Shown here one piece after another: positions 1 through 64,000 of a stretch of DNA of 64,000 nt. A program made the translations under genes and the position numbers. Numbering within the stretch: position 1 is the stretch's first letter; each line of letters starts with the position of its first letter. The notes beneath the pieces are model-generated. The model did no database searches, was not told where the DNA came from, and saw only the letters and a list, made by a program, of their open reading frames with translations. Source of the DNA: Acidibrevibacterium fodinaquatile (GTDB taxonomy: Bacteria > Pseudomonadota > Alphaproteobacteria > Acetobacterales > Acetobacteraceae). The stretch lies in assembly GCF_003352165.1 (NCBI RefSeq), contig NZ_CP029176.1:1488001-1552000 (forward strand). The letters run 5' to 3'.

Positions 1-77
1 GCCTCGGTGAAATAGCGGGGCATGGTTTCCTCCTGATGCCGGCTCTTTGTCTCATCCTGGCCCGACGCCGGTTGCCC

Positions 78-248
78 TCACGTGCGAACGACAATCTTCA
101 AATGGTTGCCAGCCGGGTCGAGCAACGCCTCGAAGCCCTTGGCGACGACGTCGGCGGCGTCGATCCGCGCGGTGATGACTTTTTCCACCGGGAAAGCGCC
201 GGTGGCAATCAGGCGGGCGATAGGTCGCCAGACCTGTACCGGATCACT
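78..248 (-). pseudogene. 3' remnant of a zinc-type alcohol dehydrogenase
   Basis: The minus strand encodes about 56 residues ending in KIVVRT and a stop at 78-80. They include RLIATGAFPVEKVITARID and GFEALLDPAGNHLKIV, which match the C-terminal end of medium-chain zinc-type dehydrogenases. An in-frame TGA at 249-251 and the absence of any upstream catalytic domain show that only the 3' end survives. It sits just before tRNA-Lys, so it is probably older chromosomal debris at an integration hotspot. The family assignment rests on motif memory alone. Confidence 0.6.
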
Positions 249-285
249 TCACAGCCTCGGACAAGGCTGCTAAGAGGCTCCCCAG

Positions 286-361
<76 letters not shown>

Positions 362-417
362 ATGAAATCAATGGGTTAGAGCGCCAGATAGGGCCGGATT
401 GATTACCGAAAAAAATT

Positions 418-440
418 CGGGGCATCGCTGGGGCATCACA
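418..440 (+). promoter_or_regulatory. arm-type repeat near left end of the element
   Basis: Two adjacent copies of GGGGCATC(G/A)C occur here. The same pair, in the same orientation, occurs at 7107-7129 near the right end, and similarity continues into a CGCCCGGACAGG-like stretch. Paired short repeats inside both ends of a tyrosine-recombinase element are typical integrase arm-binding sites. Region 362-705 shows no other convincing content and no gene I can support. Confidence 0.5.
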
Positions 441-705
441 AACGGCCCGACAGGAACCGCGTATCGGCACGCATCTCGCGGCCATCTCGCCTCTATCTCG
501 CGCCGGTGTGACGCCATATCCTCGCCGCCGGCAGCGGTCCGCCGCTATCGAGCGCGGCTTGCAGCGGATCAGGCCAGCATCCGCGATGGAAGCATTGCCG
601 GGACCAGCCGCGCACGTCTCATGACACGGGATCACCCGTCGATCACCACCACGCCGATCCTGGCCGATCGCTCAAGAGCCTCAAGCCGGCGCATAAGCGA
701 TCCGT

Positions 706-1149
706 TCACGTGCCTTCCGACCGCGCTTCTAGCGCACGGATGCGGGCGTCGAGATCAAGACTTTCGATCGTGCGGCGAGATGTCTCGATCAGCGCGAGCA
801 GCGGTGCGGCATCACCCGGCGCGAGATCGCCGCACCCGACCGCATCCGCGACCCTTTGGATCGCCGCTTGGCAATCCGCCAGCGTGCCGAGCGAGCCGAG
901 GTCCATCGTCGTCGTGCCGCCGCGCGGGACGGGCGCGCCACGATCGAGGATAAGCTTTCGATCGGCGGTGCTATCGTTCATCGCCGCCTGGTAGCAACGC
1001 TCAAGAACGGCCGGCGTCATATAGTCAAGCATCTCGCCGATGACACGCTCGCGCCTCGGCCGGCCGCCGGGGTTGCCGGAATGACCAGGCTTGAAGCGAC
1101 CAGCAACGTCGCGAGCGCCTGTTCTTTCCTTGTTTTCAGGATGGTTCAT
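706..1149 (-). CDS. DUF5681 protein (terminase-small-subunit-like?)
   Basis: This 147-aa protein carries near its N-terminus the motif GRFKPGHSGNPGGRPRR, typical of DUF5681. That family is common in prophages next to packaging genes and is sometimes suggested to be TerS-like. The start ATG overlaps the stop of the upstream gene (ATGA), so it is the last gene of a translationally coupled chain. No large terminase is nearby. If it does act in packaging it would have to cooperate with a helper phage, as in satellites. That role is inference; the family match is firm. Confidence 0.75.
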   Translation of the reverse strand: MNHPENKERTGARDVAGRFKPGHSGNPGGRPRRERVIGEMLDYMTPAVLERCYQAAMNDSTADRKLILDRGAPVPRGGTTTMDLGSLGTLADCQAAIQRVADAVGCGDLAPGDAAPLLALIETSRRTIESLDLDARIRALEARSEGT

Positions 1150-1400
1150 GTCGCTTTTGTCCTTCTCGCTCTGCGGCCGCGCCGCATTTTCTCGTCGAGA
1201 TCGTAAAGAATGAACAGCGCAACAGCGGCATCTCGATCCCCGGCCTTCATCAACTCGCCAAGCCGCGTGATGGCGGCAACGGGATCGCTACCGGGTTCGC
1301 CATCTTCGAAGATCGCCGCGCGCACGACGGAATAGCAGGCTCGCGCCTCGCCATCGGCCGCCAGCCAGGCATCGTCGTCATCATCATCGGATGAGGTCAT
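1146..1400 (-). CDS. small acidic protein, unknown
   Basis: This 84-aa protein starts MTSSDDDDDDAW, has an acidic N-terminus, and ends in a basic tail (KMRRGRRARRTKAT). Start and stop both overlap neighbouring genes by 4 bp (ATGA), which supports it as a real member of the coupled operon. I do not recognise a domain. Confidence 0.65.
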   Translation of the reverse strand: MTSSDDDDDDAWLAADGEARACYSVVRAAIFEDGEPGSDPVAAITRLGELMKAGDRDAAVALFILYDLDEKMRRGRRARRTKAT

Positions 1401-1600
1401 GGTGATTCCCTTTCCAAAGTCCGCACCAGCCGGCGGCAGGCCGCGATCAACTCGCTCTTGCTCTCATGCCATCGCTCCGGCTGTTGCCAATCTGGTCGCA
1501 ACCGTTCGGCCATCTCTGCTAGGCGGCGAGCGCTCTCAGCCGGGGTCTCATCGCGGCGATCGCCACCAGTGCCGCGCCAGGCGGTCGAGCGCGGGATCAT
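1397..1600 (-). CDS. small helical protein, unknown
   Basis: The ATG at 1600 overlaps the stop of the preceding gene (ATGA) and gives 67 aa. A longer frame starting further upstream exists, but coupling favours this start. The protein is charged and helical (ESARRLAEMAERLRPDW) and has no recognised domain. It belongs to the replication operon of the tRNA-Lys element. Confidence 0.6.
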   Translation of the reverse strand: MIPRSTAWRGTGGDRRDETPAESARRLAEMAERLRPDWQQPERWHESKSELIAACRRLVRTLERESP

Positions 1601-2022
1601 TGCGCCGCCTCTGCTTCGGCATCCGTCCACCCATCTTCAAGCGCGAGCCGCGCGGCCATTCCGATCGTCGCGATCGGCACGCAAGGCAGCAGCGTGCTGG
1701 CGATCTCGGATCGAGCATGACCGGCACGGCGCATCACCGCGGCAGCCTCGCGCACCCGATCCGGCGCGGCGAGCGGATCAGCGCCGGCGATCGCTGCCAC
1801 CAGACTGGTGATCTCGCTCATCGAGAGCAGCGCCGGGTCGTTCTCGTTCGCCGCATCGGATCGCAAGAGCGTGAGCAGTTCCGGCTTGAGGCGCCGTGCT
1901 TCGGCGAGCAACGCGGCCGGGGGTTCGGCCGCTGCCTGCCACTCTAGGTTGCCGTCACCATCGAGCGCGAGCACAACGCCGGCTTCGGCAAGCCGCTCGC
2001 GAAGGCGTGAGGCGGCGCTCAT
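1597..2022 (-). CDS. TubC N-terminal-like domain protein
   Basis: This 141-aa protein has an N-terminal segment (ERLAEAGVVLALDGDGNLEW, then a helical LLAEARRLKPELLTLLR) that resembles the small alpha-beta TubC_N docking fold, often found in mobile-element proteins next to primases. It overlaps the ATPase gene upstream and the next small gene downstream by 4 bp each. The function is unknown. A role as an adaptor for the primase-helicase is only a guess from position. Confidence 0.6.
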   Translation of the reverse strand: MSAASRLRERLAEAGVVLALDGDGNLEWQAAAEPPAALLAEARRLKPELLTLLRSDAANENDPALLSMSEITSLVAAIAGADPLAAPDRVREAAAVMRRAGHARSEIASTLLPCVPIATIGMAARLALEDGWTDAEAEAAQ

Positions 2023-3965
2023 AGCAGCCCCCGCCGCATATGCTTGCTTTCCCGATCCCCAAAGGAAGGGGAATTTGCGTCATTTGCGTCATTTGCGTCA
2101 TGGGGAAGCGTTTTCAATGGTTTAGGCATGACGCAAACTGAATCAGGCGCCGCGTTTGCGTCATGGTTTGCGTCATGGCCGAGGCCGTTTGCGTCATAGG
2201 CCGCGTTTGCGTCATGGTTTGCGTCATGGCCTCGATGCTCTGAAACCAGCGGAAATCCGCCGTTTTTTCGTTTCGATGACGCTAATGACGCAAATGACGC
2301 AAAATCCCCTACTGAAGGGGATCGGCGAAGGCATATATACCGGCCGCGCATGTCGCGGGTGAACGTGAGTGCGATGCCAACGCTCGGCGAGCGCAGGAAT
2401 GGCGCGATGCGCCGCAACTTTCCCGCGAGTGCGCGATCGTTCACCGGCCAGGTTCGAGCCTTCATCGCAGCCTCGCCGGCGATCTCGGCGAGACGCTGGC
2501 GCAGCGTGGCGGCGGTTCCGGTCCATTCGGCGGCCTCGGTCATCAGCCTCACCACGGCCGAGGCAACGGCATCCCCTTCGATCACGTCGCCAATCGCCTG
2601 CGCTCGATTCTCGGCGAACGCCGCCATAAACGCGCCTTCCGGCCATAGCAGGCCGTCACCGCACGCCACCGACCAAACGGCGAAATCAGCCATGCGCGGC
2701 AGTCGTTCGAGCCTGATTTCCGGCAACCGCCGCAGGCCGTTCGCAACCGCATCGAGCGCCGCGCCAAGGATCGAAGGCCGCGCCGCCTCGATCGCCGCGC
2801 GCATTTCCTTGTCGGTTTTCCGATCTGTTTCGGCGATTGCCGCCAGCGCCGCGAAAAGTCCGCGATCGGCGAGATCAGGCCGGCTCACGATATCCTCGAT
2901 GCCGTTGACCGCGATCGGCCGCATCGCATCGAATAGAATTTCATCTGAGTCACTATATAGCTGCCGCGTGCTGAAACCGCCGCCGGTCGCCAGTCGGCAT
3001 AGCGCATCGGAAAGCCAGCCAGGCAGTCCGCTCAGATTATCGAAAGCCAAGACGTGAGCGTTGCTTGCCGAAATGAATAGATCGCGATCATCGCGCGGCG
3101 TCGATCGCATCGGCGTGCTGTTCGGATCGACCATCGCGCGCAAGGCGGTCACGAACGACGTTTTTGCGGAACCATGCTCACCGGAAACGATCAGAACGGG
3201 ATACGGCCCGGAAGGCCGGAACGTCGCCAACAGCCACGCCACGGCAAGGACGAATTGTTGCTCAGTGCTGATATTCAGCAATCCTCGCAAGGCTTCGAGC
3301 GATCCGCCGCGCGTCGGTTCCGGCAACGGAAGCATCCCGGCGGCGCGCCGAAACCGGCATGGCGGCTCGGCAACGATGCGCCATCCATCAGCGTCGATTT
3401 CCACCGCGCGCCAGCTCTCATCGCCGAGATCAAGGAACAGCTTGCCGTCATGCTCGCCGATACGCAGGAAGATCGGCCGCTCTGGCGCGTCGTAGTGCGC
3501 CTTCGCCTCGATCACCGCGATCGCCGATGACATCGCATCCGCGTTCGGTGCGCCGTTGTGCCTTTGATAAAAGGCGCGTCCAAGCCAGCGGCGGAATCCT
3601 GCCGATTTCACCGGCCATGTTTCGCGCACGGCGCCAACGCGGATATCGGCAAAGGCACGCTTGTCGCGGTCATGGAAAAGCTCAGCCTCGGCCGCGATTC
3701 CAATGAGCAGGTCCGCATGAGACGGCCGGCCGCCTTCGTCACCCGCCGCCGCGCAGATTATCGGATCGAGCGCGCCAACGCGCACGCCGGCACGCTTTAA
3801 GGCCGATCGGACGGCCTCAAATCGGCCGCGATCCTCGGCGCGCAGTCCCGCGAGCGCCTCGATCACGTCCGGCGCGAACGCTGCGGCGGGATCAGCCGCC
3901 GCGCGCTCGGCGAGGTTTTCGAGAGGGTCCGCCGGCGGGACGTGCTCGGAAAAGTCGCCACTCAT
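2019..3965 (-). CDS. P-loop ATPase / replicative helicase-like protein
   Basis: This 648-aa protein has a Walker A motif SGEHGSAKTS at about residues 261-270, a Walker B-like VLAFDN at about 305-310, and a sensor-like RPIAVNGIED at about 349-358. These are the hallmarks of phage and plasmid AAA+/SF3-like helicases that act with a primase. The start overlaps the stop of the Toprim primase gene by 4 bp (ATGA), implying a primase-helicase pair. The last 95 residues are unusual: runs of DAN, FAS and one VCV are the three readings of the same 9-bp DNA repeat. The tail is therefore shaped by a DNA-level signal rather than by protein function. Confidence 0.8.
   Translation of the reverse strand: MSGDFSEHVPPADPLENLAERAAADPAAAFAPDVIEALAGLRAEDRGRFEAVRSALKRAGVRVGALDPIICAAAGDEGGRPSHADLLIGIAAEAELFHDRDKRAFADIRVGAVRETWPVKSAGFRRWLGRAFYQRHNGAPNADAMSSAIAVIEAKAHYDAPERPIFLRIGEHDGKLFLDLGDESWRAVEIDADGWRIVAEPPCRFRRAAGMLPLPEPTRGGSLEALRGLLNISTEQQFVLAVAWLLATFRPSGPYPVLIVSGEHGSAKTSFVTALRAMVDPNSTPMRSTPRDDRDLFISASNAHVLAFDNLSGLPGWLSDALCRLATGGGFSTRQLYSDSDEILFDAMRPIAVNGIEDIVSRPDLADRGLFAALAAIAETDRKTDKEMRAAIEAARPSILGAALDAVANGLRRLPEIRLERLPRMADFAVWSVACGDGLLWPEGAFMAAFAENRAQAIGDVIEGDAVASAVVRLMTEAAEWTGTAATLRQRLAEIAGEAAMKARTWPVNDRALAGKLRRIAPFLRSPSVGIALTFTRDMRGRYICLRRSPSVGDFASFASLASSKRKNGGFPLVSEHRGHDANHDANAAYDANGLGHDANHDANAAPDSVCVMPKPLKTLPHDANDANDANSPSFGDRESKHMRRGLL
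2053..2323. repeat. iteron array, probable replication origin inside the helicase gene
   Basis: Twelve copies of TTTGCGTCA or its complement lie in 230 bp. Forward copies start at 2074, 2083, 2092, 2155, 2167, 2188, 2206 and 2218. Reverse copies start at 2129, 2277 (one mismatch), 2286 and 2295. Three copies are exactly tandem at each outer edge, pointing inward from both sides. Each edge is followed by a small CCCC/GGGG stem-loop (2057-2071 and 2306-2320) embedded in similar sequence, so the array as a whole is an inverted arrangement. This is how iteron origins look. The binding protein is not identified. Confidence 0.8.
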
Positions 3966-4858
3966 CGCTCGATCCTCCCCGCGGCATCGCGCTGTAGGTC
4001 GTTAAAATCGCCATCCTTTTGATTTGGCTTGACGATTCGCACGCTTCGGCCTTCCGCGCGCCAGCGTCGCCATGCCGTTTCGGCAGCGCGCAGGCCGGCC
4101 GGGTCGTTATCGGCGGCGATGACGATGGTGCGGATTCCCGGCGGCAAAACCAACGATTTTGCCATATTGCCGCACGATATCGCCGACCACGACGGCACGC
4201 CAAGGATCACGCCAGCGGCGGCCGCGGACTCGATGCCTTCGCCAACCACCACTTCACAGCTTGCGGGTTGCAAACGCACCGCGCCGCCGGCGACGACGCC
4301 GAGCGAGGCTTTGACCGGCTCGCAGTCGGCTTTCGTGCCGTCCGGTTTCAAGAAAATGCGCTGTATCGCAGCAAACGCGCCATCCGGCGCGGTGACTGCG
4401 GCGAGCAGCGCGATGCGTCGGCCGCCGCTCGGATGCGGTGTATCCGCACGCCAGCGCAAGGCCGGCGAGTTCGCGACGTGCGAGATATGGCGGCGTGTCA
4501 GGTATAGGCCGGCCGGCGTGTCCTGCTCGATCCGCTCGCCGCCATCCCAGATGGCTTTCGCGCGCTCGATCCGTGCGGCGCGGTCGGCGCGGTTAATACG
4601 AGGCAGGCGCTCGGCTCGAGGCGCTGGCAGCGTGCCGCCGGCGGCCGAGCGCAAGGCGGCGGCGAGGCTGGCCTTGTCCTGGCAACTCGCGCACCACAAA
4701 AGCGGCAGGCCAGCGCGCTCAGAGAGCACGGCGGCACCGGCATAGTGGCATGAAGGACATTGGCCGCGCCATTCGCCAGGCCGCGAGCGGCGCAAGCCGA
4801 GCCGTTGCGCGATTTCACTTGCCGCTAAAGCGCCGGGGGGGTATTGGTGATTGTGCAT
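3962..4858 (-). CDS. Toprim-domain DNA primase with zinc-finger-like N-terminus
   Basis: This protein has 298 aa from the ATG at 4858, which is preceded by an AAGGAA ribosome-binding site. An N-terminal CPSC...CASC cysteine pattern at about residues 25-50 resembles the CHC2-type zinc ribbon of primases. Toprim motifs follow: EVVVGEGIES (about 205-215) and TIVIAADNDPAG with its DxD-like acidic pair (about 245-256). It would make primers on the unwound element DNA together with the ATPase encoded by the overlapping downstream gene. The upstream in-frame extension lacks these features and was not chosen. Confidence 0.82.
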   Translation of the reverse strand: MHNHQYPPGALAASEIAQRLGLRRSRPGEWRGQCPSCHYAGAAVLSERAGLPLLWCASCQDKASLAAALRSAAGGTLPAPRAERLPRINRADRAARIERAKAIWDGGERIEQDTPAGLYLTRRHISHVANSPALRWRADTPHPSGGRRIALLAAVTAPDGAFAAIQRIFLKPDGTKADCEPVKASLGVVAGGAVRLQPASCEVVVGEGIESAAAAGVILGVPSWSAISCGNMAKSLVLPPGIRTIVIAADNDPAGLRAAETAWRRWRAEGRSVRIVKPNQKDGDFNDLQRDAAGRIER

Positions 4859-4925
4859 CACAAGGATTCCTTCAGGCCGCCGACGGTGACACGTCGAGCG
4901 GCCTTTTCTCTTGAGTTTCAGGGGG

Positions 4926-5162
4926 TTAGGCGGCATCGGCCGGCGCGGCGTCGCTATGCGCCCCGGACGGCGCGCGCAGATTAATTTCTGGCGCATTGGT
5001 CAGCAGGGCTTCGATGTCGGCGGCCCGGACGCGGGTTGATCGCGCGCCGATGCGAAAGAGGCGAAGCTTGCCCGCCCAGGCGAGCCTGTAAACCGTCGTT
5101 CGGCAAACCGCGAGCTGGCGCGCAGCCTCTTTCAAAGTGACGAGTTCGGTTCGGTTGTTCAT
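4926..5162 (-). CDS. helix-turn-helix DNA-binding protein (excisionase/AlpA-like)
   Basis: This protein has 78 aa from the ATG at 5162, with GAAGG as ribosome-binding site. VTLKEAARQLAVCRTTVYRL followed by KLRLFRIG is the HTH_17 (MerR-like, excisionase) pattern. In P4-type satellites and integrative elements such a protein controls integrase expression and excision or activates replication genes. Its position between the integrase and primase genes fits. A longer frame reading through from 5327 was rejected because it lacks the homology and the ribosome-binding site. Confidence 0.8.
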   Translation of the reverse strand: MNNRTELVTLKEAARQLAVCRTTVYRLAWAGKLRLFRIGARSTRVRAADIEALLTNAPEINLRAPSGAHSDAAPADAA

Positions 5163-5262
5163 TTGCGGCACCTTCGATGCGAAATGGCGCCGCTCATTTA
5201 TCGCCGTCGTTCCTGCGTCGGAATAGTGGGGAACGGGAAAGCGCTTTCCCCACCTGACATAA

Positions 5263-5883
5263 TCAGCCGCCGGGATCGTTCTCTTTTCTGATCGCGCGCA
5301 ACATCTCGCCGGCCGTCGCGGCGGCAATCGTCTCGCCGGTGATATGGGTCACGATCGCCGCCAACAGCCGCGCGGCCGCGCCGGTATCGTGAAGCGCGAG
5401 GCGGCAGCCGAACGCTTGTTCGAGATCGAGCAGCAGCGCCGCCATGAAGTGCCGCCACGTTGGCATATCGTGATCACGCGCGCCCGCCTTGCGCCATATC
5501 GGCGGCGCCGGCAGTGAGAAATGTCGCAACGCACCAGCCACAGCCTGCACGCGGTCCAGATTGGTGGCGTCAAAGGTCGTGCCGGGCGGCGCGGCCCGCG
5601 CCTCGGCCATCAGGCGATCCAGAATGGTCGGCAGCACGCCACGCAGTGTGGCAGAGGCGGCGTTCGCCTGCCGCCAGGCGTCATTCCAAGCAGCCTCGGC
5701 CCGCGCCTCGCGAACCCTCGCAGCCCAGAAATTGACGGTCGCGGCGAGTGCCGCCAACGCCTCATCGCTCGGCATCCGCAAGCGGGTAGGGCGGCCCTTC
5801 GGCCCGGTGAGGGCATGGGTGCGGATCAGCGCGCGCAGCCCGTCCACAGTCAGGGGCGGCGGTTCTCGGGGGGGGTCGTTCAA
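5263..5883 (-). CDS. uncharacterised element protein coupled to the integrase
   Basis: The TTG at 5883 overlaps the integrase stop (TTGA), giving 206 aa. The frame is open further upstream, but there it is an antisense-type shadow of the integrase gene. The conserved-looking core runs from PPPLTVDGLRALIR to AIRKENDPGG and includes FWAARVREARAEAAW, alpha-helical and Ala/Arg-rich. I do not recognise the family. An ATG at the MPSDEALAAL segment is an alternative start. Confidence 0.6.
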   Translation of the reverse strand: MNDPPREPPPLTVDGLRALIRTHALTGPKGRPTRLRMPSDEALAALAATVNFWAARVREARAEAAWNDAWRQANAASATLRGVLPTILDRLMAEARAAPPGTTFDATNLDRVQAVAGALRHFSLPAPPIWRKAGARDHDMPTWRHFMAALLLDLEQAFGCRLALHDTGAAARLLAAIVTHITGETIAAATAGEMLRAIRKENDPGG

Positions 5884-7085
5884 GCGCGCAGCGCCACGAT
5901 TTCCGCGCCGCCGGCGGTGATGCCATCGAGGATATCGGCGAGCCGTTGCAGCGCGTCGGCAACCTCTGGCTGGTAGCGCGCGCGGTTGTAAGTCGCGGCA
6001 AGCTGCGAGTGCACGGCCGCATGGCCCAATGCCGCCTCGATGACGTGCGGCGAGGTTCCGATCTCGCCCATCAGGGTGGCGGCGGTGCGGCGAAGATCGT
6101 GCCGCGTCCACCCGCTGGTGCCGGTCGAGCGCATGATGCCCTTGGTCGCCTTGTCCCACCCATCGAGGCGATTGCCGCCGCGCGTGGCGAAGATCAGCGC
6201 CTCGGGGGGCGCATCCTCGGGGCGTATAGATGCCAGCAGGGCGCGCGCCTGGCGGGATAGGGGCACAGTGTGCGGGCGGCCGCTCTTGGTCGTTGGAAGC
6301 CGCCATACGCCCGCGCTCAGGTCGACATCTGCCCAGCGCGCTGCGCCAGCTTCCTCGCGCCTGGCGGCGGTCAGCAGCAGGAACAGCATCGCCCCGTGAT
6401 AGGGCGTCGCGAGCGTTCGCAGGCAGGGCAGCAGGGCGCGCAGTTCGTCGCGGGATAGCACGCGGTCGCGGCGGGTGACGGTCGCGGGCGGCGTGAGATC
6501 GACAAGCTCGCGCGGGACATAACGCCGGCCCGGCGCCGATGCCCATTTCAGCACGGGGCGCAGATAGCGCACGGCGGCAGCAGCGGATTGCGCGGAAGCC
6601 CAGTTATCCGCCGCCATTTGCAAGGCGCCGATGGTCAGGCTCGCGGCAGGCTTGCCGAGGAACGGGCCAAACACGGACCGGATGCGGCGCCGGCAGTCCG
6701 GCCATGACCGTCGCACGGCCCCTACCTTGGCGCCGTAGGTCTCAACCAGCGCGCCCAAGGTCCCGACACCCTCTTTCGCGTCACGGGCTTCCTGGCGGCG
6801 CTGGCGGCGCTCGGCGATGGGATCGACACCCTCTCTAACCTTGGCGCGCAAGGAAAGAGCCGCGATTCTTGCGGCACTTAGACCAATATGCGGATATTCC
6901 CCTATGGGGTATCGGCGAGGCTTTCCGTCAGCATCTCTGACGCCCAAGAGCCAGATACGCGATTTGCCGCTGATTCGCAGCCGCAGGCCAGGAAAGGCAG
7001 CGTCAGAGAGTTCGACACGTTGCCCGGATTCACTGGCAGTTTTGATAGCGGCGGCGATGGCGGTCTCGGTCAGAGATTTTTTCAT
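5880..7085 (-). CDS. int: tyrosine recombinase (integrase, DUF4102/P4 type)
   Basis: This 401-aa protein has an N-terminal DUF4102-like arm-binding domain (residues about 27-90, LSDAAFPGLRLRISG). The C-terminal catalytic domain holds the full tyrosine-recombinase set: R at about 242 (TAARREE), K at about 267 (TTKSGR), HDLRR at about 329-333, GH at about 355 and the nucleophile Y at about 366 (ATYNRAR). It lies next to the right attachment repeat and presumably catalyses integration into tRNA-Lys. The gene appears intact, so the element may still be mobile. Confidence 0.93.
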   Translation of the reverse strand: MKKSLTETAIAAAIKTASESGQRVELSDAAFPGLRLRISGKSRIWLLGVRDADGKPRRYPIGEYPHIGLSAARIAALSLRAKVREGVDPIAERRQRRQEARDAKEGVGTLGALVETYGAKVGAVRRSWPDCRRRIRSVFGPFLGKPAASLTIGALQMAADNWASAQSAAAAVRYLRPVLKWASAPGRRYVPRELVDLTPPATVTRRDRVLSRDELRALLPCLRTLATPYHGAMLFLLLTAARREEAGAARWADVDLSAGVWRLPTTKSGRPHTVPLSRQARALLASIRPEDAPPEALIFATRGGNRLDGWDKATKGIMRSTGTSGWTRHDLRRTAATLMGEIGTSPHVIEAALGHAAVHSQLAATYNRARYQPEVADALQRLADILDGITAGGAEIVALRA

Positions 7086-7096
7086 TGCTCACCCGG

Positions 7097-7181
7097 CACT
7101 AACTCTTGGGGCATCACTGGGGCATCACAGTCGCCCGGACAGGGGGGTATTTTCTGAAACAACCCGCAACAAGAGTTAGTG
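7097..7181. promoter_or_regulatory. inverted repeat and arm sites upstream of the integrase gene
   Basis: The 12-bp sequence CACTAACTCTTG (7097-7108) recurs as its exact complement at 7170-7181. A doubled TGGGGCATCAC arm-type repeat lies at 7107-7129. This is the only intergenic space upstream of the minus-strand operon, so it should hold the integrase promoter as well as protein-binding sites for integration. The regulator is not identified. Confidence 0.5.
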
Positions 7182-7269
7182 GGTGTTTGCCGCTTAGTCA
7201 ATGGAAATTACGGGATTTTTGCTACGGCTTGCAGCAGGCGGAAACGGGTTGAAACATCACCGCCTGATA

Positions 7270-7315
7270 ACTCTTAATCAGCGGGCCGTAGGTTCGAGTC
7301 CTACTGCGCCCACCA
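7270..7315 (+). repeat. attachment-site direct repeat (right)
   Basis: These 46 bp are identical to the 3' half of tRNA-Lys at 316-361. Only the half gene is present; there is no acceptor 5' strand or D arm, so this is not a second tRNA gene. Confidence 0.95.
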
Positions 7316-7414
7316 TTCTTTTCAATAGGTTATGGTGAGGCTTTCCAGGGTGGCGTCGCGGTTTGTGTGGAAATTGCCTTTGGCGGCGTCTCCGGTTTGG
7401 GGAGCATGACGAGG

Positions 7415-8638
7415 TCAGGCGACGAGATCAAGAGGCATTGAGGCGGGTGGCTCTCCGAGGCTCTGCCACCCGTCGACTTTGCGCATGGTGACCTGCCCGG
7501 ATGCGAGCAATGACCAGAACAGCATCGCCGCGGTCTCTGCCGAAGGCAGGACGGTCTGGGTTTTGATCCGGCGCTTGAACTCCTCGTGCAGGCGTTCGAT
7601 CGCATTCGTCGTTCTTGCCGATTTCCACTGGCTTTTGGGCAATCGGGTGAAGGTGAACAGCCGATCGCCGGCTTCCTCAAGGCTGTCGGCGACACCGCGG
7701 CATTTCAGGCGCCATTTGGCCAGGAACAGCCGGCGCCGGCGCATCACCTCGGCGCTGGTATCGGCGTAGATCATGTCGTTGTAGTCGGCCGTGATCTCCT
7801 CGTGCAGCGCCTCGGGAGCGTGCGCGAGCAGATTTCGATGCTTGTGGACTGTGCAGCGCTGGGTCGGCACCTCGGGCCAAAGGCTGGCCAGGGCGCGTTC
7901 GAGGCCGGCACCGCCATCGATCAGCAACAGGTCCGGCGTCCGCAGACCCCGCGCGATCAGGTCATCGAGCACCGCCCGCCAGGCGGCCTCGCTCTCGCCA
8001 CCCATGTTCTTCACCGCCAGCAAAACCTTCTGCCCGTCGCGGCGGACGCCGAGAACGACCAGCAGCGAGATGTTGGTCGCTTTCCGGTCGAGCCGGACCT
8101 TCACCACCGTGCCGTCGAGGATCAGCCTGACGGTATCCTCGTCGGCCAGGCTCCGCCGGTTCCAGCCGTCCCAGTCCGCCTTGACCTTTCTCCACGTGCG
8201 GCTGACCACGTCCTTGCCCACTGCCCCCTTGAACAACGCCCCCAATGCCCGCCTTACCCGCCGCGTGTTCGTGCCGGCGAGATAGGTCGCCGCAATCAAC
8301 GCCTCCACCTGCTTCGTCATCCGGGCATAACGAGGCAGCGTGGCACTTTGCCATTCCGCCGTTCCACCCCCGGGCTTCGGCATCCGCCCCCGCGGCACCG
8401 TAATCTCGAGCGGGCCGAACGAGCCGAGGATTTGCCGATGACGGACACCATGGCGATATCCTGTTGCCTCGCCACCACGGCGATATCGCTCCCGCCCCAG
8501 CGCCGTCGTCAGCTCCTCCTCCAGCATGTTCTCGATGAACCCGCGGATCCGATCCCGCACCCCCGCCTCAATCGCGTCGAACCAGCCCTCTCCATCAAAA
8601 AGGCTGGCTTCCGGCGTTCCCGTGCTATTCTTCTCCAT
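7415..8638 (-). CDS. IS256-family transposase
   Basis: This 407-aa protein is near the normal family length. An N-terminal MLEEELTTALGRERY region is followed by a DDE core with ILDGTVVKVRL, LLIDGGAGLERAL and the C-terminal NAIERLHEEFKRRIK glutamate region. It is the mutator-type transposase of the outer element. The copy on the other side (16484-17707) differs by a Pro/Ser change in GLRT(P/S)DLLL. Confidence 0.92.
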   Translation of the reverse strand: MEKNSTGTPEASLFDGEGWFDAIEAGVRDRIRGFIENMLEEELTTALGRERYRRGGEATGYRHGVRHRQILGSFGPLEITVPRGRMPKPGGGTAEWQSATLPRYARMTKQVEALIAATYLAGTNTRRVRRALGALFKGAVGKDVVSRTWRKVKADWDGWNRRSLADEDTVRLILDGTVVKVRLDRKATNISLLVVLGVRRDGQKVLLAVKNMGGESEAAWRAVLDDLIARGLRTPDLLLIDGGAGLERALASLWPEVPTQRCTVHKHRNLLAHAPEALHEEITADYNDMIYADTSAEVMRRRRLFLAKWRLKCRGVADSLEEAGDRLFTFTRLPKSQWKSARTTNAIERLHEEFKRRIKTQTVLPSAETAAMLFWSLLASGQVTMRKVDGWQSLGEPPASMPLDLVA

Positions 8639-8715
8639 GGCGTGATCTCCATCGGCGCGACAACGCCGAGTCTGGTGGTTGAACTCACCCGGAGATTACG
8701 CCACCCAGAATTATG

Positions 8716-9967
8716 GGATGGCCCGCTCCTTTCCCCCGGCGGTGTATAGTCTGCTGGGGCCAGCGAAAGGAAAGTGCCATGACGAAAGAGATCGCGGTAT
8801 TGGGGATCGATCTGGGCAAGAACAGTTGCAGTCTCGCGGGGTTGGATGCGAGCGGCGCGGTGGTGAAACGGCGCCGGATGCGGCCGGACAGCGTGACGGC
8901 CTTTACGGCGAAGATCCCGGCGTGTGTGATCGCCATGGAGGCATGCTGTGGCGCCCATTATCTCGGGCGGCTGTTGGCGGCTCAGGGTCACACGGTCCGG
9001 CTGATGTCGCCGGAATATGTGCGCCCGTATGTGAAAGCGCAGAAGAACGATGATCGGGACGCCGAGGCGATCGCTGAAGCAGCGACCCGGCCGACGATGC
9101 GCTTTGTAGATCTCAAAAGCGAGGAACAGCTTGACGTGCAGACGTTGCATCGGGCGCGGGATCGCCTGGTGGTGGAACGTACGGCGCTGATCAATCAGCT
9201 ACGCGCTATCCTTCTTGAACGGGGGATTACCGTGCCAAAGGGGCGGAGCAAGCTCGCGCAATATCTGGTGGGGCGGTTCGATCAGAACGACGGAGGTAGC
9301 ATCGCGTTGTCTCCACGAACGCAAGCGCTCATTGCCGACATGCGGAAGGAATGGCGCGAACTGGATCACCGGATCGAGGCTTTCGACGACGAATTTGTTG
9401 CTCGTGCCCGCGCCGATGAGGCGGCCCGCAGGCTGCTTTCGATCCCTGGTATCGGCCCGGTCAACGCCACCGCGCTGATCGCCGCGATCGGCAAGGGTGA
9501 GAGTTTCGGTCATGGCCGCGATCTTGCCGCCTGGCTGGGTTTGGTGCCGCGTCAGATCACGACAGGCGGACGACCCCGGCTTGTCGGGATCAGCAAGCGC
9601 GGCAACAAATATCTGCGCAAGCAGTTGATCCATGGTGCACGCTCCGCCCTGCCAGGTCTGCTGACCAGCGCCACGCCACTCGGCGGATGGCTGCGGGGGC
9701 TGATCACCAGGGTGCATAAGAACGCCGTAGTCGTCGCATTGGCCAATAAGCTGGCACGGATTGCGTGGGCCGTCTTACGTCACGGCGACAAATTTGACGC
9801 CAAAGCCGTTGGTGTGACGGTGTGACCGAAATCGACCGGTGCTGATATGATGATCGGCTACCGGTCCATGATGTTTGCGGGTGGTGGAAGAAAGATGGCC
9901 TGACAGTCGATCGGTGTTCTGGAAATCTGATGTGTGGAATGGCGGACTTGTCGCCGACAGAATTATG
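8716..9967. mobile_element. IS110-family element inside the IS256-type element
   Basis: The 10-bp sequence CAGAATTATG occurs at 8706-8715 and 9958-9967 and brackets the IS110 transposase gene and its flanks. This suggests insertion at that sequence in the IS256 promoter-proximal region. Exact ends of IS110 elements are hard to see because many lack terminal repeats, so the boundaries are approximate. Confidence 0.55.
8779..9825 (+). CDS. IS110-family transposase (DEDD recombinase)
   Basis: This protein has 348 aa from the ATG at 8779, with AAAGGAAAG just upstream. N-terminal DEDD-type motifs are LGIDLGKN, AMEACCG and KNDDRDAEAIAEA. The C-terminal Transposase_20 motif is SIPGIGPVNATALIAAIG with GGRPRLVGISKRGNKYLR. 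An identical gene lies inverted at 15297-16343. Confidence 0.92.
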   Translation: MTKEIAVLGIDLGKNSCSLAGLDASGAVVKRRRMRPDSVTAFTAKIPACVIAMEACCGAHYLGRLLAAQGHTVRLMSPEYVRPYVKAQKNDDRDAEAIAEAATRPTMRFVDLKSEEQLDVQTLHRARDRLVVERTALINQLRAILLERGITVPKGRSKLAQYLVGRFDQNDGGSIALSPRTQALIADMRKEWRELDHRIEAFDDEFVARARADEAARRLLSIPGIGPVNATALIAAIGKGESFGHGRDLAAWLGLVPRQITTGGRPRLVGISKRGNKYLRKQLIHGARSALPGLLTSATPLGGWLRGLITRVHKNAVVVALANKLARIAWAVLRHGDKFDAKAVGVTV

Positions 9968-10107
9968 AGAACCAGAGCGCGCGGATCTCCATCTTGGTCG
10001 AGAGCTTGCTCTGAGGCCGGATACGTTGACGCAGACTGACCAGTCCATCGGAAAAATCACTTGCAGGCGGGGCGGGCCATACGTTCCACACACTTCACGA
10101 CGCCACC

Positions 10108-10361
10108 TAGGTGCAAAGGTTGCCATACTCTCCAACACAGAACTACGAGGACGAGTCGCCGCCGTTCTGCGCGAGCGCTTCGAGGAAACTCCCGTTTCGG
10201 AACGGATCTTGCGTAACTGGACCAAACTTGCAGGCTTCCCGCTCGCGATATTGATGGCCCAGTCCAGGCCGCTCGGTACCGAGGAAATCGTGGTTCTTGT
10301 CGAAGACGCCGCGCGTCAAGTCGCCGGCGGGCTTCTCCCTTGGGAAGAAGCCCTGGCATGA
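10108..10361 (+). pseudogene. C-terminal remnant of an unknown gene, first member of a broken operon
   Basis: About 80 residues remain (from LGAKVAILSNTELRGRV to GGLLPWEEALA) after the IS256 end at 10107 removed the front of the gene. The stop overlaps the ATG of the helicase gene (ATGA at 10358-10361), so the two were translationally coupled. I do not recognise the family from the C-terminus. Confidence 0.6.
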
Positions 10362-12430
10362 CCAAGGATCGTGCCGATCTCGGTCGAATGATGCCTGACG
10401 CCTTCCCTGTATTTTTTAGCGGGAGGCAACCTTGGCCCGGGCAGGCGATGGTAATGCCCGAAGTGGTGAAGGGAGCGGATGTCCTGTTCGCCGCCCCGAC
10501 GGCCTCGGGCAAGACCGAGGCCGCCGTCGCGCCGCTCTATCAACGCCATAGTTCGTTCAAGCGGGGCAGGCTCTCGACGGTGTATGTCGCCCCCACCAAG
10601 GCCCTGGTGAACGACCTCCATGAGCGCTTGATCGGGTACCTCGGAACCCGCCAGTCGGATGCCATCGCGCGCTATACCGGCGATCGGCATGAGCTGCACT
10701 CCGCGGACGGGGTGTTCTGCTTGTTGACGACGCCGGAAGCGCTCGACTCACTGCAACTACGTCGTCCGCAGGCGCTGACCGGGGTGCGGGCAGTCGTCGT
10801 GGACGAGATCCATCTTTTGCACGGCCAGCCGCGCGGTCAGCAGCTACGCCACGTTATCGCCCGCCTCCGCCAAGCGTCTGCACCGCCACTGGTGCCGCGC
10901 GATCACTTTCAGGTGGTGGGCATGACGGCAACCCTCGACGACATGCAAGGCGTAGCCAGAACCTGGTTAGGAGACGGCGCAAAGGTGCTTTCCCACGGCG
11001 ACCCGCGTGAAATCGACCTGGAACTGATCCAGGACGACGAAGGCAAAGATGATAGCCGTGCCAAAGCACGCGCACTGGCTCGTTGGCTCGAAAAGTCGGG
11101 CGCGCAGAAGGTGCTAGTGTTCGAGAACTCCCGAAACGGTGCGCATGCACTGGCAGCTTGCCTACATCGGGAACTCGAGGACGCGCGCTGGCCCGTACAC
11201 TTGCATTTCGGCGCCCTGGCAGCCGCCGAACGAGAGCGCGTTGAAGAGGCGATGCGCGTCGAGCGCTATGGCGTCTGCGTTGCAACAACGACTCTGGAGA
11301 TCGGCATTGACATCGGCGATGTCGATGCCGTTGTTCTCAGCGAACCTCCATGTAGCGTGAGCGGCTTTCTGCAAAGGATCGGCCGTGGCAATCGCCGTAG
11401 CGGCATCTGTCGGGTGATCGCCTTTCGCGGCTCCGACGACGACGAACGCCTGATTCGCGCGCTGCTCGATTGCGCCAAGCGCAGCGAACTCGATGACGTC
11501 CACGACTATGACCGCCCATCCGTGCGCCTGCAGCAGGTGCTTAGCCTGTCTTGGAGGGCAACGCGACAAGATCGTCCGCTCTCCGCCGCAGCACTTTGCG
11601 CCGAGGCCGGAGACGCGATGCATGCTCCCGTCATCGCCGACATGATCGACACCGGCTGCCTGACTAACATCCGCGGGGCACTTGTTCCCTGTGACCGGCT
11701 GACCGACGCTGCGGATGCAGGCAAAATTCACAGTGTGATCACCGGCCGCGTCGGCGCCGCGGCGGTCGACCTACGGACGGGTAAGCCGGCGCTTTGGGAT
11801 GTCGACGAAGCTACGGCCGGCGGCGCTGTCTTTCTTAGCGGTTCAATGCGCCGGTTAGCGACGGCAGCGGAGGGCGGCGTCTACCTGCGCGAACGGACAG
11901 ACCGCGGTCATACCTTGGCTCGCATCAAGGGTACAGGACCCGCAGCGCCGATGAGCCGAAGCGTCCTTTGGGGACTGGCCCGGCAAGCTGGGCTCGACCC
12001 AACCCGTTGGCGGCTGACCGGAGCGGAATTGCAAACATTCGGTGGGGCAACCTTTAACGCACTCCTGGCCGCCTTGTTCACGCGCTTGGCGCCCAAGCTT
12101 CGATTCGCACCCAGGCCAGAACGCATCGTCGGCCCAGTCCTCGCCCTGGACCTTTCGCTGAACGACATCCGCGACTTGACGAACGCGACGGAGACAGCCG
12201 GCGACCTACCGCTAAGCGTCGCTAGCAAGTTTACCAACCCGAGCCTTTTCGCGAGCGAATTGTCGGCGGCGATGGTCGCTCAGGAGAAACGTGCCTCCAT
12301 ACCGTGGGCCTCGTTCCGTCGCTGGCTGGAGAAGGTAGAGGCGATCGACTTGGACGGTGCGACGCCGGTCCGACCCGACTCACCGATAGGGCTTCCGCCG
12401 GCAGAACTCAAATCGGCTGGTGGAAAATGA
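10358..12430 (+). CDS. Lhr-like superfamily 2 (DEAD/DEAH) helicase
   Basis: This protein has 690 aa from the ATG that overlaps the upstream stop. The SF2 motifs appear in order: APTASGKTEAA (motif I, about residue 45), VAPTKAL (Ia), VVDEIHLLHG (II), MTATLDD (III), VLVFENSRNG (IV), ATTTLEIGIDIGDVD (V) and QRIGRGNRR (VI). Motif V and VI wording is Lhr/Ski2-like. It is shorter than Lhr (about 1500 aa) and lacks its C-terminal extensions. The operon neighbours include a UvrD-like helicase, so a genome-defence or repair role is possible but not proved. Confidence 0.85.
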   Translation: MTKDRADLGRMMPDAFPVFFSGRQPWPGQAMVMPEVVKGADVLFAAPTASGKTEAAVAPLYQRHSSFKRGRLSTVYVAPTKALVNDLHERLIGYLGTRQSDAIARYTGDRHELHSADGVFCLLTTPEALDSLQLRRPQALTGVRAVVVDEIHLLHGQPRGQQLRHVIARLRQASAPPLVPRDHFQVVGMTATLDDMQGVARTWLGDGAKVLSHGDPREIDLELIQDDEGKDDSRAKARALARWLEKSGAQKVLVFENSRNGAHALAACLHRELEDARWPVHLHFGALAAAERERVEEAMRVERYGVCVATTTLEIGIDIGDVDAVVLSEPPCSVSGFLQRIGRGNRRSGICRVIAFRGSDDDERLIRALLDCAKRSELDDVHDYDRPSVRLQQVLSLSWRATRQDRPLSAAALCAEAGDAMHAPVIADMIDTGCLTNIRGALVPCDRLTDAADAGKIHSVITGRVGAAAVDLRTGKPALWDVDEATAGGAVFLSGSMRRLATAAEGGVYLRERTDRGHTLARIKGTGPAAPMSRSVLWGLARQAGLDPTRWRLTGAELQTFGGATFNALLAALFTRLAPKLRFAPRPERIVGPVLALDLSLNDIRDLTNATETAGDLPLSVASKFTNPSLFASELSAAMVAQEKRASIPWASFRRWLEKVEAIDLDGATPVRPDSPIGLPPAELKSAGGK

Positions 12431-12459
12431 CGGATCATTCCTCAGAGAGAAACGCCTTA

Positions 12460-13631
12460 ATACCAACCTGAGGTTTCGTTGACTCGAATGTGAGTTGGCT
12501 CGGCTCGGGCGGGTATGATTCGCTGAGCTTCCCCGGAGGAGGCTTGCGATGACGGTAGCGATAACGCGTTTGGACTTGTCGGCTATGGCGCTGCGCGAGC
12601 GGGCGGCTCGTGCGACGGATGCGAAAGTTTCGAGGCGGCTGCTGGCGATTGCTCTTGTTCTCGAAGGCTGGTCTCGGCGCGATGCGGCCGAGGCTTGTGC
12701 CATGGACCGCCAGACGCTGCGCGACTGGGTGCACCGTTACAATGGATTGGGACCTGACGGACTGGGCGATGCGCCGCGCCGCAACGGACCGCCACCCCGA
12801 TTGTCGGCTTCGCAGCAGGCGCAGATCGCGGCATGGGTCAGGCAGGGCCCGGACCTGGAGCGTGACGGCGTGGTGCGGTGGCGCTGTGTCGACCTGCAGC
12901 GACGGATCGAGACCGAGTTTGCGGTTACCCTGCACGAGACGTCGATCAGCCGACTGTTGCGGCGGCTCAAGTTCACGCGGGTCCAGCCGCGTCCGTATCA
13001 TCCGAAGAAGGACGCTGCGGCACAGGACATTTTTAAAAAGACTTCGCTGGCCTGGTAGCGGCGGCAATCCCGGCCATGGCGGCCCGTAAGCCGATCGAGG
13101 TGTGGTTCGCCGATGAAGCCCGTGTCGGTCAGAAGGGAACCCTGAGCTATGTCTGGGCAGAGCGGGGTTCCCGACCACTGGCGGTGCGCGACAATCGCCA
13201 TGACTCCGCCTATCTGTTTGGTGCCGTCTGCCCAGCACGCTGTCTTGGTGCCGCCATCATCATGCCGGCGGTCAACAGCGAGGCGATGGCCGAGCATCTT
13301 CGCGAAATCAGCACGCAGGTCGCGCCCGGTGCGCACGCCGTGCTGGTGCTCGATGGCGCCGGCTGGCATCAAGCCGGCGAACGTTTGCCGGTGCCCGACA
13401 ACATCAGCCTGCTATCGCTGCCGCCCTATTCGCCAGAGCTCAACCCAGTCGAAAACATCTGGCAATTTCTGCGCAGCAACTTCCTAAACCATCAGGTCTG
13501 GAACAGCTACGACGAAATCCTTGCCGCCTGCCGAAACGCCTGGAACAAGTTCATGCAAATGCCAGAACAAATCGCTTCGATCACCCAACAAGACTGGATC
13601 AAAGCGGTCATTAGATAGGCAGGTTGGTATA
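12460..13631. mobile_element. IS630-family element
   Basis: The outer ends are inverted repeats of TACCAACCTG (left about 12461, right complement ending about 13629) next to TA dinucleotides, as expected for IS630/Tc1-type insertion at TA. The length is about 1.17 kb. It interrupts the short ORF between the two helicase genes. Exact assignment of the TA duplication is ambiguous by 2-3 bp. Confidence 0.8.
12549..13618 (+). CDS. IS630-family transposase, two frames joined by -1 frameshift
   Basis: The first frame (12549-13058) carries the N-terminal HTH part (RDAAEACAMDRQTLRDWVHR). The second holds the DDE domain: VWFADEARVGQ, LVLDGAGWH, and PYSPELNPVENIWQ. The frames join at TTTTTAAAAAG near 13032: slipping back one base continues as DFAGLVAAAIPAMAARKPIE. 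The A-rich slip site suggests programmed -1 frameshifting, which several IS630 members use. A simple indel is the alternative. Confidence 0.8.
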
Positions 13632-13714
13632 ACTCCGGAACACTCGGATTCCCAGATCGCCGGCACGATCAGGGGGTTCCTTCGCGCTTGTCATGCTGGC
13701 GAGGAGTTAGACTG

Positions 13715-15015
13715 ATGGCCTCGTCGTTCCGCACCAAGGCCAATCCGCAACAACTTGCGGCAATCCGGACCACCAAGAGGCCGGTGTTGATCATCGCCGG
13801 CCCGGGATCTGGTAAAACTTTCACTTTGGTCGAGCGCATTGTCTACTTGATTAAGGAAGAAGGAGTACCTCCCGAATCATTATTCGCCGTCACGTTCACC
13901 GAAAAGGCAGCCAGGGAACTTACGACCCGGGTTTCAAGCCGCCTGTCGGAATTGAACATCAAGTTTAATCTGAATGAAATGCTTCTTGGCACTTTTCATT
14001 CTGTCTGCTTACGGCTTCTAGAAGATTATCGGGAATATACGCGCCTAAAGCGCAGCTACACACTGTTTGATCAATTTGACCAGCAATATTTCTTTATCAA
14101 AAGATCAGCGAGTTCCGCTCCCTGGCGGAAGCGCAACTGGTCATGGGTGATGACCAGAAAGGCCGCTGGGCTCAATCCGATGAGCTGCTGAAGTGGCTCA
14201 ATAAGGTCCGCGAAGAGGCACTGGACGTTGTCGCCTTAGCAAAGGCCAAGGAGCCGGAGGTCGGCGCCTTGGCCGCATGCTACCGACGTTATCAGGAACT
14301 GCTCGACGAAACCAACAGCCTAGATTTTTCAGGTATCCAGCTCGAAGCCCTGCGTCTTCTGGAGCGGCATCCAGAGGTTCTGGAGGAACTGCATCAGAAG
14401 CTTACGCACTTGATGGTTGATGAATATCAGGACACGAACACCATCCAAGAGCGTATCCTCCTTCTTCTCGCCGGCAAGCAGAAAAACCTTTGCGTCGTTG
14501 GGGACGACGATCAGGGCCTCTACCGCTTTCGTGGCGCTACGATCCGGAATATCCTGGAGTTTCCGAGCCTATTCAAGGGAACCACCTGCAAGCGCGTGAC
14601 ACTTGCAACCAACTACCGTTCCCATCCGGACATCATACGGTTCTATAACGAGTGGATGGGCGCCCAGGATTGGACTGACGGCGGCAAATCCTTCCGGTTC
14701 CAAAAAGGCATCGTGCCGCGCAAGGCAGCGTTTCCCCAAACGCCCACAGTGTTGCGGCTTTCTGCGGCTGACGAGCCCGATGAAAATGCCAAGTGGCACG
14801 CTGAGGTCCTTCGCTTCCTGAATACGCTCCGAAAAAGCGGGAAGTTGGAGGACTGGAACCAAGTGGCCTTCCTGTTCCGCTCGGTCAGGAACGAGCGCGT
14901 TGTCGATCTTGCCCGTTTTCTTGAGAACAAGGGCGTCCCGGTGTACTCGCCGCGCTCCAATATGTTCTTCGAGCGGGAAGAGGTGCGCCTGATGATTGGT
15001 GCGCTGATCTTTCTC
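13715..15015 (+). pseudogene. UvrD/Rep-like helicase, frameshifted and truncated
   Basis: The ATG at 13715 has GGAG upstream. Superfamily 1 motifs are clear: LIIAGPGSGKTFTLVERI (Walker A), VTFTEKAARELTTRV (Ia), LMVDEYQDTN (II), VVGDDDQGLYRFRGA (III) and ATNYRSHPDII (IV). The frame breaks near 14100 in an A run (one missing A; the second frame continues KISEFRSLAEAQLV). The right nested IS then cuts the gene off at 15015, before motifs V-VI. The product is almost certainly inactive. Confidence 0.9.
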
Positions 15016-15296
15016 GGTGGCGTCGTGAAGTGTGTGGACGTATGGCCCGCCCCGCCTGCAAGTGATTTTTCCGATGGACTGGTCAGTCTGCGTCAACGTA
15101 TCCGGCCTCAGAGCAAGCTCTCGACCAAGATGGAGATCCGCGCGCTCTGGTTCTCATAATTCTGTCGGCGACAAGTCCGCCATTCCACACATCAGATTTC
15201 CAGAACACCGATCGACTGTCAGGCCATCTTTCTTCCACCACCCGCAAACATCATGGACCGGTAGCCGATCATCATATCAGCACCGGTCGATTTCGG

Positions 15297-16343
15297 TCAC
15301 ACCGTCACACCAACGGCTTTGGCGTCAAATTTGTCGCCGTGACGTAAGACGGCCCACGCAATCCGTGCCAGCTTATTGGCCAATGCGACGACTACGGCGT
15401 TCTTATGCACCCTGGTGATCAGCCCCCGCAGCCATCCGCCGAGTGGCGTGGCGCTGGTCAGCAGACCTGGCAGGGCGGAGCGTGCACCATGGATCAACTG
15501 CTTGCGCAGATATTTGTTGCCGCGCTTGCTGATCCCGACAAGCCGGGGTCGTCCGCCTGTCGTGATCTGACGCGGCACCAAACCCAGCCAGGCGGCAAGA
15601 TCGCGGCCATGACCGAAACTCTCACCCTTGCCGATCGCGGCGATCAGCGCGGTGGCGTTGACCGGGCCGATACCAGGGATCGAAAGCAGCCTGCGGGCCG
15701 CCTCATCGGCGCGGGCACGAGCAACAAATTCGTCGTCGAAAGCCTCGATCCGGTGATCCAGTTCGCGCCATTCCTTCCGCATGTCGGCAATGAGCGCTTG
15801 CGTTCGTGGAGACAACGCGATGCTACCTCCGTCGTTCTGATCGAACCGCCCCACCAGATATTGCGCGAGCTTGCTCCGCCCCTTTGGCACGGTAATCCCC
15901 CGTTCAAGAAGGATAGCGCGTAGCTGATTGATCAGCGCCGTACGTTCCACCACCAGGCGATCCCGCGCCCGATGCAACGTCTGCACGTCAAGCTGTTCCT
16001 CGCTTTTGAGATCTACAAAGCGCATCGTCGGCCGGGTCGCTGCTTCAGCGATCGCCTCGGCGTCCCGATCATCGTTCTTCTGCGCTTTCACATACGGGCG
16101 CACATATTCCGGCGACATCAGCCGGACCGTGTGACCCTGAGCCGCCAACAGCCGCCCGAGATAATGGGCGCCACAGCATGCCTCCATGGCGATCACACAC
16201 GCCGGGATCTTCGCCGTAAAGGCCGTCACGCTGTCCGGCCGCATCCGGCGCCGTTTCACCACCGCGCCGCTCGCATCCAACCCCGCGAGACTGCAACTGT
16301 TCTTGCCCAGATCGATCCCCAATACCGCGATCTCTTTCGTCAT
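15297..16343 (-). CDS. IS110-family transposase, second copy
   Basis: The translation is identical to that of the copy at 8779-9825 (348 aa), with the same DEDD and Transposase_20 motifs. The start is the ATG at 16343, preceded by the same purine-rich ribosome-binding site. Confidence 0.92.
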   Translation of the reverse strand: MTKEIAVLGIDLGKNSCSLAGLDASGAVVKRRRMRPDSVTAFTAKIPACVIAMEACCGAHYLGRLLAAQGHTVRLMSPEYVRPYVKAQKNDDRDAEAIAEAATRPTMRFVDLKSEEQLDVQTLHRARDRLVVERTALINQLRAILLERGITVPKGRSKLAQYLVGRFDQNDGGSIALSPRTQALIADMRKEWRELDHRIEAFDDEFVARARADEAARRLLSIPGIGPVNATALIAAIGKGESFGHGRDLAAWLGLVPRQITTGGRPRLVGISKRGNKYLRKQLIHGARSALPGLLTSATPLGGWLRGLITRVHKNAVVVALANKLARIAWAVLRHGDKFDAKAVGVTV

Positions 16344-16483
16344 GGCACTTTCCTTTCGCTGGCCCCAGCAGACTATACACCGCCGGGGGAAAGGAGCGGG
16401 CCATCCCATAATTCTGGGTGGCGTAATCTCCGGGTGAGTTCAACCACCAGACTCGGCGTTGTCGCGCCGATGGAGATCACGCC

Positions 16484-17707
16484 ATGGAGAAGAATAGCAC
16501 GGGAACGCCGGAAGCCAGCCTTTTTGATGGAGAGGGCTGGTTCGACGCGATTGAGGCGGGGGTGCGGGATCGGATCCGCGGGTTCATCGAGAACATGCTG
16601 GAGGAGGAGCTGACGACGGCGCTGGGGCGGGAGCGATATCGCCGTGGTGGCGAGGCAACAGGATATCGCCATGGTGTCCGTCATCGGCAAATCCTCGGCT
16701 CGTTCGGCCCGCTCGAGATTACGGTGCCGCGGGGGCGGATGCCGAAGCCCGGGGGTGGAACGGCGGAATGGCAAAGTGCCACGCTGCCTCGTTATGCCCG
16801 GATGACGAAGCAGGTGGAGGCGTTGATTGCGGCGACCTATCTCGCCGGCACGAACACGCGGCGGGTAAGGCGGGCATTGGGGGCGTTGTTCAAGGGGGCA
16901 GTGGGCAAGGACGTGGTCAGCCGCACGTGGAGAAAGGTCAAGGCGGACTGGGACGGCTGGAACCGGCGGAGCCTGGCCGACGAGGATACCGTCAGGCTGA
17001 TCCTCGACGGCACGGTGGTGAAGGTCCGGCTCGACCGGAAAGCGACCAACATCTCGCTGCTGGTCGTTCTCGGCGTCCGCCGCGACGGGCAGAAGGTTTT
17101 GCTGGCGGTGAAGAACATGGGTGGCGAGAGCGAGGCCGCCTGGCGGGCGGTGCTCGATGACCTGATCGCGCGGGGTCTGCGGACGTCGGACCTGTTGCTG
17201 ATCGATGGCGGTGCCGGCCTCGAACGCGCCCTCGCCAGCCTTTGGCCCGAGGTGCCGACCCAGCGCTGCACAGTCCACAAGCATCGAAATCTGCTCGCGC
17301 ACGCTCCCGAGGCGCTGCACGAGGAGATCACGGCCGACTACAACGACATGATCTACGCCGATACCAGCGCCGAGGTGATGCGCCGGCGCCGGCTGTTCCT
17401 GGCCAAATGGCGCCTGAAATGCCGCGGTGTCGCCGACAGCCTTGAGGAAGCCGGCGATCGGCTGTTCACCTTCACCCGATTGCCCAAAAGCCAGTGGAAA
17501 TCGGCAAGAACGACGAATGCGATCGAACGCCTGCACGAGGAGTTCAAGCGCCGGATCAAAACCCAGACCGTCCTGCCTTCGGCAGAGACCGCGGCGATGC
17601 TGTTCTGGTCATTGCTCGCATCCGGGCAGGTCACCATGCGCAAAGTCGACGGGTGGCAGAGCCTCGGAGAGCCACCCGCCTCAATGCCTCTTGATCTCGT
17701 CGCCTGA
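16484..17707 (+). CDS. IS256-family transposase, second copy
   Basis: This is a 407-aa full-length mutator-type transposase, differing from the left copy at the Pro/Ser position in GLRTSDLLL. Both reading frames of the nested element are intact, so both copies may still supply transposase. Confidence 0.92.
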   Translation: MEKNSTGTPEASLFDGEGWFDAIEAGVRDRIRGFIENMLEEELTTALGRERYRRGGEATGYRHGVRHRQILGSFGPLEITVPRGRMPKPGGGTAEWQSATLPRYARMTKQVEALIAATYLAGTNTRRVRRALGALFKGAVGKDVVSRTWRKVKADWDGWNRRSLADEDTVRLILDGTVVKVRLDRKATNISLLVVLGVRRDGQKVLLAVKNMGGESEAAWRAVLDDLIARGLRTSDLLLIDGGAGLERALASLWPEVPTQRCTVHKHRNLLAHAPEALHEEITADYNDMIYADTSAEVMRRRRLFLAKWRLKCRGVADSLEEAGDRLFTFTRLPKSQWKSARTTNAIERLHEEFKRRIKTQTVLPSAETAAMLFWSLLASGQVTMRKVDGWQSLGEPPASMPLDLVA

Positions 17708-17773
17708 CCTCGTCATGCTCCCCAAACCGGAGACGCCGCCAAAGGCAATTTCCACACAAACCGCGACGCCACC

Positions 17774-18579
17774 TCGTTGCCGCCAAGACCGAAGACGTAG
17801 TCGACACCGTTGGCTTCGCACCAGCTCATCGCCTCGTGGCGGCCATAATGACCGTCACCGCGAATGGTGATGTTCGTCGTGGGCCAGTGCGTGCGGATGC
17901 GGCGCACCAGGCGTCTGAGTTGGCCTCGCACCTCACGGCCCGAGGGCGTTTTGCCCGACCGCAACAACACCGCCACCGGCCGCGCGGTCGCCGTCTCGTA
18001 GACATGCATCGGCAGGAAGCAGCGTTCGCCGTAATGCGAGTTGAACAACGAGAGTTGCTGCGCGCCATGCACGACGTCGACGGTGTCATCGATATCCAGC
18101 GTCACCTCACGCGGCGGGCGCGCATAGCTGGCGCAATAGATATCAATCAGGGCGTAGCTCATCGCCGCCACCTCGCGGCGGGTGGGCGCGTTCTCCAGCC
18201 GCGACACGGTCGGCTGGGAACATAGATCGATGCCGCTGTCGGGCAGGCGTCCGCAGGCCAGCTTGAAGCCGGGATCGCTGCGCAGATGGTCGAGATCGTT
18301 GCCGTCCTCATAGCCGCAGGCGATGGCGAGCATGCGGACGCGCAGAATGTCGGCGACGCTATGCGTCAACAGGTTCGGATCACGCGCATCGGCGATCAGC
18401 GCCGCCAGCTTGTCGGCGAGGCCGAGGCGCCGTTCGGCCGCGGCCAGCAGCAGCACGCCACCGTCGGATGTCAGGCGCCCGCCATCGAATGCGGCGACGA
18501 CTTTCTTGCGCGCCACGGCTGGGAAATGGAACGCGACGAGGGTATCTTCGGACATGGCGGGTGTGGCTTCCGTGGTCAC
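17774..18579 (-). pseudogene. IS1380-family transposase, C-terminus lost
   Basis: The N-terminal part of an IS1380 (DDE_Tnp_1-type) transposase is present: AAFDGGRLTSDGGVLLLAA, PTVSRLENAPTRREV, VTLDIDDTVDVVHGAQQLS and GDGHYGRHEAMSWCE. The frame runs into the end of the right nested IS at 17773 after FGLGGNEV, so roughly the last third is missing. The start is the ATG at 18579 or the one at MSEDTLVAFHF (18555). Confidence 0.85.
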
Positions 18580-18660
18580 GTGGACCGGATGGCTTCGACA
18601 CCCAATTCCGTAAACCTGATCAACGCTTTACGCGACACCCGCCAGCGAATCCCGGCCATG

Positions 18661-19209
18661 CTGTGAATAAGGCGGGTTAGCTGGATGGTTTGACGTTTGA
18701 TTTGTTGCCGCTGACGCAGGATGTCCTGGGCCCTGCCATGATAGGCATCGGCTGGTGTTACGTTGCCGAGGCTCTCATGGTAACGGCGGTGATTGTAATG
18801 CTCGATGAAGGCGGCGATCTGACGTTCAAGATCACCCGGCAGGTAATAGTTATCGAGCAATATGCGGTTTTTCAACGTCTGGTGCCAGCGTTCGATCTTG
18901 CCTTGGGTTTGCGGATGACAAGGCGCGCCACGGATGTGTTCGATATTTCGCCGCTCCAGCCATTTGGCCAGATCGGCCGCGATGTAACACGGCCCGTTAT
19001 CGGATAGCAGGCGTGGCTTATGCGCGACTGTAGCTGAGGCGCAGCCTGAAGCGTCGAGAGCGAGGTTCAGCGTGTCGGTAACATCCTCGGCCTGCATGGT
19101 AGTGCACAGCTTCCAGGCGATGACGTAACGGGAATAATCATCGAGGATGGTAGAGAGATACATCCACCCCCAGCCAATCACTTTCAAATACGTGAAGTCT
19201 GTCTGTTGA
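18661..19209 (-). pseudogene. IS3-family transposase (integrase core) fragment
   Basis: The minus strand encodes QQTDFTYLKVIGWGW, STILDDYSRYVIAWKL, LLSDNGPCYIAADLAKW and GKIERWHQTLK, the rve DDE core of an IS3-type OrfB. The N-terminal part is replaced by unrelated sequence near 19210. The C-terminal end stops at about RLIHS, where the IS1380 element begins. It is a dead fragment. Confidence 0.85.
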
Positions 19210-19314
19210 TTTGCGCTGAGATCTGACCCGGGAGAGGCGGAAATTTTCATTGACGGCATCCATTGCTCTCCATCTTTCGACTGGTCATAAAAACTGGTCG
19301 AAACGGCGGCACGC

Positions 19315-19560
19315 ATACGCGAGGTTCAAGCTTCGGAGGCCAAAGCTCATCTGCTGCAACTGCTTGATGACGTCGAGCGCGGCGAGGTCATCGTCATCAC
19401 GCGCCATGGCCGGGCGATTGCCCGCCTGATACCGGAAATGGATCGCAGGCGGGAAGAGATTGACCAAGCCATCGCCGGCATCAAGGCGCTCCGCAGGCGC
19501 ACCGGCAAGGTCACCGTCGAGCAATTGCTCTCCGCCCGGCATGAGGGTACCGCTACTGAT
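19315..19560 (+). pseudogene. Phd/YefM-type antitoxin, probably dead
   Basis: The frame reads REVQASEAKAHLLQLLDDVE and ITRHGRAIARLIPE, a Phd/YefM antitoxin pattern. The expected start codon position (19315) is ATA instead of ATG and no good alternative start lies upstream. Near 19550 a missing base takes the frame past the expected TGA that should overlap the toxin ATG. It is the partner of the broken VapC-type gene that follows. Confidence 0.65.
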
Positions 19561-19798
19561 GCCGTTTGTTCTCGACGCCTCGATTGCGGCGTGCTGGGCT
19601 TTCGCGGACGAGGACCACCCGGTGGCGGCTCTGGCGCTCGAGCGGATGCGGACGGATGCGGCGCTGCTTCCGAGCCTTTGGTGGTTCGAACTCCGCGACA
19701 CCCTCATCGTCAGCGAGCGGCGAGGCCGCCTGACGGAAACCGACACCGCGCTTTTTTCTGCGCGAAATCGCCCGCCTGCCGATAACGGTCGACCGTTC

Positions 19799-21081
19799 AA
19801 GGCTGTTCAACGCTCTCTCGTTGGCTGGACTGAGCCCGATTTGTAACATCTGATGGGTGAAATGCATTCATGGAGACGAAGGGGATTCCCCAATCGGGAA
19901 ATGTCTGACTCATAGGGCGGCAACCGAAGTGGAGGTTGCCGTGGCTATATTCTCACCGTTGCTGGACGTGCTGGCGGAGATTCCTGATCCGCGCCGGGCG
20001 GAAGGAAAGCTCTACCAACTGCCTTACGTGCTGCTGTTCGCCATCCTGGCCATCGTCAGCGGCTGCAATTCGTATCGCGGCATCATCACCTTCATCGACG
20101 TCCATCGTCACCGGCTGAACGCCATCTTTGCGCTGAAATGGCGTCGCGCGCCGGCGCACACGGCCATCCGCTACATCCTCCAGGGGCTTGATCCGGCTGC
20201 GGTGGAGGCGGTCTTCCGCCGCCATGCCGCCTTGCTGCAGGCCGCGCGCGCGACGCCCGGACAGGGCAGCATCGCGCTGGATGGCAAGACGCTCCGCGGC
20301 AGTTTCGACAACTTTCACGACCGCGCCGCCGCCCAGGTGCTGAGCGCGTTCGCCACCGACACCGCCCTCGTGCTCGCCCATGTTGAGATCGCCGAGAAAT
20401 CCAACGAAATCCCGGCAGCGCAGGCGCTGCTTGCCGAACTCGGCGTCCCGGCCGGCGCCGTCGTCACCCTCGATGCGCTGCACTGCCAAAAAAAACCTTC
20501 GAGGCCGCTGCGCAGGCCAACCTCGCCCTGATCGTCCAGGTCAAGGACAACCAGCCCACCCTGCTGCGCCAGATCACCGAATTCTCCACCACCACGCCAC
20601 CGCTCGGATCCGCCCACAGCCACGATATCGGGCGCAATCGCGACGAGCGCCGCACCGTCACCGTCCTTGATCCCGCCAACATACTCGCCAACACCGACTG
20701 GCATCCACACGTCGCCGCCATCATCCGCGTCGAGCGCGAGGTGTTCACCCGCAGCAGCAAGACCGGGCTGCTGCGCCACTCCGCCGAGACCGCCTTCTAT
20801 GTCTCCAACACGCCGATCTCCGCACGCCGCGCCGCCGATGCCATCCGCGCACACTGGCGGATCGAAACCACCTCCCACTACAGCCGCGACGTCACCTTCG
20901 GCGAAGACCGCTCGCGCATCCGCACCAACCCCGGCGTGTTCGCACGCTTGCGCAGTTTCGGTTTCAACATCCTTACCGCACATCGTACCAACACACTCGC
21001 CCAGGACCGCTACCGAGCCGCCCTCGCCGGTATCGATAATATGCTCGCGCTGCTCGCTATCTCATAGCATTGAACAGCCTT
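19799..21081 (+). mobile_element. ISAs1-family element
   Basis: The 1283-bp element has terminal repeats AAGGCTGTTCAA and TTGAACAGCCTT. It is flanked by the direct repeat GGTCGACCGTTC at 19787-19798 and 21082-21093. That is slightly longer than the 8-10 bp usual for the family, so part of the match may be chance. It inserted in the PIN toxin gene. Confidence 0.9.
19941..21067 (+). pseudogene. ISAs1-family transposase with a frameshift in an A run
   Basis: The start is the GTG at 19941 with GGAGG at 19931-19935. The protein begins VAIFSPLLDVLAEIPDPRRA and contains the DDE core (ALDGKTLRGSF, VKDNQPTLL, HWRIETTSHYSRDVTFGED). At 20487-20494 a run of eight A breaks the frame; nine would continue as HCQKKTFEAAAQANL. 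Either the run is a slippage site or the gene is inactivated. Confidence 0.8.
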
Positions 21082-21267
21082 GGTCGACCGTTCTCCCGGC
21101 GAGGCGGAGGTGCTCATGCTCGCTCGCCGGCATCGGCTCACGGTCTATCATGCGAGCCATCTCGCATTGGCACAGCGCGAAAGCGTGCCACTTGCGACGC
21201 TCGATGGCGCTTTTAGGGGAGCTGCGAGGACGGCAAGGATATCCCTGCTTGAAGAGCGCTCATCGGC

Positions 21268-21387
21268 ATGAGCCGCGATGGTGTGATGCGACGCGGGTTA
21301 CCGTCGTCGTTCGACCGGTGGCTCATCGGCCAGGTCGCCGAGGGACATGTCTGGGCGCTTTGCCGGGCTGGTCCTGAGCCTCGCTGA
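21268..21387 (+). CDS. 39-codon ORF of uncertain reality
   Basis: An ATG overlapping the PIN toxin stop (ATGA) opens a frame reading MSRDGVMRRGLPSSFDRWL and ending GPEPR. No family is recognised. It may be the truncated start of a former downstream gene. Only the 4-bp overlap supports it. Confidence 0.25.
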   Translation: MSRDGVMRRGLPSSFDRWLIGQVAEGHVWALCRAGPEPR

Positions 21388-21436
21388 GGCCGCCGCCGAG
21401 ATGCGAGCGGCTGAAGCGTGAGCCAGGCGCTCTTTC
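21386..21436 (+). repeat. imperfect direct repeat flanking brnTA (left)
   Basis: This roughly 50-bp stretch, including GCGGCTGAAGCGTGAGCC and GCGCTCTTTC, recurs with a few differences at 22091-22141. The two copies bracket the brnTA genes, which suggests the module moved or was duplicated as a unit. Confidence 0.7.
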
Positions 21437-21445
21437 GTTACCGCA

Positions 21446-21742
21446 TCATTTCCCGTGCCGAGGCATGTGCTGGCGCAGAACCTCGTTCATGTGCACCTGC
21501 CATCCCGGGCCTTCCTGCTTGTATGCATCCAGCACGTCCGGGTCCAAACGCAATGTCTGGTTGACCTTGCGGTCAGCTTTCGCCGGGCGCCCGCGACGGC
21601 GCCGGATAGCCTCCGCCGCTTGCGTGCCGAAAATCTCCGCAATGGCATCGAGCGCGGGTCGGGCGGTGCGGATTTCCTCACGCGTCCATTCCGGGTTGTC
21701 TTCATCCGGGCGGGAAGCCGCCTCATCCTTTTTCCTGTTCAT
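21446..21742 (-). CDS. brnA: BrnA antitoxin
   Basis: This 98-aa protein matches the BrnA family: EWTREEIRTARPALDAIAEI, RRGRPAKADRKVNQTLRLDP, then DAYKQEGPGWQVHMNEVLRQ. It is a ribbon-helix-helix-type protein that neutralises BrnT and autoregulates the operon. The ATG at 21742 lies inside the end of brnT (20-bp overlap), the normal toxin-first order of this family. A longer frame to 21967 is the shadow within brnT. Confidence 0.9.
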   Translation of the reverse strand: MNRKKDEAASRPDEDNPEWTREEIRTARPALDAIAEIFGTQAAEAIRRRRGRPAKADRKVNQTLRLDPDVLDAYKQEGPGWQVHMNEVLRQHMPRHGK

Positions 21743-21995
21743 ACCACTCCACCTCTTTGCGGTTAGCCTTGCGAAAGCTGATGACGTGCATCGCCTCGCC
21801 TCGCATCGTGATGACCGCCACATGCAGTCGCCGACCGAGCCGCGCCAGCACCCGAACGCGGGTCTCGCCGTAGTCTTTCCGCCGGTCTTCCTGTAAAATG
21901 GCGGTTTCCCAAGCGAGGTCAGCCACCCGCTCGAACGGTAAGTCGCGCTCCGCGATGTTTCTGGCATTTTTGGCGGGGTCGAACGTCACGCGCAT
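21723..21995 (-). CDS. brnT: BrnT toxin
   Basis: This 90-aa ribonuclease toxin of the RelE-like BrnT family starts VTFDPAKNARNIAERDLPFE and carries RVRVLARLGRRLHVAVIT and HVISFRKANRKEVEWYEQ. It cleaves RNA when not bound by BrnA. The gene is intact and precedes brnA. It lies directly downstream of the serine recombinase gene of element A. Confidence 0.92.
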   Translation of the reverse strand: MRVTFDPAKNARNIAERDLPFERVADLAWETAILQEDRRKDYGETRVRVLARLGRRLHVAVITMRGEAMHVISFRKANRKEVEWYEQEKG

Positions 21996-22090
21996 ATTGT
22001 TTTTTGCTACAGCAAAAATTGGTAAGGGTCAAGGAAATTCATTGTAACGAAAACCGCTATCAGCCACTTACCACAGCACTGCGGCTCGCC

Positions 22091-22141
22091 GCGGCGGCCG
22101 CCGAGATATGGGCGGCTGAAGCGTGAGCCTAGCGCTCTTTC
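22091..22141 (+). repeat. imperfect direct repeat flanking brnTA (right)
   Basis: This copy pairs with 21386-21436 in the same orientation and lies between the brnT promoter region and the recombinase stop codon. Confidence 0.7.
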
Positions 22142-22159
22142 ACGGCGATAGCCGGCCGT

Positions 22160-23866
22160 TCAGCAGGCGACGGGGAGGAGGGTCAACTGTCGGAGGTTGC
22201 AAGCCCCCGCAACCACTTTTACCGAACTCGTAAACAAATCGGAACCAGCGCCGGCAACGGCGCCTGGCGTCGCCCCTGCACCGGGGCGCGTCGGCGCTTG
22301 CCCGAGGCCAAGCCCAACCATCGCAGCAATCTCGCCGGTGAGCACAATCTCCGGCGCCTCGCCCGCCGCCGCGGGAGGCAGCACCTCGACCCGCGCCACC
22401 AGGCCACGCACCATCTCCAAAGCCTCCTGCCCATCCGGCCCCGTCAAGGCCTCGGCCAGCGCCGCGACCTTGGCGCGATAGATTTCGCCGAGATTGGGAT
22501 GCAGCCGCGGCACCGCCGGGGTGGCCTGCGCCAATTGCCGGGCCAGACCCGCCTTGCGTGCTTCCAGGTCATCGAGCTGCTGTTGCAGCCCCGGCGCCCG
22601 GAACCCCTCGGCAATCGCGTCAATCAGACCGGCGAGCTTGCGCTCGACCGCGGCCAGCTCCTTGCGCAGATTGGCCGCCTCGGCCCCGGCGGCGGCTTGC
22701 AGCCGGTTCCACTCGGCGGCGAATTCGGCGACGAATTCCGCCACCAGTTCCGGCGCCATCAGCTGCTCGCGCAGCGCCGCGAGAATCAGGTCTTCCAGCG
22801 CGTCGCGCCTGACGGTTCCGTGGTTGGCACAGACCCCCTGACGATGGGCGGCGGTGCAGCCGAGATAATCGCGACCGATGGCGCCGAAGGCGCCGCCGCA
22901 GCCGCCGCAAAAGATTTTTCCGGTCAGCACATGCCGCGGCCGACGGCGCGCCCAGAACCCGGGCGGCAGCGTGTCGGCCCGCGAGGCGGCGCGAATGGCG
23001 CCGAGCCGCTCGGCAGCCCGCTCCCAGGTTTCCTGGTCGATGATGCGCAATTCCGGCACGGTCTCGATAACCCATTCTGCGCGCGGATTCGGCCGCGACA
23101 CCCTTTTCCCGGTCGCCGGGTCTTTGAGGAAGCGCATGCGATTCCACACCAGGCGGCCGATATAGAGTTCATTGCGCAGGATGCCGGTGCCGCGCCCGGC
23201 ATGGCCGCGGATGGTGGTATCGCGCCAGGCGCGCCCCTCGGGGCCGGGCACGCCTTCGGCGTTCAGCGTCTTGGCGATGGCAATCGGGCTGGCGCCGCCG
23301 GCAAAGAGGGTGAAGATGCGGCGCACTATGGCCGCCTCGGCCTCGTTGATACTGCGGGCGCCGCGCACCGGCTCGCCATTGGGGTCGAGCTGGCGGGCGA
23401 TGTCATAGCCATAGCAGAGCCCGCCGGCCGAGCGCCCGGCGGCGACCCGCCCGCGCAGGCCGCGGCGGGTCTTATCGGCGAGGTCTTTGAGAAAGAGGGC
23501 GTTCATCGTGCCCTTGAGGCCGACATGGAGTTCGGAAATCTCGCCCTCGGCGAGGGTGACGAGGCGGATGCCGGCGAATTTGAGCCGCTTGAACAGACCG
23601 GCGACGTCTTCCTGGTCGCGCGAGAGGCGGTCGAGGGCTTCGGCGACGACGACGTCGAAGGCGGCCTCGCGCGCGCTTTCGAGCAGCGCCTGATAACCCG
23701 GGCGCAGCGTCGAGGCGCCGCTGAGCGCGGCATCACGATAGACCTGCACCAGTTCCCAGCCCTCGCGGGCGAGGCGTTCCTTGCATAGGCGCAACTGGTC
23801 TTCGATGGATGCGTCGCGCTGGTTGTCGGAGGAATAGCGGGCGTAGATGACGGCGCGGAGGGTCAT
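22160..23866 (-). CDS. large serine recombinase
   Basis: This 568-aa protein has a resolvase catalytic domain (VIYARYSSDNQRDASIEDQL with the active-site serine, EALDRLSRDQEDVA), a recombinase domain (YGYDIARQLDP, SINEAEAAIVRRIFTLF), a zinc-ribbon domain (KIFCGGCGGAFGAIGRD) and a coiled-coil arm (EAANLRKELAAVERKLAGL). It should integrate or excise the element. Only the first 25 or so residues are near-identical to the recombinase of element B. Its last 120 bp recur at 62761-62880, diverging right at the stop codon. Confidence 0.93.
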   Translation of the reverse strand: MTLRAVIYARYSSDNQRDASIEDQLRLCKERLAREGWELVQVYRDAALSGASTLRPGYQALLESAREAAFDVVVAEALDRLSRDQEDVAGLFKRLKFAGIRLVTLAEGEISELHVGLKGTMNALFLKDLADKTRRGLRGRVAAGRSAGGLCYGYDIARQLDPNGEPVRGARSINEAEAAIVRRIFTLFAGGASPIAIAKTLNAEGVPGPEGRAWRDTTIRGHAGRGTGILRNELYIGRLVWNRMRFLKDPATGKRVSRPNPRAEWVIETVPELRIIDQETWERAAERLGAIRAASRADTLPPGFWARRRPRHVLTGKIFCGGCGGAFGAIGRDYLGCTAAHRQGVCANHGTVRRDALEDLILAALREQLMAPELVAEFVAEFAAEWNRLQAAAGAEAANLRKELAAVERKLAGLIDAIAEGFRAPGLQQQLDDLEARKAGLARQLAQATPAVPRLHPNLGEIYRAKVAALAEALTGPDGQEALEMVRGLVARVEVLPPAAAGEAPEIVLTGEIAAMVGLGLGQAPTRPGAGATPGAVAGAGSDLFTSSVKVVAGACNLRQLTLLPVAC

Positions 23867-23966
23867 GGGCGCAGCTCCAGCGGCAGGGCTGGCGATGATG
23901 TCGCGCCATCGCCCTGCCGGTCAAGAATGACGCATGGGTTTCGCGGTAAGTCGCGCGGCATGACGG

Positions 23967-24242
23967 TCAATGCCAGCGGCCATGATGCATGAGAACTATG
24001 ACCGCGCCTATCACCAGCGCGGTGGCGGCCATAATGGCCGTCATGTCAATGGTGCCGCAGCCGAGGCTGAGGCGCCGATAATCCTCCCGCGTCGCCTGCC
24101 TGGCCAGCAGGCGGGCAATCCAGGCGAGGGTCGGATGCGCATTCTGGAGCGGCACCGGCTTGGGTGTGGCCTCACGGCGCGCGGCGGCGTTGGTTGTTTC
24201 CGGTTTCGGCGATATGCGCCGGGTGTTCAGAGTATGCGTCAT
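23967..24242 (-). CDS. small single-span membrane protein
   Basis: This 91-aa protein starts MTHTLNTRRISPKPETTN and ends in one hydrophobic segment (TAIMAATALVIGAVIVLM) followed by a basic tail. It is conserved almost unchanged in element B (45430-45705), with the same distance to the recombinase gene. The function is unknown. Conservation in both copies argues it is a real gene. The next 220 bp up to 24466 hold an AT-rich region without a gene I can support. Confidence 0.7.
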   Translation of the reverse strand: MTHTLNTRRISPKPETTNAAARREATPKPVPLQNAHPTLAWIARLLARQATREDYRRLSLGCGTIDMTAIMAATALVIGAVIVLMHHGRWH

Positions 24243-24466
24243 GTTCAATCCTCCCGTTTGGCGGACGAGGCCTTCACTCGCCGCGGTAATGCACGACAAC
24301 TCAAAATTCAGAACTGTCAATAACTCATGATAACGTGGCGGAATACTAATAGCAAGGACTAAAATTATCGTATCTTCTATATTAAGGGATTCCGCAGAAG
24401 CGCATTCCGGGGCAAGTCGGAGAAAAGGCGCCCTTTTGGCGCGGCTGTGCTGATGTTGAGGGCGGG

Positions 24467-24620
24467 TCAGAACAGATGGTCGATGACCAGCATGACGACG
24501 CCGACGATGTGACCGATGCAGATGACGATTTCGAGGCCGCGGTCGGCAACTTCGCGCCAGGTCTTCTCGCCCGGGTGGGAACCGGAGCGCTGACGCGCGG
24601 CATTGTGGCCGTGATGCCGG
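24467..24620 (-). pseudogene. truncated small membrane protein (intact in element B)
   Basis: The frame ends SHPGEKTWREVADRGLEIVI and then CIGHIVGVVMLVIDHLF, matching the C-terminal half of the 79-aa protein at 45931-46170. The front half and start codon are missing. Upstream the sequence turns into the 3' end of the PEP-CTERM gene, so cargo has replaced the front of this gene. Confidence 0.75.
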
Positions 24621-24624
24621 GCTC

Positions 24625-25326
24625 TTACGCGCGGCGTAAGCGCCTCCGAAAGAAAGCGATGGTGCCGAGGGCGGCGCCAAGGATCGTCACCGAAGCGGGC
24701 TCCGGCACGTCAGTGTTTGAGGTAGAGGTAACGAAAGACAGATTGGCGACTACCACTCCGGTGATGCCACCACTGCATGTGCCACCAGAAATACCGAGGC
24801 AGACATCAGCGCTGAAATAATTACTATCGCTGTTCGCCACGAAATCAGCGAGAGTAACATTGTCGACGGTGAAACCCAGCGTGCCCGTATAGGGGCTCTG
24901 GCCGCCATGCCCACAGGTCGCCACGCTGCAAGCGATGGCGTAATCCCAATACCCAGCGCCGCCAGTGTGCAACGACCCGGTAGAGGAGTAAACAGAGGAG
25001 AATCCAGGGGTGATATTCGCAACGGAAATATTTGGCGCGCCACTCAGATCCCAGGTCAAGGGATAACCCGCGCCGGAATTGATGAAGCCAACCCCTGAAG
25101 CGAGCGTAACGGTCACGGTAACATTCGGTCCACCATTGTCGTTCAGGGTAACGGTGCCGTATGGCGAGGAAACCAGATTAGTGCTGCCTGTCCCAACATA
25201 ATCGTTCAGGCTGTAACCCAGCACCGTTGCGGCGGCTGGCGTGGCCGCGAAGTTCATGCCCCCGAGAGCAAGAGAGAGACTCGCAGCGAGTTTTCCAAAC
25301 TCCGCGACATATGCTCTGAACCGCAT
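24625..25326 (-). CDS. PEP-CTERM sorting-domain protein
   Basis: The protein has 233 aa from the ATG at 25326, with GGGAG upstream. It has an N-terminal signal peptide (LAASLSLALGGMNFAATPAAA), a Thr/Ser/Gly-rich exported body with four cysteines, and a C-terminal VPEPASVTILGAALGTIAFF followed by RRRLRRA. That is the PEP-CTERM tripartite signal (motif, transmembrane helix, basic tail) used by exosortase systems linked to exopolysaccharide. No exosortase gene is in this window. Confidence 0.9.
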   Translation of the reverse strand: MRFRAYVAEFGKLAASLSLALGGMNFAATPAAATVLGYSLNDYVGTGSTNLVSSPYGTVTLNDNGGPNVTVTVTLASGVGFINSGAGYPLTWDLSGAPNISVANITPGFSSVYSSTGSLHTGGAGYWDYAIACSVATCGHGGQSPYTGTLGFTVDNVTLADFVANSDSNYFSADVCLGISGGTCSGGITGVVVANLSFVTSTSNTDVPEPASVTILGAALGTIAFFRRRLRRA

Positions 25327-25862
25327 CGTTGCTCTCCCAGATTGTCTTAAAGGTGGCGCCATTGGTCGTCATAGTTTCGTTAAAGCATTAACATTACCTC
25401 TACGTCAATCAAAATTTCGTGCCAGTTGGTTTCAGAACGCTCCCTGTCGGGCAGAAAACCGACCACTTTCCTGATTGAGGGGGGCGCGAAAAGAGCGGCG
25501 GCCAGCGGCGCAAGCCGGATGAGGCGCCGTTTTGGGACGCTTTCTGTCCAGCAACTCAGTGGCATGGAGCCGCACGAAGAGACATAACCTCTCGAGTCCG
25601 GCGATGCGGGGCAGCCCGGGCAGCGGCTTGACCTGATGGCAGGACTTTCAGCTGAATATCAAAAAAATCTGGTTGCGATACGCTTTTGGCCAAGAAATCA
25701 CGGCCCCGCATAGTACAAGACGGCGCCAAGGGCATGACAGATGCAAATTGTCTCGGCGCGCTACAGAACCTGAACAACGGGTGTAGAGCGAGATAGTGCT
25801 TATTGTTCTGAGGTGGACTCGTAAAGCAGCGCGGTGTTAGCGCGCTGCTTTACGATTACTTA

Positions 25863-27008
25863 TCACAGACTTGCCAGCCCTGGCGGCGCGGGCGCCGGGC
25901 CCGGTGGCGCTGGCGCTGGGGCGGGTGCTGGCGCTGGCCCGGCGAGCGGTCCGGGAGGCGCGGGAGGTGGCCCAGGCGGTGCCGGGGCGGGCCCTGGTAC
26001 CGGGCCTGCGAGCGGCCCGATTGCGTGCGGGGCCGGTGGTGGCGGCGGTCCCGGTGGTGGCGCTGGGGCGGGTGCTGGCGCTGGCCCGGCGAGCGGTCCG
26101 GGAGGCGCGGGCGCTGGCCCAGGCGGTGCCGGGGCGGGCCCAGGTGGCGGGCCTGCGAGCGGCCCGATTGCGTGCGGGGCCGGTGGTGGCGGCGGTCCCG
26201 GTGGTGGCGCTGGGGCGGGTGCTGGCGCTGGCCCCGCGAGCGGCCCAGGCGGCGCGGGCGCTGGCCCAGGCGGTGCCGGGGCGGGCCCAGGTGGCGGAAG
26301 CGTTGCCTGCTGGATAGGAATGGGTGGCCCCAGGCGTGGCGTCGTCGAGACGGTTCCGAGCGTCGGGTTCGACGGCGGCAGGCCGAGCAAATGGTCGACC
26401 CGGCTGACGACGGCTGGCGTCAGGGTGCGTCCCGTCTCGTCGGCGAGGGTTTCACGCGCGTTGGTGATGGCCTGCTGGCGGAGGGCGATTTGCTGCGGGG
26501 TTCGCGTCGGCATGGACAAGGCCGACAGCATGGCGCGGTCATAGGTTGCTATTTTCCCGACCATCGAACGCGGCGAGGCGTGCGCGAGGGCCGTTGGCGA
26601 GGCATGCGCGGCGTTGAGCGGTCCGAGCGCCGCGGTCAACTGACCGTGTGTGGCGTAATGGCTGCGGAACGGTCGCGTGGTATGAACCAAGGCCACTGGT
26701 CGCGGCGAAGATATTTGCGCATGCCGCGTGGAAACAGGCGCGACCACGCCGACGGTACCATGCCCCGGCCCGGGGCCATGCCCGGCGGCGCCCGCCGCTC
26801 CTGCAGCCCCTCCGGCCGCGCCGGCACCGGCACCCCCCGCACCACCGGCCCCGCCAGCGCCAGCGCCGCCAGCGCCAGCCCCGGCGCCTCCGGCGCCACC
26901 TTTAGCCCAAGCGGGTTGTGTGAGCAGTCCGCCGCCGATGAAACAGGCGGCCAACATCATAGCGGCAGTCTGACGCTTCCTTGCCGCGTAAGGCATCTTA
27001 CGGGTCAT
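25863..27008 (-). CDS. secreted Pro/Ala-Gly-rich repeat protein
   Basis: The protein has 381 aa from the ATG at 27008, with GGAG upstream. The signal peptide RQTAAMMLAACFIGGGLLTQ ends at PAWA. Then come a Gly/Ala-rich segment, a non-repetitive middle (about residues 70-205, SRVDHLLGLPPSNPTLGTV) and a C-terminal proline-rich region of about 48-residue units (PAPAPAPPPGPPPPPAPHAI, GPLAGP). It is probably an extracellular, cell-wall or surface protein. The extreme repeat content makes exact function unguessable. Strong plus-strand open frames here are antisense shadows. Confidence 0.75.
   Translation of the reverse strand: MTRKMPYAARKRQTAAMMLAACFIGGGLLTQPAWAKGGAGGAGAGAGGAGAGGAGGAGGAGAGAAGGAAGAAGAAGHGPGPGHGTVGVVAPVSTRHAQISSPRPVALVHTTRPFRSHYATHGQLTAALGPLNAAHASPTALAHASPRSMVGKIATYDRAMLSALSMPTRTPQQIALRQQAITNARETLADETGRTLTPAVVSRVDHLLGLPPSNPTLGTVSTTPRLGPPIPIQQATLPPPGPAPAPPGPAPAPPGPLAGPAPAPAPAPPPGPPPPPAPHAIGPLAGPPPGPAPAPPGPAPAPPGPLAGPAPAPAPAPPPGPPPPPAPHAIGPLAGPVPGPAPAPPGPPPAPPGPLAGPAPAPAPAPAPPGPAPAPPGLASL
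25875..26300. repeat. 144-bp tandem repeats in the Pro-rich gene
   Basis: The sequence repeats with a period near 144 bp, about three copies, each containing GCGGGTGCTGGCGCTGGCCC and GCGTGCGGGGCCGGTGG. It encodes the 48-residue Pro/Ala unit. Such units expand and contract by slippage, so length variation between strains is expected. Confidence 0.8.
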
Positions 27009-27376
27009 GGCTTTGCTTCTCCGGGCTGTCCCAGCGACGACGGCGATGCACGATATGGTAAAATCATGATTAACGACAACCCCCTCCAGGTCGCCGCAGA
27101 CGATGGTCATGCCGGGGAGGGAGGCCTACGCCACCGGACAAAATAATGTCCGAGCCGCGCCCAAAAGGGATGGCTTCACTATCGGCTTGGCAGCATGAGG
27201 AAAAATCGGTGCATATTTTACTCGGGGCAACGCGCCGACGTGTGGCGGAAACGCAACAACGCCGGCAGCTTTCCGCTGCATTGCACAAATTTAAGGTGAG
27301 GCCAGACGCGGCGGCGTTATACCTCGTCCTGCGCGAGGCCATGCCTCGCACTTTCTTGGACGTTTCCTCCCTAAAC

Positions 27377-27406
27377 TTGGCGGCCTTTCCGGCCGCCAAT
27401 TTTTTT
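27377..27406 (+). terminator. strong Rho-independent terminator without an assigned gene
   Basis: A 9-bp stem TTGGCGGCC/GGCCGCCAA with loop TTTCC is followed by seven T on the plus strand. The surrounding stretch 27009-27591 has no convincing protein gene on either strand. A short transcript on the plus strand, perhaps a small RNA, would end here. Confidence 0.75.
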
Positions 27407-27591
27407 GCGCACTCGCCGCCGCCGTGCAAGTCCAAATCTATCAGGTAACGGCTATCCTGACGTAATCCCCGGCTTTCTCTCCCCCCAGGGTAGTCTCTTT
27501 CCCCCGGGGCATGGACAGCACAGACACACACGCCGCCCCGGCAAGCCCCAGGCGGAGCGCCGTTTTGGCGCCCCTGGTCTCTGCCTGCGCC

Positions 27592-27936
27592 TCAGCGCCC
27601 GGAGGCGAGGCGATGCTCGCCGGGATGCGGGGTGCCGAGACGGTAGAAGCCGGAGAAGGTGCGCGCCCAGGAGAAATCCGGGGCAAAGGCCCAGACCTCC
27701 TCGGTAGCGATGGGACCGGCAGGAAGACGCGGATGCCCCGCCCCGGTGCCGACCAGGCAAAGCGCCTCGCGGCCGGCAATGCGGAACTGCTCGAGCAGCG
27801 GCGCCGCGCGCAGGATTTTCGCCGAAGGCGGCTTGCCCTCGGCCAGCGCCTGCAGGTCACGGCGCAGGGTCTCGAGGCGGAGAAGGGTGGCGGTGGTGTC
27901 ATCGCCAGGATGAGCCTGGCCAAAAATGAGCGGCAT
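27592..27936 (-). CDS. DUF6634 family protein
   Basis: The protein has 114 aa from the ATG at 27936, with GGAG 8 bp upstream. The pattern LRRDLQALAEGKPPSAKILR, then GHPRLPAGPIATEEVWAF and WARTFSGFYRLG, matches DUF6634, small proteins frequent on alphaproteobacterial plasmids and integrative elements. The function is unknown. It is cargo of element A, downstream of the PD-(D/E)XK gene on the same strand. Confidence 0.75.
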   Translation of the reverse strand: MPLIFGQAHPGDDTTATLLRLETLRRDLQALAEGKPPSAKILRAAPLLEQFRIAGREALCLVGTGAGHPRLPAGPIATEEVWAFAPDFSWARTFSGFYRLGTPHPGEHRLASGR

Positions 27937-28048
27937 GGGAAAAACTCCAATCACACGCCCGCGCGAGCGGACACGGCCAGCGGCACGGGCAGACACGGGA
28001 AAGGGGAGGGAACGCCGGGCCCGATTATCCGGGCCCGGCCTCCCGGGG

Positions 28049-28705
28049 TCAGAGGTCCGCCGGCGGCATCACGCCCCGCCGCGCCATCAGGCCGGCAAGC
28101 GCCCGGCGCAGGCTTCGCTTCTCGGCGTCCGCGGCCAGGAACTCGGCCGGGGTGGCGCTGAAGCTCGGCCGCCCGAATATCCGGAACAGCACCCGGTCGA
28201 GACCCAGCACCACGAAAGCGGCGATGTCGAAATCCCCCGCCCGATAGGCGAAGACGCCGCGCGCCGAGCGGTGAAAGCCGCGGGTGAGGCGAAAGCGGTA
28301 GCATCGCCCGCGCGGCGGCTGTGCCGTGGTCTTGACCTGCAACCGGATGAGCCCAACCGCCGGGCGGGCCTCGGTGAGAACGTCATAGGGGGCGCCGGGG
28401 CCGGCGGCATGGGTGGACAGGCCCCAGCGCATCAGCCGCGACTGCACCAGATGCGCCCCGGCCTCGCCGACCATGATATCGCTCGGCCCCTCGCCGATAT
28501 CGCATGGCAGGGGCGGCAGCCACTCTTCCTCCGCCGCTGGCGCCGGCAGCGCTATCGCGCGCTTTGGCCGCGGGACGCGGATGGGCTGCCCGCCATCCGA
28601 GGGCAGGGGCGCCGGGACGGCATGCGCTCCCGGCCTCTGTGAGCAGGGGCACGCGTCTCCCGACAAGAGAGCAGGTGTGGTAGGAAATCGATTAGCTTGT
28701 GACAT
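28049..28705 (-). CDS. PD-(D/E)XK endonuclease-like protein
   Basis: The protein has 218 aa from the ATG at 28705, with GGAG upstream. The C-terminal half reads GEAGAHLVQSRLMRWGL, YDVLTE, VGLIRLQVKTT and then YRFRLTRG, the E...D...(Q)xK order of PD-(D/E)XK nucleases similar to those linked with group I introns. The first residues (MSQA) and the leader before them are shared with the unrelated 79-aa protein of element B, so this gene replaced another behind a common leader. Nuclease activity is inferred. Confidence 0.72.
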   Translation of the reverse strand: MSQANRFPTTPALLSGDACPCSQRPGAHAVPAPLPSDGGQPIRVPRPKRAIALPAPAAEEEWLPPLPCDIGEGPSDIMVGEAGAHLVQSRLMRWGLSTHAAGPGAPYDVLTEARPAVGLIRLQVKTTAQPPRGRCYRFRLTRGFHRSARGVFAYRAGDFDIAAFVVLGLDRVLFRIFGRPSFSATPAEFLAADAEKRSLRRALAGLMARRGVMPPADL

Positions 28706-29495
28706 TGCGGACTCCAATGTTGCAGGTCAGGCCGGGTGTGGTGTGTCAGCACCATGCTCGGCCGCTTGGCTTCCGGGGGGCGCCCGGCGCGCGGGAGAGG
28801 GAAGAAAATGTTTTCCCGTCTCCTGATATGAAGATAGTATCTCTATTGAGTAACTTCAAGAGAAAAATCGACAAAGCACCAAAAAATATTGCACCACCTC
28901 TTGCGTGACTGTTCTCACACCAGAGGATGCGAGACGAAGGCCAAAGGCTTCAATCCCATCGCCTTCAACCTCACTATCAAGCGCAGAATAATTCCTGCCG
29001 CCGTCATGACAGGCCGAAGAGTTACTGCATGGGCGTCGACAGCGGCAATCCCTTAACCGCTCTTTACCATAAGCGCTGGCTGATGATTGGCAGAAAACCG
29101 GGAAAAATTATCGAGCCAGCGGTTTAGAAGTATTTTTTCCTTTTTCTTTTGCCTTCCATCGCCAGGACTGTCGGCGCCGCGGAACCGGCGGCGCCGTGCC
29201 CGCACAAGGCGGGCACGGCGCCAAGGCTCGGGGCAGACGGCAAGGCCACGGACCTTGGCAAGCCGGAATTGGATGGCGGGAGCAAGTTCCTGGGATACCG
29301 GAGGGGAATGTTGACAATAAAAATTGAGGGGAGAGAGGCAGAAAGAAAGGCAGAAAAGAGCGAAATGGCGCGCTTATACGTCGCTTCGCGACGTTGCTGG
29401 GGGAGGTGGTAGAAATTTTTGCTCAATAAGTATTTGTTCCTTGCATGGCGGCCGGGTAATATTTTGCAGTGGACAATTTTTACCCGGAATAACGC
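28706..29495. other. conserved non-coding leader of the relaxase gene, element A
   Basis: About 790 bp without a convincing gene, closely matched by 46171-46962 in element B. It contains an AT-rich stretch near 28830-28900 suitable for divergent promoters and the perfect 14-bp hairpin at 29190-29222. Conservation of non-coding DNA next to a relaxase suggests the transfer origin and promoters lie here. Confidence 0.55.
29190..29222. repeat. perfect 14-bp inverted repeat upstream of relaxase (oriT candidate)
   Basis: GGCGCCGTGCCCGC, loop ACAAG, then GCGGGCACGGCGCC. The identical hairpin is at 46658-46690 in element B. It is not followed by a T run on either strand, which argues against a simple terminator. 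Relaxase recognition sites often contain such inverted repeats; no nick site has been identified. Confidence 0.55.
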
Positions 29496-32400
29496 ATGGC
29501 CATCTACCATTTTAGCGTCAAGATTATCTCCCGAGGCCAGGGCCGCAGCGTCATCGCCGCCGCCGCCTATCGCGCCGGAGAGAGGCTCCGCGACCACCAT
29601 CTCGGCCAGTGGCAGAATTACACCCGCAAACAGGGCGTCGTGCATCGCGCCATCATCCTCCCCGCCGGTGCCCCGGAAGCCTGGGCTGACCGCACCACCC
29701 TGTGGAACGCCGTCGAGGCCGCCGAGCGCCGCCGCGATGCCCAGCTCGCCCGCGAGCTGGAAATCGCCCTGCCGCGTGAACTCTCCAAGCGTGCGGCCAT
29801 CCGGCTCGCGGAGGATTTTGTCCGGCGGGAATGCGTCGCCCGCGGCATGGTCGCCGATATCGCCATCCATTGGGTACAAGGCAGCGACGGCAAGCCGCAG
29901 CCGCATGCCCATATCCTGCTGACCCTGCGCGGCGTCGAAGGCGGCGGGTTCGGGCCCAAGCGGCGGGAGTGGAACGCGACCGCGCTCTTGCAGCACTGGC
30001 GCGAGGCCTGGGCCGACATCGCCAATGCCTGCCTCGCCGAGAACGGCCATGATGTCCGCATCGACCATCGCTCGCTGGAGACACTCGGCCTCGACCTGAT
30101 GCCGCAGGTCAAGCTCGGCGCCGGGGTGCGCCGCCGCGAGGCCGCCGGCGAGGTGACCGAGCGCGGCGCGCGGGCTCGGGACGACCTGGCGTTCAACGGC
30201 GATAAACTCCTCGCCGACCCCACGATGGCGCTCGCCGCCATCACCGCGCAGCAAAGCACCTTCACCCGCCGCGACATCGCCCGCTTCATCAACGGGCACA
30301 CCGTCGATGCCGAGCAGTTCCGGAACGTCCTGGCGAGAGTCATGGCCTTGCCGGCGCTGGTCAGGCTCGGCCGCGATGGCCGGGGCGAAGAGCGCTACAC
30401 CACAAAAGAGATGCTGGCGTTGGAGAGCGGTCTTGCGGCAACCGCCGAGGCGCTGGCGCAGGAGCGGCATAAGTTTGTCGACCCGACGCTGTGCCGCCGG
30501 CACGCCGAGGCTGCCAGGCTGGGGGAGGAGCAGACGCTGGCGCTCGGCCGTATCACCGGCGCCACCCGTCTCGCCGCGGTGGTTGGCCATGCCGGCACCG
30601 GGAAGAGCACTCTGCTCGGGGCGGCGCGGGCGGTGTGGGAAGCGGCGGGCTATCGCGTGCGCGGTGCCGCGCTTTCGGGGATTGCCGCCGAGGGGTTGCA
30701 GCAGGGGGCGGGGATAGAAAGCCGCACCATCGCCTCGCTGCTCCGGCAATGGGGGCAGGGGCGTGAGACGCTTTCGGCGCGTGATGTCCTGGTCGTCGAC
30801 GAGGCGGGGATGGTCGGCTCGCGCGACCTCGCCGCCGTGCTGGCGGCGGTGCAAGCGGCGGGAGCGAAGCTGGTGCTGGTCGGGGATGCCGAGCAGTTGC
30901 AGCCGATTGCCGCCGGCGCCCCGTTCCGCGCCATCGTCGAGCGGGTGGGGGCGGAGGCGCTGACCGTGGTGCGGCGCCAGAAGCAGGACTGGCAGCGCCA
31001 GGCGACGGCAGAGTTGGCCACCGGCCAAACCCGCGCGGCGCTGGCGCGCTACCAGGAGAAGGGCATGGTTTTGGCCGCCATCAAAGCGGAGGAGGCCAAA
31101 ATCCGGCTGATTATCGACTGGCAGGCGGGCCGTCGTCGTGACCCGGCGGCGAGCCGCATCATCCTTGCCCATCGCCGTGCCGATGTCCGCGACCTCAATG
31201 ACCGGGCGCGGGCGGTGCGGCGGGAGCGCGGCGAGCTGGGCCCTGACGTCATGCTGCCGACCCGGGACGGGAAAAAACCCTTTGCGGCCGGCGAGCGCAT
31301 CTATTTTCTCCGCAATGAGCGCTCTCTCGGGGTGAAGAACGGCACGCTTGGCACGCTCATTGCCATCGCCGGTGCGGGGGCGGGCGCTCATCTCAAGGTG
31401 CGGCTCGATGGTGGGCGCGAGGTGGTGTTCGCGCTCAAGGACTACGACGCCCTCGACCACGGCTATGCCGCGACGATGCACAAGGCCCAGGGCGTCACCG
31501 TCGACCATGCCCATGTGCTGCTGAGCGCGAGCATGGACCGTCATCTCACCTATGTCGCCCTCAGCCGCCATCGCGAGAGCGTGCGGCTGCATTGGAGCGA
31601 GGAGGAGATGGGCAACAGCGCCCGCATGGCCGAGCGGCTCGCGCGCGCGCGGCGCAAGGAGAGCACGCTCGACTATGAGCCGGCGGCGGTTTCGACAGGC
31701 GCCGGCTTCGCCGTCCGCCGCGGCCTTGTCCCTGAGAGCGCTATCCTCGTTCCCGAAGCGCGGCCGGCGCCGCCAAGGGCCATGCCGCAACCGGCGGCGG
31801 CGATGGCCAAGGCACCGCCAGTGCCGGAGCCAAAGCCAGCGCCGAAGGTTATCGCTGCGAAATCGCCGTCCGATGCACCGCGGCCGCAGCCGCAACCGGT
31901 GCCCTTGTTCCGCAGGGTGGTGCCCTTGTTCCGCAGGGGGGGGCTGACTCTGAAAAGTGCCATCGCCGTCGTGCTGCCGTCTTCGGCCGGAACGCCATCG
32001 CCTCAGGCAAAAGCCCAGCCTTCGGCAAAGCCGGTGGCGAAGGCGCAGCCAGTGGCAAGGACGACGCCAAAGCCGCCGGCTGCCATGGTGGTTGCGAAAG
32101 CGCCGGCGCAAAAGCCGGGGCGCATGTCGCGGCTTCGCCAGGCAATGACCAAGGCGAAGAGCGCCATTGCCGCGATGTGGCCGTCTTCGGCGGGGGCATC
32201 GTCGCCATCCAAGGCGGCGGCAGGCACGTCGACGACGTCGCCGAAGCCGATGGCGAAAGCACAATCGGTACAGTCGATGGTGAAGGCGCCTACAATGGCG
32301 AAAGTGCCGTCAAAAGCGCCGGCGGTGCCATCCGCGACGGTGAAATCATCGACGGAGGTTTCCGCGCCGTCGCGGCAAGCGCCGGGCGCGGCGTTGTCTT

Positions 32401-32912
32401 CACCACAGCCGCAGAGGCCGCGGCCGGTGGCGGAGCCAGCGCCAAAGCCGCAGGCGGCACCACACTCGGCGCCGCGGCCGGAACCAAAGCCGGTCCCGTC
32501 GACAACGGAACCCGCCAGGCCGCCACCGCCGCCGCGGGTGCCGGAAGCCGAAGCGCCCGCTGCCAACGTGGCAGAAACTCTGTCTCGGTATTACGGCGAG
32601 CTTCTCGCCAGCACCCGTGCCCGTAAGAAGCTCGCCGCCACCTGGCAGGGCACCGCGGCGGAGGAGGAAAAACTCGCAAACGTTGTCACCGGCGCGTTGC
32701 GGGCCGCGTGCGCCATCGTCGACGACTCGGCGGTATTCGCCATGCTGCGCCAGCAGAACCCCGCCGAGGCCCGCCGGGTTGCGGCGTTCGCCAGGAAAGA
32801 CCGCGAGACGCTCATCGCCCTGGTGCTGCAGCAAATGCCGCAGCCCAGGCCGGCGCCAGAACCAATGCCCGAGCGAGACCTGGAGCCGTCCGGCTTCGGT
32901 ATGCGAATGTGA
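29496..32912 (+). CDS. traA: Ti-type conjugative relaxase/helicase (TraA/MobQ-like)
   Basis: In this 1138-aa protein the relaxase domain starts MAIYHFSVKIISRGQGRSVI with catalytic Tyr25 (AAAAYRAGER) and the metal-binding histidines at about 137 and 139 (PHAHILL). A UvrD-like/RecD2 helicase domain follows: Walker A GHAGTGKST at about 364, VVDEAGMV at about 433, GDAEQLQPI and AATMHKAQG. Residues about 740-1030 are low-complexity Ala/Pro/Lys repeats. A helical C-terminal domain (ETLSRYYGELLASTRARKKL) precedes the stop. It would nick oriT and unwind DNA during mobilization. No type IV secretion genes are present, so transfer would need a helper. Confidence 0.92.
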   Translation: MAIYHFSVKIISRGQGRSVIAAAAYRAGERLRDHHLGQWQNYTRKQGVVHRAIILPAGAPEAWADRTTLWNAVEAAERRRDAQLARELEIALPRELSKRAAIRLAEDFVRRECVARGMVADIAIHWVQGSDGKPQPHAHILLTLRGVEGGGFGPKRREWNATALLQHWREAWADIANACLAENGHDVRIDHRSLETLGLDLMPQVKLGAGVRRREAAGEVTERGARARDDLAFNGDKLLADPTMALAAITAQQSTFTRRDIARFINGHTVDAEQFRNVLARVMALPALVRLGRDGRGEERYTTKEMLALESGLAATAEALAQERHKFVDPTLCRRHAEAARLGEEQTLALGRITGATRLAAVVGHAGTGKSTLLGAARAVWEAAGYRVRGAALSGIAAEGLQQGAGIESRTIASLLRQWGQGRETLSARDVLVVDEAGMVGSRDLAAVLAAVQAAGAKLVLVGDAEQLQPIAAGAPFRAIVERVGAEALTVVRRQKQDWQRQATAELATGQTRAALARYQEKGMVLAAIKAEEAKIRLIIDWQAGRRRDPAASRIILAHRRADVRDLNDRARAVRRERGELGPDVMLPTRDGKKPFAAGERIYFLRNERSLGVKNGTLGTLIAIAGAGAGAHLKVRLDGGREVVFALKDYDALDHGYAATMHKAQGVTVDHAHVLLSASMDRHLTYVALSRHRESVRLHWSEEEMGNSARMAERLARARRKESTLDYEPAAVSTGAGFAVRRGLVPESAILVPEARPAPPRAMPQPAAAMAKAPPVPEPKPAPKVIAAKSPSDAPRPQPQPVPLFRRVVPLFRRGGLTLKSAIAVVLPSSAGTPSPQAKAQPSAKPVAKAQPVARTTPKPPAAMVVAKAPAQKPGRMSRLRQAMTKAKSAIAAMWPSSAGASSPSKAAAGTSTTSPKPMAKAQSVQSMVKAPTMAKVPSKAPAVPSATVKSSTEVSAPSRQAPGAALSSPQPQRPRPVAEPAPKPQAAPHSAPRPEPKPVPSTTEPARPPPPPRVPEAEAPAANVAETLSRYYGELLASTRARKKLAATWQGTAAEEEKLANVVTGALRAACAIVDDSAVFAMLRQQNPAEARRVAAFARKDRETLIALVLQQMPQPRPAPEPMPERDLEPSGFGMRM

Positions 32913-33117
32913 AGCACGGCGTTACGGGCGTCCGGCTGGAAGGCTGGTGACTATTCTATTTGTTGTTTGTTGTCAGATTCCGGATCCAGGGGCGCGACAG
33001 GCAACGGTTACGGAGTCCGCCGTAGAACCTGATACCCTTCGCCCATTATGAGCCCGTTATGCTCGACGCCTTTCTCGAAAGCGTATATCCCTGGCCCAGA
33101 GTACGATGGGGAAAACT

Positions 33118-34287
33118 TTACCGTCCTGCCATCGCCGCCGCAAGCCGCGCCCGGCGGGCGTTGATCAGGCGGCGGCCGAGGGCGATCATCGGCCGCTCGA
33201 TCACGTGATAGGTGCAGAAGGCGCAGAGACAGGTCGCGCCGGTGACCGCAAGCGAGCCGGCGGCATAGGCCAGGATCGCCGCGAGACCGCTGGCCCCGGT
33301 GTGGAACAGCTGCGGGAAGCGTCCAGGGAGAAGCTCGATCGCGGCATAGTGGATCAGATAGGCGCTGAAGCTGATTTTCCCGACCCAGGCGACGAGCGGA
33401 TTGACGAAGAGGCCGCCCGGCGCGGCGCGCGAGAGGGCCAGGACGAAGAGCGCAAGCGGCAGGCTGGCGGCTTGCGCGTGTCCGATCGGCCAGCCCGCCT
33501 CGCCCGCCCATTGCGGCACCGCGGCCCAGGCGAGCGCGAAAAATCCCACCAGCGCGAGGCCGGCGATAGCGCCGGCAAAGCGCTGCGGGATGATCGCCGC
33601 CGGCCGCAAGAGGAAGAACACCATTGTGCCGAGCGCGAAGACCGGCAATTGGTTGGGAAACCAGAAATAGAGAATGTCCTCGACGGCGCGCGTCGAATAG
33701 CGCTCGCCCCACAGGGCGAAACCCACCCGGTTGGCGAGAATGGCAAAGAGCAAGGCCGCGAGCGTGAAGACAATGGCCCGCCGGAGCGAGGTGATGAATG
33801 AGGCGATGAGCGGGAACAGGGCGTAGAAGGTGAATTCCACGCTGACGCTCCAGCCGCCCGGGATCACCGACCATTGGCCCATCACGGTCGGCGCGGTCAG
33901 CGGGTGCCAGAGATTGACGAAACCATAGGCGGTGAGGAATTGCGCGAGGTCGAACCCATGCGCCGGCGGGTCGAGCCACCAATAAAACAGGCCGCCGAGA
34001 TAATAGGCCGGCAGAATGCGAAAGACGCGGCGGAGGAAAAACGCGCCGATATCGGCGCGCCCGCGCCGCGCGACTTCGCCATGCCAGGAAAGCAGAAGCG
34101 TGACACAGCTTGCGAGAAAGAAAAGCTGCACCCCATGCCAGCCGAGGACGGTCAGGCGGTGGACGGGATAGGGAAGTTCAGGATAGCTGAATGTGAGATG
34201 GCAGGTGATGACGAAAAGGATCGCGCAGCCGCGCAATGCGTCGATATAGGCGAAATTCAGATGCTCCGCCCGGCCATTTGCCGCCAC
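33118..34287 (-). CDS. acyltransferase family 3 membrane protein (1)
   Basis: This 389-aa protein has about ten membrane segments. The N-terminal AYIDALRGCAILFVITCHLT carries the invariant R and H of acyltransferase-3 (OafA/YrhL) proteins, which O-acylate cell-surface or exported polysaccharides. Its closest relative here is the second copy at 36939-38102, with long shared stretches (DIGAFFLRR.FRI.PAYYLGG). The two flank a large secreted protein gene, suggesting a polysaccharide-modifying cluster. Confidence 0.88.
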   Translation of the reverse strand: MAANGRAEHLNFAYIDALRGCAILFVITCHLTFSYPELPYPVHRLTVLGWHGVQLFFLASCVTLLLSWHGEVARRGRADIGAFFLRRVFRILPAYYLGGLFYWWLDPPAHGFDLAQFLTAYGFVNLWHPLTAPTVMGQWSVIPGGWSVSVEFTFYALFPLIASFITSLRRAIVFTLAALLFAILANRVGFALWGERYSTRAVEDILYFWFPNQLPVFALGTMVFFLLRPAAIIPQRFAGAIAGLALVGFFALAWAAVPQWAGEAGWPIGHAQAASLPLALFVLALSRAAPGGLFVNPLVAWVGKISFSAYLIHYAAIELLPGRFPQLFHTGASGLAAILAYAAGSLAVTGATCLCAFCTYHVIERPMIALGRRLINARRARLAAAMAGR

Positions 34288-34478
34288 GTTTCACCTTTTC
34301 TTAAGCGTTCCGTGGCGCATGGTAGAGAAATTTTGCGGATTTGTCTCAGTATTTTTGCCGACCTCCCAAGGCAATTGAAGACATCGTGATCCTGATTTTC
34401 GAGCTGACATGGCGCGGTCGCGCGCATGTTCTCAGCAACGCCGTGACCATTAACACCATTGCCTGCGCGTTTGCAGAC

Positions 34479-34496
34479 GAAAATATTCATATTTTC
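34479..34496. promoter_or_regulatory. AT-rich palindrome upstream of the secreted-protein gene
   Basis: GAAAATAT-TC-ATATTTTC is a perfect 8-bp inverted repeat in the 440-bp gap between two divergent genes. It could be an operator for either. The rest of 34288-34726 shows no gene I can support. Confidence 0.35.
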
Positions 34497-34732
34497 GCCG
34501 AAGGCGAGCATCTCGACGGGCCGCGGGCGAGTTCGTGACACCCCACCGTGCGCTTTGCCCGTGTGGCGGCAAGAGAGGTCCCCCTTCCTGATTCTGCTCT
34601 CCAGGACTTCGGCCGCCGGGTTCGCTGCCAGGTGTCACAGAGAACGATTTCGCCTCCAGGCCAAATACGTATAGACTAATATTAGTTAGTGGTAGCTTTT
34701 AGCCTTTTCGCGAGATCAAAGAGGACGTGGCC

Positions 34733-36835
34733 ATGCCCATTCACCGCGTTGCTGCTTTTCTTGCCCCAGTCGCGCTGGCTGCTAGCCTCGCCACCGCGAG
34801 CGCGCAAGGGATGCTGCGCGCGCCGACGTCGCCGGCGGCCAAGGCGGCGAACGATGTCGTGGGGTTGATCATCGAGAATCTCGCCGCGAAGCCCCTGCCG
34901 GCGAGCCCGATCACCTTCGGCCAGGCTTTTCTGCCTGGGCGCGTGCCGGCCAAAGCAGGGTTGATCGCGCGGATCGATGGCAAGGATGTCCCGGTGCAGG
35001 TGGACGCCAAGACCACCTATCCCGACGGTTCGCTCCGCATGGCGGTCTTAAGCCTGATCGCGCCTCCCATGGCAGCCCACGCCAAAGCCCCCGTCATGCT
35101 GGCGACGGCGGCGACGGCGGCGGGCGGCGCGGTCGATCTCGCGCGGCTTGCCGACGACAAGGGCTTCGGCCTCACGGTCGATCTCACCTTTCATCAGGAA
35201 GACGGCAGCGCGGCGCCGTTCCATCTCGACGCCGGCCCCTTGCTCGCCAAGGCGTTGGCGGGAGAAAAACCCGATTATTGGCTGCGCGGGCCGATCGCGA
35301 GCGAAATCCGCTTTGATGCGCCGGTCACCGGCTCGTTCCATATCGTTTTCGACGTGCGCGCCTATGCCGATGGCACGACGCATACTGATCTGCAATTCGC
35401 CAATGATTACGCCATGCAAAAAGCCGGCGGCGCGGTGAAATATGACGTCCTGGTCAAGGAAGACGGCAAAATTGTTCTGCAGTATCGCAATCTCGTGCAA
35501 TTTCAGTATGAGAACTGGCATCGCACGCTCTGGAGCGGCACGGTGCCGCCGGTCAATCTCGCTCGCGATGTCGATTATCTCGAACGCATCGGCGTGATCG
35601 CCGATTACGACCTCGCGGCCGGCGCGCCGGCAGCGATGGTTGCGGAAGAGGCAAAGCAGATGGGCCAGCCGGGTTTTGGTGCGCCGCTCGCGACCAACGG
35701 CGTCACGCAATATATGCCGATGACCGGGGCGCGGCCCGATATCGGCCCGACCACGCGGGCGAACGCGATCTGGCTTTTGACGCAGGATCCGATGGCCGCC
35801 GCCTATGCTCTCTGGCAGGGTGAGGCGGCGGCCGGCATTCCGTGGCATTTCTGGAACAGGGAGGCCGGAACCTGGCTCAACACCGACCAGAACCCGCAAA
35901 TCTGGGCCGACCCGCGCGGCGGCGCGAATGGTCTGACCCAACAGGTAGACGGCAAAAACAACGGCTGGGCGCCCGACACCGCGCATCAGCCCGATCTCTC
36001 TTTCGTCCCTTATCTTTTCACCGGTAGCCGTTTTAACCTCGACGAACTGAATGCCCAGGCGGCGTTTTCCATTGTCTCCACCTGGCCCGCGATGCGGAGT
36101 GGCGCGCCCGACAGCACCGGCCCCGATAACGTCATCTTCGGCAACCAGATGCGCGGCGGCGCCTGGAGCTTGCGTGAAATCGACGAGGCGGCCTGGGCCA
36201 ATCCCGATGGCACAGTGGAGAAAAAATATTTTTCCAAGGTGATGGACGATAATTGGCGCTGGCTGGCCAGCCAAATTCCTGCCCTGACCGCGTTGGAAGG
36301 CGAGGCGCACGGCTATGTGATCGCGACATTCCAATATGACTATGCACTCGCGCCGTGGCAGCAGGATTATTTTTCGTCTTCGGCGGCGCAAGCGGCGAAA
36401 TTGGGCAATCGGGACGCGCGCGCCTTCCTTGCCTGGTCGACGAATTTTCTCGCCGGCAGCGTGTTCAAGCTCGGCCATGACAGCGTCAACTACGTCATCG
36501 CGGTGTTTCCTCATAGAAATCCCGCAATTGGGCAAATTTACTGGAATAGAGACAAAAACGGCTGGGATTATGCGGAACCGCTGAAGAATTGGCGAGATAT
36601 CGAAGAAAACACCAAACGCTACGGCCCCTCGAACGGCAGTGGCTGGGCGCGGAGCGATGGCGATTATGGCCAGCTCGCGATGCTGGCACTAGCTGGTATA
36701 CAAAGCGTCGTGCCCTCGGAGGCGGCGGAAAAAGCCTATGAGTGGCTACAAAAAAGCGGCGCGCCCTATACTGACGCGAATTCTCTCCATCACACCCCGG
36801 AATTCGATATCGTCCCGCGCCCGCCGCAGTCATAG
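34733..36835 (+). CDS. large secreted protein, possibly exo-polysaccharide lyase-like (YetA/PcRGLX-type)
   Basis: The protein has 700 aa from the ATG at 34733 with AGAGGA upstream. The signal peptide is FLAPVALAASLATASAQG. The N-terminal region ITFGQAFLPGRVPAKAGLIA...PDGSLRMAVLSL resembles the RIFT-barrel start of the PcRGLX/YetA exo-rhamnogalacturonan-lyase group. The rest (MPMTGARPDIGPTTRANAIW, FEFQYDYALAPWQQ-like) resembles alpha-barrel glycan-active proteins. It lies between two acyltransferase genes. The enzyme class is an educated guess. Confidence 0.6.
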   Translation: MPIHRVAAFLAPVALAASLATASAQGMLRAPTSPAAKAANDVVGLIIENLAAKPLPASPITFGQAFLPGRVPAKAGLIARIDGKDVPVQVDAKTTYPDGSLRMAVLSLIAPPMAAHAKAPVMLATAATAAGGAVDLARLADDKGFGLTVDLTFHQEDGSAAPFHLDAGPLLAKALAGEKPDYWLRGPIASEIRFDAPVTGSFHIVFDVRAYADGTTHTDLQFANDYAMQKAGGAVKYDVLVKEDGKIVLQYRNLVQFQYENWHRTLWSGTVPPVNLARDVDYLERIGVIADYDLAAGAPAAMVAEEAKQMGQPGFGAPLATNGVTQYMPMTGARPDIGPTTRANAIWLLTQDPMAAAYALWQGEAAAGIPWHFWNREAGTWLNTDQNPQIWADPRGGANGLTQQVDGKNNGWAPDTAHQPDLSFVPYLFTGSRFNLDELNAQAAFSIVSTWPAMRSGAPDSTGPDNVIFGNQMRGGAWSLREIDEAAWANPDGTVEKKYFSKVMDDNWRWLASQIPALTALEGEAHGYVIATFQYDYALAPWQQDYFSSSAAQAAKLGNRDARAFLAWSTNFLAGSVFKLGHDSVNYVIAVFPHRNPAIGQIYWNRDKNGWDYAEPLKNWRDIEENTKRYGPSNGSGWARSDGDYGQLAMLALAGIQSVVPSEAAEKAYEWLQKSGAPYTDANSLHHTPEFDIVPRPPQS

Positions 36836-36938
36836 CAACGGAGTGGGCGCGTTCAACTGTATCCTCATATTTCACGCGTGATTCCAATGGGATATAGTCT
36901 GATGCCCGGTGACCATTTCCGATCCCCCGCCATTACTG

Positions 36939-38102
36939 TTATTGTCTGCGCCGCCACGTGGTGAGTCGTTTGCCGATATCGATTATCGGCTGCTCGATCA
37001 CGTGATAGGTGCAGAAGGCGCCAAGACAGGTCGCCCCGGTCACCGCGAGCCAACCGGCGGCATAAGCGGCGATCGCGGTGAAGCCAGTCGCGTGGGTGTG
37101 AAATAGCTGCGGATACCGCTTAAGTAACAAGTCGATCGCGGCGTAGTGCAGGAGATAGGCACTGAAGCTGATTTTTCCGACCCACGCTGCCAGCGGATTG
37201 ATGAAGATGCCCGGTCTTGCGCGCGCGAGCGCCAGCACGAAGCCCCCGAGCGGCAAGGCGGCGGCCTGTGCCATGCCGAGAGTCCAGGCATTCTCCCCTG
37301 CCCATTGCGGAAAAGGCGACCACGAGAGCGCGAAGAACAGCATCAGCGCGCCCGCCGCCATGCCGTCCGCCCAGCGGCCGGGGAGGCGCATGACCCCGCC
37401 TTCGAGCAGGAAGAAAATCACCGTGCCGAACGCGAACCCCGGCAATTGGTTGGGAAACCAAAAATAAAGGATGTCCTCAACGGCGCGCGTCGAATACGTC
37501 TGATGCCAAAGGAGAAATCCTATCCGATTGGCGAAGATGGCGAGTGCGATCGCGCCGAGCGTGAAAAAAATTGCCCGACGGAGCGAGGTCACGGCGCCGG
37601 CGATGAACGGGAAGAGAGCGTAGAAGGTGAACAACACACTGATGCTCCAGCCGCCCGGAATCACCGACCATTGGCCCATCACCGTCGGCGCCGTCAGCGG
37701 GTGCCAGAGATTGACGAAGCCATAGGCGGTGATGAATTGCGCGAGATCGAACCCATGCGCCGGCGGGGCGAGCTGCCAATAGAGCAGGCCGCCGAGGTAA
37801 TAGGCTGGCATAATGCGAAAGGCGCGGCGGAGGAAGAAGGCGCCGATATCAGCCCGACCGCGCTGCGCAACCTCCGCCCGCCATGACAGCATAAGGGCGA
37901 GGCAACTAATTAGGAAAAAAAGCTGCACCCCATGCCAGCCGAGGATGGCCAGGCGACGGACGGGATAGGGCAGATAGGAGTAGCTGAAGGTGATGTCACA
38001 GGTGATGACGAGCAGGATGGCGTAGCCTCGTAACGCGTCGATATAAGCGTAACGTGGCTTGTCGAGTTCCAAAGTTCCCCCTAATCTCGTTTTTCTGGCC
38101 AT
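36939..38102 (-). CDS. acyltransferase family 3 membrane protein (2)
   Basis: The protein has 387 aa from the ATG at 38102; an in-frame extension to 38153 exists. It is a paralogue of the gene at 33118-34287: AYIDALRGYAILLVITCDIT, GWHGVQLFFL, VMGQWSVIPGGWS and the same C-terminal VTGATCLGAFCTYHVIE. In the first motif the copy has ITCD where copy 1 has ITCH, so a histidine usually thought catalytic is replaced by Asp; this copy may be altered or inactive. Confidence 0.85.
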   Translation of the reverse strand: MARKTRLGGTLELDKPRYAYIDALRGYAILLVITCDITFSYSYLPYPVRRLAILGWHGVQLFFLISCLALMLSWRAEVAQRGRADIGAFFLRRAFRIMPAYYLGGLLYWQLAPPAHGFDLAQFITAYGFVNLWHPLTAPTVMGQWSVIPGGWSISVLFTFYALFPFIAGAVTSLRRAIFFTLGAIALAIFANRIGFLLWHQTYSTRAVEDILYFWFPNQLPGFAFGTVIFFLLEGGVMRLPGRWADGMAAGALMLFFALSWSPFPQWAGENAWTLGMAQAAALPLGGFVLALARARPGIFINPLAAWVGKISFSAYLLHYAAIDLLLKRYPQLFHTHATGFTAIAAYAAGWLAVTGATCLGAFCTYHVIEQPIIDIGKRLTTWRRRQ

Positions 38103-38253
38103 CCTATGAGTTCGGATATGATGGCCTGCCCTGGAGATGAGAACAAGAGGCATCGATTCCAGCTTGACACATCTCCTGGGTATGCTGGTTTTCGGCGGAC
38201 ATTAGCGCATTTCATCCTAATCCAAATCGAGCGTGCTAAATTGGGGGGGGTAT

Positions 38254-39771
38254 ATGCCAGGCGCTGAGATAAAAAATACGCAGAGCACAATCAAAAATAA
38301 ACATCAATATATCGACAAAATTTCATCCATATTTGTGATATTGTTTCTAATTATAATTTCATACATAACGATAGCGCTATTTTACAGAGCAAGCTTTAAA
38401 ATTCCAATTATGTACAATGAAGGATGGAATGCTGGATTAATAAAGAACTTTATGTTAAATGGAAAATTATATTATGCACCATACGATTTAGTGGTAAATA
38501 ATTATCCGCCTCTATCATTTTTTATAGTAAGAAGTTTTATGTTATTTACGCATGATGCGGTATTTTCTGGAAGATTTGTTTCTGCAATATCTTTTATGAT
38601 AAGTGGTTTTATGATGTACAAAATATCGCATCATGAACTTGGTAAAAGGCTTGCTGCCATTTTGTCGGCTCTCCTATTTATAGGATATACTGACATAAAT
38701 TATGATTTATATATAGCTTCCGATGACCCACAAATGATTTCGATTGCATTTAGTCTTATCGGGTTATATATGGCCACTTTAGGAAACAAAAAATTATTTT
38801 TTGACATATTTTCAGCAATAATATTTGCTGTATCTATATATACAAAACACAATAACATAGCGCTTCCTTTATCAGTTGGAATTTGGAAATTGATCTATAA
38901 TAGAAAAGAATTTTTAATTTTTTCTATATCTGGAATTATATCATCGCTAATATTAATGATTTTATTTACGACATTATTAGGAGAGAATTTTTTAATCGGC
39001 CTTTTTTCTCCAAGGCACTATTCTTTTTCAAGAGCATTAAATCTTATGTTGACTTATAGCTCTTCTATGACATTAATAATTGCATTATCAATTCTTCCAA
39101 TTGCATTATTTAGGATAACTAAATTTTACTCTTTAGTATTTATTTTTATTATTTTGTCATTTTTTATAGGAACATTTGAATTAGGCGGAGATGGTACCGG
39201 AGTAAATGCATATTTTGAACTTCTTATTGCATCTAGTCTGGGGTGTGCGGTGCTTGTTTCGCATCTCTTTGACGGCGGTTGCAAATTTCACAATTTACGC
39301 GCGCTTGTCATTTTATATATGATTTTAGGGGTATTGATTACGCCGGGAATGAACAAACAAAAAAGCGTTTTTAATTTTAAATCATGGAATAGACAAATAA
39401 ATGATAAAGAAAATGTAACAAAAAAAATAATAGAAGTAATACAAAAATCAAATGGACTTGCAATATGTGAAACTAACATATATTGTTATTGGGCCGGAAA
39501 ATCTTTTTATATAGATCGGTTTAATTTTGAACAAAAGATTCTTCTTGGGATATTAAAGAATAATATTTTGTTATATGGGCTGCGTGATGCTGCATACCCA
39601 GTAATACAACTAGACAATGAGAGTGATGTAAATTCTCTTTTATTAAAAGTCGATGACAAAAACAATTTTTCTAATCAACTTGATGCAAAAGAATTATTAA
39701 CTAAAAATTACATAAAAAAAACATTTTCAGGAACCGATGTTGTTATATATCAGAAAAAATCACCAATATGA
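38254..39771 (+). CDS. AT-rich integral-membrane protein, possible GT-C/PMT-type glycosyltransferase
   Basis: The protein has 505 aa from the ATG at 38254; the run of G at 38243-38250 serves as ribosome-binding site. It has about 10-12 hydrophobic segments, and YNEGWNAGLIKNFMLNGKLY near residue 50 resembles the first periplasmic acidic loop of GT39-like transferases, followed by a soluble tail. Base composition is roughly 30% GC and codons are A/T-ending, unlike every neighbouring gene, so it is a recent import. Its role in surface-glycan assembly is inferred from fold and neighbours. Confidence 0.65.
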   Translation: MPGAEIKNTQSTIKNKHQYIDKISSIFVILFLIIISYITIALFYRASFKIPIMYNEGWNAGLIKNFMLNGKLYYAPYDLVVNNYPPLSFFIVRSFMLFTHDAVFSGRFVSAISFMISGFMMYKISHHELGKRLAAILSALLFIGYTDINYDLYIASDDPQMISIAFSLIGLYMATLGNKKLFFDIFSAIIFAVSIYTKHNNIALPLSVGIWKLIYNRKEFLIFSISGIISSLILMILFTTLLGENFLIGLFSPRHYSFSRALNLMLTYSSSMTLIIALSILPIALFRITKFYSLVFIFIILSFFIGTFELGGDGTGVNAYFELLIASSLGCAVLVSHLFDGGCKFHNLRALVILYMILGVLITPGMNKQKSVFNFKSWNRQINDKENVTKKIIEVIQKSNGLAICETNIYCYWAGKSFYIDRFNFEQKILLGILKNNILLYGLRDAAYPVIQLDNESDVNSLLLKVDDKNNFSNQLDAKELLTKNYIKKTFSGTDVVIYQKKSPI

Positions 39772-40062
39772 ATAGTGGTTGCTCTCCGTCTTGCTTCATT
39801 TTCCTATAGATGCTTCTCTGATTGCGTCGTCGCCGGCAAGCTGCTATTTTCTTCTCAAGCTATTCCCGTAGGCCACTTGCTTCTCTTCGTGGTCGGTGCT
39901 TGACCAGCCCTATGCTGGGGTCAGGAGGCGGGCGTCTCAATCGCTTGGCCAAGCCGTTGTTAATTCAGACTGAGAAACGGGCTTCTCGGCGATATCAACG
40001 AATTTTGGTGTCACGAGGCAGTCCAACCACGACGCATACCACCTGTCTTTTCTTGGCGGCGT
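39772..40062. other. intergenic, no supported gene
   Basis: The composition returns to intermediate GC here. A plus-strand open frame (39822-40079) exists but has no recognisable domain and overlaps the end of the vapC gene. I see no RNA or repeat I can support. Confidence 0.4.
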
Positions 40063-40452
40063 TCACGCGGCCGTCCTGATATCGGTTTGGCTGAAGTCAT
40101 TACCCTTAAATAAGAGCGGTTCGCCCGTGGCCTTCGCCAGGGCATAGGGAAAGCAGTCGCCGTAATTCAGGCCAGCCTTGTGCCTGCCCTTGCCAAAATC
40201 AAGGAAGGCCTGCCGCGCCAGCTCGCCCTGCTCAACCGTTACCGGCTCGACCGTGACACCGGCGCGGCGGAAGAATGCCTCAGCCAGCCGCATACCCTCC
40301 GGGCCAAGCTGATTTTCGACCACTATTGACAGCTCGACATAGCTCGCCACGCTGATGCGGCATTCGTCGGCGTCGTGAATGAGCCGCGTGAAGGCTTCCG
40401 CTTCAGGCTCGCGGTAGAGGATGGCGACCATTGCCGATGTATCGATAATCAT
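40063..40452 (-). CDS. vapC: VapC-type PIN ribonuclease toxin
   Basis: This 129-aa PIN-domain protein starts MIIDTSAMVAILYREPEA (Asp4 of the active site) and carries VASYVELSIVVEN (Glu) and AGLNYGDCFPYALAKATGEP (Asp), then LLFKGNDFSQTDI. It cleaves RNA when freed from its antitoxin. The start overlaps the stop of the antitoxin gene by 4 bp, so the two are co-translated. Confidence 0.93.
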   Translation of the reverse strand: MIIDTSAMVAILYREPEAEAFTRLIHDADECRISVASYVELSIVVENQLGPEGMRLAEAFFRRAGVTVEPVTVEQGELARQAFLDFGKGRHKAGLNYGDCFPYALAKATGEPLLFKGNDFSQTDIRTAA

Positions 40453-40697
40453 TTCGGCAGACCATTCTCGTCATAGAGCAGCTCGGCATGGCTGGCGTAA
40501 GGGCGCTTCACATGGGCGGCGGCGCGATCGGCGATTGCCAGCAGCTCTTGTACACTGGCCTTGCCTTTTCGCTGTTCAATCTTGGCGTAACGTTCGCGCA
40601 GGGCCTCGGTGACGACACGTGTCATGCTTTCGCCCGTGGCGCGGGAGATAGCCTGCGCCAAACGGTGTGCCTCGGGGTCTTTGATGTTGAGGCTCAT
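40449..40697 (-). CDS. vapB: VapB-type antitoxin (Rv0623-like/PSK family)
   Basis: The protein has 82 aa from the ATG at 40697 (an in-frame codon at 40709 is an alternative start). MSLNIKDPEAHRLAQAISRA and TGESMTRVVTEALRERYAKI is the PSK/Rv0623-type ribbon-helix-helix antitoxin pattern. It binds VapC and represses its own promoter. Operator-like repeats lie directly upstream at 40708-40744. Confidence 0.88.
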   Translation of the reverse strand: MSLNIKDPEAHRLAQAISRATGESMTRVVTEALRERYAKIEQRKGKASVQELLAIADRAAAHVKRPYASHAELLYDENGLPK

Positions 40698-40707
40698 AGA
40701 TGGCACC

Positions 40708-40744
40708 ATTTCTACCGTCTATCAGATATTTCTACCATTCTACC
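40708..40744 (-). promoter_or_regulatory. operator-like repeats upstream of vapBC
   Basis: ATTTCTACC occurs at 40708-40716 and 40728-40736, and ATTCTACC at 40737-40744, all in one orientation and just before the antitoxin start. The spacing of two helical turns between the first two fits binding by a ribbon-helix-helix repressor. Confidence 0.55.
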
Positions 40745-40917
40745 CGTATTAATGAGTCGTGCCAAGGGGTGATTTACCCGCCCACAGGAAGTAATGCTCG
40801 GCGGCCAACGCTTGCAATGATGTGAACCGCGGCCTGAAACGCGATCGACTCTTGAAGAGCGCGCCATTTTACATTCTGGACATGGCGGCTGCCACCAAGC
40901 GGCTGTTCCTGCGCGGG

Positions 40918-40986
40918 CGGATTGCCGTTTTGTTCTGCGGCCTTGCGGGGAGGCGGAGGCGTGTTCGGTATAAGTGGCAGCGCTCC
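40918..40986 (-). repeat. 69-bp copy of the recombinase B tail
   Basis: This stretch is about 93% identical to 43604-43672, which codes for the tail of the serine recombinase of element B (GERCHLYRTH onward). Here the rest of the recombinase gene is missing. The two copies are direct repeats 2.7 kb apart and bracket three toxin-antitoxin modules and the CRISPR-like repeats. Confidence 0.75.
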
Positions 40987-41505
40987 GGCGCTGCAAACCG
41001 CGCGCATTGTTACAAGGAACCCGCCATTACTCGATGCGTTGCACAAAAATGGGCTTGCCCACGCCGATTAGATGGCCACGCTCATGGAGGACGGTCCCCG
41101 TGCCAAATTTTCAACGCCGCACGACGGTGAATGCTGCAAACTCGGCGCATGCCCAGGACTGGGGTGCCGCCCAGTGAAACAAACTAAAGAGCTATGAATC
41201 TAACGCATGGCTATGGGTTTGCTTGGATGGCCTTGGCGGCGCCGAGGCAGGCGGGTCGGAAGGCGGTGAGGCGTGCGCCTTCGCTGCCCGCAAGCGCGGC
41301 GAGGGCGTGGCGGAGCGCGGTTTCCAGGGGCATGGGTATCGGTGTTGGTGGCGGGCGCGCAGGATGCGTGTTTTCCAATGCTTGCGAGGGTCGCAAGCTT
41401 ATGTCTCGGCGCGTTGCGTGCGGCCAATTTTTGCCTGATTCCTGGCTGATGGGATGAGCAGATGCAGCCCGTTTGCGCGCTCGCCGCCACTACCGGGCGC
41501 GTTTA

Positions 41506-41541
41506 GTTTCAATCCCCTGACCGGCGGGCATGCGGTGCGGC
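41506..41541 (+). repeat. CRISPR-like solitary repeat 1
   Basis: A 36-nt unit starts GTTTCAATCCCCTGACCGGC and ends GCATGCGGTGCGGC. The GTTTCAATCCCCTGA start with a short CCCC/GGGG palindrome resembles type I/III CRISPR repeats. It is 271 bp from the second copy with no repeats between, so no array is present. Confidence 0.55.
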
Positions 41542-41651
41542 GGAGGAGTTCGGGAACTTGCCGTGCATGGTTGGTCTCCTGTTGAGAGTCAAAAAAAACC
41601 TCCCGCGCGCGACCGTGGAAGGGTCCAAACGGATAGTAAGTGTTTACCAGA

Positions 41652-41685
41652 TAGAAAAAGCGCCCGCCGGTTCCCCGGCGGGCGC
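41652..41685 (-). terminator. Rho-independent terminator (minus strand)
   Basis: An 11-bp stem GCGCCCGCCGG/CCGGCGGGCGC with a TTCC loop (41660-41685) is preceded on the plus strand by five A. It therefore ends in a T run on the minus strand. It would terminate minus-strand transcripts coming from the phd-vapC pair at 41903-42599. Confidence 0.75.
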
Positions 41686-41776
41686 CCCTCCACACACTAC
41701 CGAGCGGGGAGTCCAGCTCCACCCGGAACGGCTATCTTGGCAGGGGCGCGGCGCGCCGTAAAGGTCACCCGCGCCT

Positions 41777-41813
41777 GTTTCAATCCCCTGACCGGTGGGG
41801 CATGCGGTGCGGC
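41777..41813 (+). repeat. CRISPR-like solitary repeat 2
   Basis: A 37-nt unit nearly identical to 41506-41541, with one extra G and one T/C change; here the palindrome CCCC...GGGG is complete. It may be a leftover of a CRISPR array or a repeat of another kind. Read on the minus strand each copy ends a short frame HRSGD or RRSGD and a stop. Confidence 0.55.
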
Positions 41814-41902
41814 CAAAACGCATTTTTCATAGTGCGCGGGGCCTATAGCGGAATGGGCCGTCGCGCTGGCTCATCCGGTTTACACGCGGACGACCTGTTG
41901 CC

Positions 41903-42352
41903 TTATTCTGGAGCCATATTTTGGGGTGGGTGTGCAAATGGGTCGTGCGTTGGGACGCCGAGCGGCGCAAAATGTCGCTGGTTGCGGGTAAGGATGATGA
42001 GCCCGTGGTGCTGGGCGGTCGCAGCAATCACGATATCCGCGAAGCCGGGCGCGTGACCCTGGCTGCGAGCGAAATCCGACAGGGCACCAGCGAGACGGGC
42101 GGTTGCGATATCAAAAGGCAGGATGCGGGCAGCATAGAGGTGCAATACCGTTTCGAGCCATGCGCTCAGGTCTCGGGATTTGCGAGCGGCGCCTTCTCGT
42201 TTGGCCTTGGCGATGCCGTCCTCGATTTCCGCGATGGTCACAACCGAGAGGAATAGCTTCTCGGAGTGCGCATCCATCCAGGCGGTCATCTCGGCAGGCG
42301 CTACCCGTGCAGGCGCGCGCTCCGAAATGACATTGGTGTCGACGAGGTACAA
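41903..42352 (-). CDS. vapC: VapC-type PIN toxin (FitB-like)
   Basis: This 149-aa protein starts MYLVDTNVISERAPAR, with LSVVTIAEIEDGIAKAKREG, TARLAGALSDFARSQGHAPG, FADIVIAATAQHHGLIILTR and N, the FitB/VapC arrangement of acidic active-site residues. It follows a Phd-type antitoxin gene by 4 bp. The gene is intact and ends just before the minus-strand terminator. Confidence 0.92.
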   Translation of the reverse strand: MYLVDTNVISERAPARVAPAEMTAWMDAHSEKLFLSVVTIAEIEDGIAKAKREGAARKSRDLSAWLETVLHLYAARILPFDIATARLAGALSDFARSQGHAPGFADIVIAATAQHHGLIILTRNQRHFAPLGVPTHDPFAHPPQNMAPE

Positions 42353-42356
42353 AGCA

Positions 42357-42599
42357 TCAGAGTCCGCTGTCGCGGGGAGGGGCGGTGTTGCGTCGCGGCA
42401 AATCCCCCTTTTCGAGGGGAGCCGCCATCAGCAACTTACCAAAAGATGGCACGTGCGAGAGGCGCTGCCATTCCTCGAACCCCAAAATGACCGCCTCAGG
42501 CTTACCGTGGCGTGTGATGATGGCGGCCTCCCCACGTCGGGCGTCGGCGACGACGGCGGAGAGGCTGGCCTTGGCGTCGCGGAGCTGGATTTCTCGCAT
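42357..42599 (-). CDS. Phd/YefM-type antitoxin
   Basis: The protein has 80 aa from the ATG at 42599. MREIQLRDAKASLSAVVADA, RRGEAAIITRHGKPEAVI and FEEWQRL form the classic Phd/YefM pattern. It pairs with the FitB-like toxin directly downstream and should repress the shared promoter. A longer frame to 42677 lacks homology. Confidence 0.9.
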   Translation of the reverse strand: MREIQLRDAKASLSAVVADARRGEAAIITRHGKPEAVILGFEEWQRLSHVPSFGKLLMAAPLEKGDLPRRNTAPPRDSGL

Positions 42600-42762
42600 G
42601 ATGACCTCCGGATGAAGAAGAACCACAGTGGTCATTTTATGTCGATTGGGCAGGCGGGGCAAGAGCGAAGAAATCATGGCGACGCGTCAGTCGGAATGGA
42701 AGACGCTGGTAACCGTGTGGGAGGTGATGGAGTGGCGCTCCGCGTGCTCGGCGTGGAGCGGT

Positions 42763-43104
42763 TCATCTGTCGAGACTGCGGCCCTCCGCCCTGAAGCCGC
42801 CATGCTCGGCGATTGCCGCGATGTCACGGGCGCCGTGCAAAACGCGAATAATGATTATCTCATCCGGCCGCGGCTGGTAATAGATGGCATAGGCACCGTG
42901 AAAGGTGACGCGTAGACCGGGGGCAAGCCGGTCTCGCGCGGGGGCCGCGTGCGGAAAGTGCCGCATCGGCTCGAACGCGGTCTTGACGTCCCGGACAAAG
43001 CGCATGGCGACATCTTCGGACACCTCAGCCGCGAGCCACGCCCAAATTTCGGATAAGTCGGCTTCGGCCGCTGCCGTCAGGCGGAGGGGGAGCGGCTCGC
43101 TAAT
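42763..43104 (-). CDS. parE: ParE/RelE-family toxin
   Basis: The homologous region begins LRLTAAAEADLSEIWAWLAA and continues RFVRDVKTAFEPMRHFPHAA, APGLRVTFHGAYAIYYQPRP and IIIIRVLHGARDI, a typical ParE. No ATG lies before it: ATT at 43104, CTG at 43080 (overlapping the antitoxin stop) or an internal ATG at 43023 that would remove the first helix are the choices. The unusual start is either real or a sign of damage. Confidence 0.75.
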   Translation of the reverse strand: MSEPLPLRLTAAAEADLSEIWAWLAAEVSEDVAMRFVRDVKTAFEPMRHFPHAAPARDRLAPGLRVTFHGAYAIYYQPRPDEIIIIRVLHGARDIAAIAEHGGFRAEGRSLDR

Positions 43105-43364
43105 AGCGTTCTCCCGCGTTCAATAATCCGGTCGGCGTCAAAGTCCCTCACGCGGCCAGCGGCGACATCGGCGAGCCCCTTGTCGATATCGGTTTTGAGC
43201 GCGGCGAGTTCCTGCAACTGAAGCGCGCGCTTCATCTTCCAGTCGCGCACCGCCTCACGCACGACCTCGCTGGTCGATGCGTAATCTCCGCCGTTGACTG
43301 CACCTTTGATGGCGGCGGCCATGTCGGACGGCAGGGTGATGGTCAACCGCTCGATTTCGGCCAT
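43077..43364 (-). CDS. parD: ParD-family antitoxin
   Basis: This 95-aa protein has RLTITLPSDMAAAIKGAVNG, YASTSEVVREAVRDWKM and a C-terminal DKGLADVAAGRVRDFDADRI, the ParD/CC2985 pattern with a ribbon-helix-helix N-terminus. It precedes the ParE gene and overlaps its start. The module is directly downstream of the recombinase B gene. Confidence 0.9.
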   Translation of the reverse strand: MAEIERLTITLPSDMAAAIKGAVNGGDYASTSEVVREAVRDWKMKRALQLQELAALKTDIDKGLADVAAGRVRDFDADRIIERGRTLLASRSPSA

Positions 43365-43542
43365 GGCTATCCTCCTGAAGAAGACGCATACTTTATCATA
43401 CTTTCAAGGCCCCCGCCAGCGGCCCGTCCCCCTCGCTCGCACGACCTTCAACGGGAGTGTCACAGGTTCGCTGGCTCCGGCTCGCCGTCTTTCCGACAGC
43501 TGGGGCGGTAATCTTCCCCCTCATTCGCAGAGGCAGAGAATG

Positions 43543-45329
43543 TCAGCCCGCCGGGCGCGCGACCAAGGCCGGGAAGGCCTCCAGGCCGCCATTCTTACGC
43601 GGACGGATTGCCATTTTGTTCTGCGGCCGTGCGGGGAGGCGGAGATGTGTTCGGTATAAGTGGCAGCGCTCCCCCGCAACCACCGATAGTAGACTCCCGG
43701 AAACGGCCGTTCCTGGCGGGGTTTGTGCCCCGTTTGGGAGCGGCCGGCGTTCGCGTTCCGGCGCCATCGCCTGGGTCAAAATCACCGCCAAATCACCATG
43801 CAGCGCCGCCGCCAAGCCATCCGGCGCGGTCGCATCCGGCGTCAGCACCACCTTCTCAATCATCTGCCGCAACGCCTCGCCCGCCTCATGGCGAATGTCG
43901 GGCTCGTTCAGGCATTGTTCCAGCGCCGCCACCTTGCGCCGGTAAATCTCCGCCGCCCGCGGATGCAGCCGCGCCGGCGGCGCAGGCTTGGAAAGCGCCG
44001 CCAGCTCCGCCGTCAGCGAGGCTTTCTCCGCCTCCAGCGTGCCAAGCCGGCGGCGCAGCGTGTCATTCCACTCGCCATCCTCAATCGCCCGCACCACCGC
44101 GTCGAGCTTACGCTCGATGGCGGCCAGCGTGTCCTTCACCCGCCGCTCGCGCATCGCGTCGTCGCGCTGCAGCTCGGCAAGGCTCTCGGTGAACGCGGTG
44201 ACGAATTCCGCGACCAGCGCCGGCGTCAGCATATGTTCCCGGAGCCCGCCGAGAACCCGCGCCTCCAGCCGCTGGCGGGTGATGGTCACCGCGTTGTCGC
44301 ACGTGCCCTTGCTGCGCCGGGCCGCACAGCCATAGCGGTCCTTGCCAATAATCGTATACCCGCCACCACAACAGCCGCAGACCAAAACCCCGCTCAGCAG
44401 GAACTCGCGACGATGGGCGCGGTTGAGGGCGTTGCCGGTGCCCTCGTCATGGCATACCGCGTAACGCGCCGCTTGCTGGCGTGCCCGCACCGCATCCCAA
44501 AGCGGCTGGTCGATGATGCGCAGCTCCGGCACCGCCACCACCTCCCATTGCTCGCGCGGATTGACCCGGGCAAGGCGCTTGCCGGTGCGCGGGTCCTTCA
44601 CATACGAGCAGCGATTCCAGCTCAGCTCGCCGATATAAAGCGTGTTGTTGAGAATGCCGGTGCCGCGGTCGAGCTGGCCGCGAATGGTGGTATCGCCCCA
44701 CGGGCGGCCTTCGGGGCCGGGCACGGCTTCGGCGTTCAGCTCATGGGCGATGGTGCGGGCCGATTTGCCGGCGGCGTAGTCACGGAAAATCCGCCGCACG
44801 ATGGCCGCCTCGGCCTCGTTGATGCGACGCGCGCCAGCGCCGGAGGCATCCCCGGGCACGACGGCGTAGCCATAGGCGATGCCGCCCGGCACCCGTCCCG
44901 CCCCCGCGCCCGGCCGAGCTGGCCGCGCAGGGTTTTGTCGCGGAGGTCGGAGAGATACATCTGCGCCATCATGCCCATCACCCCGACATGCATCGGCGTC
45001 ACCTCGCCGCTGTTGGTGACGTGCAGCTTGACGCCATAAAAGGTCAGGCGGTCGAAGAAATCGGCGACATCGGCGAGCTTGCGCCCGAGCCGGTCGATGG
45101 CCTCGGCGACGACGACATCGAAGCGCCGCGCCTCGGCATCGGCGAGCAGGCGCTGGAAATCGGGACGAAACCGGCTGGCGCCGCTCTGCGCGCGGTCCTC
45201 ATAGGTGGTGGTCAGGGTCCAGCCCTGGCGCGCGATGTAGCGGCGGCAGACTTCCAACTGGTCTTCGATGGATGCGTCGCGCTGGTTGTCGGAGGAATAG
45301 CGAGCGTAGATGACGGCGCGGAGGGTCAT
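43543..45329 (-). pseudogene. serine recombinase B, frameshifted
   Basis: The catalytic part (44736-45329) reads VIYARYSSDNQRDASIEDQL and AEAIDRLGRKLADVADFFDR. The recombinase, zinc-ribbon and coiled-coil parts (43543-44892) read GGIAYGYAVVPGDAS, LLSGVLVCGCCGGGYTIIG and KDTLAAIERKLDAVVRAI. The two frames join across a G/C-rich indel around 44895-44920. Beyond the first 25 residues it differs widely from recombinase A. The tail after VVAG differs completely, reading ERCHLYRTHLRLPARPQNK. Confidence 0.88.
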
Positions 45330-45429
45330 GGGCGCAGCTCCAGCGGCAGGGCCGGCGATGATGTCGCGCCATCGCCCTGCCGGTCAAGAATGACGCATGG
45401 GTTTCGCGGTAAGTCGCGCGGCATGACGG

Positions 45430-45705
45430 TCAATGCCAGCGGCCATGACGCATGAGAACTATGACCGCGCCTATCACCAGCGCGGTGGCGGCCATAATGG
45501 CCGTCATGTCAATGGTGCCGCAACCGAGGCTGAGCCGCCGATAATCCTCCCGCGTCGCCTGCCTGGCCAGCAGGCGGGCAATCCAGGCGAGGGTCGGATG
45601 CGCATCCTGGAGAGGCACCGGCTTGGGTGCGGCCTCACGGCGCGCGGCGGCGTTGGTTGTTTCCGGTTTCGGCGATATGCGCCGGGTGTTCAGAGTATGC
45701 GTCAT
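45430..45705 (-). CDS. small single-span membrane protein, element B copy
   Basis: 91 aa, nearly identical to the protein at 23967-24242 (a few substitutions, such as REAAPKPVPLQDAHPTLAWI). It has the same C-terminal hydrophobic segment and the same spacing to the recombinase start. The region between 45706 and 45930 is an AT-rich spacer without a gene I can support. Confidence 0.7.
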   Translation of the reverse strand: MTHTLNTRRISPKPETTNAAARREAAPKPVPLQDAHPTLAWIARLLARQATREDYRRLSLGCGTIDMTAIMAATALVIGAVIVLMRHGRWH

Positions 45706-45930
45706 GTTCAATCCTCCCGTTTGGCGGACGAGGCCTTCACTCGCCGCGGTTAATGCACGACAACTCAAAATTCAGAACTGTCAATAACTCATGATAACGT
45801 GTGGGAATAATAATAGCAAGAACTAAAATTATAATATCTTCTATATTAAGGGACTCCATAGAGGCACATTCCGGCGTAAGTCGGAGAAAAGGCGCCCTTT
45901 TGGCGCGGCTGTGCGGATGGCGGGGACGGG

Positions 45931-46170
45931 TCAGAACAAATGGTCGACGACCAGCATGACGACGCCGACGATGTGACCGATGCAGATGACGATTTCGAGG
46001 CCGCGGTCGGCAACTTCGCGCCAGGTCTTCTCGCCCGGGTGGGAAGCGGGGCGCTGACGCGCGGCATATCCGGCACTCTGGCCATGATGCCGGGCCTTGG
46101 GGCGAGAGGAGATGACGGCGGCTCCCGACAGGGAGCGCGGTGTGCTACGGTGTTTGGCAGCTTGTGACAT
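45931..46170 (-). CDS. 79-aa membrane-anchored protein, unknown
   Basis: The start ATG at 46170 has GGAG upstream. MSQAAKHRSTPRSLSG is followed by a polar segment (SHPGEKTWREVADRGLEI) and a C-terminal hydrophobic stretch (CIGHIVGVVMLVVDHLF). In element A only the C-terminal half of this gene survives. Its leader and first codons there precede a PD-(D/E)XK gene instead. The function is unknown. Confidence 0.65.
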   Translation of the reverse strand: MSQAAKHRSTPRSLSGAAVISSRPKARHHGQSAGYAARQRPASHPGEKTWREVADRGLEIVICIGHIVGVVMLVVDHLF

Positions 46171-46962
46171 TGCTTACTCCAATGTTGCAGGTCAGGCCGG
46201 GTATGGTGCTGGTAACACCATGCTCGGCCGCTTTGTTTCCGGGGGGCGCCCGGCGCGCGGGAGAGGGAAGAATATGTCCACCCGTCTCTTGATATAAATA
46301 TAGTCTCACAATTGAATAACTTCAAGAGAAAAATAGACAAAGCACAAAAAAATACTGTATTGTCTCTTGCGTGACTGTTCTCACACCAGAGGATGCGAGA
46401 CGAAGGCCAACGGCTTCAATCCCATCGCCTTCAACCTCACTATCAAGCGCCGAATAATTCCCGCAGCCGTCATGACAGGCCGAAGCGTTACTGCATAGGC
46501 ATCGCAGCAGCAATTCCTTAACCGCTCTTTACCATTAGCGATGGCCGATGACTGGCAGAAAGCCGGGTACAATTTTCGTTCCAACGATTTTAGAAATATT
46601 TTCGCCCCATGTTCTTTTGCCTCCCATCGCCATCACTGGCGGGGCTGCGGAACCGGCGGCGCCGTGCCCGCACAAGGCGGGCACGGCGCCAAGGCTCGGG
46701 GCAGAGGGGAAGGCCACGACCTGGGCAAGCCGGAATTGGATGGCGGGAGCAAGTTCCTGGGATGCCGGAGGGGAATGTTGACAATAAAAATTGAGGGGGG
46801 AGAGGCAGAAAGAAAGGCAGAAAAAGAGCGAAATGCGCGCTTATACGTCGCTTCGCGACGTTGCTTGGGGAGGTGGTGGGAATTTTTGCTCAATAACCAT
46901 TTGTTCCTTGCATGGCGGCCGGGTAATATTTTGCAGTGGACAATTTTTACCCGGAATAACGC
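46171..46962. other. conserved non-coding leader of the relaxase gene, element B
   Basis: It matches 28706-29495 of element A closely and contains no convincing gene. It carries the same AT-rich promoter-like area and the same hairpin. Near-identity of non-coding sequence implies recent duplication or exchange. Confidence 0.55.
46658..46690. repeat. 14-bp inverted repeat upstream of relaxase B (oriT candidate)
   Basis: GGCGCCGTGCCCGC, loop ACAAG, GCGGGCACGGCGCC, identical to 29190-29222. Element B keeps this site although its relaxase is broken, so it might be mobilized in trans by the relaxase of element A. Confidence 0.55.
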
Positions 46963-49045
46963 GTGGCCATCTACCATTTTAGCGTCAAGATTATCTCCCG
47001 AGGCCAGGGCCGCAGCGTCATCGCCGCCGCCGCCTATCGCGCCGGAGAGAGGCTCCGCGACCACCATCTCGGCCGGTGGCAGAATTACACCCGCACAAAA
47101 GAGATGCTGGCGTTGGAGAGCGGTCTTGCGGCAACCGCCGAGGCGCTGGGAAAGGGCGGGCATAAGCCCGTGGCCCCGGCGCTGTGCCGCCAGCACGCCG
47201 AGGCTGCCGGGCTGGGGGACGAGCAGGCGCTGGCGCTCGGCCGTATCACCGGTGCCACCCATCTCGCCGCGGTGGTTGGCCATGCCGGCACCGGGAAGAG
47301 CACTCTGCTCGGGGCGGCGCGGGCGACGTGGGAAGCGGCGGGCTATCGCGTGCGCGGTGCCGCGCTTTCGGGGATTGCCGCCGAGGGGCTGCAGCAGGGG
47401 GCGGGGATAGAAAGCCGCACCATCGCCTCGCTGCTCCGGCAATGGGGGCAGGGGCGTGAGACGCTTTCGGCGCGTGATGTCCTGGTCGTCGACGAGGCGG
47501 GGATGGTCGGCTCGCGCGACCTCGCCGCCTTGCTGGCGGCGGTGCAAGCGGCGGGAGCGCGGCGAGCTGGGCCCTGACGTCATGCTGCCGACCCGGGACG
47601 GGAAAAAACCCTTTGCGGCCGGCGAGCGCATCTATTTTCTCCGCAATGAGCGCTCTCTCGGGGTGAAGAACGGCACGCTTGGCACGCTCGTTGCCATCGA
47701 GGGGGCGGGGGCGGGCGCTCATCTCAAGGTGCGGCTCGATAGCGGGCGCGAGGTGGTGTTCGCGCTCAAGGACTACGACGCCCTCGACCACGGCTATGCC
47801 GCGACGATGCACAAAGCCCAGGGCGTCACCGTCGACCATGCCCATGTGCTGCTGAGCGCGAGCATGGACCGTCATCTCACCTATGTCGCCCTCAGCCGCC
47901 ATCGCGAGAGCGTGCGGCTGCATTGGAGCGAGGAGGAGATGGGCAACAGCGCCCGCATGGCCGAGCGGCTCGCGCGCGCGCGGCGCAAGGAGAGCACGCT
48001 CGACTATGAGCCGGCGGCGGTTTCGACAGGCGTCGGCTTCGCCGTCCGCCGCGGCCTCGCCCCCGAAAGCGCTATCCTCGTTCCCGAAGCGCGGCCGGCG
48101 CCGCCAAGGGCCATGCCGCAACCGGCGGCGGCGATGGCCAAGGCATCGCCAGTGCCGGAGCCAAAAGCGTCTGCCGCAAAGCCGGCGTCCGATGTACCGC
48201 GGCCGCAGCCGCAACCGGTGCCCTTGTTCCGCAGGGGGGTGCTGACTCTGAGCAGGATGGTGACGACTCTGAAAAGTGCCATCGCCGTCGTGCTGCCGTC
48301 TTCGGCCGGAACGCCATCGCCTCAGGCAAAAGCCCAGCCTTCGGCAAAGCCGGTGGCGAAGGCGCAGCCAGTGGCAAGGACGACGCCAAAGCCGCCGGCT
48401 GCCAGGGTGGTTGCGAAAGCGCCGGCGCAAAAGCCGGGGTGCATGTCGTGGCTTGGCCAGGTAATGACCAAGGCGAAGAGCGCCATTGTCGCGATGTTGC
48501 CCTCGTCTCCCAAAGTGTCGGTGGCCAAGCCGCCGCCAGCGGCAAAGCCGATGGCGAAAGCACAATCGGCACAGTCGATGGTGAAGGCAGCTACAATGAT
48601 GAAGGTGCCATCAAAAGCGCGGGCGGCGTCATCCGCGACGGTGAAATCATCGGCGGAGGTTTCCGCGCCATCGCGGCAAGCGCAGGGCGCGGCGTTGTCT
48701 TCACCACAGATGCAGGGGCCGCAGCCGGTGGCGGAGCCAGCCGCAAAACCGCAGGCGGCACCACACTCGGCGCCGCAGCCGGAACGACCGCCAGCCCCGC
48801 CGGCAGCGCAACCCGTCAGGGCGCCATCGCCGCCGCGGGTGCCGGAAGCCGCGCCCACTGCGACGCGCCCGCGGAATCCCGGCGCGGCCTGCGGGGCAGA
48901 GATATTCGTGCCGAACAGCCGTGATAAAATCATCGCCCCGGCGCGGGGAAAAATACCGCAGCCGCGCCCAGAGCCAGAACCAACGCCCGAGCCCGAGCCC
49001 GAGCCCGAGCCGGAGCCGGAGCCGCCCAGCATGGGTATGGGATAA
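46963..49045 (+). pseudogene. TraA-like relaxase with two internal deletions
   Basis: It starts with GTG at 46963 where element A has ATG. After 46 residues, including the catalytic tyrosine, the sequence jumps to the position of residue 304 in A, removing the metal-binding histidines. A second deletion near 47560 joins GGCGGGAGCG copies and shifts the frame (first frame ends at 47577). The rest of the helicase domain and Ala/Pro-rich tail continue in the second frame to PPSMGMG. Neither relaxase nor helicase can be functional as a whole. Confidence 0.88.
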
Positions 49046-49206
49046 TCGTCGGGAGCCGCGCTAGGCCGCAGTACGAAGATTGGCATTGGCCGTTTGATCC
49101 ATAGCGACGGGCCTCCGAAAATCCCGGGGTGGTTCACGGGGTGCGGGAAAGCCGCCTGCCCATATCTGTGCGGGCGGCGCCGAATAGGCGAGCTACTCTG
49201 CCACGA

Positions 49207-49968
49207 TCAAAACGGTCGTTGGGAAAGGCGTTCTAAGCCGACCATCGCCTCGGAAACCTCCGCCGGGTCAAGGTCTTTGGAAAGCAGCTGACGCGCTGCG
49301 CTGTCTTGTCCCGCAAGCGCAAGGGTAGCTGCGAGATCCTGGCGTACCCTCGGACTCATGTCCTGGCTACTGGCCAGGGGCCGCAGCACCTCGAGGGCTT
49401 CCTTTTCGTGTCCTGAGACAGCGAGCGACACTCCGAGATTGACCCGTGCGGCCAGCATATCTGGCTTGAGGGCAAGTGCAGCGCGGTAGGATGTTTGCGC
49501 GGCGGGATGTTGGCCGAGCAAATCCCGCGCGATCCCAAGATCGTTCAGAGCGACTGCATTCGCGCGATCTTTAGCTAGAACGTCGGAAAACAGCTTCGCC
49601 GCGACCGCAGGATCCTGCGCAAGCCTAATCCTTCCAATGCCGAGCAGCGCTGTCGTATTGCTCGGGCTGATCTTGAGCGCGGTGGTGAAGCTTGCTTCCG
49701 CCTCGTCATAGCGCTTGAGTTGATAAAGCGCGTCTCCTTTGCGCAAATGCGCAAGCACATCATTGGGATTTTTTGAGAGAATTCCGTCGGCAACCTCCAG
49801 AGCCATTGCTGGCGCGCCGCCGAGCAATGCGGCGTCGGCGACCCTTAAGGTTGGTTCGCCGTTGCTAAGGGCGGGTGTCTGGGGCGGCAGCGAGAGCGTC
49901 GGCTTGCTTGATCCGCCGCAGGCCGCAAGGGCGAGCAATACTGCAACCAACGAACCCTGCTTGATCAT
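49207..49968 (-). CDS. tadD: TadD-like TPR lipoprotein
   Basis: The protein has 253 aa from the ATG at 49968 with GAGG upstream. The lipoprotein signal is LVAVLLALAACGGSS (lipidated Cys). Tetratricopeptide repeats follow (RKGDALYQLKRYDEAEASFT, ALNDLGIARDLLGQHPAAQT). TadD is the outer-membrane pilotin-like protein of Flp-pilus secretion. It is the last gene of the tad operon, 8 bp after tadC. Confidence 0.9.
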   Translation of the reverse strand: MIKQGSLVAVLLALAACGGSSKPTLSLPPQTPALSNGEPTLRVADAALLGGAPAMALEVADGILSKNPNDVLAHLRKGDALYQLKRYDEAEASFTTALKISPSNTTALLGIGRIRLAQDPAVAAKLFSDVLAKDRANAVALNDLGIARDLLGQHPAAQTSYRAALALKPDMLAARVNLGVSLAVSGHEKEALEVLRPLASSQDMSPRVRQDLAATLALAGQDSAARQLLSKDLDPAEVSEAMVGLERLSQRPF

Positions 49969-49976
49969 TCTGTGCC

Positions 49977-50903
49977 TCAATGGCTCATCATCCGCATCAC
50001 CTGTACCATCGCCGGGCCACCGACGACCAAAAAAACACAGGGAAGAATGAAAACGATCATCGGCACAGTGAGCAGCACCGGCAATCGCGCCGCCCGCGCC
50101 TCGAACCGGGTCAGCATCTCTTGGCGCATCTCCGCCGCCAAAGTCCTGAGTGCCTGGCTGAGCGGTGTGCCATATTGGATCGTTTGCACCAGGGTCGTCG
50201 CTAGACGCTTGATCCCATCGAGTCCGGTCCGGGTGCCGGCATTGAGCAAAGCGCCGCGCACATCGGAAGTGATGCGCAATTCGTTCGCGGTCTGCGCGAA
50301 TTCATCGGCGACCGCCGCGTGGGCATGGCGGATTTCGGTCGCGACCCTGAGGATCGTCGGCTCGAGGCCGAGCCCGGCCTCGGTGCAGATGACCATCAGA
50401 TCGAGCGCGTCCGGCAGCCCGCGCTCGAGCGCTTTTAAATGGTTTTTCCGCAGGCTGCGCAGGACGAAATCAGGCGCCAAAAGCCCAACCATGGCGGCGG
50501 CGGCGAGCAGGACATTGCGCGAGATGTCCGCGAGGCCGAGACGCGCCGAAAGCACGAGGCCGAGCGCCGGCATTGTCACCAGCAGTATAAGTTTTGCGCC
50601 GACGAATACCTCCAACCCATGCCCACGCCGGAATCCGGCCCGCGTGAGTGTGTGCTCGAGTTCGGCGCGGGTTCGGCCGGAAAGCAGGCCACTCCGCGAA
50701 ATCGCATTGCCGATCGCCGCGATCAGCCGGAGCGCAACGTTTCGGGAGCGCTCGCGCTGTCGCCGCTCCGCGCCCGGCTGGACAGCACGAAGGCGCGCGA
50801 GGATCCGCTCCTGGCCCGCCATCCGCCATAGTAGAACGCCGCTCGCGGCCAGAAGCGCTGCGAAGGATGCCGTCGCAAAGACAAGGATCGAGAGATTTTT
50901 CAT
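49977..50903 (-). CDS. tadC: TadC inner-membrane platform protein
   Basis: This 308-aa GspF-type protein has an N-terminal membrane segment (LVFATASFAALLAASGVLLW), the F domain (DLMVICTEAGLGLEPTILRV, LAETLVQTIQYGTPLSQALR-like) and terminal hydrophobic helices (VLLTVPMIVFILPCVFLVVG). It forms the platform of the Flp pilus together with TadB, encoded 10 bp upstream. Confidence 0.92.
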   Translation of the reverse strand: MKNLSILVFATASFAALLAASGVLLWRMAGQERILARLRAVQPGAERRQRERSRNVALRLIAAIGNAISRSGLLSGRTRAELEHTLTRAGFRRGHGLEVFVGAKLILLVTMPALGLVLSARLGLADISRNVLLAAAAMVGLLAPDFVLRSLRKNHLKALERGLPDALDLMVICTEAGLGLEPTILRVATEIRHAHAAVADEFAQTANELRITSDVRGALLNAGTRTGLDGIKRLATTLVQTIQYGTPLSQALRTLAAEMRQEMLTRFEARAARLPVLLTVPMIVFILPCVFLVVGGPAMVQVMRMMSH

Positions 50904-50913
50904 GGCGAGGTGC

Positions 50914-51873
50914 TCATGTCAGGCTGCGCCGGATTAGCCCGCGCATGATCATGATGCCGCCCGCGAGCATGCCGAGCGCGATGCCCATCAGGCGTTTGCC
51001 GCTGGGATCGAAGAACAGCACACCGATATAGCCGGGATTGATCAGCGCAAGTCCAGCACCGGCAAAAACCGGAAGCGCCGCGAGAATCCCGGCGCTGGTT
51101 TTTGCCTCCGACGCCAAAGCGTGGCCGCGTTCGCGCATCGCAACGCGCTTGCGGATGACATCGGCGAGGTTTTCGAGGGTCTCGGCGAGACCACCGCCAG
51201 TTTGGCTCTGCAGCGAAAGCGCGGTCGCGAAGAACCGGTATTCCGGCAAATTGTTGCGCACCCCCATCTGCTGCAGCGCTTCATCGAGAAGCATGCCGAT
51301 CGCGATCTTATCGGCAATGATAGTGAATTCCTGCCGCGTCGGATCGACGCTTTCCCGCGCCACCAGTCGTATCGCCTCGCTCACCGGAATGCCGACCCTG
51401 ACCGAACGCACGATCATGGCGAGAGCATCGGGAAATTGGCGAAACAGGGCGCTACGCCGGCGTTCGTCGAACCATTTGAATACCTGCCGACAAAGCAGGA
51501 TCCAGATCGGCACGACGAGAAAAAGCGAAGCCACGCCCAGCAGATTAGCGATGACGCCGGCCACCAGCCTGGCGCCGAGCAAGGCGGCCGGCAGGACAAT
51601 CCACCAGCGCACCGGATAATGATCGCGCCGCTCGGGATGAAATCCAAACAGCGCGACCGCGCGCTGCCAGGGTTTGGCGCCGCTGCTCCTAAGACCGATC
51701 CGAAACGGCGGCGCCTCGGCCGCGTGCGGTTGTCGCGCGTGCGGGGCGAGCACACGCCGGACGCGCGCCTGCCAAAGCTGTTCGCGTTCATGGCCGCGTT
51801 GTAGCAAAAGCGCGCTCACACTAAGCCCGGTCAAGCCGATGAAGCCCGCGAGCATCAGGCGGAGATCGAGCAT
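50914..51873 (-). CDS. tadB: TadB inner-membrane platform protein
   Basis: This 319-aa protein has a hydrophobic N-terminus, a GspF-like domain (FPDALAMIVRSVRVGIPVSE, LQSQTGGGLAETLENLADVI) and C-terminal membrane helices (AGILAALPVFAGAGLALINP). Its start overlaps the cpaF stop by a base, so expression is coupled. It partners TadC in the pilus assembly platform. Confidence 0.92.
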   Translation of the reverse strand: MLDLRLMLAGFIGLTGLSVSALLLQRGHEREQLWQARVRRVLAPHARQPHAAEAPPFRIGLRSSGAKPWQRAVALFGFHPERRDHYPVRWWIVLPAALLGARLVAGVIANLLGVASLFLVVPIWILLCRQVFKWFDERRRSALFRQFPDALAMIVRSVRVGIPVSEAIRLVARESVDPTRQEFTIIADKIAIGMLLDEALQQMGVRNNLPEYRFFATALSLQSQTGGGLAETLENLADVIRKRVAMRERGHALASEAKTSAGILAALPVFAGAGLALINPGYIGVLFFDPSGKRLMGIALGMLAGGIMIMRGLIRRSLT

Positions 51874-53237
51874 CAGCCGCGCTCCGCTTCGTCGAGCGCC
51901 GTCGTCCAGGCACGCTCCAGGCCGAAATAGCTCAGCCGGTCATGAAAATTCGGCCGCGCCCGGCTGACCCGATAGCGTACGCGAAGCCGGCCATCCAACC
52001 CCTCACCCTCGACCTCGAGGAGAAAGATGTCGTTCATGGTGACGACATCGCCCTCCATACCGCAGACTTCGGATACCTGCAGCACCCGCCGTCCGCCATC
52101 GCGTTGGCGCTCGACCTGCACGATGAGATCGATCGCGCTCACGATCTGGGTGCGGATGGCACGCGCGGGAAGGCCGATATTGCCCATCTGTACCATGCTC
52201 TCGATGCGTGTCAGGGCATCACGCGTCGTATTGGCGTGGACCGTGGACATCGAACCGTCATGGCCGGTGTTCATCGCTTGCAACATGTCGAACGCCTCGC
52301 CGCTGCGCACCTCGCCGACGATGATGCGGTCAGGGCGCATGCGGAGCGCGTTGCGCACCAGATCGCGCTGATTGATCTCACCGCGCCCTTCGAGGCTGGC
52401 TGGCCGGGTCTCGAGCCGCACGACATGCGGCTGCTGCAATTGCAGTTCGGCGGCGTCCTCGATTGTCACGATGCGCTCGCCGCCGTCGATCAGCCGTGAC
52501 ATCGCGTTGAGCAGCGTTGTTTTGCCCGAGCCGGTGCCGCCGGAAATGATGACGTTGAGCCTGATCCGGGACGCGATCTCGAGCACCCGCGCGACCGGCG
52601 CCGTCAGCGAGCCGAACTCGATCAATTTAGGAAAATCTATCTTCTTCTTGGCGAATTTGCGGATCGAGAGATAGGGCCCATCGAGGGCGAGCGGCGGGAA
52701 GACGATGTTGACGCGCGAGCCATCGGCGAGCCTTGCATCGACCATCGGGCTCGCTTCATCGATCCGCCGCCCAACCGCGGCGGCGATGCGCTGGCAGATA
52801 TTGGCGACATGGCCGGCATCGCGAAATCGCACCGCCGAGAGCATGAGTTTGCCGCCGCGCTCGACAAAGACACGCGTCGGACCGTTGACCATGATATCGG
52901 TGACCGCCTCGTCTTCGAGCAGGGGCTGCAACGGTCCGTGGCCGAGCATGTCGTCGACGAGACTGAACGCGAGTTCGCGCTGTTCGCGGGCATTGAGCTG
53001 TATGCGCCGCTCGGTCGCGATCTCGGCGATCAGCCGCTCCACCGCTTGCGCGAGCTTTTCCTGCGGCATGCCGGCGGCGGCGGCGGGGTCGAGCTGTTCG
53101 AGACAGAGGCTGCGCAGTGTGCCGAGCGAGGTGTCGGGCAGCGCTGGCGTGGGTTCGGCGCTGGTGCTTGCGGGCGCCGCGTCCGAGGTCGCGCGGCGGC
53201 GCCCGAACATCACGCCGCGGGGAACCGTCTCGCTCAT
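51873..53237 (-). CDS. cpaF: CpaF/TadA secretion ATPase
   Basis: This 454-aa protein has Walker A VIISGGTGSGKTTLLNAMS, an Asp box, Walker B RPDRIIVGEVRSGEAFDMLQ and a His box (GHDGSMSTVHA). It is the hexameric motor of Flp pilus assembly at the inner membrane. Start and stop overlap the neighbouring cpaE and tadB genes. Confidence 0.95.
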   Translation of the reverse strand: MSETVPRGVMFGRRRATSDAAPASTSAEPTPALPDTSLGTLRSLCLEQLDPAAAAGMPQEKLAQAVERLIAEIATERRIQLNAREQRELAFSLVDDMLGHGPLQPLLEDEAVTDIMVNGPTRVFVERGGKLMLSAVRFRDAGHVANICQRIAAAVGRRIDEASPMVDARLADGSRVNIVFPPLALDGPYLSIRKFAKKKIDFPKLIEFGSLTAPVARVLEIASRIRLNVIISGGTGSGKTTLLNAMSRLIDGGERIVTIEDAAELQLQQPHVVRLETRPASLEGRGEINQRDLVRNALRMRPDRIIVGEVRSGEAFDMLQAMNTGHDGSMSTVHANTTRDALTRIESMVQMGNIGLPARAIRTQIVSAIDLIVQVERQRDGGRRVLQVSEVCGMEGDVVTMNDIFLLEVEGEGLDGRLRVRYRVSRARPNFHDRLSYFGLERAWTTALDEAERG

Positions 53238-54469
53238 CGGCGCCAGCCGAACCAGCGCCGCCGGTTGCTCAGGGCGGGGATTTCATCTGGTACTTTGACG
53301 AAAGCGACTTCTTTGGCGAGCGCCAGGATGCCGGCGCGGAACCCGCCCCGGAGACCCGAGGTGGGCGCGCCGAGGGCGGTTGCGCGTGCCATCTGGCGTG
53401 GCATATCGGGGATCACGACGTCGATCTTCAGCTTCAGCGCGGCCTCGATCTGCGTGCGGGTCAAGCTGCCGGGCGCGCCAAGACGGTTGAGGACCAGGAT
53501 AGGCCGACGCGGTTGCAGACGGCCATGGGGCAGTGCCAAAAGTCGCAACGTATCGCGCACACCGGCGAGCGTCGGCGGCAGCACCAGCGCCCGGTGATGT
53601 CCAAGGCCAAGAAGATCCTGGTTAAAGGCAAGCGGCGCCGGCGGGACATCGGCGATGATCAGATTATAACGCCGACGCAGCGCCTCGATTAGCCGCTCGC
53701 CCGCGCCTTCGGTATAGATCAGCGGCATATCGGGCGCTTCTTCACCGGCAAGCACAAAGAGCCGCTCTGAAACCGGCTGCGCCGCGCGTTCGACGAACAG
53801 TTCGTCGATACGCTGTGGCGCCTCCAAGGCTGTGCGCAGGCCGGCGCTCGCTTTGCCATCGAGCAGCAAAGCGCCGGTGCCGAAATGGAGATCGGCGTCG
53901 AGCAGCACGGTATGGCGCCCGGCGGCGACGCCGAAATGCCAGGCGAGGTGCGCCGCAATGGTGCTGGCGCCGGCGCCGCCGCGCACGCCGGTGAGGGTGA
54001 CCATCCGTCCGCCTTGGAAATTGTCGGCGGGAAGCTCGGCGCCGGTCAGCAGCGGCAGGAAATGTCGCGCCACCATGTCACGGGTCAGCGGTTTGTAGAG
54101 ATATTCGAGAGCGCCGAGATGGCGCGTGACCAGCCGGTAGAAATTGACCCCCTCCTCCTCGCCAATCACCAGGACGCGCACATCGGGTTCGACCACTTCG
54201 GAGAGATCGCCGAGCGCGGTGAGCGGCCGATCCTCGCCGCTGACATCGACGATCAGGGCCTGCGGGGTCGGCGTCTTGGTCAGGGCAGCGATGGCGGCGC
54301 GGACATTGCCACGGCGGATGGTGACGCCGGGCAGTGCCGATTCTCCCAGAACCTCGCGCAGGATCGCCTCGCTCGCGCCGTCGGCGATGAAGGCGAGGAG
54401 TGGCGCGCGGTCGCCGCGTCCGGCGGTGCCGTCCTCGGGGAGGGTATTGATGCGGGCATCATCGGGCAT
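53234..54469 (-). CDS. cpaE: CpaE pilus-localisation protein
   Basis: The protein has 411 aa from the ATG at 54469 (overlapping the cpaD stop, TGATG). The N-terminal half is receiver-like (PQALIVDVSGEDRPL, LEYLYKPLTRDMVARHF). The C-terminal half is MinD/ParA-like with a deviant Walker A (LTGVRGGAGASTIAAHLAWH) and VLLDADLHFG. It positions the Flp machine at the cell pole. The longer frame to 54985 is a shadow. Confidence 0.92.
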   Translation of the reverse strand: MPDDARINTLPEDGTAGRGDRAPLLAFIADGASEAILREVLGESALPGVTIRRGNVRAAIAALTKTPTPQALIVDVSGEDRPLTALGDLSEVVEPDVRVLVIGEEEGVNFYRLVTRHLGALEYLYKPLTRDMVARHFLPLLTGAELPADNFQGGRMVTLTGVRGGAGASTIAAHLAWHFGVAAGRHTVLLDADLHFGTGALLLDGKASAGLRTALEAPQRIDELFVERAAQPVSERLFVLAGEEAPDMPLIYTEGAGERLIEALRRRYNLIIADVPPAPLAFNQDLLGLGHHRALVLPPTLAGVRDTLRLLALPHGRLQPRRPILVLNRLGAPGSLTRTQIEAALKLKIDVVIPDMPRQMARATALGAPTSGLRGGFRAGILALAKEVAFVKVPDEIPALSNRRRWFGWRR

Positions 54470-54867
54470 CAATTGGCCCCATTCCCGGTGCCGCCCGCGC
54501 CAACGCCGGCCCCGCCGCCAGAGGGGGCGCCACCCATGCCCGGTGGGGCCATGCCCGGTGGGGCGCCGCCGGCGCCGCTGTCGGCCGGCGGCTGGCCGGG
54601 CTGCGCGGTGTCGCCGGCGGGGAGCGGCTTGGCATGCCCGGCGCGCCAGGCCGCGACCGCATCCGCCGCGGGCTGGCCCGGGGTGCCCTGCTCGCCCGCG
54701 CCCTGCACGAGATCGGCCGGGTTCGCGACCATGGCGCGGAGATTGGCCTCGCTCGCGCCGGTCGGGGTCCAGACGCCGGGGCGGGCATAGGGGTCGATCG
54801 CGTCGCACCCGGCGGTGGCGAGGGGGATCAGTAGCAGGGACAGGCGCCAGCGGCGGGATGCGGCCAT
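54469..54867 (-). CDS. cpaD: CpaD-like pilus lipoprotein (short)
   Basis: The protein has 132 aa from the ATG at 54867 with AAGGG upstream. The lipoprotein signal is LSLLLIPLATAGCDA. The CpaD motif DPYARPGVWTPTGASEANLR then AMVANPADLVQG is intact. The C-terminus is Gly/Pro/Ala-rich low complexity and the protein is shorter than usual CpaD (about 200 aa). It is probably an outer-membrane accessory protein of the secretin. Confidence 0.85.
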   Translation of the reverse strand: MAASRRWRLSLLLIPLATAGCDAIDPYARPGVWTPTGASEANLRAMVANPADLVQGAGEQGTPGQPAADAVAAWRAGHAKPLPAGDTAQPGQPPADSGAGGAPPGMAPPGMGGAPSGGGAGVGAGGTGNGAN

Positions 54868-54878
54868 GGGGATGCCCT

Positions 54879-56273
54879 TCACTGCACGATGAATCCGGGA
54901 TCGCCGGGGATATGCACCGGCGTCGGCGGCTCCCCGCGGGCGACCTGGCGCATGAGAAGGATGCGTTCGAAATCATTGGGGGCACGCCATGCGTCGGTGG
55001 TCGGCGCGACCAGCGCGTTGGGATCGCTCACCGGGCGTACGATATAGGGGGTGACGATGATCACCAGCTCGGTCTGGTTGCGCTGAAAACTGTCGGAGCG
55101 GAACAGCGCCCCGAGGATTGGAATTTCACCAAGTCCGAGCACGGAATTGTCGATTTGCGTCGAGCGGTCCTCGAGTAAGCCGGCAATAGCAAAACTCTGT
55201 CCGCTGCCGAGCTGCAAGGTCGTCTCGGCGCGCCGCACGGTCAGCGCCGGCACCGAGACCGCGCCGGGCCCGACCGAGAGCTGCACCGCGCCCTGGTTGG
55301 TCAGCTCGCTCACCTCGGGGCGGACATGGAGGCTGATGCGGCCATTGCTGAGCACCGTGGGCACGAAGGCGAGCTGCACGCCGTATTGCTGGAACTGGAT
55401 CGAGATCTGGCCGAATTCCTGGGCGATCGGGATGGGAAATTCGCCGCCGACGAGAAAGCTCGCGGTCTGCCCGCTCATCGTCACCAGCGTCGGCTCGGCG
55501 AGGATGCGCACCAGATTATCCTGCGCCAGCGCGTCCAGAACCGCGTCGGCGCCGTCGATGCCTTTGGTCAGCGTCGGCATGGTGAGGCCGGCAGTGGCGA
55601 GCGCCGGGTTGGTCGCGAGATTGGTGGAGAAGGACGCGAAATTGCCCAGTTTCGACCAGTTGACCCCGAATTCGCGCACCACGACGCGGTTCATCTCGGC
55701 GATCCGCACCCGCAATCCCACCTGCACGCCGTCACGCACGCTCAGCCGGTCCTCGATTTTCTGGCCGTTGGCGGCGTATTGCTTGGCGATCGCCATCGCC
55801 TGTTCGGCCGCCGCCGCCGTCGGCACCTCGCCGCTCAGGATCATGCCCTGCGGCGTCGGCGCGACGGTGACGTGGCTTTCCGGCGACAGCTGGGCGATGG
55901 CGCTCCCGGCCTCATTGGCGCCAAAGCCCGATGCCTTGACGACGACGGTGAAGAGCGCGAGTTGGTGCCCAGCATTGTCGAGTGCGGCGACGGTGGTGCG
56001 GCCGGCGCCGACACCGAAGACGAAGAGCGAGGTCGGGCTCGCCGGGCGCACCTCGGCCACTTTCGGATCGGCAGCGAAGACGCTGGTCGCCGGCCCGGGC
56101 AGCGCGATCACCTGGCCGCTGCCGGCCGAAAGCTGAATGACGCCGGGCGCCTTGGCTGGCGCGGCCGGCTTGGTGGGTGGCGGCGCATCCGGCGCCTGCG
56201 CCAGGGCCGGCACTGTCGTCGCCAGCGCCAGCGCAAAAACGGTGAGCGCGGCAAAGGCGCGGGCGCTTCCCAT
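54879..56273 (-). CDS. cpaC: CpaC/RcpA secretin
   Basis: This 464-aa protein has signal peptide FAALTVFALALATTVPALAQ, an N-terminal pilus domain (GSGQVIALPGPATSVFAADP) and a BON-like then secretin domain (FLVGGEFPIPIAQEFGQISI, HVRPEVSELTNQGAVQLSVG, LVIIVTPYIVRPV). It forms the outer-membrane pore for the Flp pilus. The start overlaps the cpaB stop by 1 bp. Confidence 0.95.
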   Translation of the reverse strand: MGSARAFAALTVFALALATTVPALAQAPDAPPPTKPAAPAKAPGVIQLSAGSGQVIALPGPATSVFAADPKVAEVRPASPTSLFVFGVGAGRTTVAALDNAGHQLALFTVVVKASGFGANEAGSAIAQLSPESHVTVAPTPQGMILSGEVPTAAAAEQAMAIAKQYAANGQKIEDRLSVRDGVQVGLRVRIAEMNRVVVREFGVNWSKLGNFASFSTNLATNPALATAGLTMPTLTKGIDGADAVLDALAQDNLVRILAEPTLVTMSGQTASFLVGGEFPIPIAQEFGQISIQFQQYGVQLAFVPTVLSNGRISLHVRPEVSELTNQGAVQLSVGPGAVSVPALTVRRAETTLQLGSGQSFAIAGLLEDRSTQIDNSVLGLGEIPILGALFRSDSFQRNQTELVIIVTPYIVRPVSDPNALVAPTTDAWRAPNDFERILLMRQVARGEPPTPVHIPGDPGFIVQ

Positions 56274-57109
56274 CAGAAATGGAATTCCTTGCCGTCGGCG
56301 CCGCCCTGATAGACGCGCATGGTTTTGCTCGCGCCATGCGGCGCATCCCCCTCGACCAGCGCCGGCGACACTTTGCCCGCCCAGGTGATGGAGGGGCGGG
56401 CGGCGGTTGGGGTGGGCGCGGTGCCGGGGTCGGCGGCGCGGACCACCAGCGAAAGATGCCCGAGCTTGGCCGCCACCGTCACCTCCTCCGCCCCTTGCGG
56501 GCTGACCTCCAGGGTGACGGTGCGCGCCGCCTTCTGGTCCGGCGCGTCCGGCGAGGCGCCTTGCACCAGTTGCTGGTCGATCGCGATCACCCGCACATTG
56601 GCGAGCACGGTTTCGGCGGCGACGCGCCGGCTCGGCGGCGCCGATTGCGGATCGAGGGTCTGGGTCAGGATGAGATCGACGCGGTCGCCGGGCCAGATCA
56701 GCCCGGCGCTGCCGGTGACGATATCGACCGCGACGGTGACGGCGCGCATGTCCGGCCCGAGCACGGCGGCGAGAAAGCCGTGATCGCCGGGGCGCATGAT
56801 CTCCGCCGGCAGGATCGCCTCGCCGATCGCGAGGCTGCGGCGGACCATGGCGCCGTAGAGGCTGGTGCGCGCCGCCGGCGTATCACGGCTCGCGCCTTCG
56901 GGCGCGGCGCCGGGGGCGACATCGGCGGTGGTGACGTCTTCCGGCTTGAGCAGGCTGCCGCCGCGAAGCGGCCGCGCCGCGACCAGGATTTTCTCCGGCG
57001 GAACGGCCACGGCGCGCGGCGCCGGCGGGTGGGCGCCAATCCAGAGAACGGCGCCGAAGCCGGCGAGGCCGAGCGCCATGAGGACGAACAGGGCGAGGCG
57101 GAGGGCCAT
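56273..57109 (-). CDS. cpaB: CpaB/RcpC pilus assembly protein
   Basis: This 278-aa protein has an N-terminal membrane anchor (LALFVLMALGLAGFGAVLWI) and an SAF domain (KILVAARPLRGGSLLKPEDV). A conserved region VTVAVDIVTGSAGLIWPGDR is the RcpC/CpaB signature (a periplasmic domain interacting with the secretin). It lies between cpaA and cpaC. Confidence 0.92.
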   Translation of the reverse strand: MALRLALFVLMALGLAGFGAVLWIGAHPPAPRAVAVPPEKILVAARPLRGGSLLKPEDVTTADVAPGAAPEGASRDTPAARTSLYGAMVRRSLAIGEAILPAEIMRPGDHGFLAAVLGPDMRAVTVAVDIVTGSAGLIWPGDRVDLILTQTLDPQSAPPSRRVAAETVLANVRVIAIDQQLVQGASPDAPDQKAARTVTLEVSPQGAEEVTVAAKLGHLSLVVRAADPGTAPTPTAARPSITWAGKVSPALVEGDAPHGASKTMRVYQGGADGKEFHF

Positions 57110-57118
57110 GACGGCGCC

Positions 57119-57631
57119 CTAACGAAACAGGGTGAAAACCGCGCCGGCGGCGATCGCCGAGGCGTAGGGCAGCGGGCCGTGGCGGCGGATGCGCCAGCGC
57201 TCGGCGCGCAGGATGCGTGGGATCAGCTTCGCTTTCGGCCCGCGCGGTGGCGTCGGCGCCGGCAGCGCGGCGAGCGCGAGATAGAGGAGCGCGAGCGCCC
57301 CGCCGGCGAGGGACGTCGCCAGTAAAAGGGCCGGAATCCGCGCCGGCGCGACGAAGAGCGCGGCGGCGCCGAGCAGCTTCACGTCACCGCCGCCGAACCA
57401 GCCGCGCCGCCAGCAGAACGCCGCGGTGAGGAACACCGCGAGCGCGGCCAGCAACCCGATCCAAAGCGCGCCCTCCCACCAGCGCAGGCCCGCGCCGCAG
57501 AGGGCGAGGGCGAGCGAGAGCCGGTTGGAGACCAGGCGGGTCGCGATGTCCTCCGCGCCGGCGGCAAGCAGCAACGCCATGCCGCCGGCGGTCAGGCCTG
57601 GGGTGATCAGGAAAAAAACGTTTTGTGACAT
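57119..57631 (-). CDS. cpaA: CpaA/TadV prepilin peptidase
   Basis: The protein has 170 aa from the ATG at 57631. This membrane aspartyl protease family A24 protein has the second aspartate in GGGDVKLLGAAALF and the first in AGAEDIATRLVSNRLS. It cleaves the Flp pilin leader. A longer frame up to 57697 lacks homology at its N-terminus. Confidence 0.92.
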   Translation of the reverse strand: MSQNVFFLITPGLTAGGMALLLAAGAEDIATRLVSNRLSLALALCGAGLRWWEGALWIGLLAALAVFLTAAFCWRRGWFGGGDVKLLGAAALFVAPARIPALLLATSLAGGALALLYLALAALPAPTPPRGPKAKLIPRILRAERWRIRRHGPLPYASAIAAGAVFTLFR

Positions 57632-57693
57632 CGAACACCCCGTCTTGGCTGTGTTCCGCGATGAAGAGCCGCTCTCGGGCTGATCAGGAAAGG

Positions 57694-57864
57694 TCACAAA
57701 TCGTTTTCAATCGCGGTGAAGACGCTAGTGAATTTGCCTGCGAGCCCGGTAAATGCCGCGAAAATCGCGACGCCCATAACTGCAACGATCAGCCCGTATT
57801 CCAGCGCCGTCACCGCGCGCCGGTCGGTTTTCAGCGCCAGCCAGGTTTTGACATAGGAAATCAT
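57694..57864 (-). CDS. flp: Flp-type pilin
   Basis: A short gene of 56 aa with GGAGGAG six bases before the ATG at 57864. It begins MISYVKTWLALKTDRRAV, then TALEYGLIVAVMGVAIFAAF, the Flp pilin hydrophobic helix with the conserved Glu-Tyr after the cleavage point. It is the major pilin of the tad locus, just upstream of cpaA. The 275-bp gap before it (57865-58139) presumably holds its own promoter. Confidence 0.93.
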   Translation of the reverse strand: MISYVKTWLALKTDRRAVTALEYGLIVAVMGVAIFAAFTGLAGKFTSVFTAIENDL

Positions 57865-58139
57865 CGTTCACTCCTCCGGTGTTTGATGCGCGATCTCTCG
57901 CGCGGAAAGCGCAACACGCGGACCTTTTGCCCGGCAGGCCAATCCCCCTCCAATCGGGCATTGCGCGCCGAGGTCACTCAACCATGAGGAGGGTTTGCAA
58001 AGCGTTAACGTCTGGGATTATTTTTGCGACTGTTATGGCGGAGGCGGCCAAAACCCATGTCGAAACCGAGCAGGAGCCTCCTGTCCGGGCTCAAGATAAT
58101 TCTACTTTTAGTTGATATTTCAGTGCTTCCGGGGCCAAT

Positions 58140-58562
58140 TCAGTTCTGGATCGTATAGCTCGCTTGCGCGCTCAGGGTCAGCGCTGGAATTGCCTCGAGA
58201 AGGCTCGCCGGCAGGAAGCCATAGGTTGCACTGACGGTGACCACGCTGCCCGGCGTGTTGTCCGGCGTGAAAGTCACGCTGACCGCCGCCCCGCCCGCCC
58301 CGGCACCGAGAAACGGCGCGGCAGCGGCATAAAACTGACCCGAGATGTCGGCCCCCGAGGCGGGCAGCACCGACTGGCTGCCATGCACCACGGCGAACCG
58401 CGCCGCCCGCTCGACGCCGAGCGAGAGCGCGTATTGATCGGCGAACAGCCGCCCGAATTCGACCGTCGCCAGCAGCAGCATCAGGACCGGGATGGCGGTC
58501 AGGGCGAATTCCAGCGCCGCGACCCCGCGCCGATCGCGCCACAATGACCTGCGCCCCCTCAC
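58140..58562 (-). CDS. TadE/TadF-like minor pilin
   Basis: The protein has 140 aa from the GTG at 58562, which overlaps the stop of the upstream gene. DRRGVAALEFALTAIPVLML with the conserved Glu, then VEFGRLFADQYALSLGVERA, is the TadE pseudopilin N-terminus. The rest is a Gly/Ser/Ala-rich exported domain. A long frame from 58700 is a shadow. Confidence 0.88.
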   Translation of the reverse strand: MRGRRSLWRDRRGVAALEFALTAIPVLMLLLATVEFGRLFADQYALSLGVERAARFAVVHGSQSVLPASGADISGQFYAAAAPFLGAGAGGAAVSVTFTPDNTPGSVVTVSATYGFLPASLLEAIPALTLSAQASYTIQN

Positions 58563-59038
58563 TGGATTCGCACCGTGCCGCCGGAAGACAGCGCGATTGC
58601 CGCCGGCAGCGCCGGAAGCGGCACCGGCAGTGTCACCTGGGCGGAAAGCGAGAGGGAAAGATAGCTCGCCATCTGGCCGCTGGCGCAGGTGCCGCCGCAA
58701 TTCGCCGGGGTCGAAGTCTCCTGCCCGCTGGCGACGGTGAGGCAGACGCAGGCCAGGCTCGGCGTGGTCATGATCAGGCTCGGCGGCGCGGTGCCATAGG
58801 CTTCTGTCGCCAGCGCCTGCAACGCGGCGGGGCTGGCGGCGGCGGTATTGCCCCAGGCGGCGAGAACTGCCGCCTGCGTCGCCTGATCAAGCCGCGCCTG
58901 CGTTGCGAACACCACGCCGAGATCGGCGGCGCCGAGGCAGAGCGGCACCAGCACCAGCGTGATCGCGAGCGCCGATTCGACGGCGACGGCGCCGCGCTGG
59001 GCGCCGGCCAGGGCGCGACAGGCGGAAAAAAATCTCAT
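58559..59038 (-). CDS. TadE-like minor pilin
   Basis: This 159-aa protein has QRGAVAVESALAITLVLVPL, CLGAADLGVVFATQARLDQA, the TadE-type prepilin helix, then a cysteine-containing exported domain (CVCLTVASG, CGGTCASG). It overlaps both neighbours by 4 bp. Like TadF it is likely a minor pseudopilin for Flp pilus initiation. Confidence 0.88.
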   Translation of the reverse strand: MRFFSACRALAGAQRGAVAVESALAITLVLVPLCLGAADLGVVFATQARLDQATQAAVLAAWGNTAAASPAALQALATEAYGTAPPSLIMTTPSLACVCLTVASGQETSTPANCGGTCASGQMASYLSLSLSAQVTLPVPLPALPAAIALSSGGTVRIQ

Positions 59039-60417
59039 TGCAACAGCACCACCCGGGTTTGCGCGCTAGCATTGGCGGTGGTGCCGCCGGCGCAGATCAC
59101 GGCACTCCCTTGCACCTCGATACTCTGGGCGATGACGTTGAGCCCGGCGCCAGGGGCCGGCGACACGCTCGGGCATTGGCCCTCGCCGAGCGGGGTCGGG
59201 CTGCCGGGATAGGTGAGATGAGCGTTGTTGGTCACCTGCAGCTGGGCATAGGGGGTATAGACCGTGCCGGCCAAAGTGAGGCCGGAATTGCCGACGATGG
59301 TATTGACCGGCGGCGTGCCATTGGCGCCGGCGTCCTGATAGAACAGCACCCCGGCATAGGGCCCGCTGGTCGGCGCCGACATCCCCCAACTCGTGTTGGT
59401 ATAATTCTCGAAATCGATGGCGCCGGGGGTGCTGCCGCCGAGATAGAAGGTGACGCCGGCGGCGGTGCCGATGGTGGAGCCCTCGCTGATGGTAAAATTG
59501 CCGTCGGTGATGACATAGACCCCGGGCGCGAAATTCACCGTCGAGGCGTTGCCGATCTGCAGGCCGCCACAATAGGTGCCGGGTTGCAGGGTCCAGGTAC
59601 CATGCCCGCTTGGCGCCTGCTGGCAGGAGCCGGTGGCGGGCGGCGGGGTCAGATTGGCGAGCGGATTGACCTCCACCGGCGCGCCCGAGGAAGCCGCCGG
59701 CGAGACCTGGGTGTTGCCGTTCCAGGTGTTGATGCAGGCGGTGCCGGCGGCGGCGACGCTTTTCGCGGTGACCGTGCCGTTGCGGACATAGATCGAATCA
59801 TAGGATGGCGCGCCCGGGCCATTGCAGGCGATATTGGTCGCGGAATTGGAAAAGACGCTGCAACCGGTCGCGATGATGCTGCCGTTATTCTCGACGTCGA
59901 TGCCGGTTTGCGGCGTCGTGCCGACGGCGAGCACGCAGGCGGTGCCGCCGGCGAGCCCGGCGGTCGCGCTCGCCGCGAGCATCACCGGCGCGCTCGAAAA
60001 TAGATTGGTGAAAAACCGATCCGACTGGCTGGAGAGGGTCACGGTGACGCTGGTGCCGGCGATCACGCTGACCGCGGGCGGACCGGCGAGGGTTCCGATC
60101 AGATGGCCGCCGCTGATCCCCTGGATTTCGGTGCTCGCCGCGGTCACGAAATCCGCCGCCTGGGCGGAAGCGTTTTGCAGGAGATAGGCGGCGCCCATGG
60201 CCCCGGCATCGGCCGCCATCTGCAGCCGCGCGCTCTCGCGATACCAAAGCCCGACATCGACCGCGAGCCCAGCCGCACCAATGAGTACCGGGAGCGCGAG
60301 CCCGACCATGAGCGCAACCGCCCCTCGCCGCGCCCGCCGCCATCCGAGCAGCCACCGGCGCACGCCCGACCTCCCCGCTTTGCCTCGTTCGCCCCGGAGC
60401 GCGCGTGAGCCCAACAT
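59035..60417 (-). CDS. TadG-like pilus assembly protein
   Basis: The protein has 460 aa from the ATG at 60417; a more upstream codon at 60534 is in frame. RRARRGAVALMVGLALPVLI, GAAGLAVDVGLWYRESARLQ and MAADAGAMGAAYL is the TadG N-terminal (pilus-assembly, vWA-linked) anchor. The rest is an exported Asn/Thr/Gly-rich beta-type region (ATGCSVFSNSATNIACNG, GTYCGGLQIGNASTVNF) without a clear vWA motif. It is the first gene of the locus. Confidence 0.82.
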   Translation of the reverse strand: MLGSRALRGERGKAGRSGVRRWLLGWRRARRGAVALMVGLALPVLIGAAGLAVDVGLWYRESARLQMAADAGAMGAAYLLQNASAQAADFVTAASTEIQGISGGHLIGTLAGPPAVSVIAGTSVTVTLSSQSDRFFTNLFSSAPVMLAASATAGLAGGTACVLAVGTTPQTGIDVENNGSIIATGCSVFSNSATNIACNGPGAPSYDSIYVRNGTVTAKSVAAAGTACINTWNGNTQVSPAASSGAPVEVNPLANLTPPPATGSCQQAPSGHGTWTLQPGTYCGGLQIGNASTVNFAPGVYVITDGNFTISEGSTIGTAAGVTFYLGGSTPGAIDFENYTNTSWGMSAPTSGPYAGVLFYQDAGANGTPPVNTIVGNSGLTLAGTVYTPYAQLQVTNNAHLTYPGSPTPLGEGQCPSVSPAPGAGLNVIAQSIEVQGSAVICAGGTTANASAQTRVVLLQ

Positions 60418-60539
60418 ACCCGCCAATCCCCAACCCAGTGATGTGGTCAAAGAGGGAATAGCCCTTGCGGAGAAATCCCGCCGGACGGCCAGTCTCGTGA
60501 CCACCGGCGAAACTGCGTGCAGAAAATTACCCATGGATG

Positions 60540-60566
60540 GTAATTTATAATTTAGTGTAAATTATA
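60540..60566 (-). promoter_or_regulatory. AT-rich promoter-like region upstream of the tad locus
   Basis: On the minus strand the sequence contains TATAAT within a strongly AT-rich 27-bp stretch and an inverted TAATTTA/TAAATTA pair. It sits about 120 bp before the first tad gene. No good -35 box is obvious. Confidence 0.35.
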
Positions 60567-60689
60567 GGACATATTTTTCGCGGCGAGCAGAGAGTTCCCC
60601 GGCCCCACCGTCACGTCAGCCTGGACGATGCCCGCTGAGCGCTTCGATAGTCTGTTTCTTGATCCCTGTGCATTCAGCAGGGCTATAGC

Positions 60690-60882
60690 GGCTCTTGGGA
60701 GACTCCGGGGAAGCCCCGTATATCTGGGCTTTGTTCTGTTGCCATGCCGCTGGGTGGTCGAACATGCCTTCGCCTGGCTGAACCGCAACCGCCGCTTGGC
60801 AAAGGATGTCGGGGCGACAATCGAAAGTTGGCTCTACATCGCCAACGTCAAACTGACGTCCCGCCGCCTCGCAACCGCCTGA
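60690..60882 (+). pseudogene. IS5-family transposase C-terminal remnant
   Basis: The plus strand reads [40 protein letters not shown], which matches the end of IS5-type transposases ([18 protein letters not shown]). The preceding catalytic part is missing. It separates the tad locus from further debris. Confidence 0.8.
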
Positions 60883-61138
60883 AGCTCCATGAACGCAGAT
60901 AACCAAGATGAGTCAAAGCATCATCTACCTACTCGGGGCGCCCATCGACGCTATGCTCGACGTCTTCCAATCCACTTGAGACGTCGAAGAGCCGCCATTT
61001 GGTTGATTATGCGGCAGGCTTCACAAGCCATGGTTAGTGGTAATTTCCTGGCTATTTCTCTATAAACACACTGCGTCTTAATATTTGGTACACGCGGGAT
61101 ATACAGTGCGCATCTGTGTAATCAATTTGAAATATAAA

Positions 61139-61884
61139 TGAAAAAAAGCATGTAATCCATGTGCTAATCTTAGCATCAACAGGTGTGGTTGGGCTATTAT
61201 TGTATAGTGGTGATATAGTAGAAGGAGAGAGTATATTTGGAAATTACAATACAACGAACGTGAATGAAGAGTCAAATTCCTTTGGGGAAAAGATGGGATA
61301 AAATTTAATGCTTCCAAAGTAGAAAATGGAGGTAATTTTTCTATCTTGGAAGATAAAACATCCATTGTAAAGCTCAATGATGGAATAGTTATTGTTATAG
61401 GCGATGGCGGCGGAGATATAATAAGCAATATTGAAGGAATCAAAAAAGATTTAATTGGTTATAATGATATAATATATGGTAATCAATCTAATAATTTCAT
61501 ATCTTATATTAATACAAATAATAATTAATCATATCAAAATAATAATGGCGGCACTATCCAAAATTATGGAGGTAATTTGTCATATGGCGTGTTGTCTGGG
61601 CTGTCAACAGGGGGCTTGGAAACAACAATGAGTGCAATGCACAATCCAAACAATTTAACAAAAAATCCAACCGGCGCGCGCTAATAAGTATCGGTTCATT
61701 GGAAAATAGCGGTATCCCAAAAAATACAGGAACGACAATAAATACAGGGACTCCTGCAAATGCTGAGACAGCAGTGGATGAGCCATCTTCTCTTTCTATT
61801 TTTGGAGGGCTGACCGCGTTTTTGGTCTTTGCCGGCTTTTGTCAAAAGATGCGTAGCATATATGAACGATTGAGCGGGAATTGA
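61139..61884 (+). pseudogene. AT-rich broken gene for an exported protein with EPSS-type C-terminal anchor
   Basis: At least four lesions split the frame, but the pieces read VIHVLILASTGVVGLLLYSG (signal-like), EESNSFGEKMG, KFNASKVENGGNFSILEDKT, NDGIVIVIGDGGGDIISNIE, QSNNFISYINTNNN, then NGGTIQNYGGNLSYGVLSG and finally VDEPSSLSIFGGLTAFLVFA followed by QKMRSIYERL. The end is PEP-CTERM-like (EPSS, hydrophobic helix, basic tail). GC content is about a third, far below the neighbours. Confidence 0.7.
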
Positions 61885-62008
61885 TATAATTTGTAATTAA
61901 TTTGTATAGGCGAATGATTGCGCAATCCATTCCCCGCGCCCGTGGGGTGCATGCATGTTATTGCCAAGCGTATTGAAGGGTGCCCGCTCCTTTAATATTG
62001 ATATGACA

Positions 62009-62057
62009 CTCCGCCGCTTGCGTGCCGAAAATCTCCGCAATGGCGTCGAGCACTGGC
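62009..62057 (-). pseudogene. brnA fragment
   Basis: About 50 bp match the centre of brnA at 21611-21660 and code for LDAIAEIFGTQAAE. Nothing else of brnA remains. It shows that a BrnTA module once occupied this site next to the recombinase scrap at 62761. Confidence 0.75.
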
Positions 62058-62081
62058 CCGGCGGCGCGGCGAGGCATAGGC

Positions 62082-62372
62082 TTACACGTGGCGCGTGGCG
62101 TCCATGCGGTCATGCAGGATGCGAACGACGGCGATGCCATAGGGCGCAATACGAAAGTAAATCATATGGCGCTCAACGGAGCGCCGTCGATACCCGGGGC
62201 GGATGTGGTCGCAAGCTGGCGCGGCTTTGGGCGCGCGGGCGAGTTCTTCAAAGGCGATGGTCAGCCTGTCGATATAACGGCTTGCCTGCTCGGTTCCCCA
62301 CTGGTCGCGGGTGTAAATTGCGATATCCTCCAAATCACGCTCTGCGGCTGGCGAAAGTCGGTAATCAGCCAT
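62082..62372 (-). CDS. parE: ParE-family toxin
   Basis: This 96-aa protein has MADYRLSPAAERDLEDIAIY, TRDQWGTEQASRYIDRLTIA and YRRRSVERHMIYFRIAPYGI followed by AVVRILHDRMD, a full ParE. It overlaps the ParD gene upstream by 8 bp. The gene is intact and inhibits growth, probably via gyrase, when unbalanced. Confidence 0.93.
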   Translation of the reverse strand: MADYRLSPAAERDLEDIAIYTRDQWGTEQASRYIDRLTIAFEELARAPKAAPACDHIRPGYRRRSVERHMIYFRIAPYGIAVVRILHDRMDATRHV

Positions 62373-62610
62373 GCGAGAGTTTCATTTTTCGCTTGAAGGC
62401 TGCCGGGTCGAAAGGTTTGGGCTCGCCGCTGTTTTCGCCTTCTATCAAGGCTTGACGGATGCTGTCGATTGCGGCGCTGCGTTCCTGCTCGCGACGGATA
62501 AGGTCGCGGATATATTCGCTGTCATTGGTGTAGTGGCCATGGTCGATCTGCGCCTTAATCCAAGCATCCTGCTGGTCGGTCAAGGTGATAGTCTTGCGCA
62601 CAGTGCCCAT
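62365..62610 (-). CDS. parD: ParD-family antitoxin
   Basis: This 81-aa protein has TVRKTITLTDQQDAWIKAQI, DHGHYTNDSEYIRDLIRREQ and a C-terminal toxin-binding tail. The N-terminal ribbon-helix-helix should bind the promoter upstream (62611-62660, AT-rich). Confidence 0.92.
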   Translation of the reverse strand: MGTVRKTITLTDQQDAWIKAQIDHGHYTNDSEYIRDLIRREQERSAAIDSIRQALIEGENSGEPKPFDPAAFKRKMKLSHG

Positions 62611-62760
62611 GCTTCATCCACCCCGAGTGCAAAAATCATACTATCGGTGCATATTAGCGCATAAAAGCGTGCCACTCAAGTTTCATGGTTTCCATGTCAG
62701 TTTTAAGGCTATCTGCGTTTCCACTTGAAAAGCGCTCATCGGAATGAGCCTCGGCGCGGC

Positions 62761-62880
62761 TCAGCAGGCGACGGGGAGGAGGGTCAACTGTCGGAGGTTG
62801 CAGGCCCCCGCAACCACTTTTACCGAACTCGTAAACAAATCGGAACCAGCGCCGGCAACGGCGCCTGGCGTCGCCCCTGC
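62761..62880 (-). pseudogene. 3' end of a serine recombinase gene (copy of element A's)
   Basis: 120 bp nearly identical to 22160-22279, starting exactly at the stop codon, encode the tail FTSSVKVVAGACNLRQLTLL. The flanks differ on both sides. An IS66 element inserted right after it at 62884. It is a scar of a third element of the same family. Confidence 0.85.
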
Positions 62881-62968
62881 GCCGTAAGCGCAGCTCCGCG
62901 GTCCTTCTTCCGCTGAGCCGGACGGGTGTGCTTGGACGTCCTGGGTATGGGCTGTTCGAGCTATCGTT

Positions 62969-63418
62969 ATGGATGGCGTTGCCGACGACGCGAAGGGTGA
63001 GTTCCGGCGGATCGAGATGCTGACGGGTCCGGCCCGGCGGCGGCGTTGGTCGGAGGCGGAGAAGGCTCGGATTGTCGCCGAGACGCTGGTGCCCGGTGCA
63101 GTAGTGAGCGCGATCGCCCGCCGCTGGCAGGTTTGCCCGCAGCAGGTCTTCGGTTGGCGGCGTGCGGCGCGGGCGAGTGATGTGGCGCTGCCGACGAAGC
63201 CGGAGAGGCCGGCGTTCGTGCCGATCGTCAGTGCGGCCCCGGGGCCGATGGTGACCGAGGCCGCTTCGCCGACGCCGACGATGACCGCGCCGCCCGCGCT
63301 ACCCTCTGCGCCCGCCGTTGAGGTTACGCTTGCCGGGGCGGTGGTGCGGGTGGCGTCGGGCACGGACGGCGCGTTGCTGACGGCGGTGCTGCGCGCGGTG
63401 CCGGCCTCGGCGGCATGA
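62969..63418 (+). CDS. tnpA: IS66 TnpA accessory protein
   Basis: This 149-aa protein has TGPARRRRWSEAEKARIVAE, TLVPGAVVSAIARRWQVCPQ and QVFGWRR, the helix-turn-helix of IS66 TnpA. The C-terminal half is Pro/Ala-rich with VEVTLAGAVVRVASG. Its stop overlaps the tnpB start (ATGA). Confidence 0.92.
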   Translation: MDGVADDAKGEFRRIEMLTGPARRRRWSEAEKARIVAETLVPGAVVSAIARRWQVCPQQVFGWRRAARASDVALPTKPERPAFVPIVSAAPGPMVTEAASPTPTMTAPPALPSAPAVEVTLAGAVVRVASGTDGALLTAVLRAVPASAA

Positions 63419-63517
63419 TCGCGGTTTCCCCCGGCGTGCGGGTGTTGCTGGTGACCCGTCCGGTGGATTTCCGCAAGGGCGCGCACGGGCTGGCGGCGCT
63501 GGCGGCGGAGGTGCTGG
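63415..63517 (+). pseudogene. IS66 TnpB, truncated
   Basis: The frame starts MIAVSPGVRVLLVTRPVDFR, KGAHGLAALAAEVL, the conserved TnpB N-terminus, then changes to WYL-type sequence. About two-thirds of TnpB is lost. Confidence 0.85.
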
Positions 63518-63839
63518 ACCGCGGCTTTGCCCACGACGAGGCATTTTTGCTCGCCGACTACGCGGCGCAATCGTTTGGGGTGTTTCAGGAGCCGCCGGCT
63601 GGCTCTTTCACCCCAGCCAAACCCTGACCGACGAGGAGGATGGCAGCTTCACTGTCCGCTTTCGCGCTGGTGGGCTGCGGGAAATCTGTTGGCATCGGTT
63701 TACATGGAGCGATACGGTAACGATCATCGCGCCGGCGGCGTTGCGGCAGGAGATGCGGGAGATGCTGAGGGTGGCGTCGCAAGGGCATGGCTTCAATCAC
63801 GAATCTGCCGGCGAGTTGGGGGAAAAGCGGGATGACTGA
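63518..63839 (+). pseudogene. WYL-domain regulator, C-terminal remnant with internal deletion
   Basis: The residues LADYAAQSFGVFQ (first frame) and GWLFHPSQTLTDEEDGSFTV, FRAGGLREICWHRFTWSDTV, TIIAPAALRQEMREML (second frame) match the C-terminal part of WYL proteins. A deletion between FQE and GWLFHP shifts the frame and the whole front half is missing. WYL proteins often regulate defence genes, as would fit the following gene. Confidence 0.75.
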
Positions 63840-64000
63840 GGAAGAAATCAATGAACTCCTGCAGCAGTTTCCGGAGATGCGCAAGCTGGTAGCGCACCTT
63901 CTGCGCAGGCATGTCGACACGATTTTGAACGTGGGCGGTCGCGGCTATTACGAAAACCCGATGTCCGATCTTTTGGCGTTTTTTCTTGATCCCAGCGCCT
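63832..64000 (+). CDS. PD-(D/E)XK-nuclease-like protein, partial (runs off window)
   Basis: The ATG at 63832 overlaps the end of the WYL frame. The first 56 residues read MTEEEINELLQQFPEMRKLV, then NVGGRGYYENPMSDLLAFFL, DP. The E-N-x-x-S-D-L-L-A-F-x-L-D-P pattern is typical of the N-terminal helix of PDDEXK_4/20-type nuclease-like proteins linked to defence islands. The catalytic part lies beyond the window, so the call is tentative. Confidence 0.6.
   Translation, partial: MTEEEINELLQQFPEMRKLVAHLLRRHVDTILNVGGRGYYENPMSDLLAFFLDPSA

Follow-up and report, generated by a model that had tools for sequence, protein, structure and literature searches.

A leader and first codons shared by two elements

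Why do genes for unrelated proteins begin with the same leader and the same first codons? The question is raised by two elements, A and B, in a 64,000-nt stretch of Acidibrevibacterium fodinaquatile DNA (hereafter the window): as an earlier note on this DNA had stated, the same leader and first codons precede a PD-(D/E)XK-like gene at 28705 in A and a 79-aa gene at 46170 in B. The sequence GCAATGTCACAAGC occurs exactly twice in the window, both times on the minus strand (28695-28708 and 46160-46173), and in none of 100 shuffles, and A 28694-29628 is 91.6% identical to B 46159-47095. The leader RNA of A (28694..28765, minus strand) has two hairpins, a UGACC linker, a ribosome-binding site (RBS) and a start codon, and ends in GCU; that of B (46159..46231, minus strand) is the same element, and both are supported by their fold and by two covariance models of the leader, R1 (92.4 bits for A, 94 bits for B) and R2 (80.7 and 81.6 bits). 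At E ≤ 1e-3, covariance model search finds eight leaders in the genome: those of A and B, three on C1 (at 2741k, 2757k and 2787k), two on contig C3 and one at C1:3616753, which precedes a third protein, unlike the 79-aa protein and the nuclease. Seven copies in the genome are of the A/B type, five of them with an intact leader–79-aa unit, and this unit is also found on a 3,338-base contig from another species of the genus.

The cargo of A is a 218-aa PD-(D/E)XK-like protein (28049..28705, minus strand), which matches PDDEXK_5 at E 0.063, under the family cut-off, and by tblastn matches seven plasmid records (36-40% identity over 44% of the protein), two of which carry the annotation ‘group I intron-associated PD-(D/E)XK endonuclease’. 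Searching 120 relatives for this nuclease returned its own genome only, and its occurrences in two other genera, behind leaders L098 and L191, are therefore known from the leader searches. The cargo of B, a 79-aa protein with a hydrophobic C-terminal half (45931..46170, minus strand), has no match among plasmids, and a scan of its alignment against the genome contigs gave one relative. The two cargo proteins show a weak likeness over the N-terminal 26-27 residues (score 47, equalled by 0 of 300 shuffles), which is lost when the first 12 residues are removed (51 of 300 shuffles as high).

Element A further contains, on the minus strand, a large serine recombinase gene (22160..23866; Pfam Resolvase and Recombinase) that differs in type from that of B and is 97.5% identical to C1:2763449-2765182; a 91-aa membrane-type gene of the B type (23967..24242; 96% identical to B over 23792-24603); the back part of the 79-aa gene, lacking leader and first codons (24467..24628); a PEP-CTERM protein gene (24625..25326; Pfam PEP-CTERM, E 2.6e-4); a Gly/Ala/Pro-rich protein gene (25863..27110; no Pfam match); and a DUF6634 gene (27592..27936; Pfam E 3e-6, 27.6 bits, cut-off 27). 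On the plus strand are an MmgR/suhB-type sRNA within the cargo (27342..27413; RF00519, 42.3 bits, gathering score 41) and a divergent MobQ/TraA relaxase-helicase gene (29496..32912; NCBIfam TraA_Ti and MobQ). Among the genome's copies, only A has the PEP-CTERM gene beside the leader; the region of this gene has DNA matches of 67-73% in genus genomes.

Spread and cargo diversity

Across the family, the covariance model gives 125 leader matches in 79 of 299 genomes, and leaders occur in 41 of the 102 genera sampled. The 67 proteins encoded behind leaders fall into 42 clusters, which is an upper count because BLAST misses remote kin; the second L098 protein clusters alone despite its likeness to the nuclease N-terminus. 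One cargo, that of L122, is a Bro-N/KilAC antirepressor. A set of 41 further loci, the 45 best-scoring matches minus four already used (L175, L176, L177 and L183), includes several loci that nearly duplicate a training leader or one another (L185/L149, L187/L145, L166/L173 and L168/L172), as well as two loci (L170 and L171) that have no start codon at the expected place and may be false. Viral contigs yielded 1 match to a strict pattern and 13 to a looser one; five matches (L146, L148, L151, L155 and L156) were dropped by eye as coding coincidences, and the remaining eight, on which R1 was run, match it at E ≤ 1e-5.

Fold and covariation of the leader

The mRNA start folds as two hairpins, the second around the ribosome site and start codon, and both hairpin 1 and a second, 3′ hairpin are present in all eight leaders folded. 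Covariation was assessed over 37 leaders, which remained when the 58 matches at E ≤ 0.05 (21 of them opposite-strand or partial) were cut at 2e-5; the alignment, A8, derives from 35 chosen sources and omits the C1:2787k leader, own duplicates and L127, a truncated locus whose hairpin the script did not find. Both sides have changed in 17 of 21 pairs, a count flattered by the fitting of A8 to the model, and the covariation score is 0.241, as compared to 0.067 for shuffled (0/500) and 0.017-0.031 for slid alignments. Fold energies are modestly better than those of shuffles (n = 36), with mean z of −1.84 for the whole leader, −2.58 for hairpin 1 and −0.76 for the 3′ part, with hairpin 1 and the 3′ part wrongly divided in L102, L154 and L143; z for single leaders lies between 0.16 and −2.91. 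Two fixed places account for the start codon in 36 of the 37 leaders and in 39 of the 41 further loci.

A predicted antisense promoter in the first codons

TANCA stands at a constant distance within the first codons; read from the opposite strand it is TGNTA, the form of an extended −10. Among 27 cluster representatives, TANCA lies at offset 13-15 from the GCT codon in 22, and elsewhere once; among the 41 further loci it is found at 13-15 in 28, versus 6 matches in 2173 other positions, and the 13 loci without it include both loci outside the class. Conservation reaches 1.42 bits at T14, which in AUG-GCU leaders is the third base of codon 6, versus 0.32 at N16 (middle base of codon 7), and the signal thus lies in the nucleotides rather than in the peptide.

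By its position and by analogy with known loci, TGNTA would drive antisense transcription. The predicted extended −10 of A (TGGTAGGAA, 28678..28686, plus strand) lies at the TANCA position inside the nuclease first codons and has a weak hexamer, TAGGAA; that of B (TGCTACGGT, 46143..46151, plus strand) lies at the same position in the 79-aa gene, again within its first codons. The antisense RNAs themselves, with approximate ends placed by analogy with those of RepX and SymR, are predicted at 28692..28768 for A and 46157..46234 for B (both plus strand). In a consensus scan of 28600-28950, both strands came out free of promoter and terminator calls. The 8 nt that precede hairpin 1 are richer in base A than the sequence further up (0.41 versus 0.21; n = 27), which may equally reflect sense promoter composition.

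Comparison with known antisense systems

Rfam lists no family at the window's leaders at E ≤ 1, and an Rfam identity for the leader was set aside because no family reaches its gathering score. The lead to RF00043, the RepX/repA leader of IncQ1 plasmids, came from a sub-threshold match: among the leaders scanned with it, only L102 (31.9 bits) and L132 (28.3 bits) were listed, both under the gathering score of 55. Matches run both ways, as R2 aligns end to end with the IncQ1 repA leader (L158), scoring 40.6 bits (E 2e-9 over 675 bases) at the same place where RF00043 scores 98.5 bits. Like the leaders here, the RepX/repA leader of R1162 and RSF1010 has hairpin 1, an RBS in hairpin 2, AUGGCU, TANCA at the same offset (as TATCA in IncQ1) and, at the position of our linker, UAACC; the two-domain structure and the motif spacing over RBS and start codon agree. 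On these sequence comparisons, the closest structural relative of the leader is a known antisense-RNA target, the repA leader. The available text of PMC8136791 has RepX overlapping the RBS and initiation codon of repA-repC, and already compares FinP with RepX. RepX differs from the RNA predicted here in that its known target is one gene, repA.

Run on 6 kb of E. coli, R2 scores highest on SymR (18.8 bits, E 0.0036), with ends no more than 1 nt from the annotation, and on 6 kb of F it scores highest on the traJ leader in the FinP region (12.1 bits; not significant alone at E 0.12); the next best match in these stretches scores 7.5 bits. The antisense strand of L196 scores 40.1 bits (E 3.1e-4) against RF01809 (symR), the best of the antisense strands scanned, none of which reaches the gathering score of 61 bits. 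The type I toxin–antitoxin pair SymR/symE, though a distant match, has what is predicted for the leaders, an antisense RNA over the gene start and a promoter in the first codons at the same offset. According to the available text of PMC1891008, the SymR promoter lies within the symE ORF, where two silent changes abolish SymR; one of these changes falls on the conserved T14 position, and TGNTA in the leaders and the proven −10 of SymR share one offset. The same text describes SymE as an SOS-induced toxin of the AbrB superfamily, whereas the cargos here, which include a nuclease-like protein and a small hydrophobic one, are at most candidate toxins. In FinP/traJ of F-like plasmids (RF00107), as predicted for the leaders, an antisense RNA pairs with the target RBS; FinP differs in acting with FinO, and the FinO/ProQ family (PF04352) was found in 0 of 6 genus genomes and 7 of 299 family genomes. 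In the phages P22 (sar/ant) and P1 (c4/ant), antirepressors are under antisense control, a possible parallel to the L122 antirepressor behind its leader.

A probable antisense-controlled cassette and its alternatives

The shared leader and first codons are probably a self-contained antisense control cassette of the RepX/SymR/FinP type, reused before unrelated genes; the structure, covariation, spread, cargo diversity, motif position and match to known loci, all obtained by computation, point in this direction. The sense mRNA would present hairpin 1, a UNACC linker, and a hairpin 2 with the ribosome site inside it, extending to the start codon, while the extended −10 (TGNTA) on the other strand, at about codons 7-9, would yield a ∼75-nt two-hairpin antisense RNA starting opposite the conserved GGCU, covering the start codon and ribosome site, and ending beyond hairpin 1. 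Its pairing would block translation of the gene behind the leader. Because the antisense promoter would sit in the coding start, the first codons would have to travel with the leader, and unrelated proteins would therefore begin alike (MSQA...TTP, MADSENT, MPKA). Cargo may be swapped by recombination behind or around the cassette, the outcome in this genome being leaders before the 79-aa gene, the nuclease gene and the gene of the third protein.

An unlikely alternative to antisense control is a sense-only translational switch, in which hairpin 2 would hide the ribosome site until a protein, ligand or temperature opened it, with UANCAC as an mRNA binding site or folding partner and no antisense RNA. 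A second hairpin that encloses the RBS, the consensus scan that called no antisense promoter or terminator in A, and the FinO/ProQ result in the genus all accord with such a switch, but on the other strand UANCAC gives an extended −10 form whose offset equals that of the proven −10 of SymR, and the closest structural relative of the leader is a known antisense-RNA target. It is very improbable that a shared promoter region and inherited start merely hitchhike with recombining elements, the structure having no role: the copies in this genome are indeed recent relatives that recombine, yet covariation extends over 37 divergent leaders, the leaders reach well beyond this genome into the sampled genera, and the conserved wobble base adjoins a free middle codon base.

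Least probable of all is the origin of A proposed in the earlier note, by which a 4-kb cargo block was inserted in the 79-aa gene of a B-like ancestor, keeping the promoter. What prompted it stands: the A and B leaders match, the exchange of cargo behind them proves more general than was proposed, and the back part of the 79-aa gene does lie in A at 24467, ∼4 kb from the leader (residues 19-79 match at ∼24470-24643 with 81% identity). The insertion itself is refuted in simple form by the other copies and by leader–nuclease units elsewhere. At C1:2756961-2765182, an intact leader–79-aa gene is followed by part of the DUF6634 region, a 2.7-kb stretch, and the remainder together with the Pro-rich block; cargo can therefore be present without the 79-aa gene being split. 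The nuclease gene stands behind a leader in two other genera and thus has its own leader; C1:2784284-2788577 has the order leader–nuclease–DUF6634, and C1 2768k-2800k yielded no match to the 79-aa gene. The 79-aa tail and 91-aa gene of A keep 96% identity to the B type until the recombinase gene begins; within ∼97 bp at that point (23792-23888), A passes over to the other type of recombinase, and on the far side it diverges from its relatives near 25480. Judged from these alignments, the two ‘halves’, like the tail and the recombinase of A, are from different element types, and A is a mosaic. The earlier note also raised the reverse case, in which A is ancestral and B arose from it by simple deletion; this is unsupported too, as five of the seven copies and the contig of the congener have leader–79-aa.

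Implications

Beyond the antisense cassette that we favor for these leaders, it is possible, and we propose only tentatively, that FinP, RepX, SymR and the leaders here form one superfamily of portable antisense cassettes, with a true exchangeable slot. The gene behind the cassette would be antisense-silenced, in many cases with a divergent XRE or ribbon-helix-helix repressor acting on it as well, and where one cell harbors near-identical copies (seven in this genome), these would silence each other's cargo in trans. RepX, SymR and FinP have so far been studied as single cases. A family of this one layout, backed by covariation and set before many unrelated genes of alphaproteobacterial phage-like, plasmid and mobilizable DNA, would imply that mobile DNA has a portable silencing cassette in common, which would explain the common first codons of unrelated proteins and provide a handle on many small cargo genes (such as those for the nuclease-like protein, membrane peptide and antirepressor); cross-silencing among co-resident elements would then become directly testable.

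A shared leader before different genes in the host genome

The 14-mer GCAATGTCACAAGC occurs on the minus strand in both mobile-element copies of the window, at 28695-28708 in A and 46160-46173 in B, and not once in 100 shuffles; 28694-29628 of A is 91.6% identical to 46159-47095 of B. Behind this leader A carries a 218-aa ORF for a PD-(D/E)XK-like protein, here called the nuclease (28705-28049), and B a 79-aa ORF (46170-45931), which bears out the earlier note's claim that the same leader precedes different genes. Its claim that the back of the 79-aa gene is present in A far from the leader also holds, in that A near 24470-24643 resembles residues 19-79 of the protein at 81%.

The host genome (4.04 Mb in four contigs) contains the window as C1:1488001-1552000; a replication protein on C3 is 65% identical to one from Acidisoma, which points to Acetobacteraceae as the probable family. 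The genome has seven close-type leaders. Five precede an intact 79-aa gene (B, C1:2741k, C1:2757k, C3:2574, and C3:20610) and two the nuclease (A and C1:2787k); a more distant eighth (50.2 bits), at C1:3616753, stands before another kind of protein, of 220 aa, which likewise starts with MSQA. At C1:2757k the order is leader, 79-aa gene, a portion of the DUF6634 region, a 2.7-kb stretch, what remains of that region together with an sRNA, a Pro-rich block, ∼1.3 kb, and a recombinase. The C1:2787k locus runs leader, nuclease, DUF6634, a joint, that 1.3 kb again, and the recombinase. The two loci share 98% identity along the 3,048 bases that reach from near the equivalent of 25480 through the recombinase. 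A parallels them to ∼25480, continues with a PEP-CTERM gene and a B-type stretch (79-aa tail and 91-aa gene; 96% identity to B across 23792-24603), and within 23792-23888 changes to the recombinase of C1:2757k and C1:2787k (97.5% identity). A is a mosaic and has three or more joints.

The earlier note had derived the nuclease from an insertion into the 79-aa gene. Nuclease relatives stand behind leaders in two other genera, at L098 of genome G241 (local score 246; highest among shuffles 67) and at L191 of G335 (248; highest 58); the nuclease therefore need not stem from such an insertion. L098 has another leader 1.1 kb further on; the product of the gene behind it is similar to the A protein over residues 1-83 (score 95, shuffles up to 78), and in our reading this gene is frame-shifted later on, at the locus end. 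In another species of the genus (G002:C24), the leader and 79-aa gene are followed by an MmgR-type sRNA at the contig end. On the plasmid-like contig C3, upstream of the leader, lies a diverged 79-aa-gene relative that matches at 51% across residues 25-76 (G000:C3:1862-2008, in L013).

The cargo block also holds a suhB/MmgR-type sRNA (RF00519; window 27342-27413), with further copies at C1:1355903, 2760390, and 3325114 and C3:2986 and 21022, and a stronger one at C1:1619510; these are mobile copies of a conserved sRNA. Tandem repeats of 147 bp (window 25906-26346) lie within a Gly/Ala/Pro-rich gene, and L116, from another genus, has a gene with a similar start close to its leader. Elsewhere, the window has a perfect 2.7-kb inverted repeat (7349-10084 and 15038-17773, 4953 nt between arms) and a tRNA-Lys(CTT) (286-361) whose 3′ end recurs as a partial second copy 7 kb further along (7270-7332), as an island integrated in the tRNA gene would leave.

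The leader as a structured RNA

Each of the eight leaders folded has hairpin 1 and, on the 3′ side, another hairpin located at the RBS, which in the fold of the window copies pairs across the AUG; single-fold z-scores ranged from 0.16 to -2.91. Covariance model R1, built from nine leaders, has matches in 9 of 385 genomes of the class (E<=1e-3). Among 37 leaders from 35 chosen sources, 17 of 21 pairs show two-sided change, a count biased towards the model because the alignment was fitted to R1; the covariation score is 0.241, against 0.067 for shuffled (0/500) and 0.017-0.031 for slid alignments. Mean z against shuffles (n=36) is -1.84 for the whole leader, -2.58 for hairpin 1, and -0.76 for the 3′ part. 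The leader is thus an RNA element. Model R2, built from the 37 leaders, retrieves at E<=1e-4 125 matches in 79 of 299 genomes and 41 of 102 genera of the family, and matches 14 of 398 genomes of the phylum, two of these outside the class. These are underestimates, because strict filters passed 12-16 candidates per genome to scoring. Both loci outside the class lack TANCA, a motif in the first codons, and one also lacks a start codon at the expected place. No description of this wider alphaproteobacterial leader family was met in the literature searched, which most subscription papers lay beyond.

Exchangeable cargo

In 36 of the 37 leaders, and in 39 of another 41 loci, the ORF begins at either of two set positions: an AUG immediately 5′ of GCU (MA...) or nine bases earlier, as in MSQA, MPKA, and MPEA. 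Cargo proteins of at least 40 aa (67 of 75), with their first 12 residues removed, group at E 1e-3 into 42 clusters, a number to be taken as an upper bound; the cargo is exchangeable. The L122 cargo is a Bro-N/KilAC phage antirepressor; Pfam at E 0.01 returned nothing for the seven other cargo proteins scanned. Six leaders of one genome, G073 (L124, L131, L136, L139, L141, and L143), each precede an ORF of 21-28 aa beginning M(A/V)DSE, possibly a leader peptide. Read by eye, the cargo N-termini of L149, L159, L184, and L190 have RR and a hydrophobic stretch, and look like twin-arginine export signals. By motif, the opposite-strand upstream gene is XRE-like at 24 and ribbon-helix-helix-like at 10 of 78 leaders, counts in which a check by eye found two wrong (L178 and window B) and four XRE-like genes missed (L122, L123, L154, and L163). 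Six of seven sampled upstream genes have a Pfam match of helix-turn-helix or ribbon-helix-helix type, one of the six below cut-off. Window copies A and B have a relaxase and no repressor on this side.

A candidate antisense promoter

With the G of GCT as position 0, the information content across 27 cluster representatives reaches 1.5-1.9 bits at 0-2, stays at or below 0.41 at 4-13, and is 1.42, 1.31, 0.32, 0.83, 1.04, and 0.72 for TANCAC at 14-19; beyond 19 it is mostly <0.4, except at 22 (0.80), 27 (0.54), 28 (0.46), and 53 (1.04). Of the 27, 22 have TANCA at offset 13-15, and it occurs elsewhere once; 28 of the 41 further loci have it at this offset too, against 6 matches at 2173 other positions. 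In AUG-GCU leaders T14 falls on the third position of codon 6 and N16 on the second position of codon 7, and a conserved wobble base beside a free coding base speaks against a peptide signal. On the opposite strand TANCA reads TGNTA, the form of an extended -10 promoter. The predicted -10 of A is weak, and a consensus promoter scan there was negative.

Known systems offer parallels. Rfam RF00043 (R1162-like RNA) can be aligned with L102 over its full length, at 31.9 bits (gathering 55). R2 in turn scores 40.6 bits (E 2e-9) on the repA leader of IncQ1, in the same place as RF00043, and that leader has TATCA at the offset shared with our leaders. RepX is a FinP-like antisense RNA covering the RBS and initiation codon of repA-repC (PMC8136791). 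Across a 6-kb stretch of E. coli K-12 the best R2 match is 3336-3411 minus (18.8 bits, E 0.0036), opposite the annotated SymR (3336-3412 plus); in 6 kb of plasmid F, whose record has no FinP annotation, it is 2982-3046, ahead of traJ at 3050 (12.1 bits, E 0.12). No other match in these stretches exceeds 7.5 bits. FinP pairs with the traJ RBS (PMC9977716). The SymR promoter lies inside the symE ORF, and CATTCT to CACTCC, silent for SymE, abolishes SymR (PMC1891008). These changes fall at positions 11 and 14 (first base of codon 2 = 0), and position 14 is the conserved T of our leaders, a correspondence that we judge the strongest outside support for a putative antisense promoter in them; symE itself has TA at 14-15, without TANCA. 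FinO/ProQ was found in 0 of 6 genomes of the genus and 7 of 299 of the family, and a FinO-like helper is therefore no general part.

RepX, SymR, and FinP are each known as single systems. By analogy with them, the cassette described here is most likely the source of an antisense RNA, with a predicted 5′ start opposite GGCU, that would silence translation of the gene behind the leader. The leader loops differ between copies, and this variation could set specificity.
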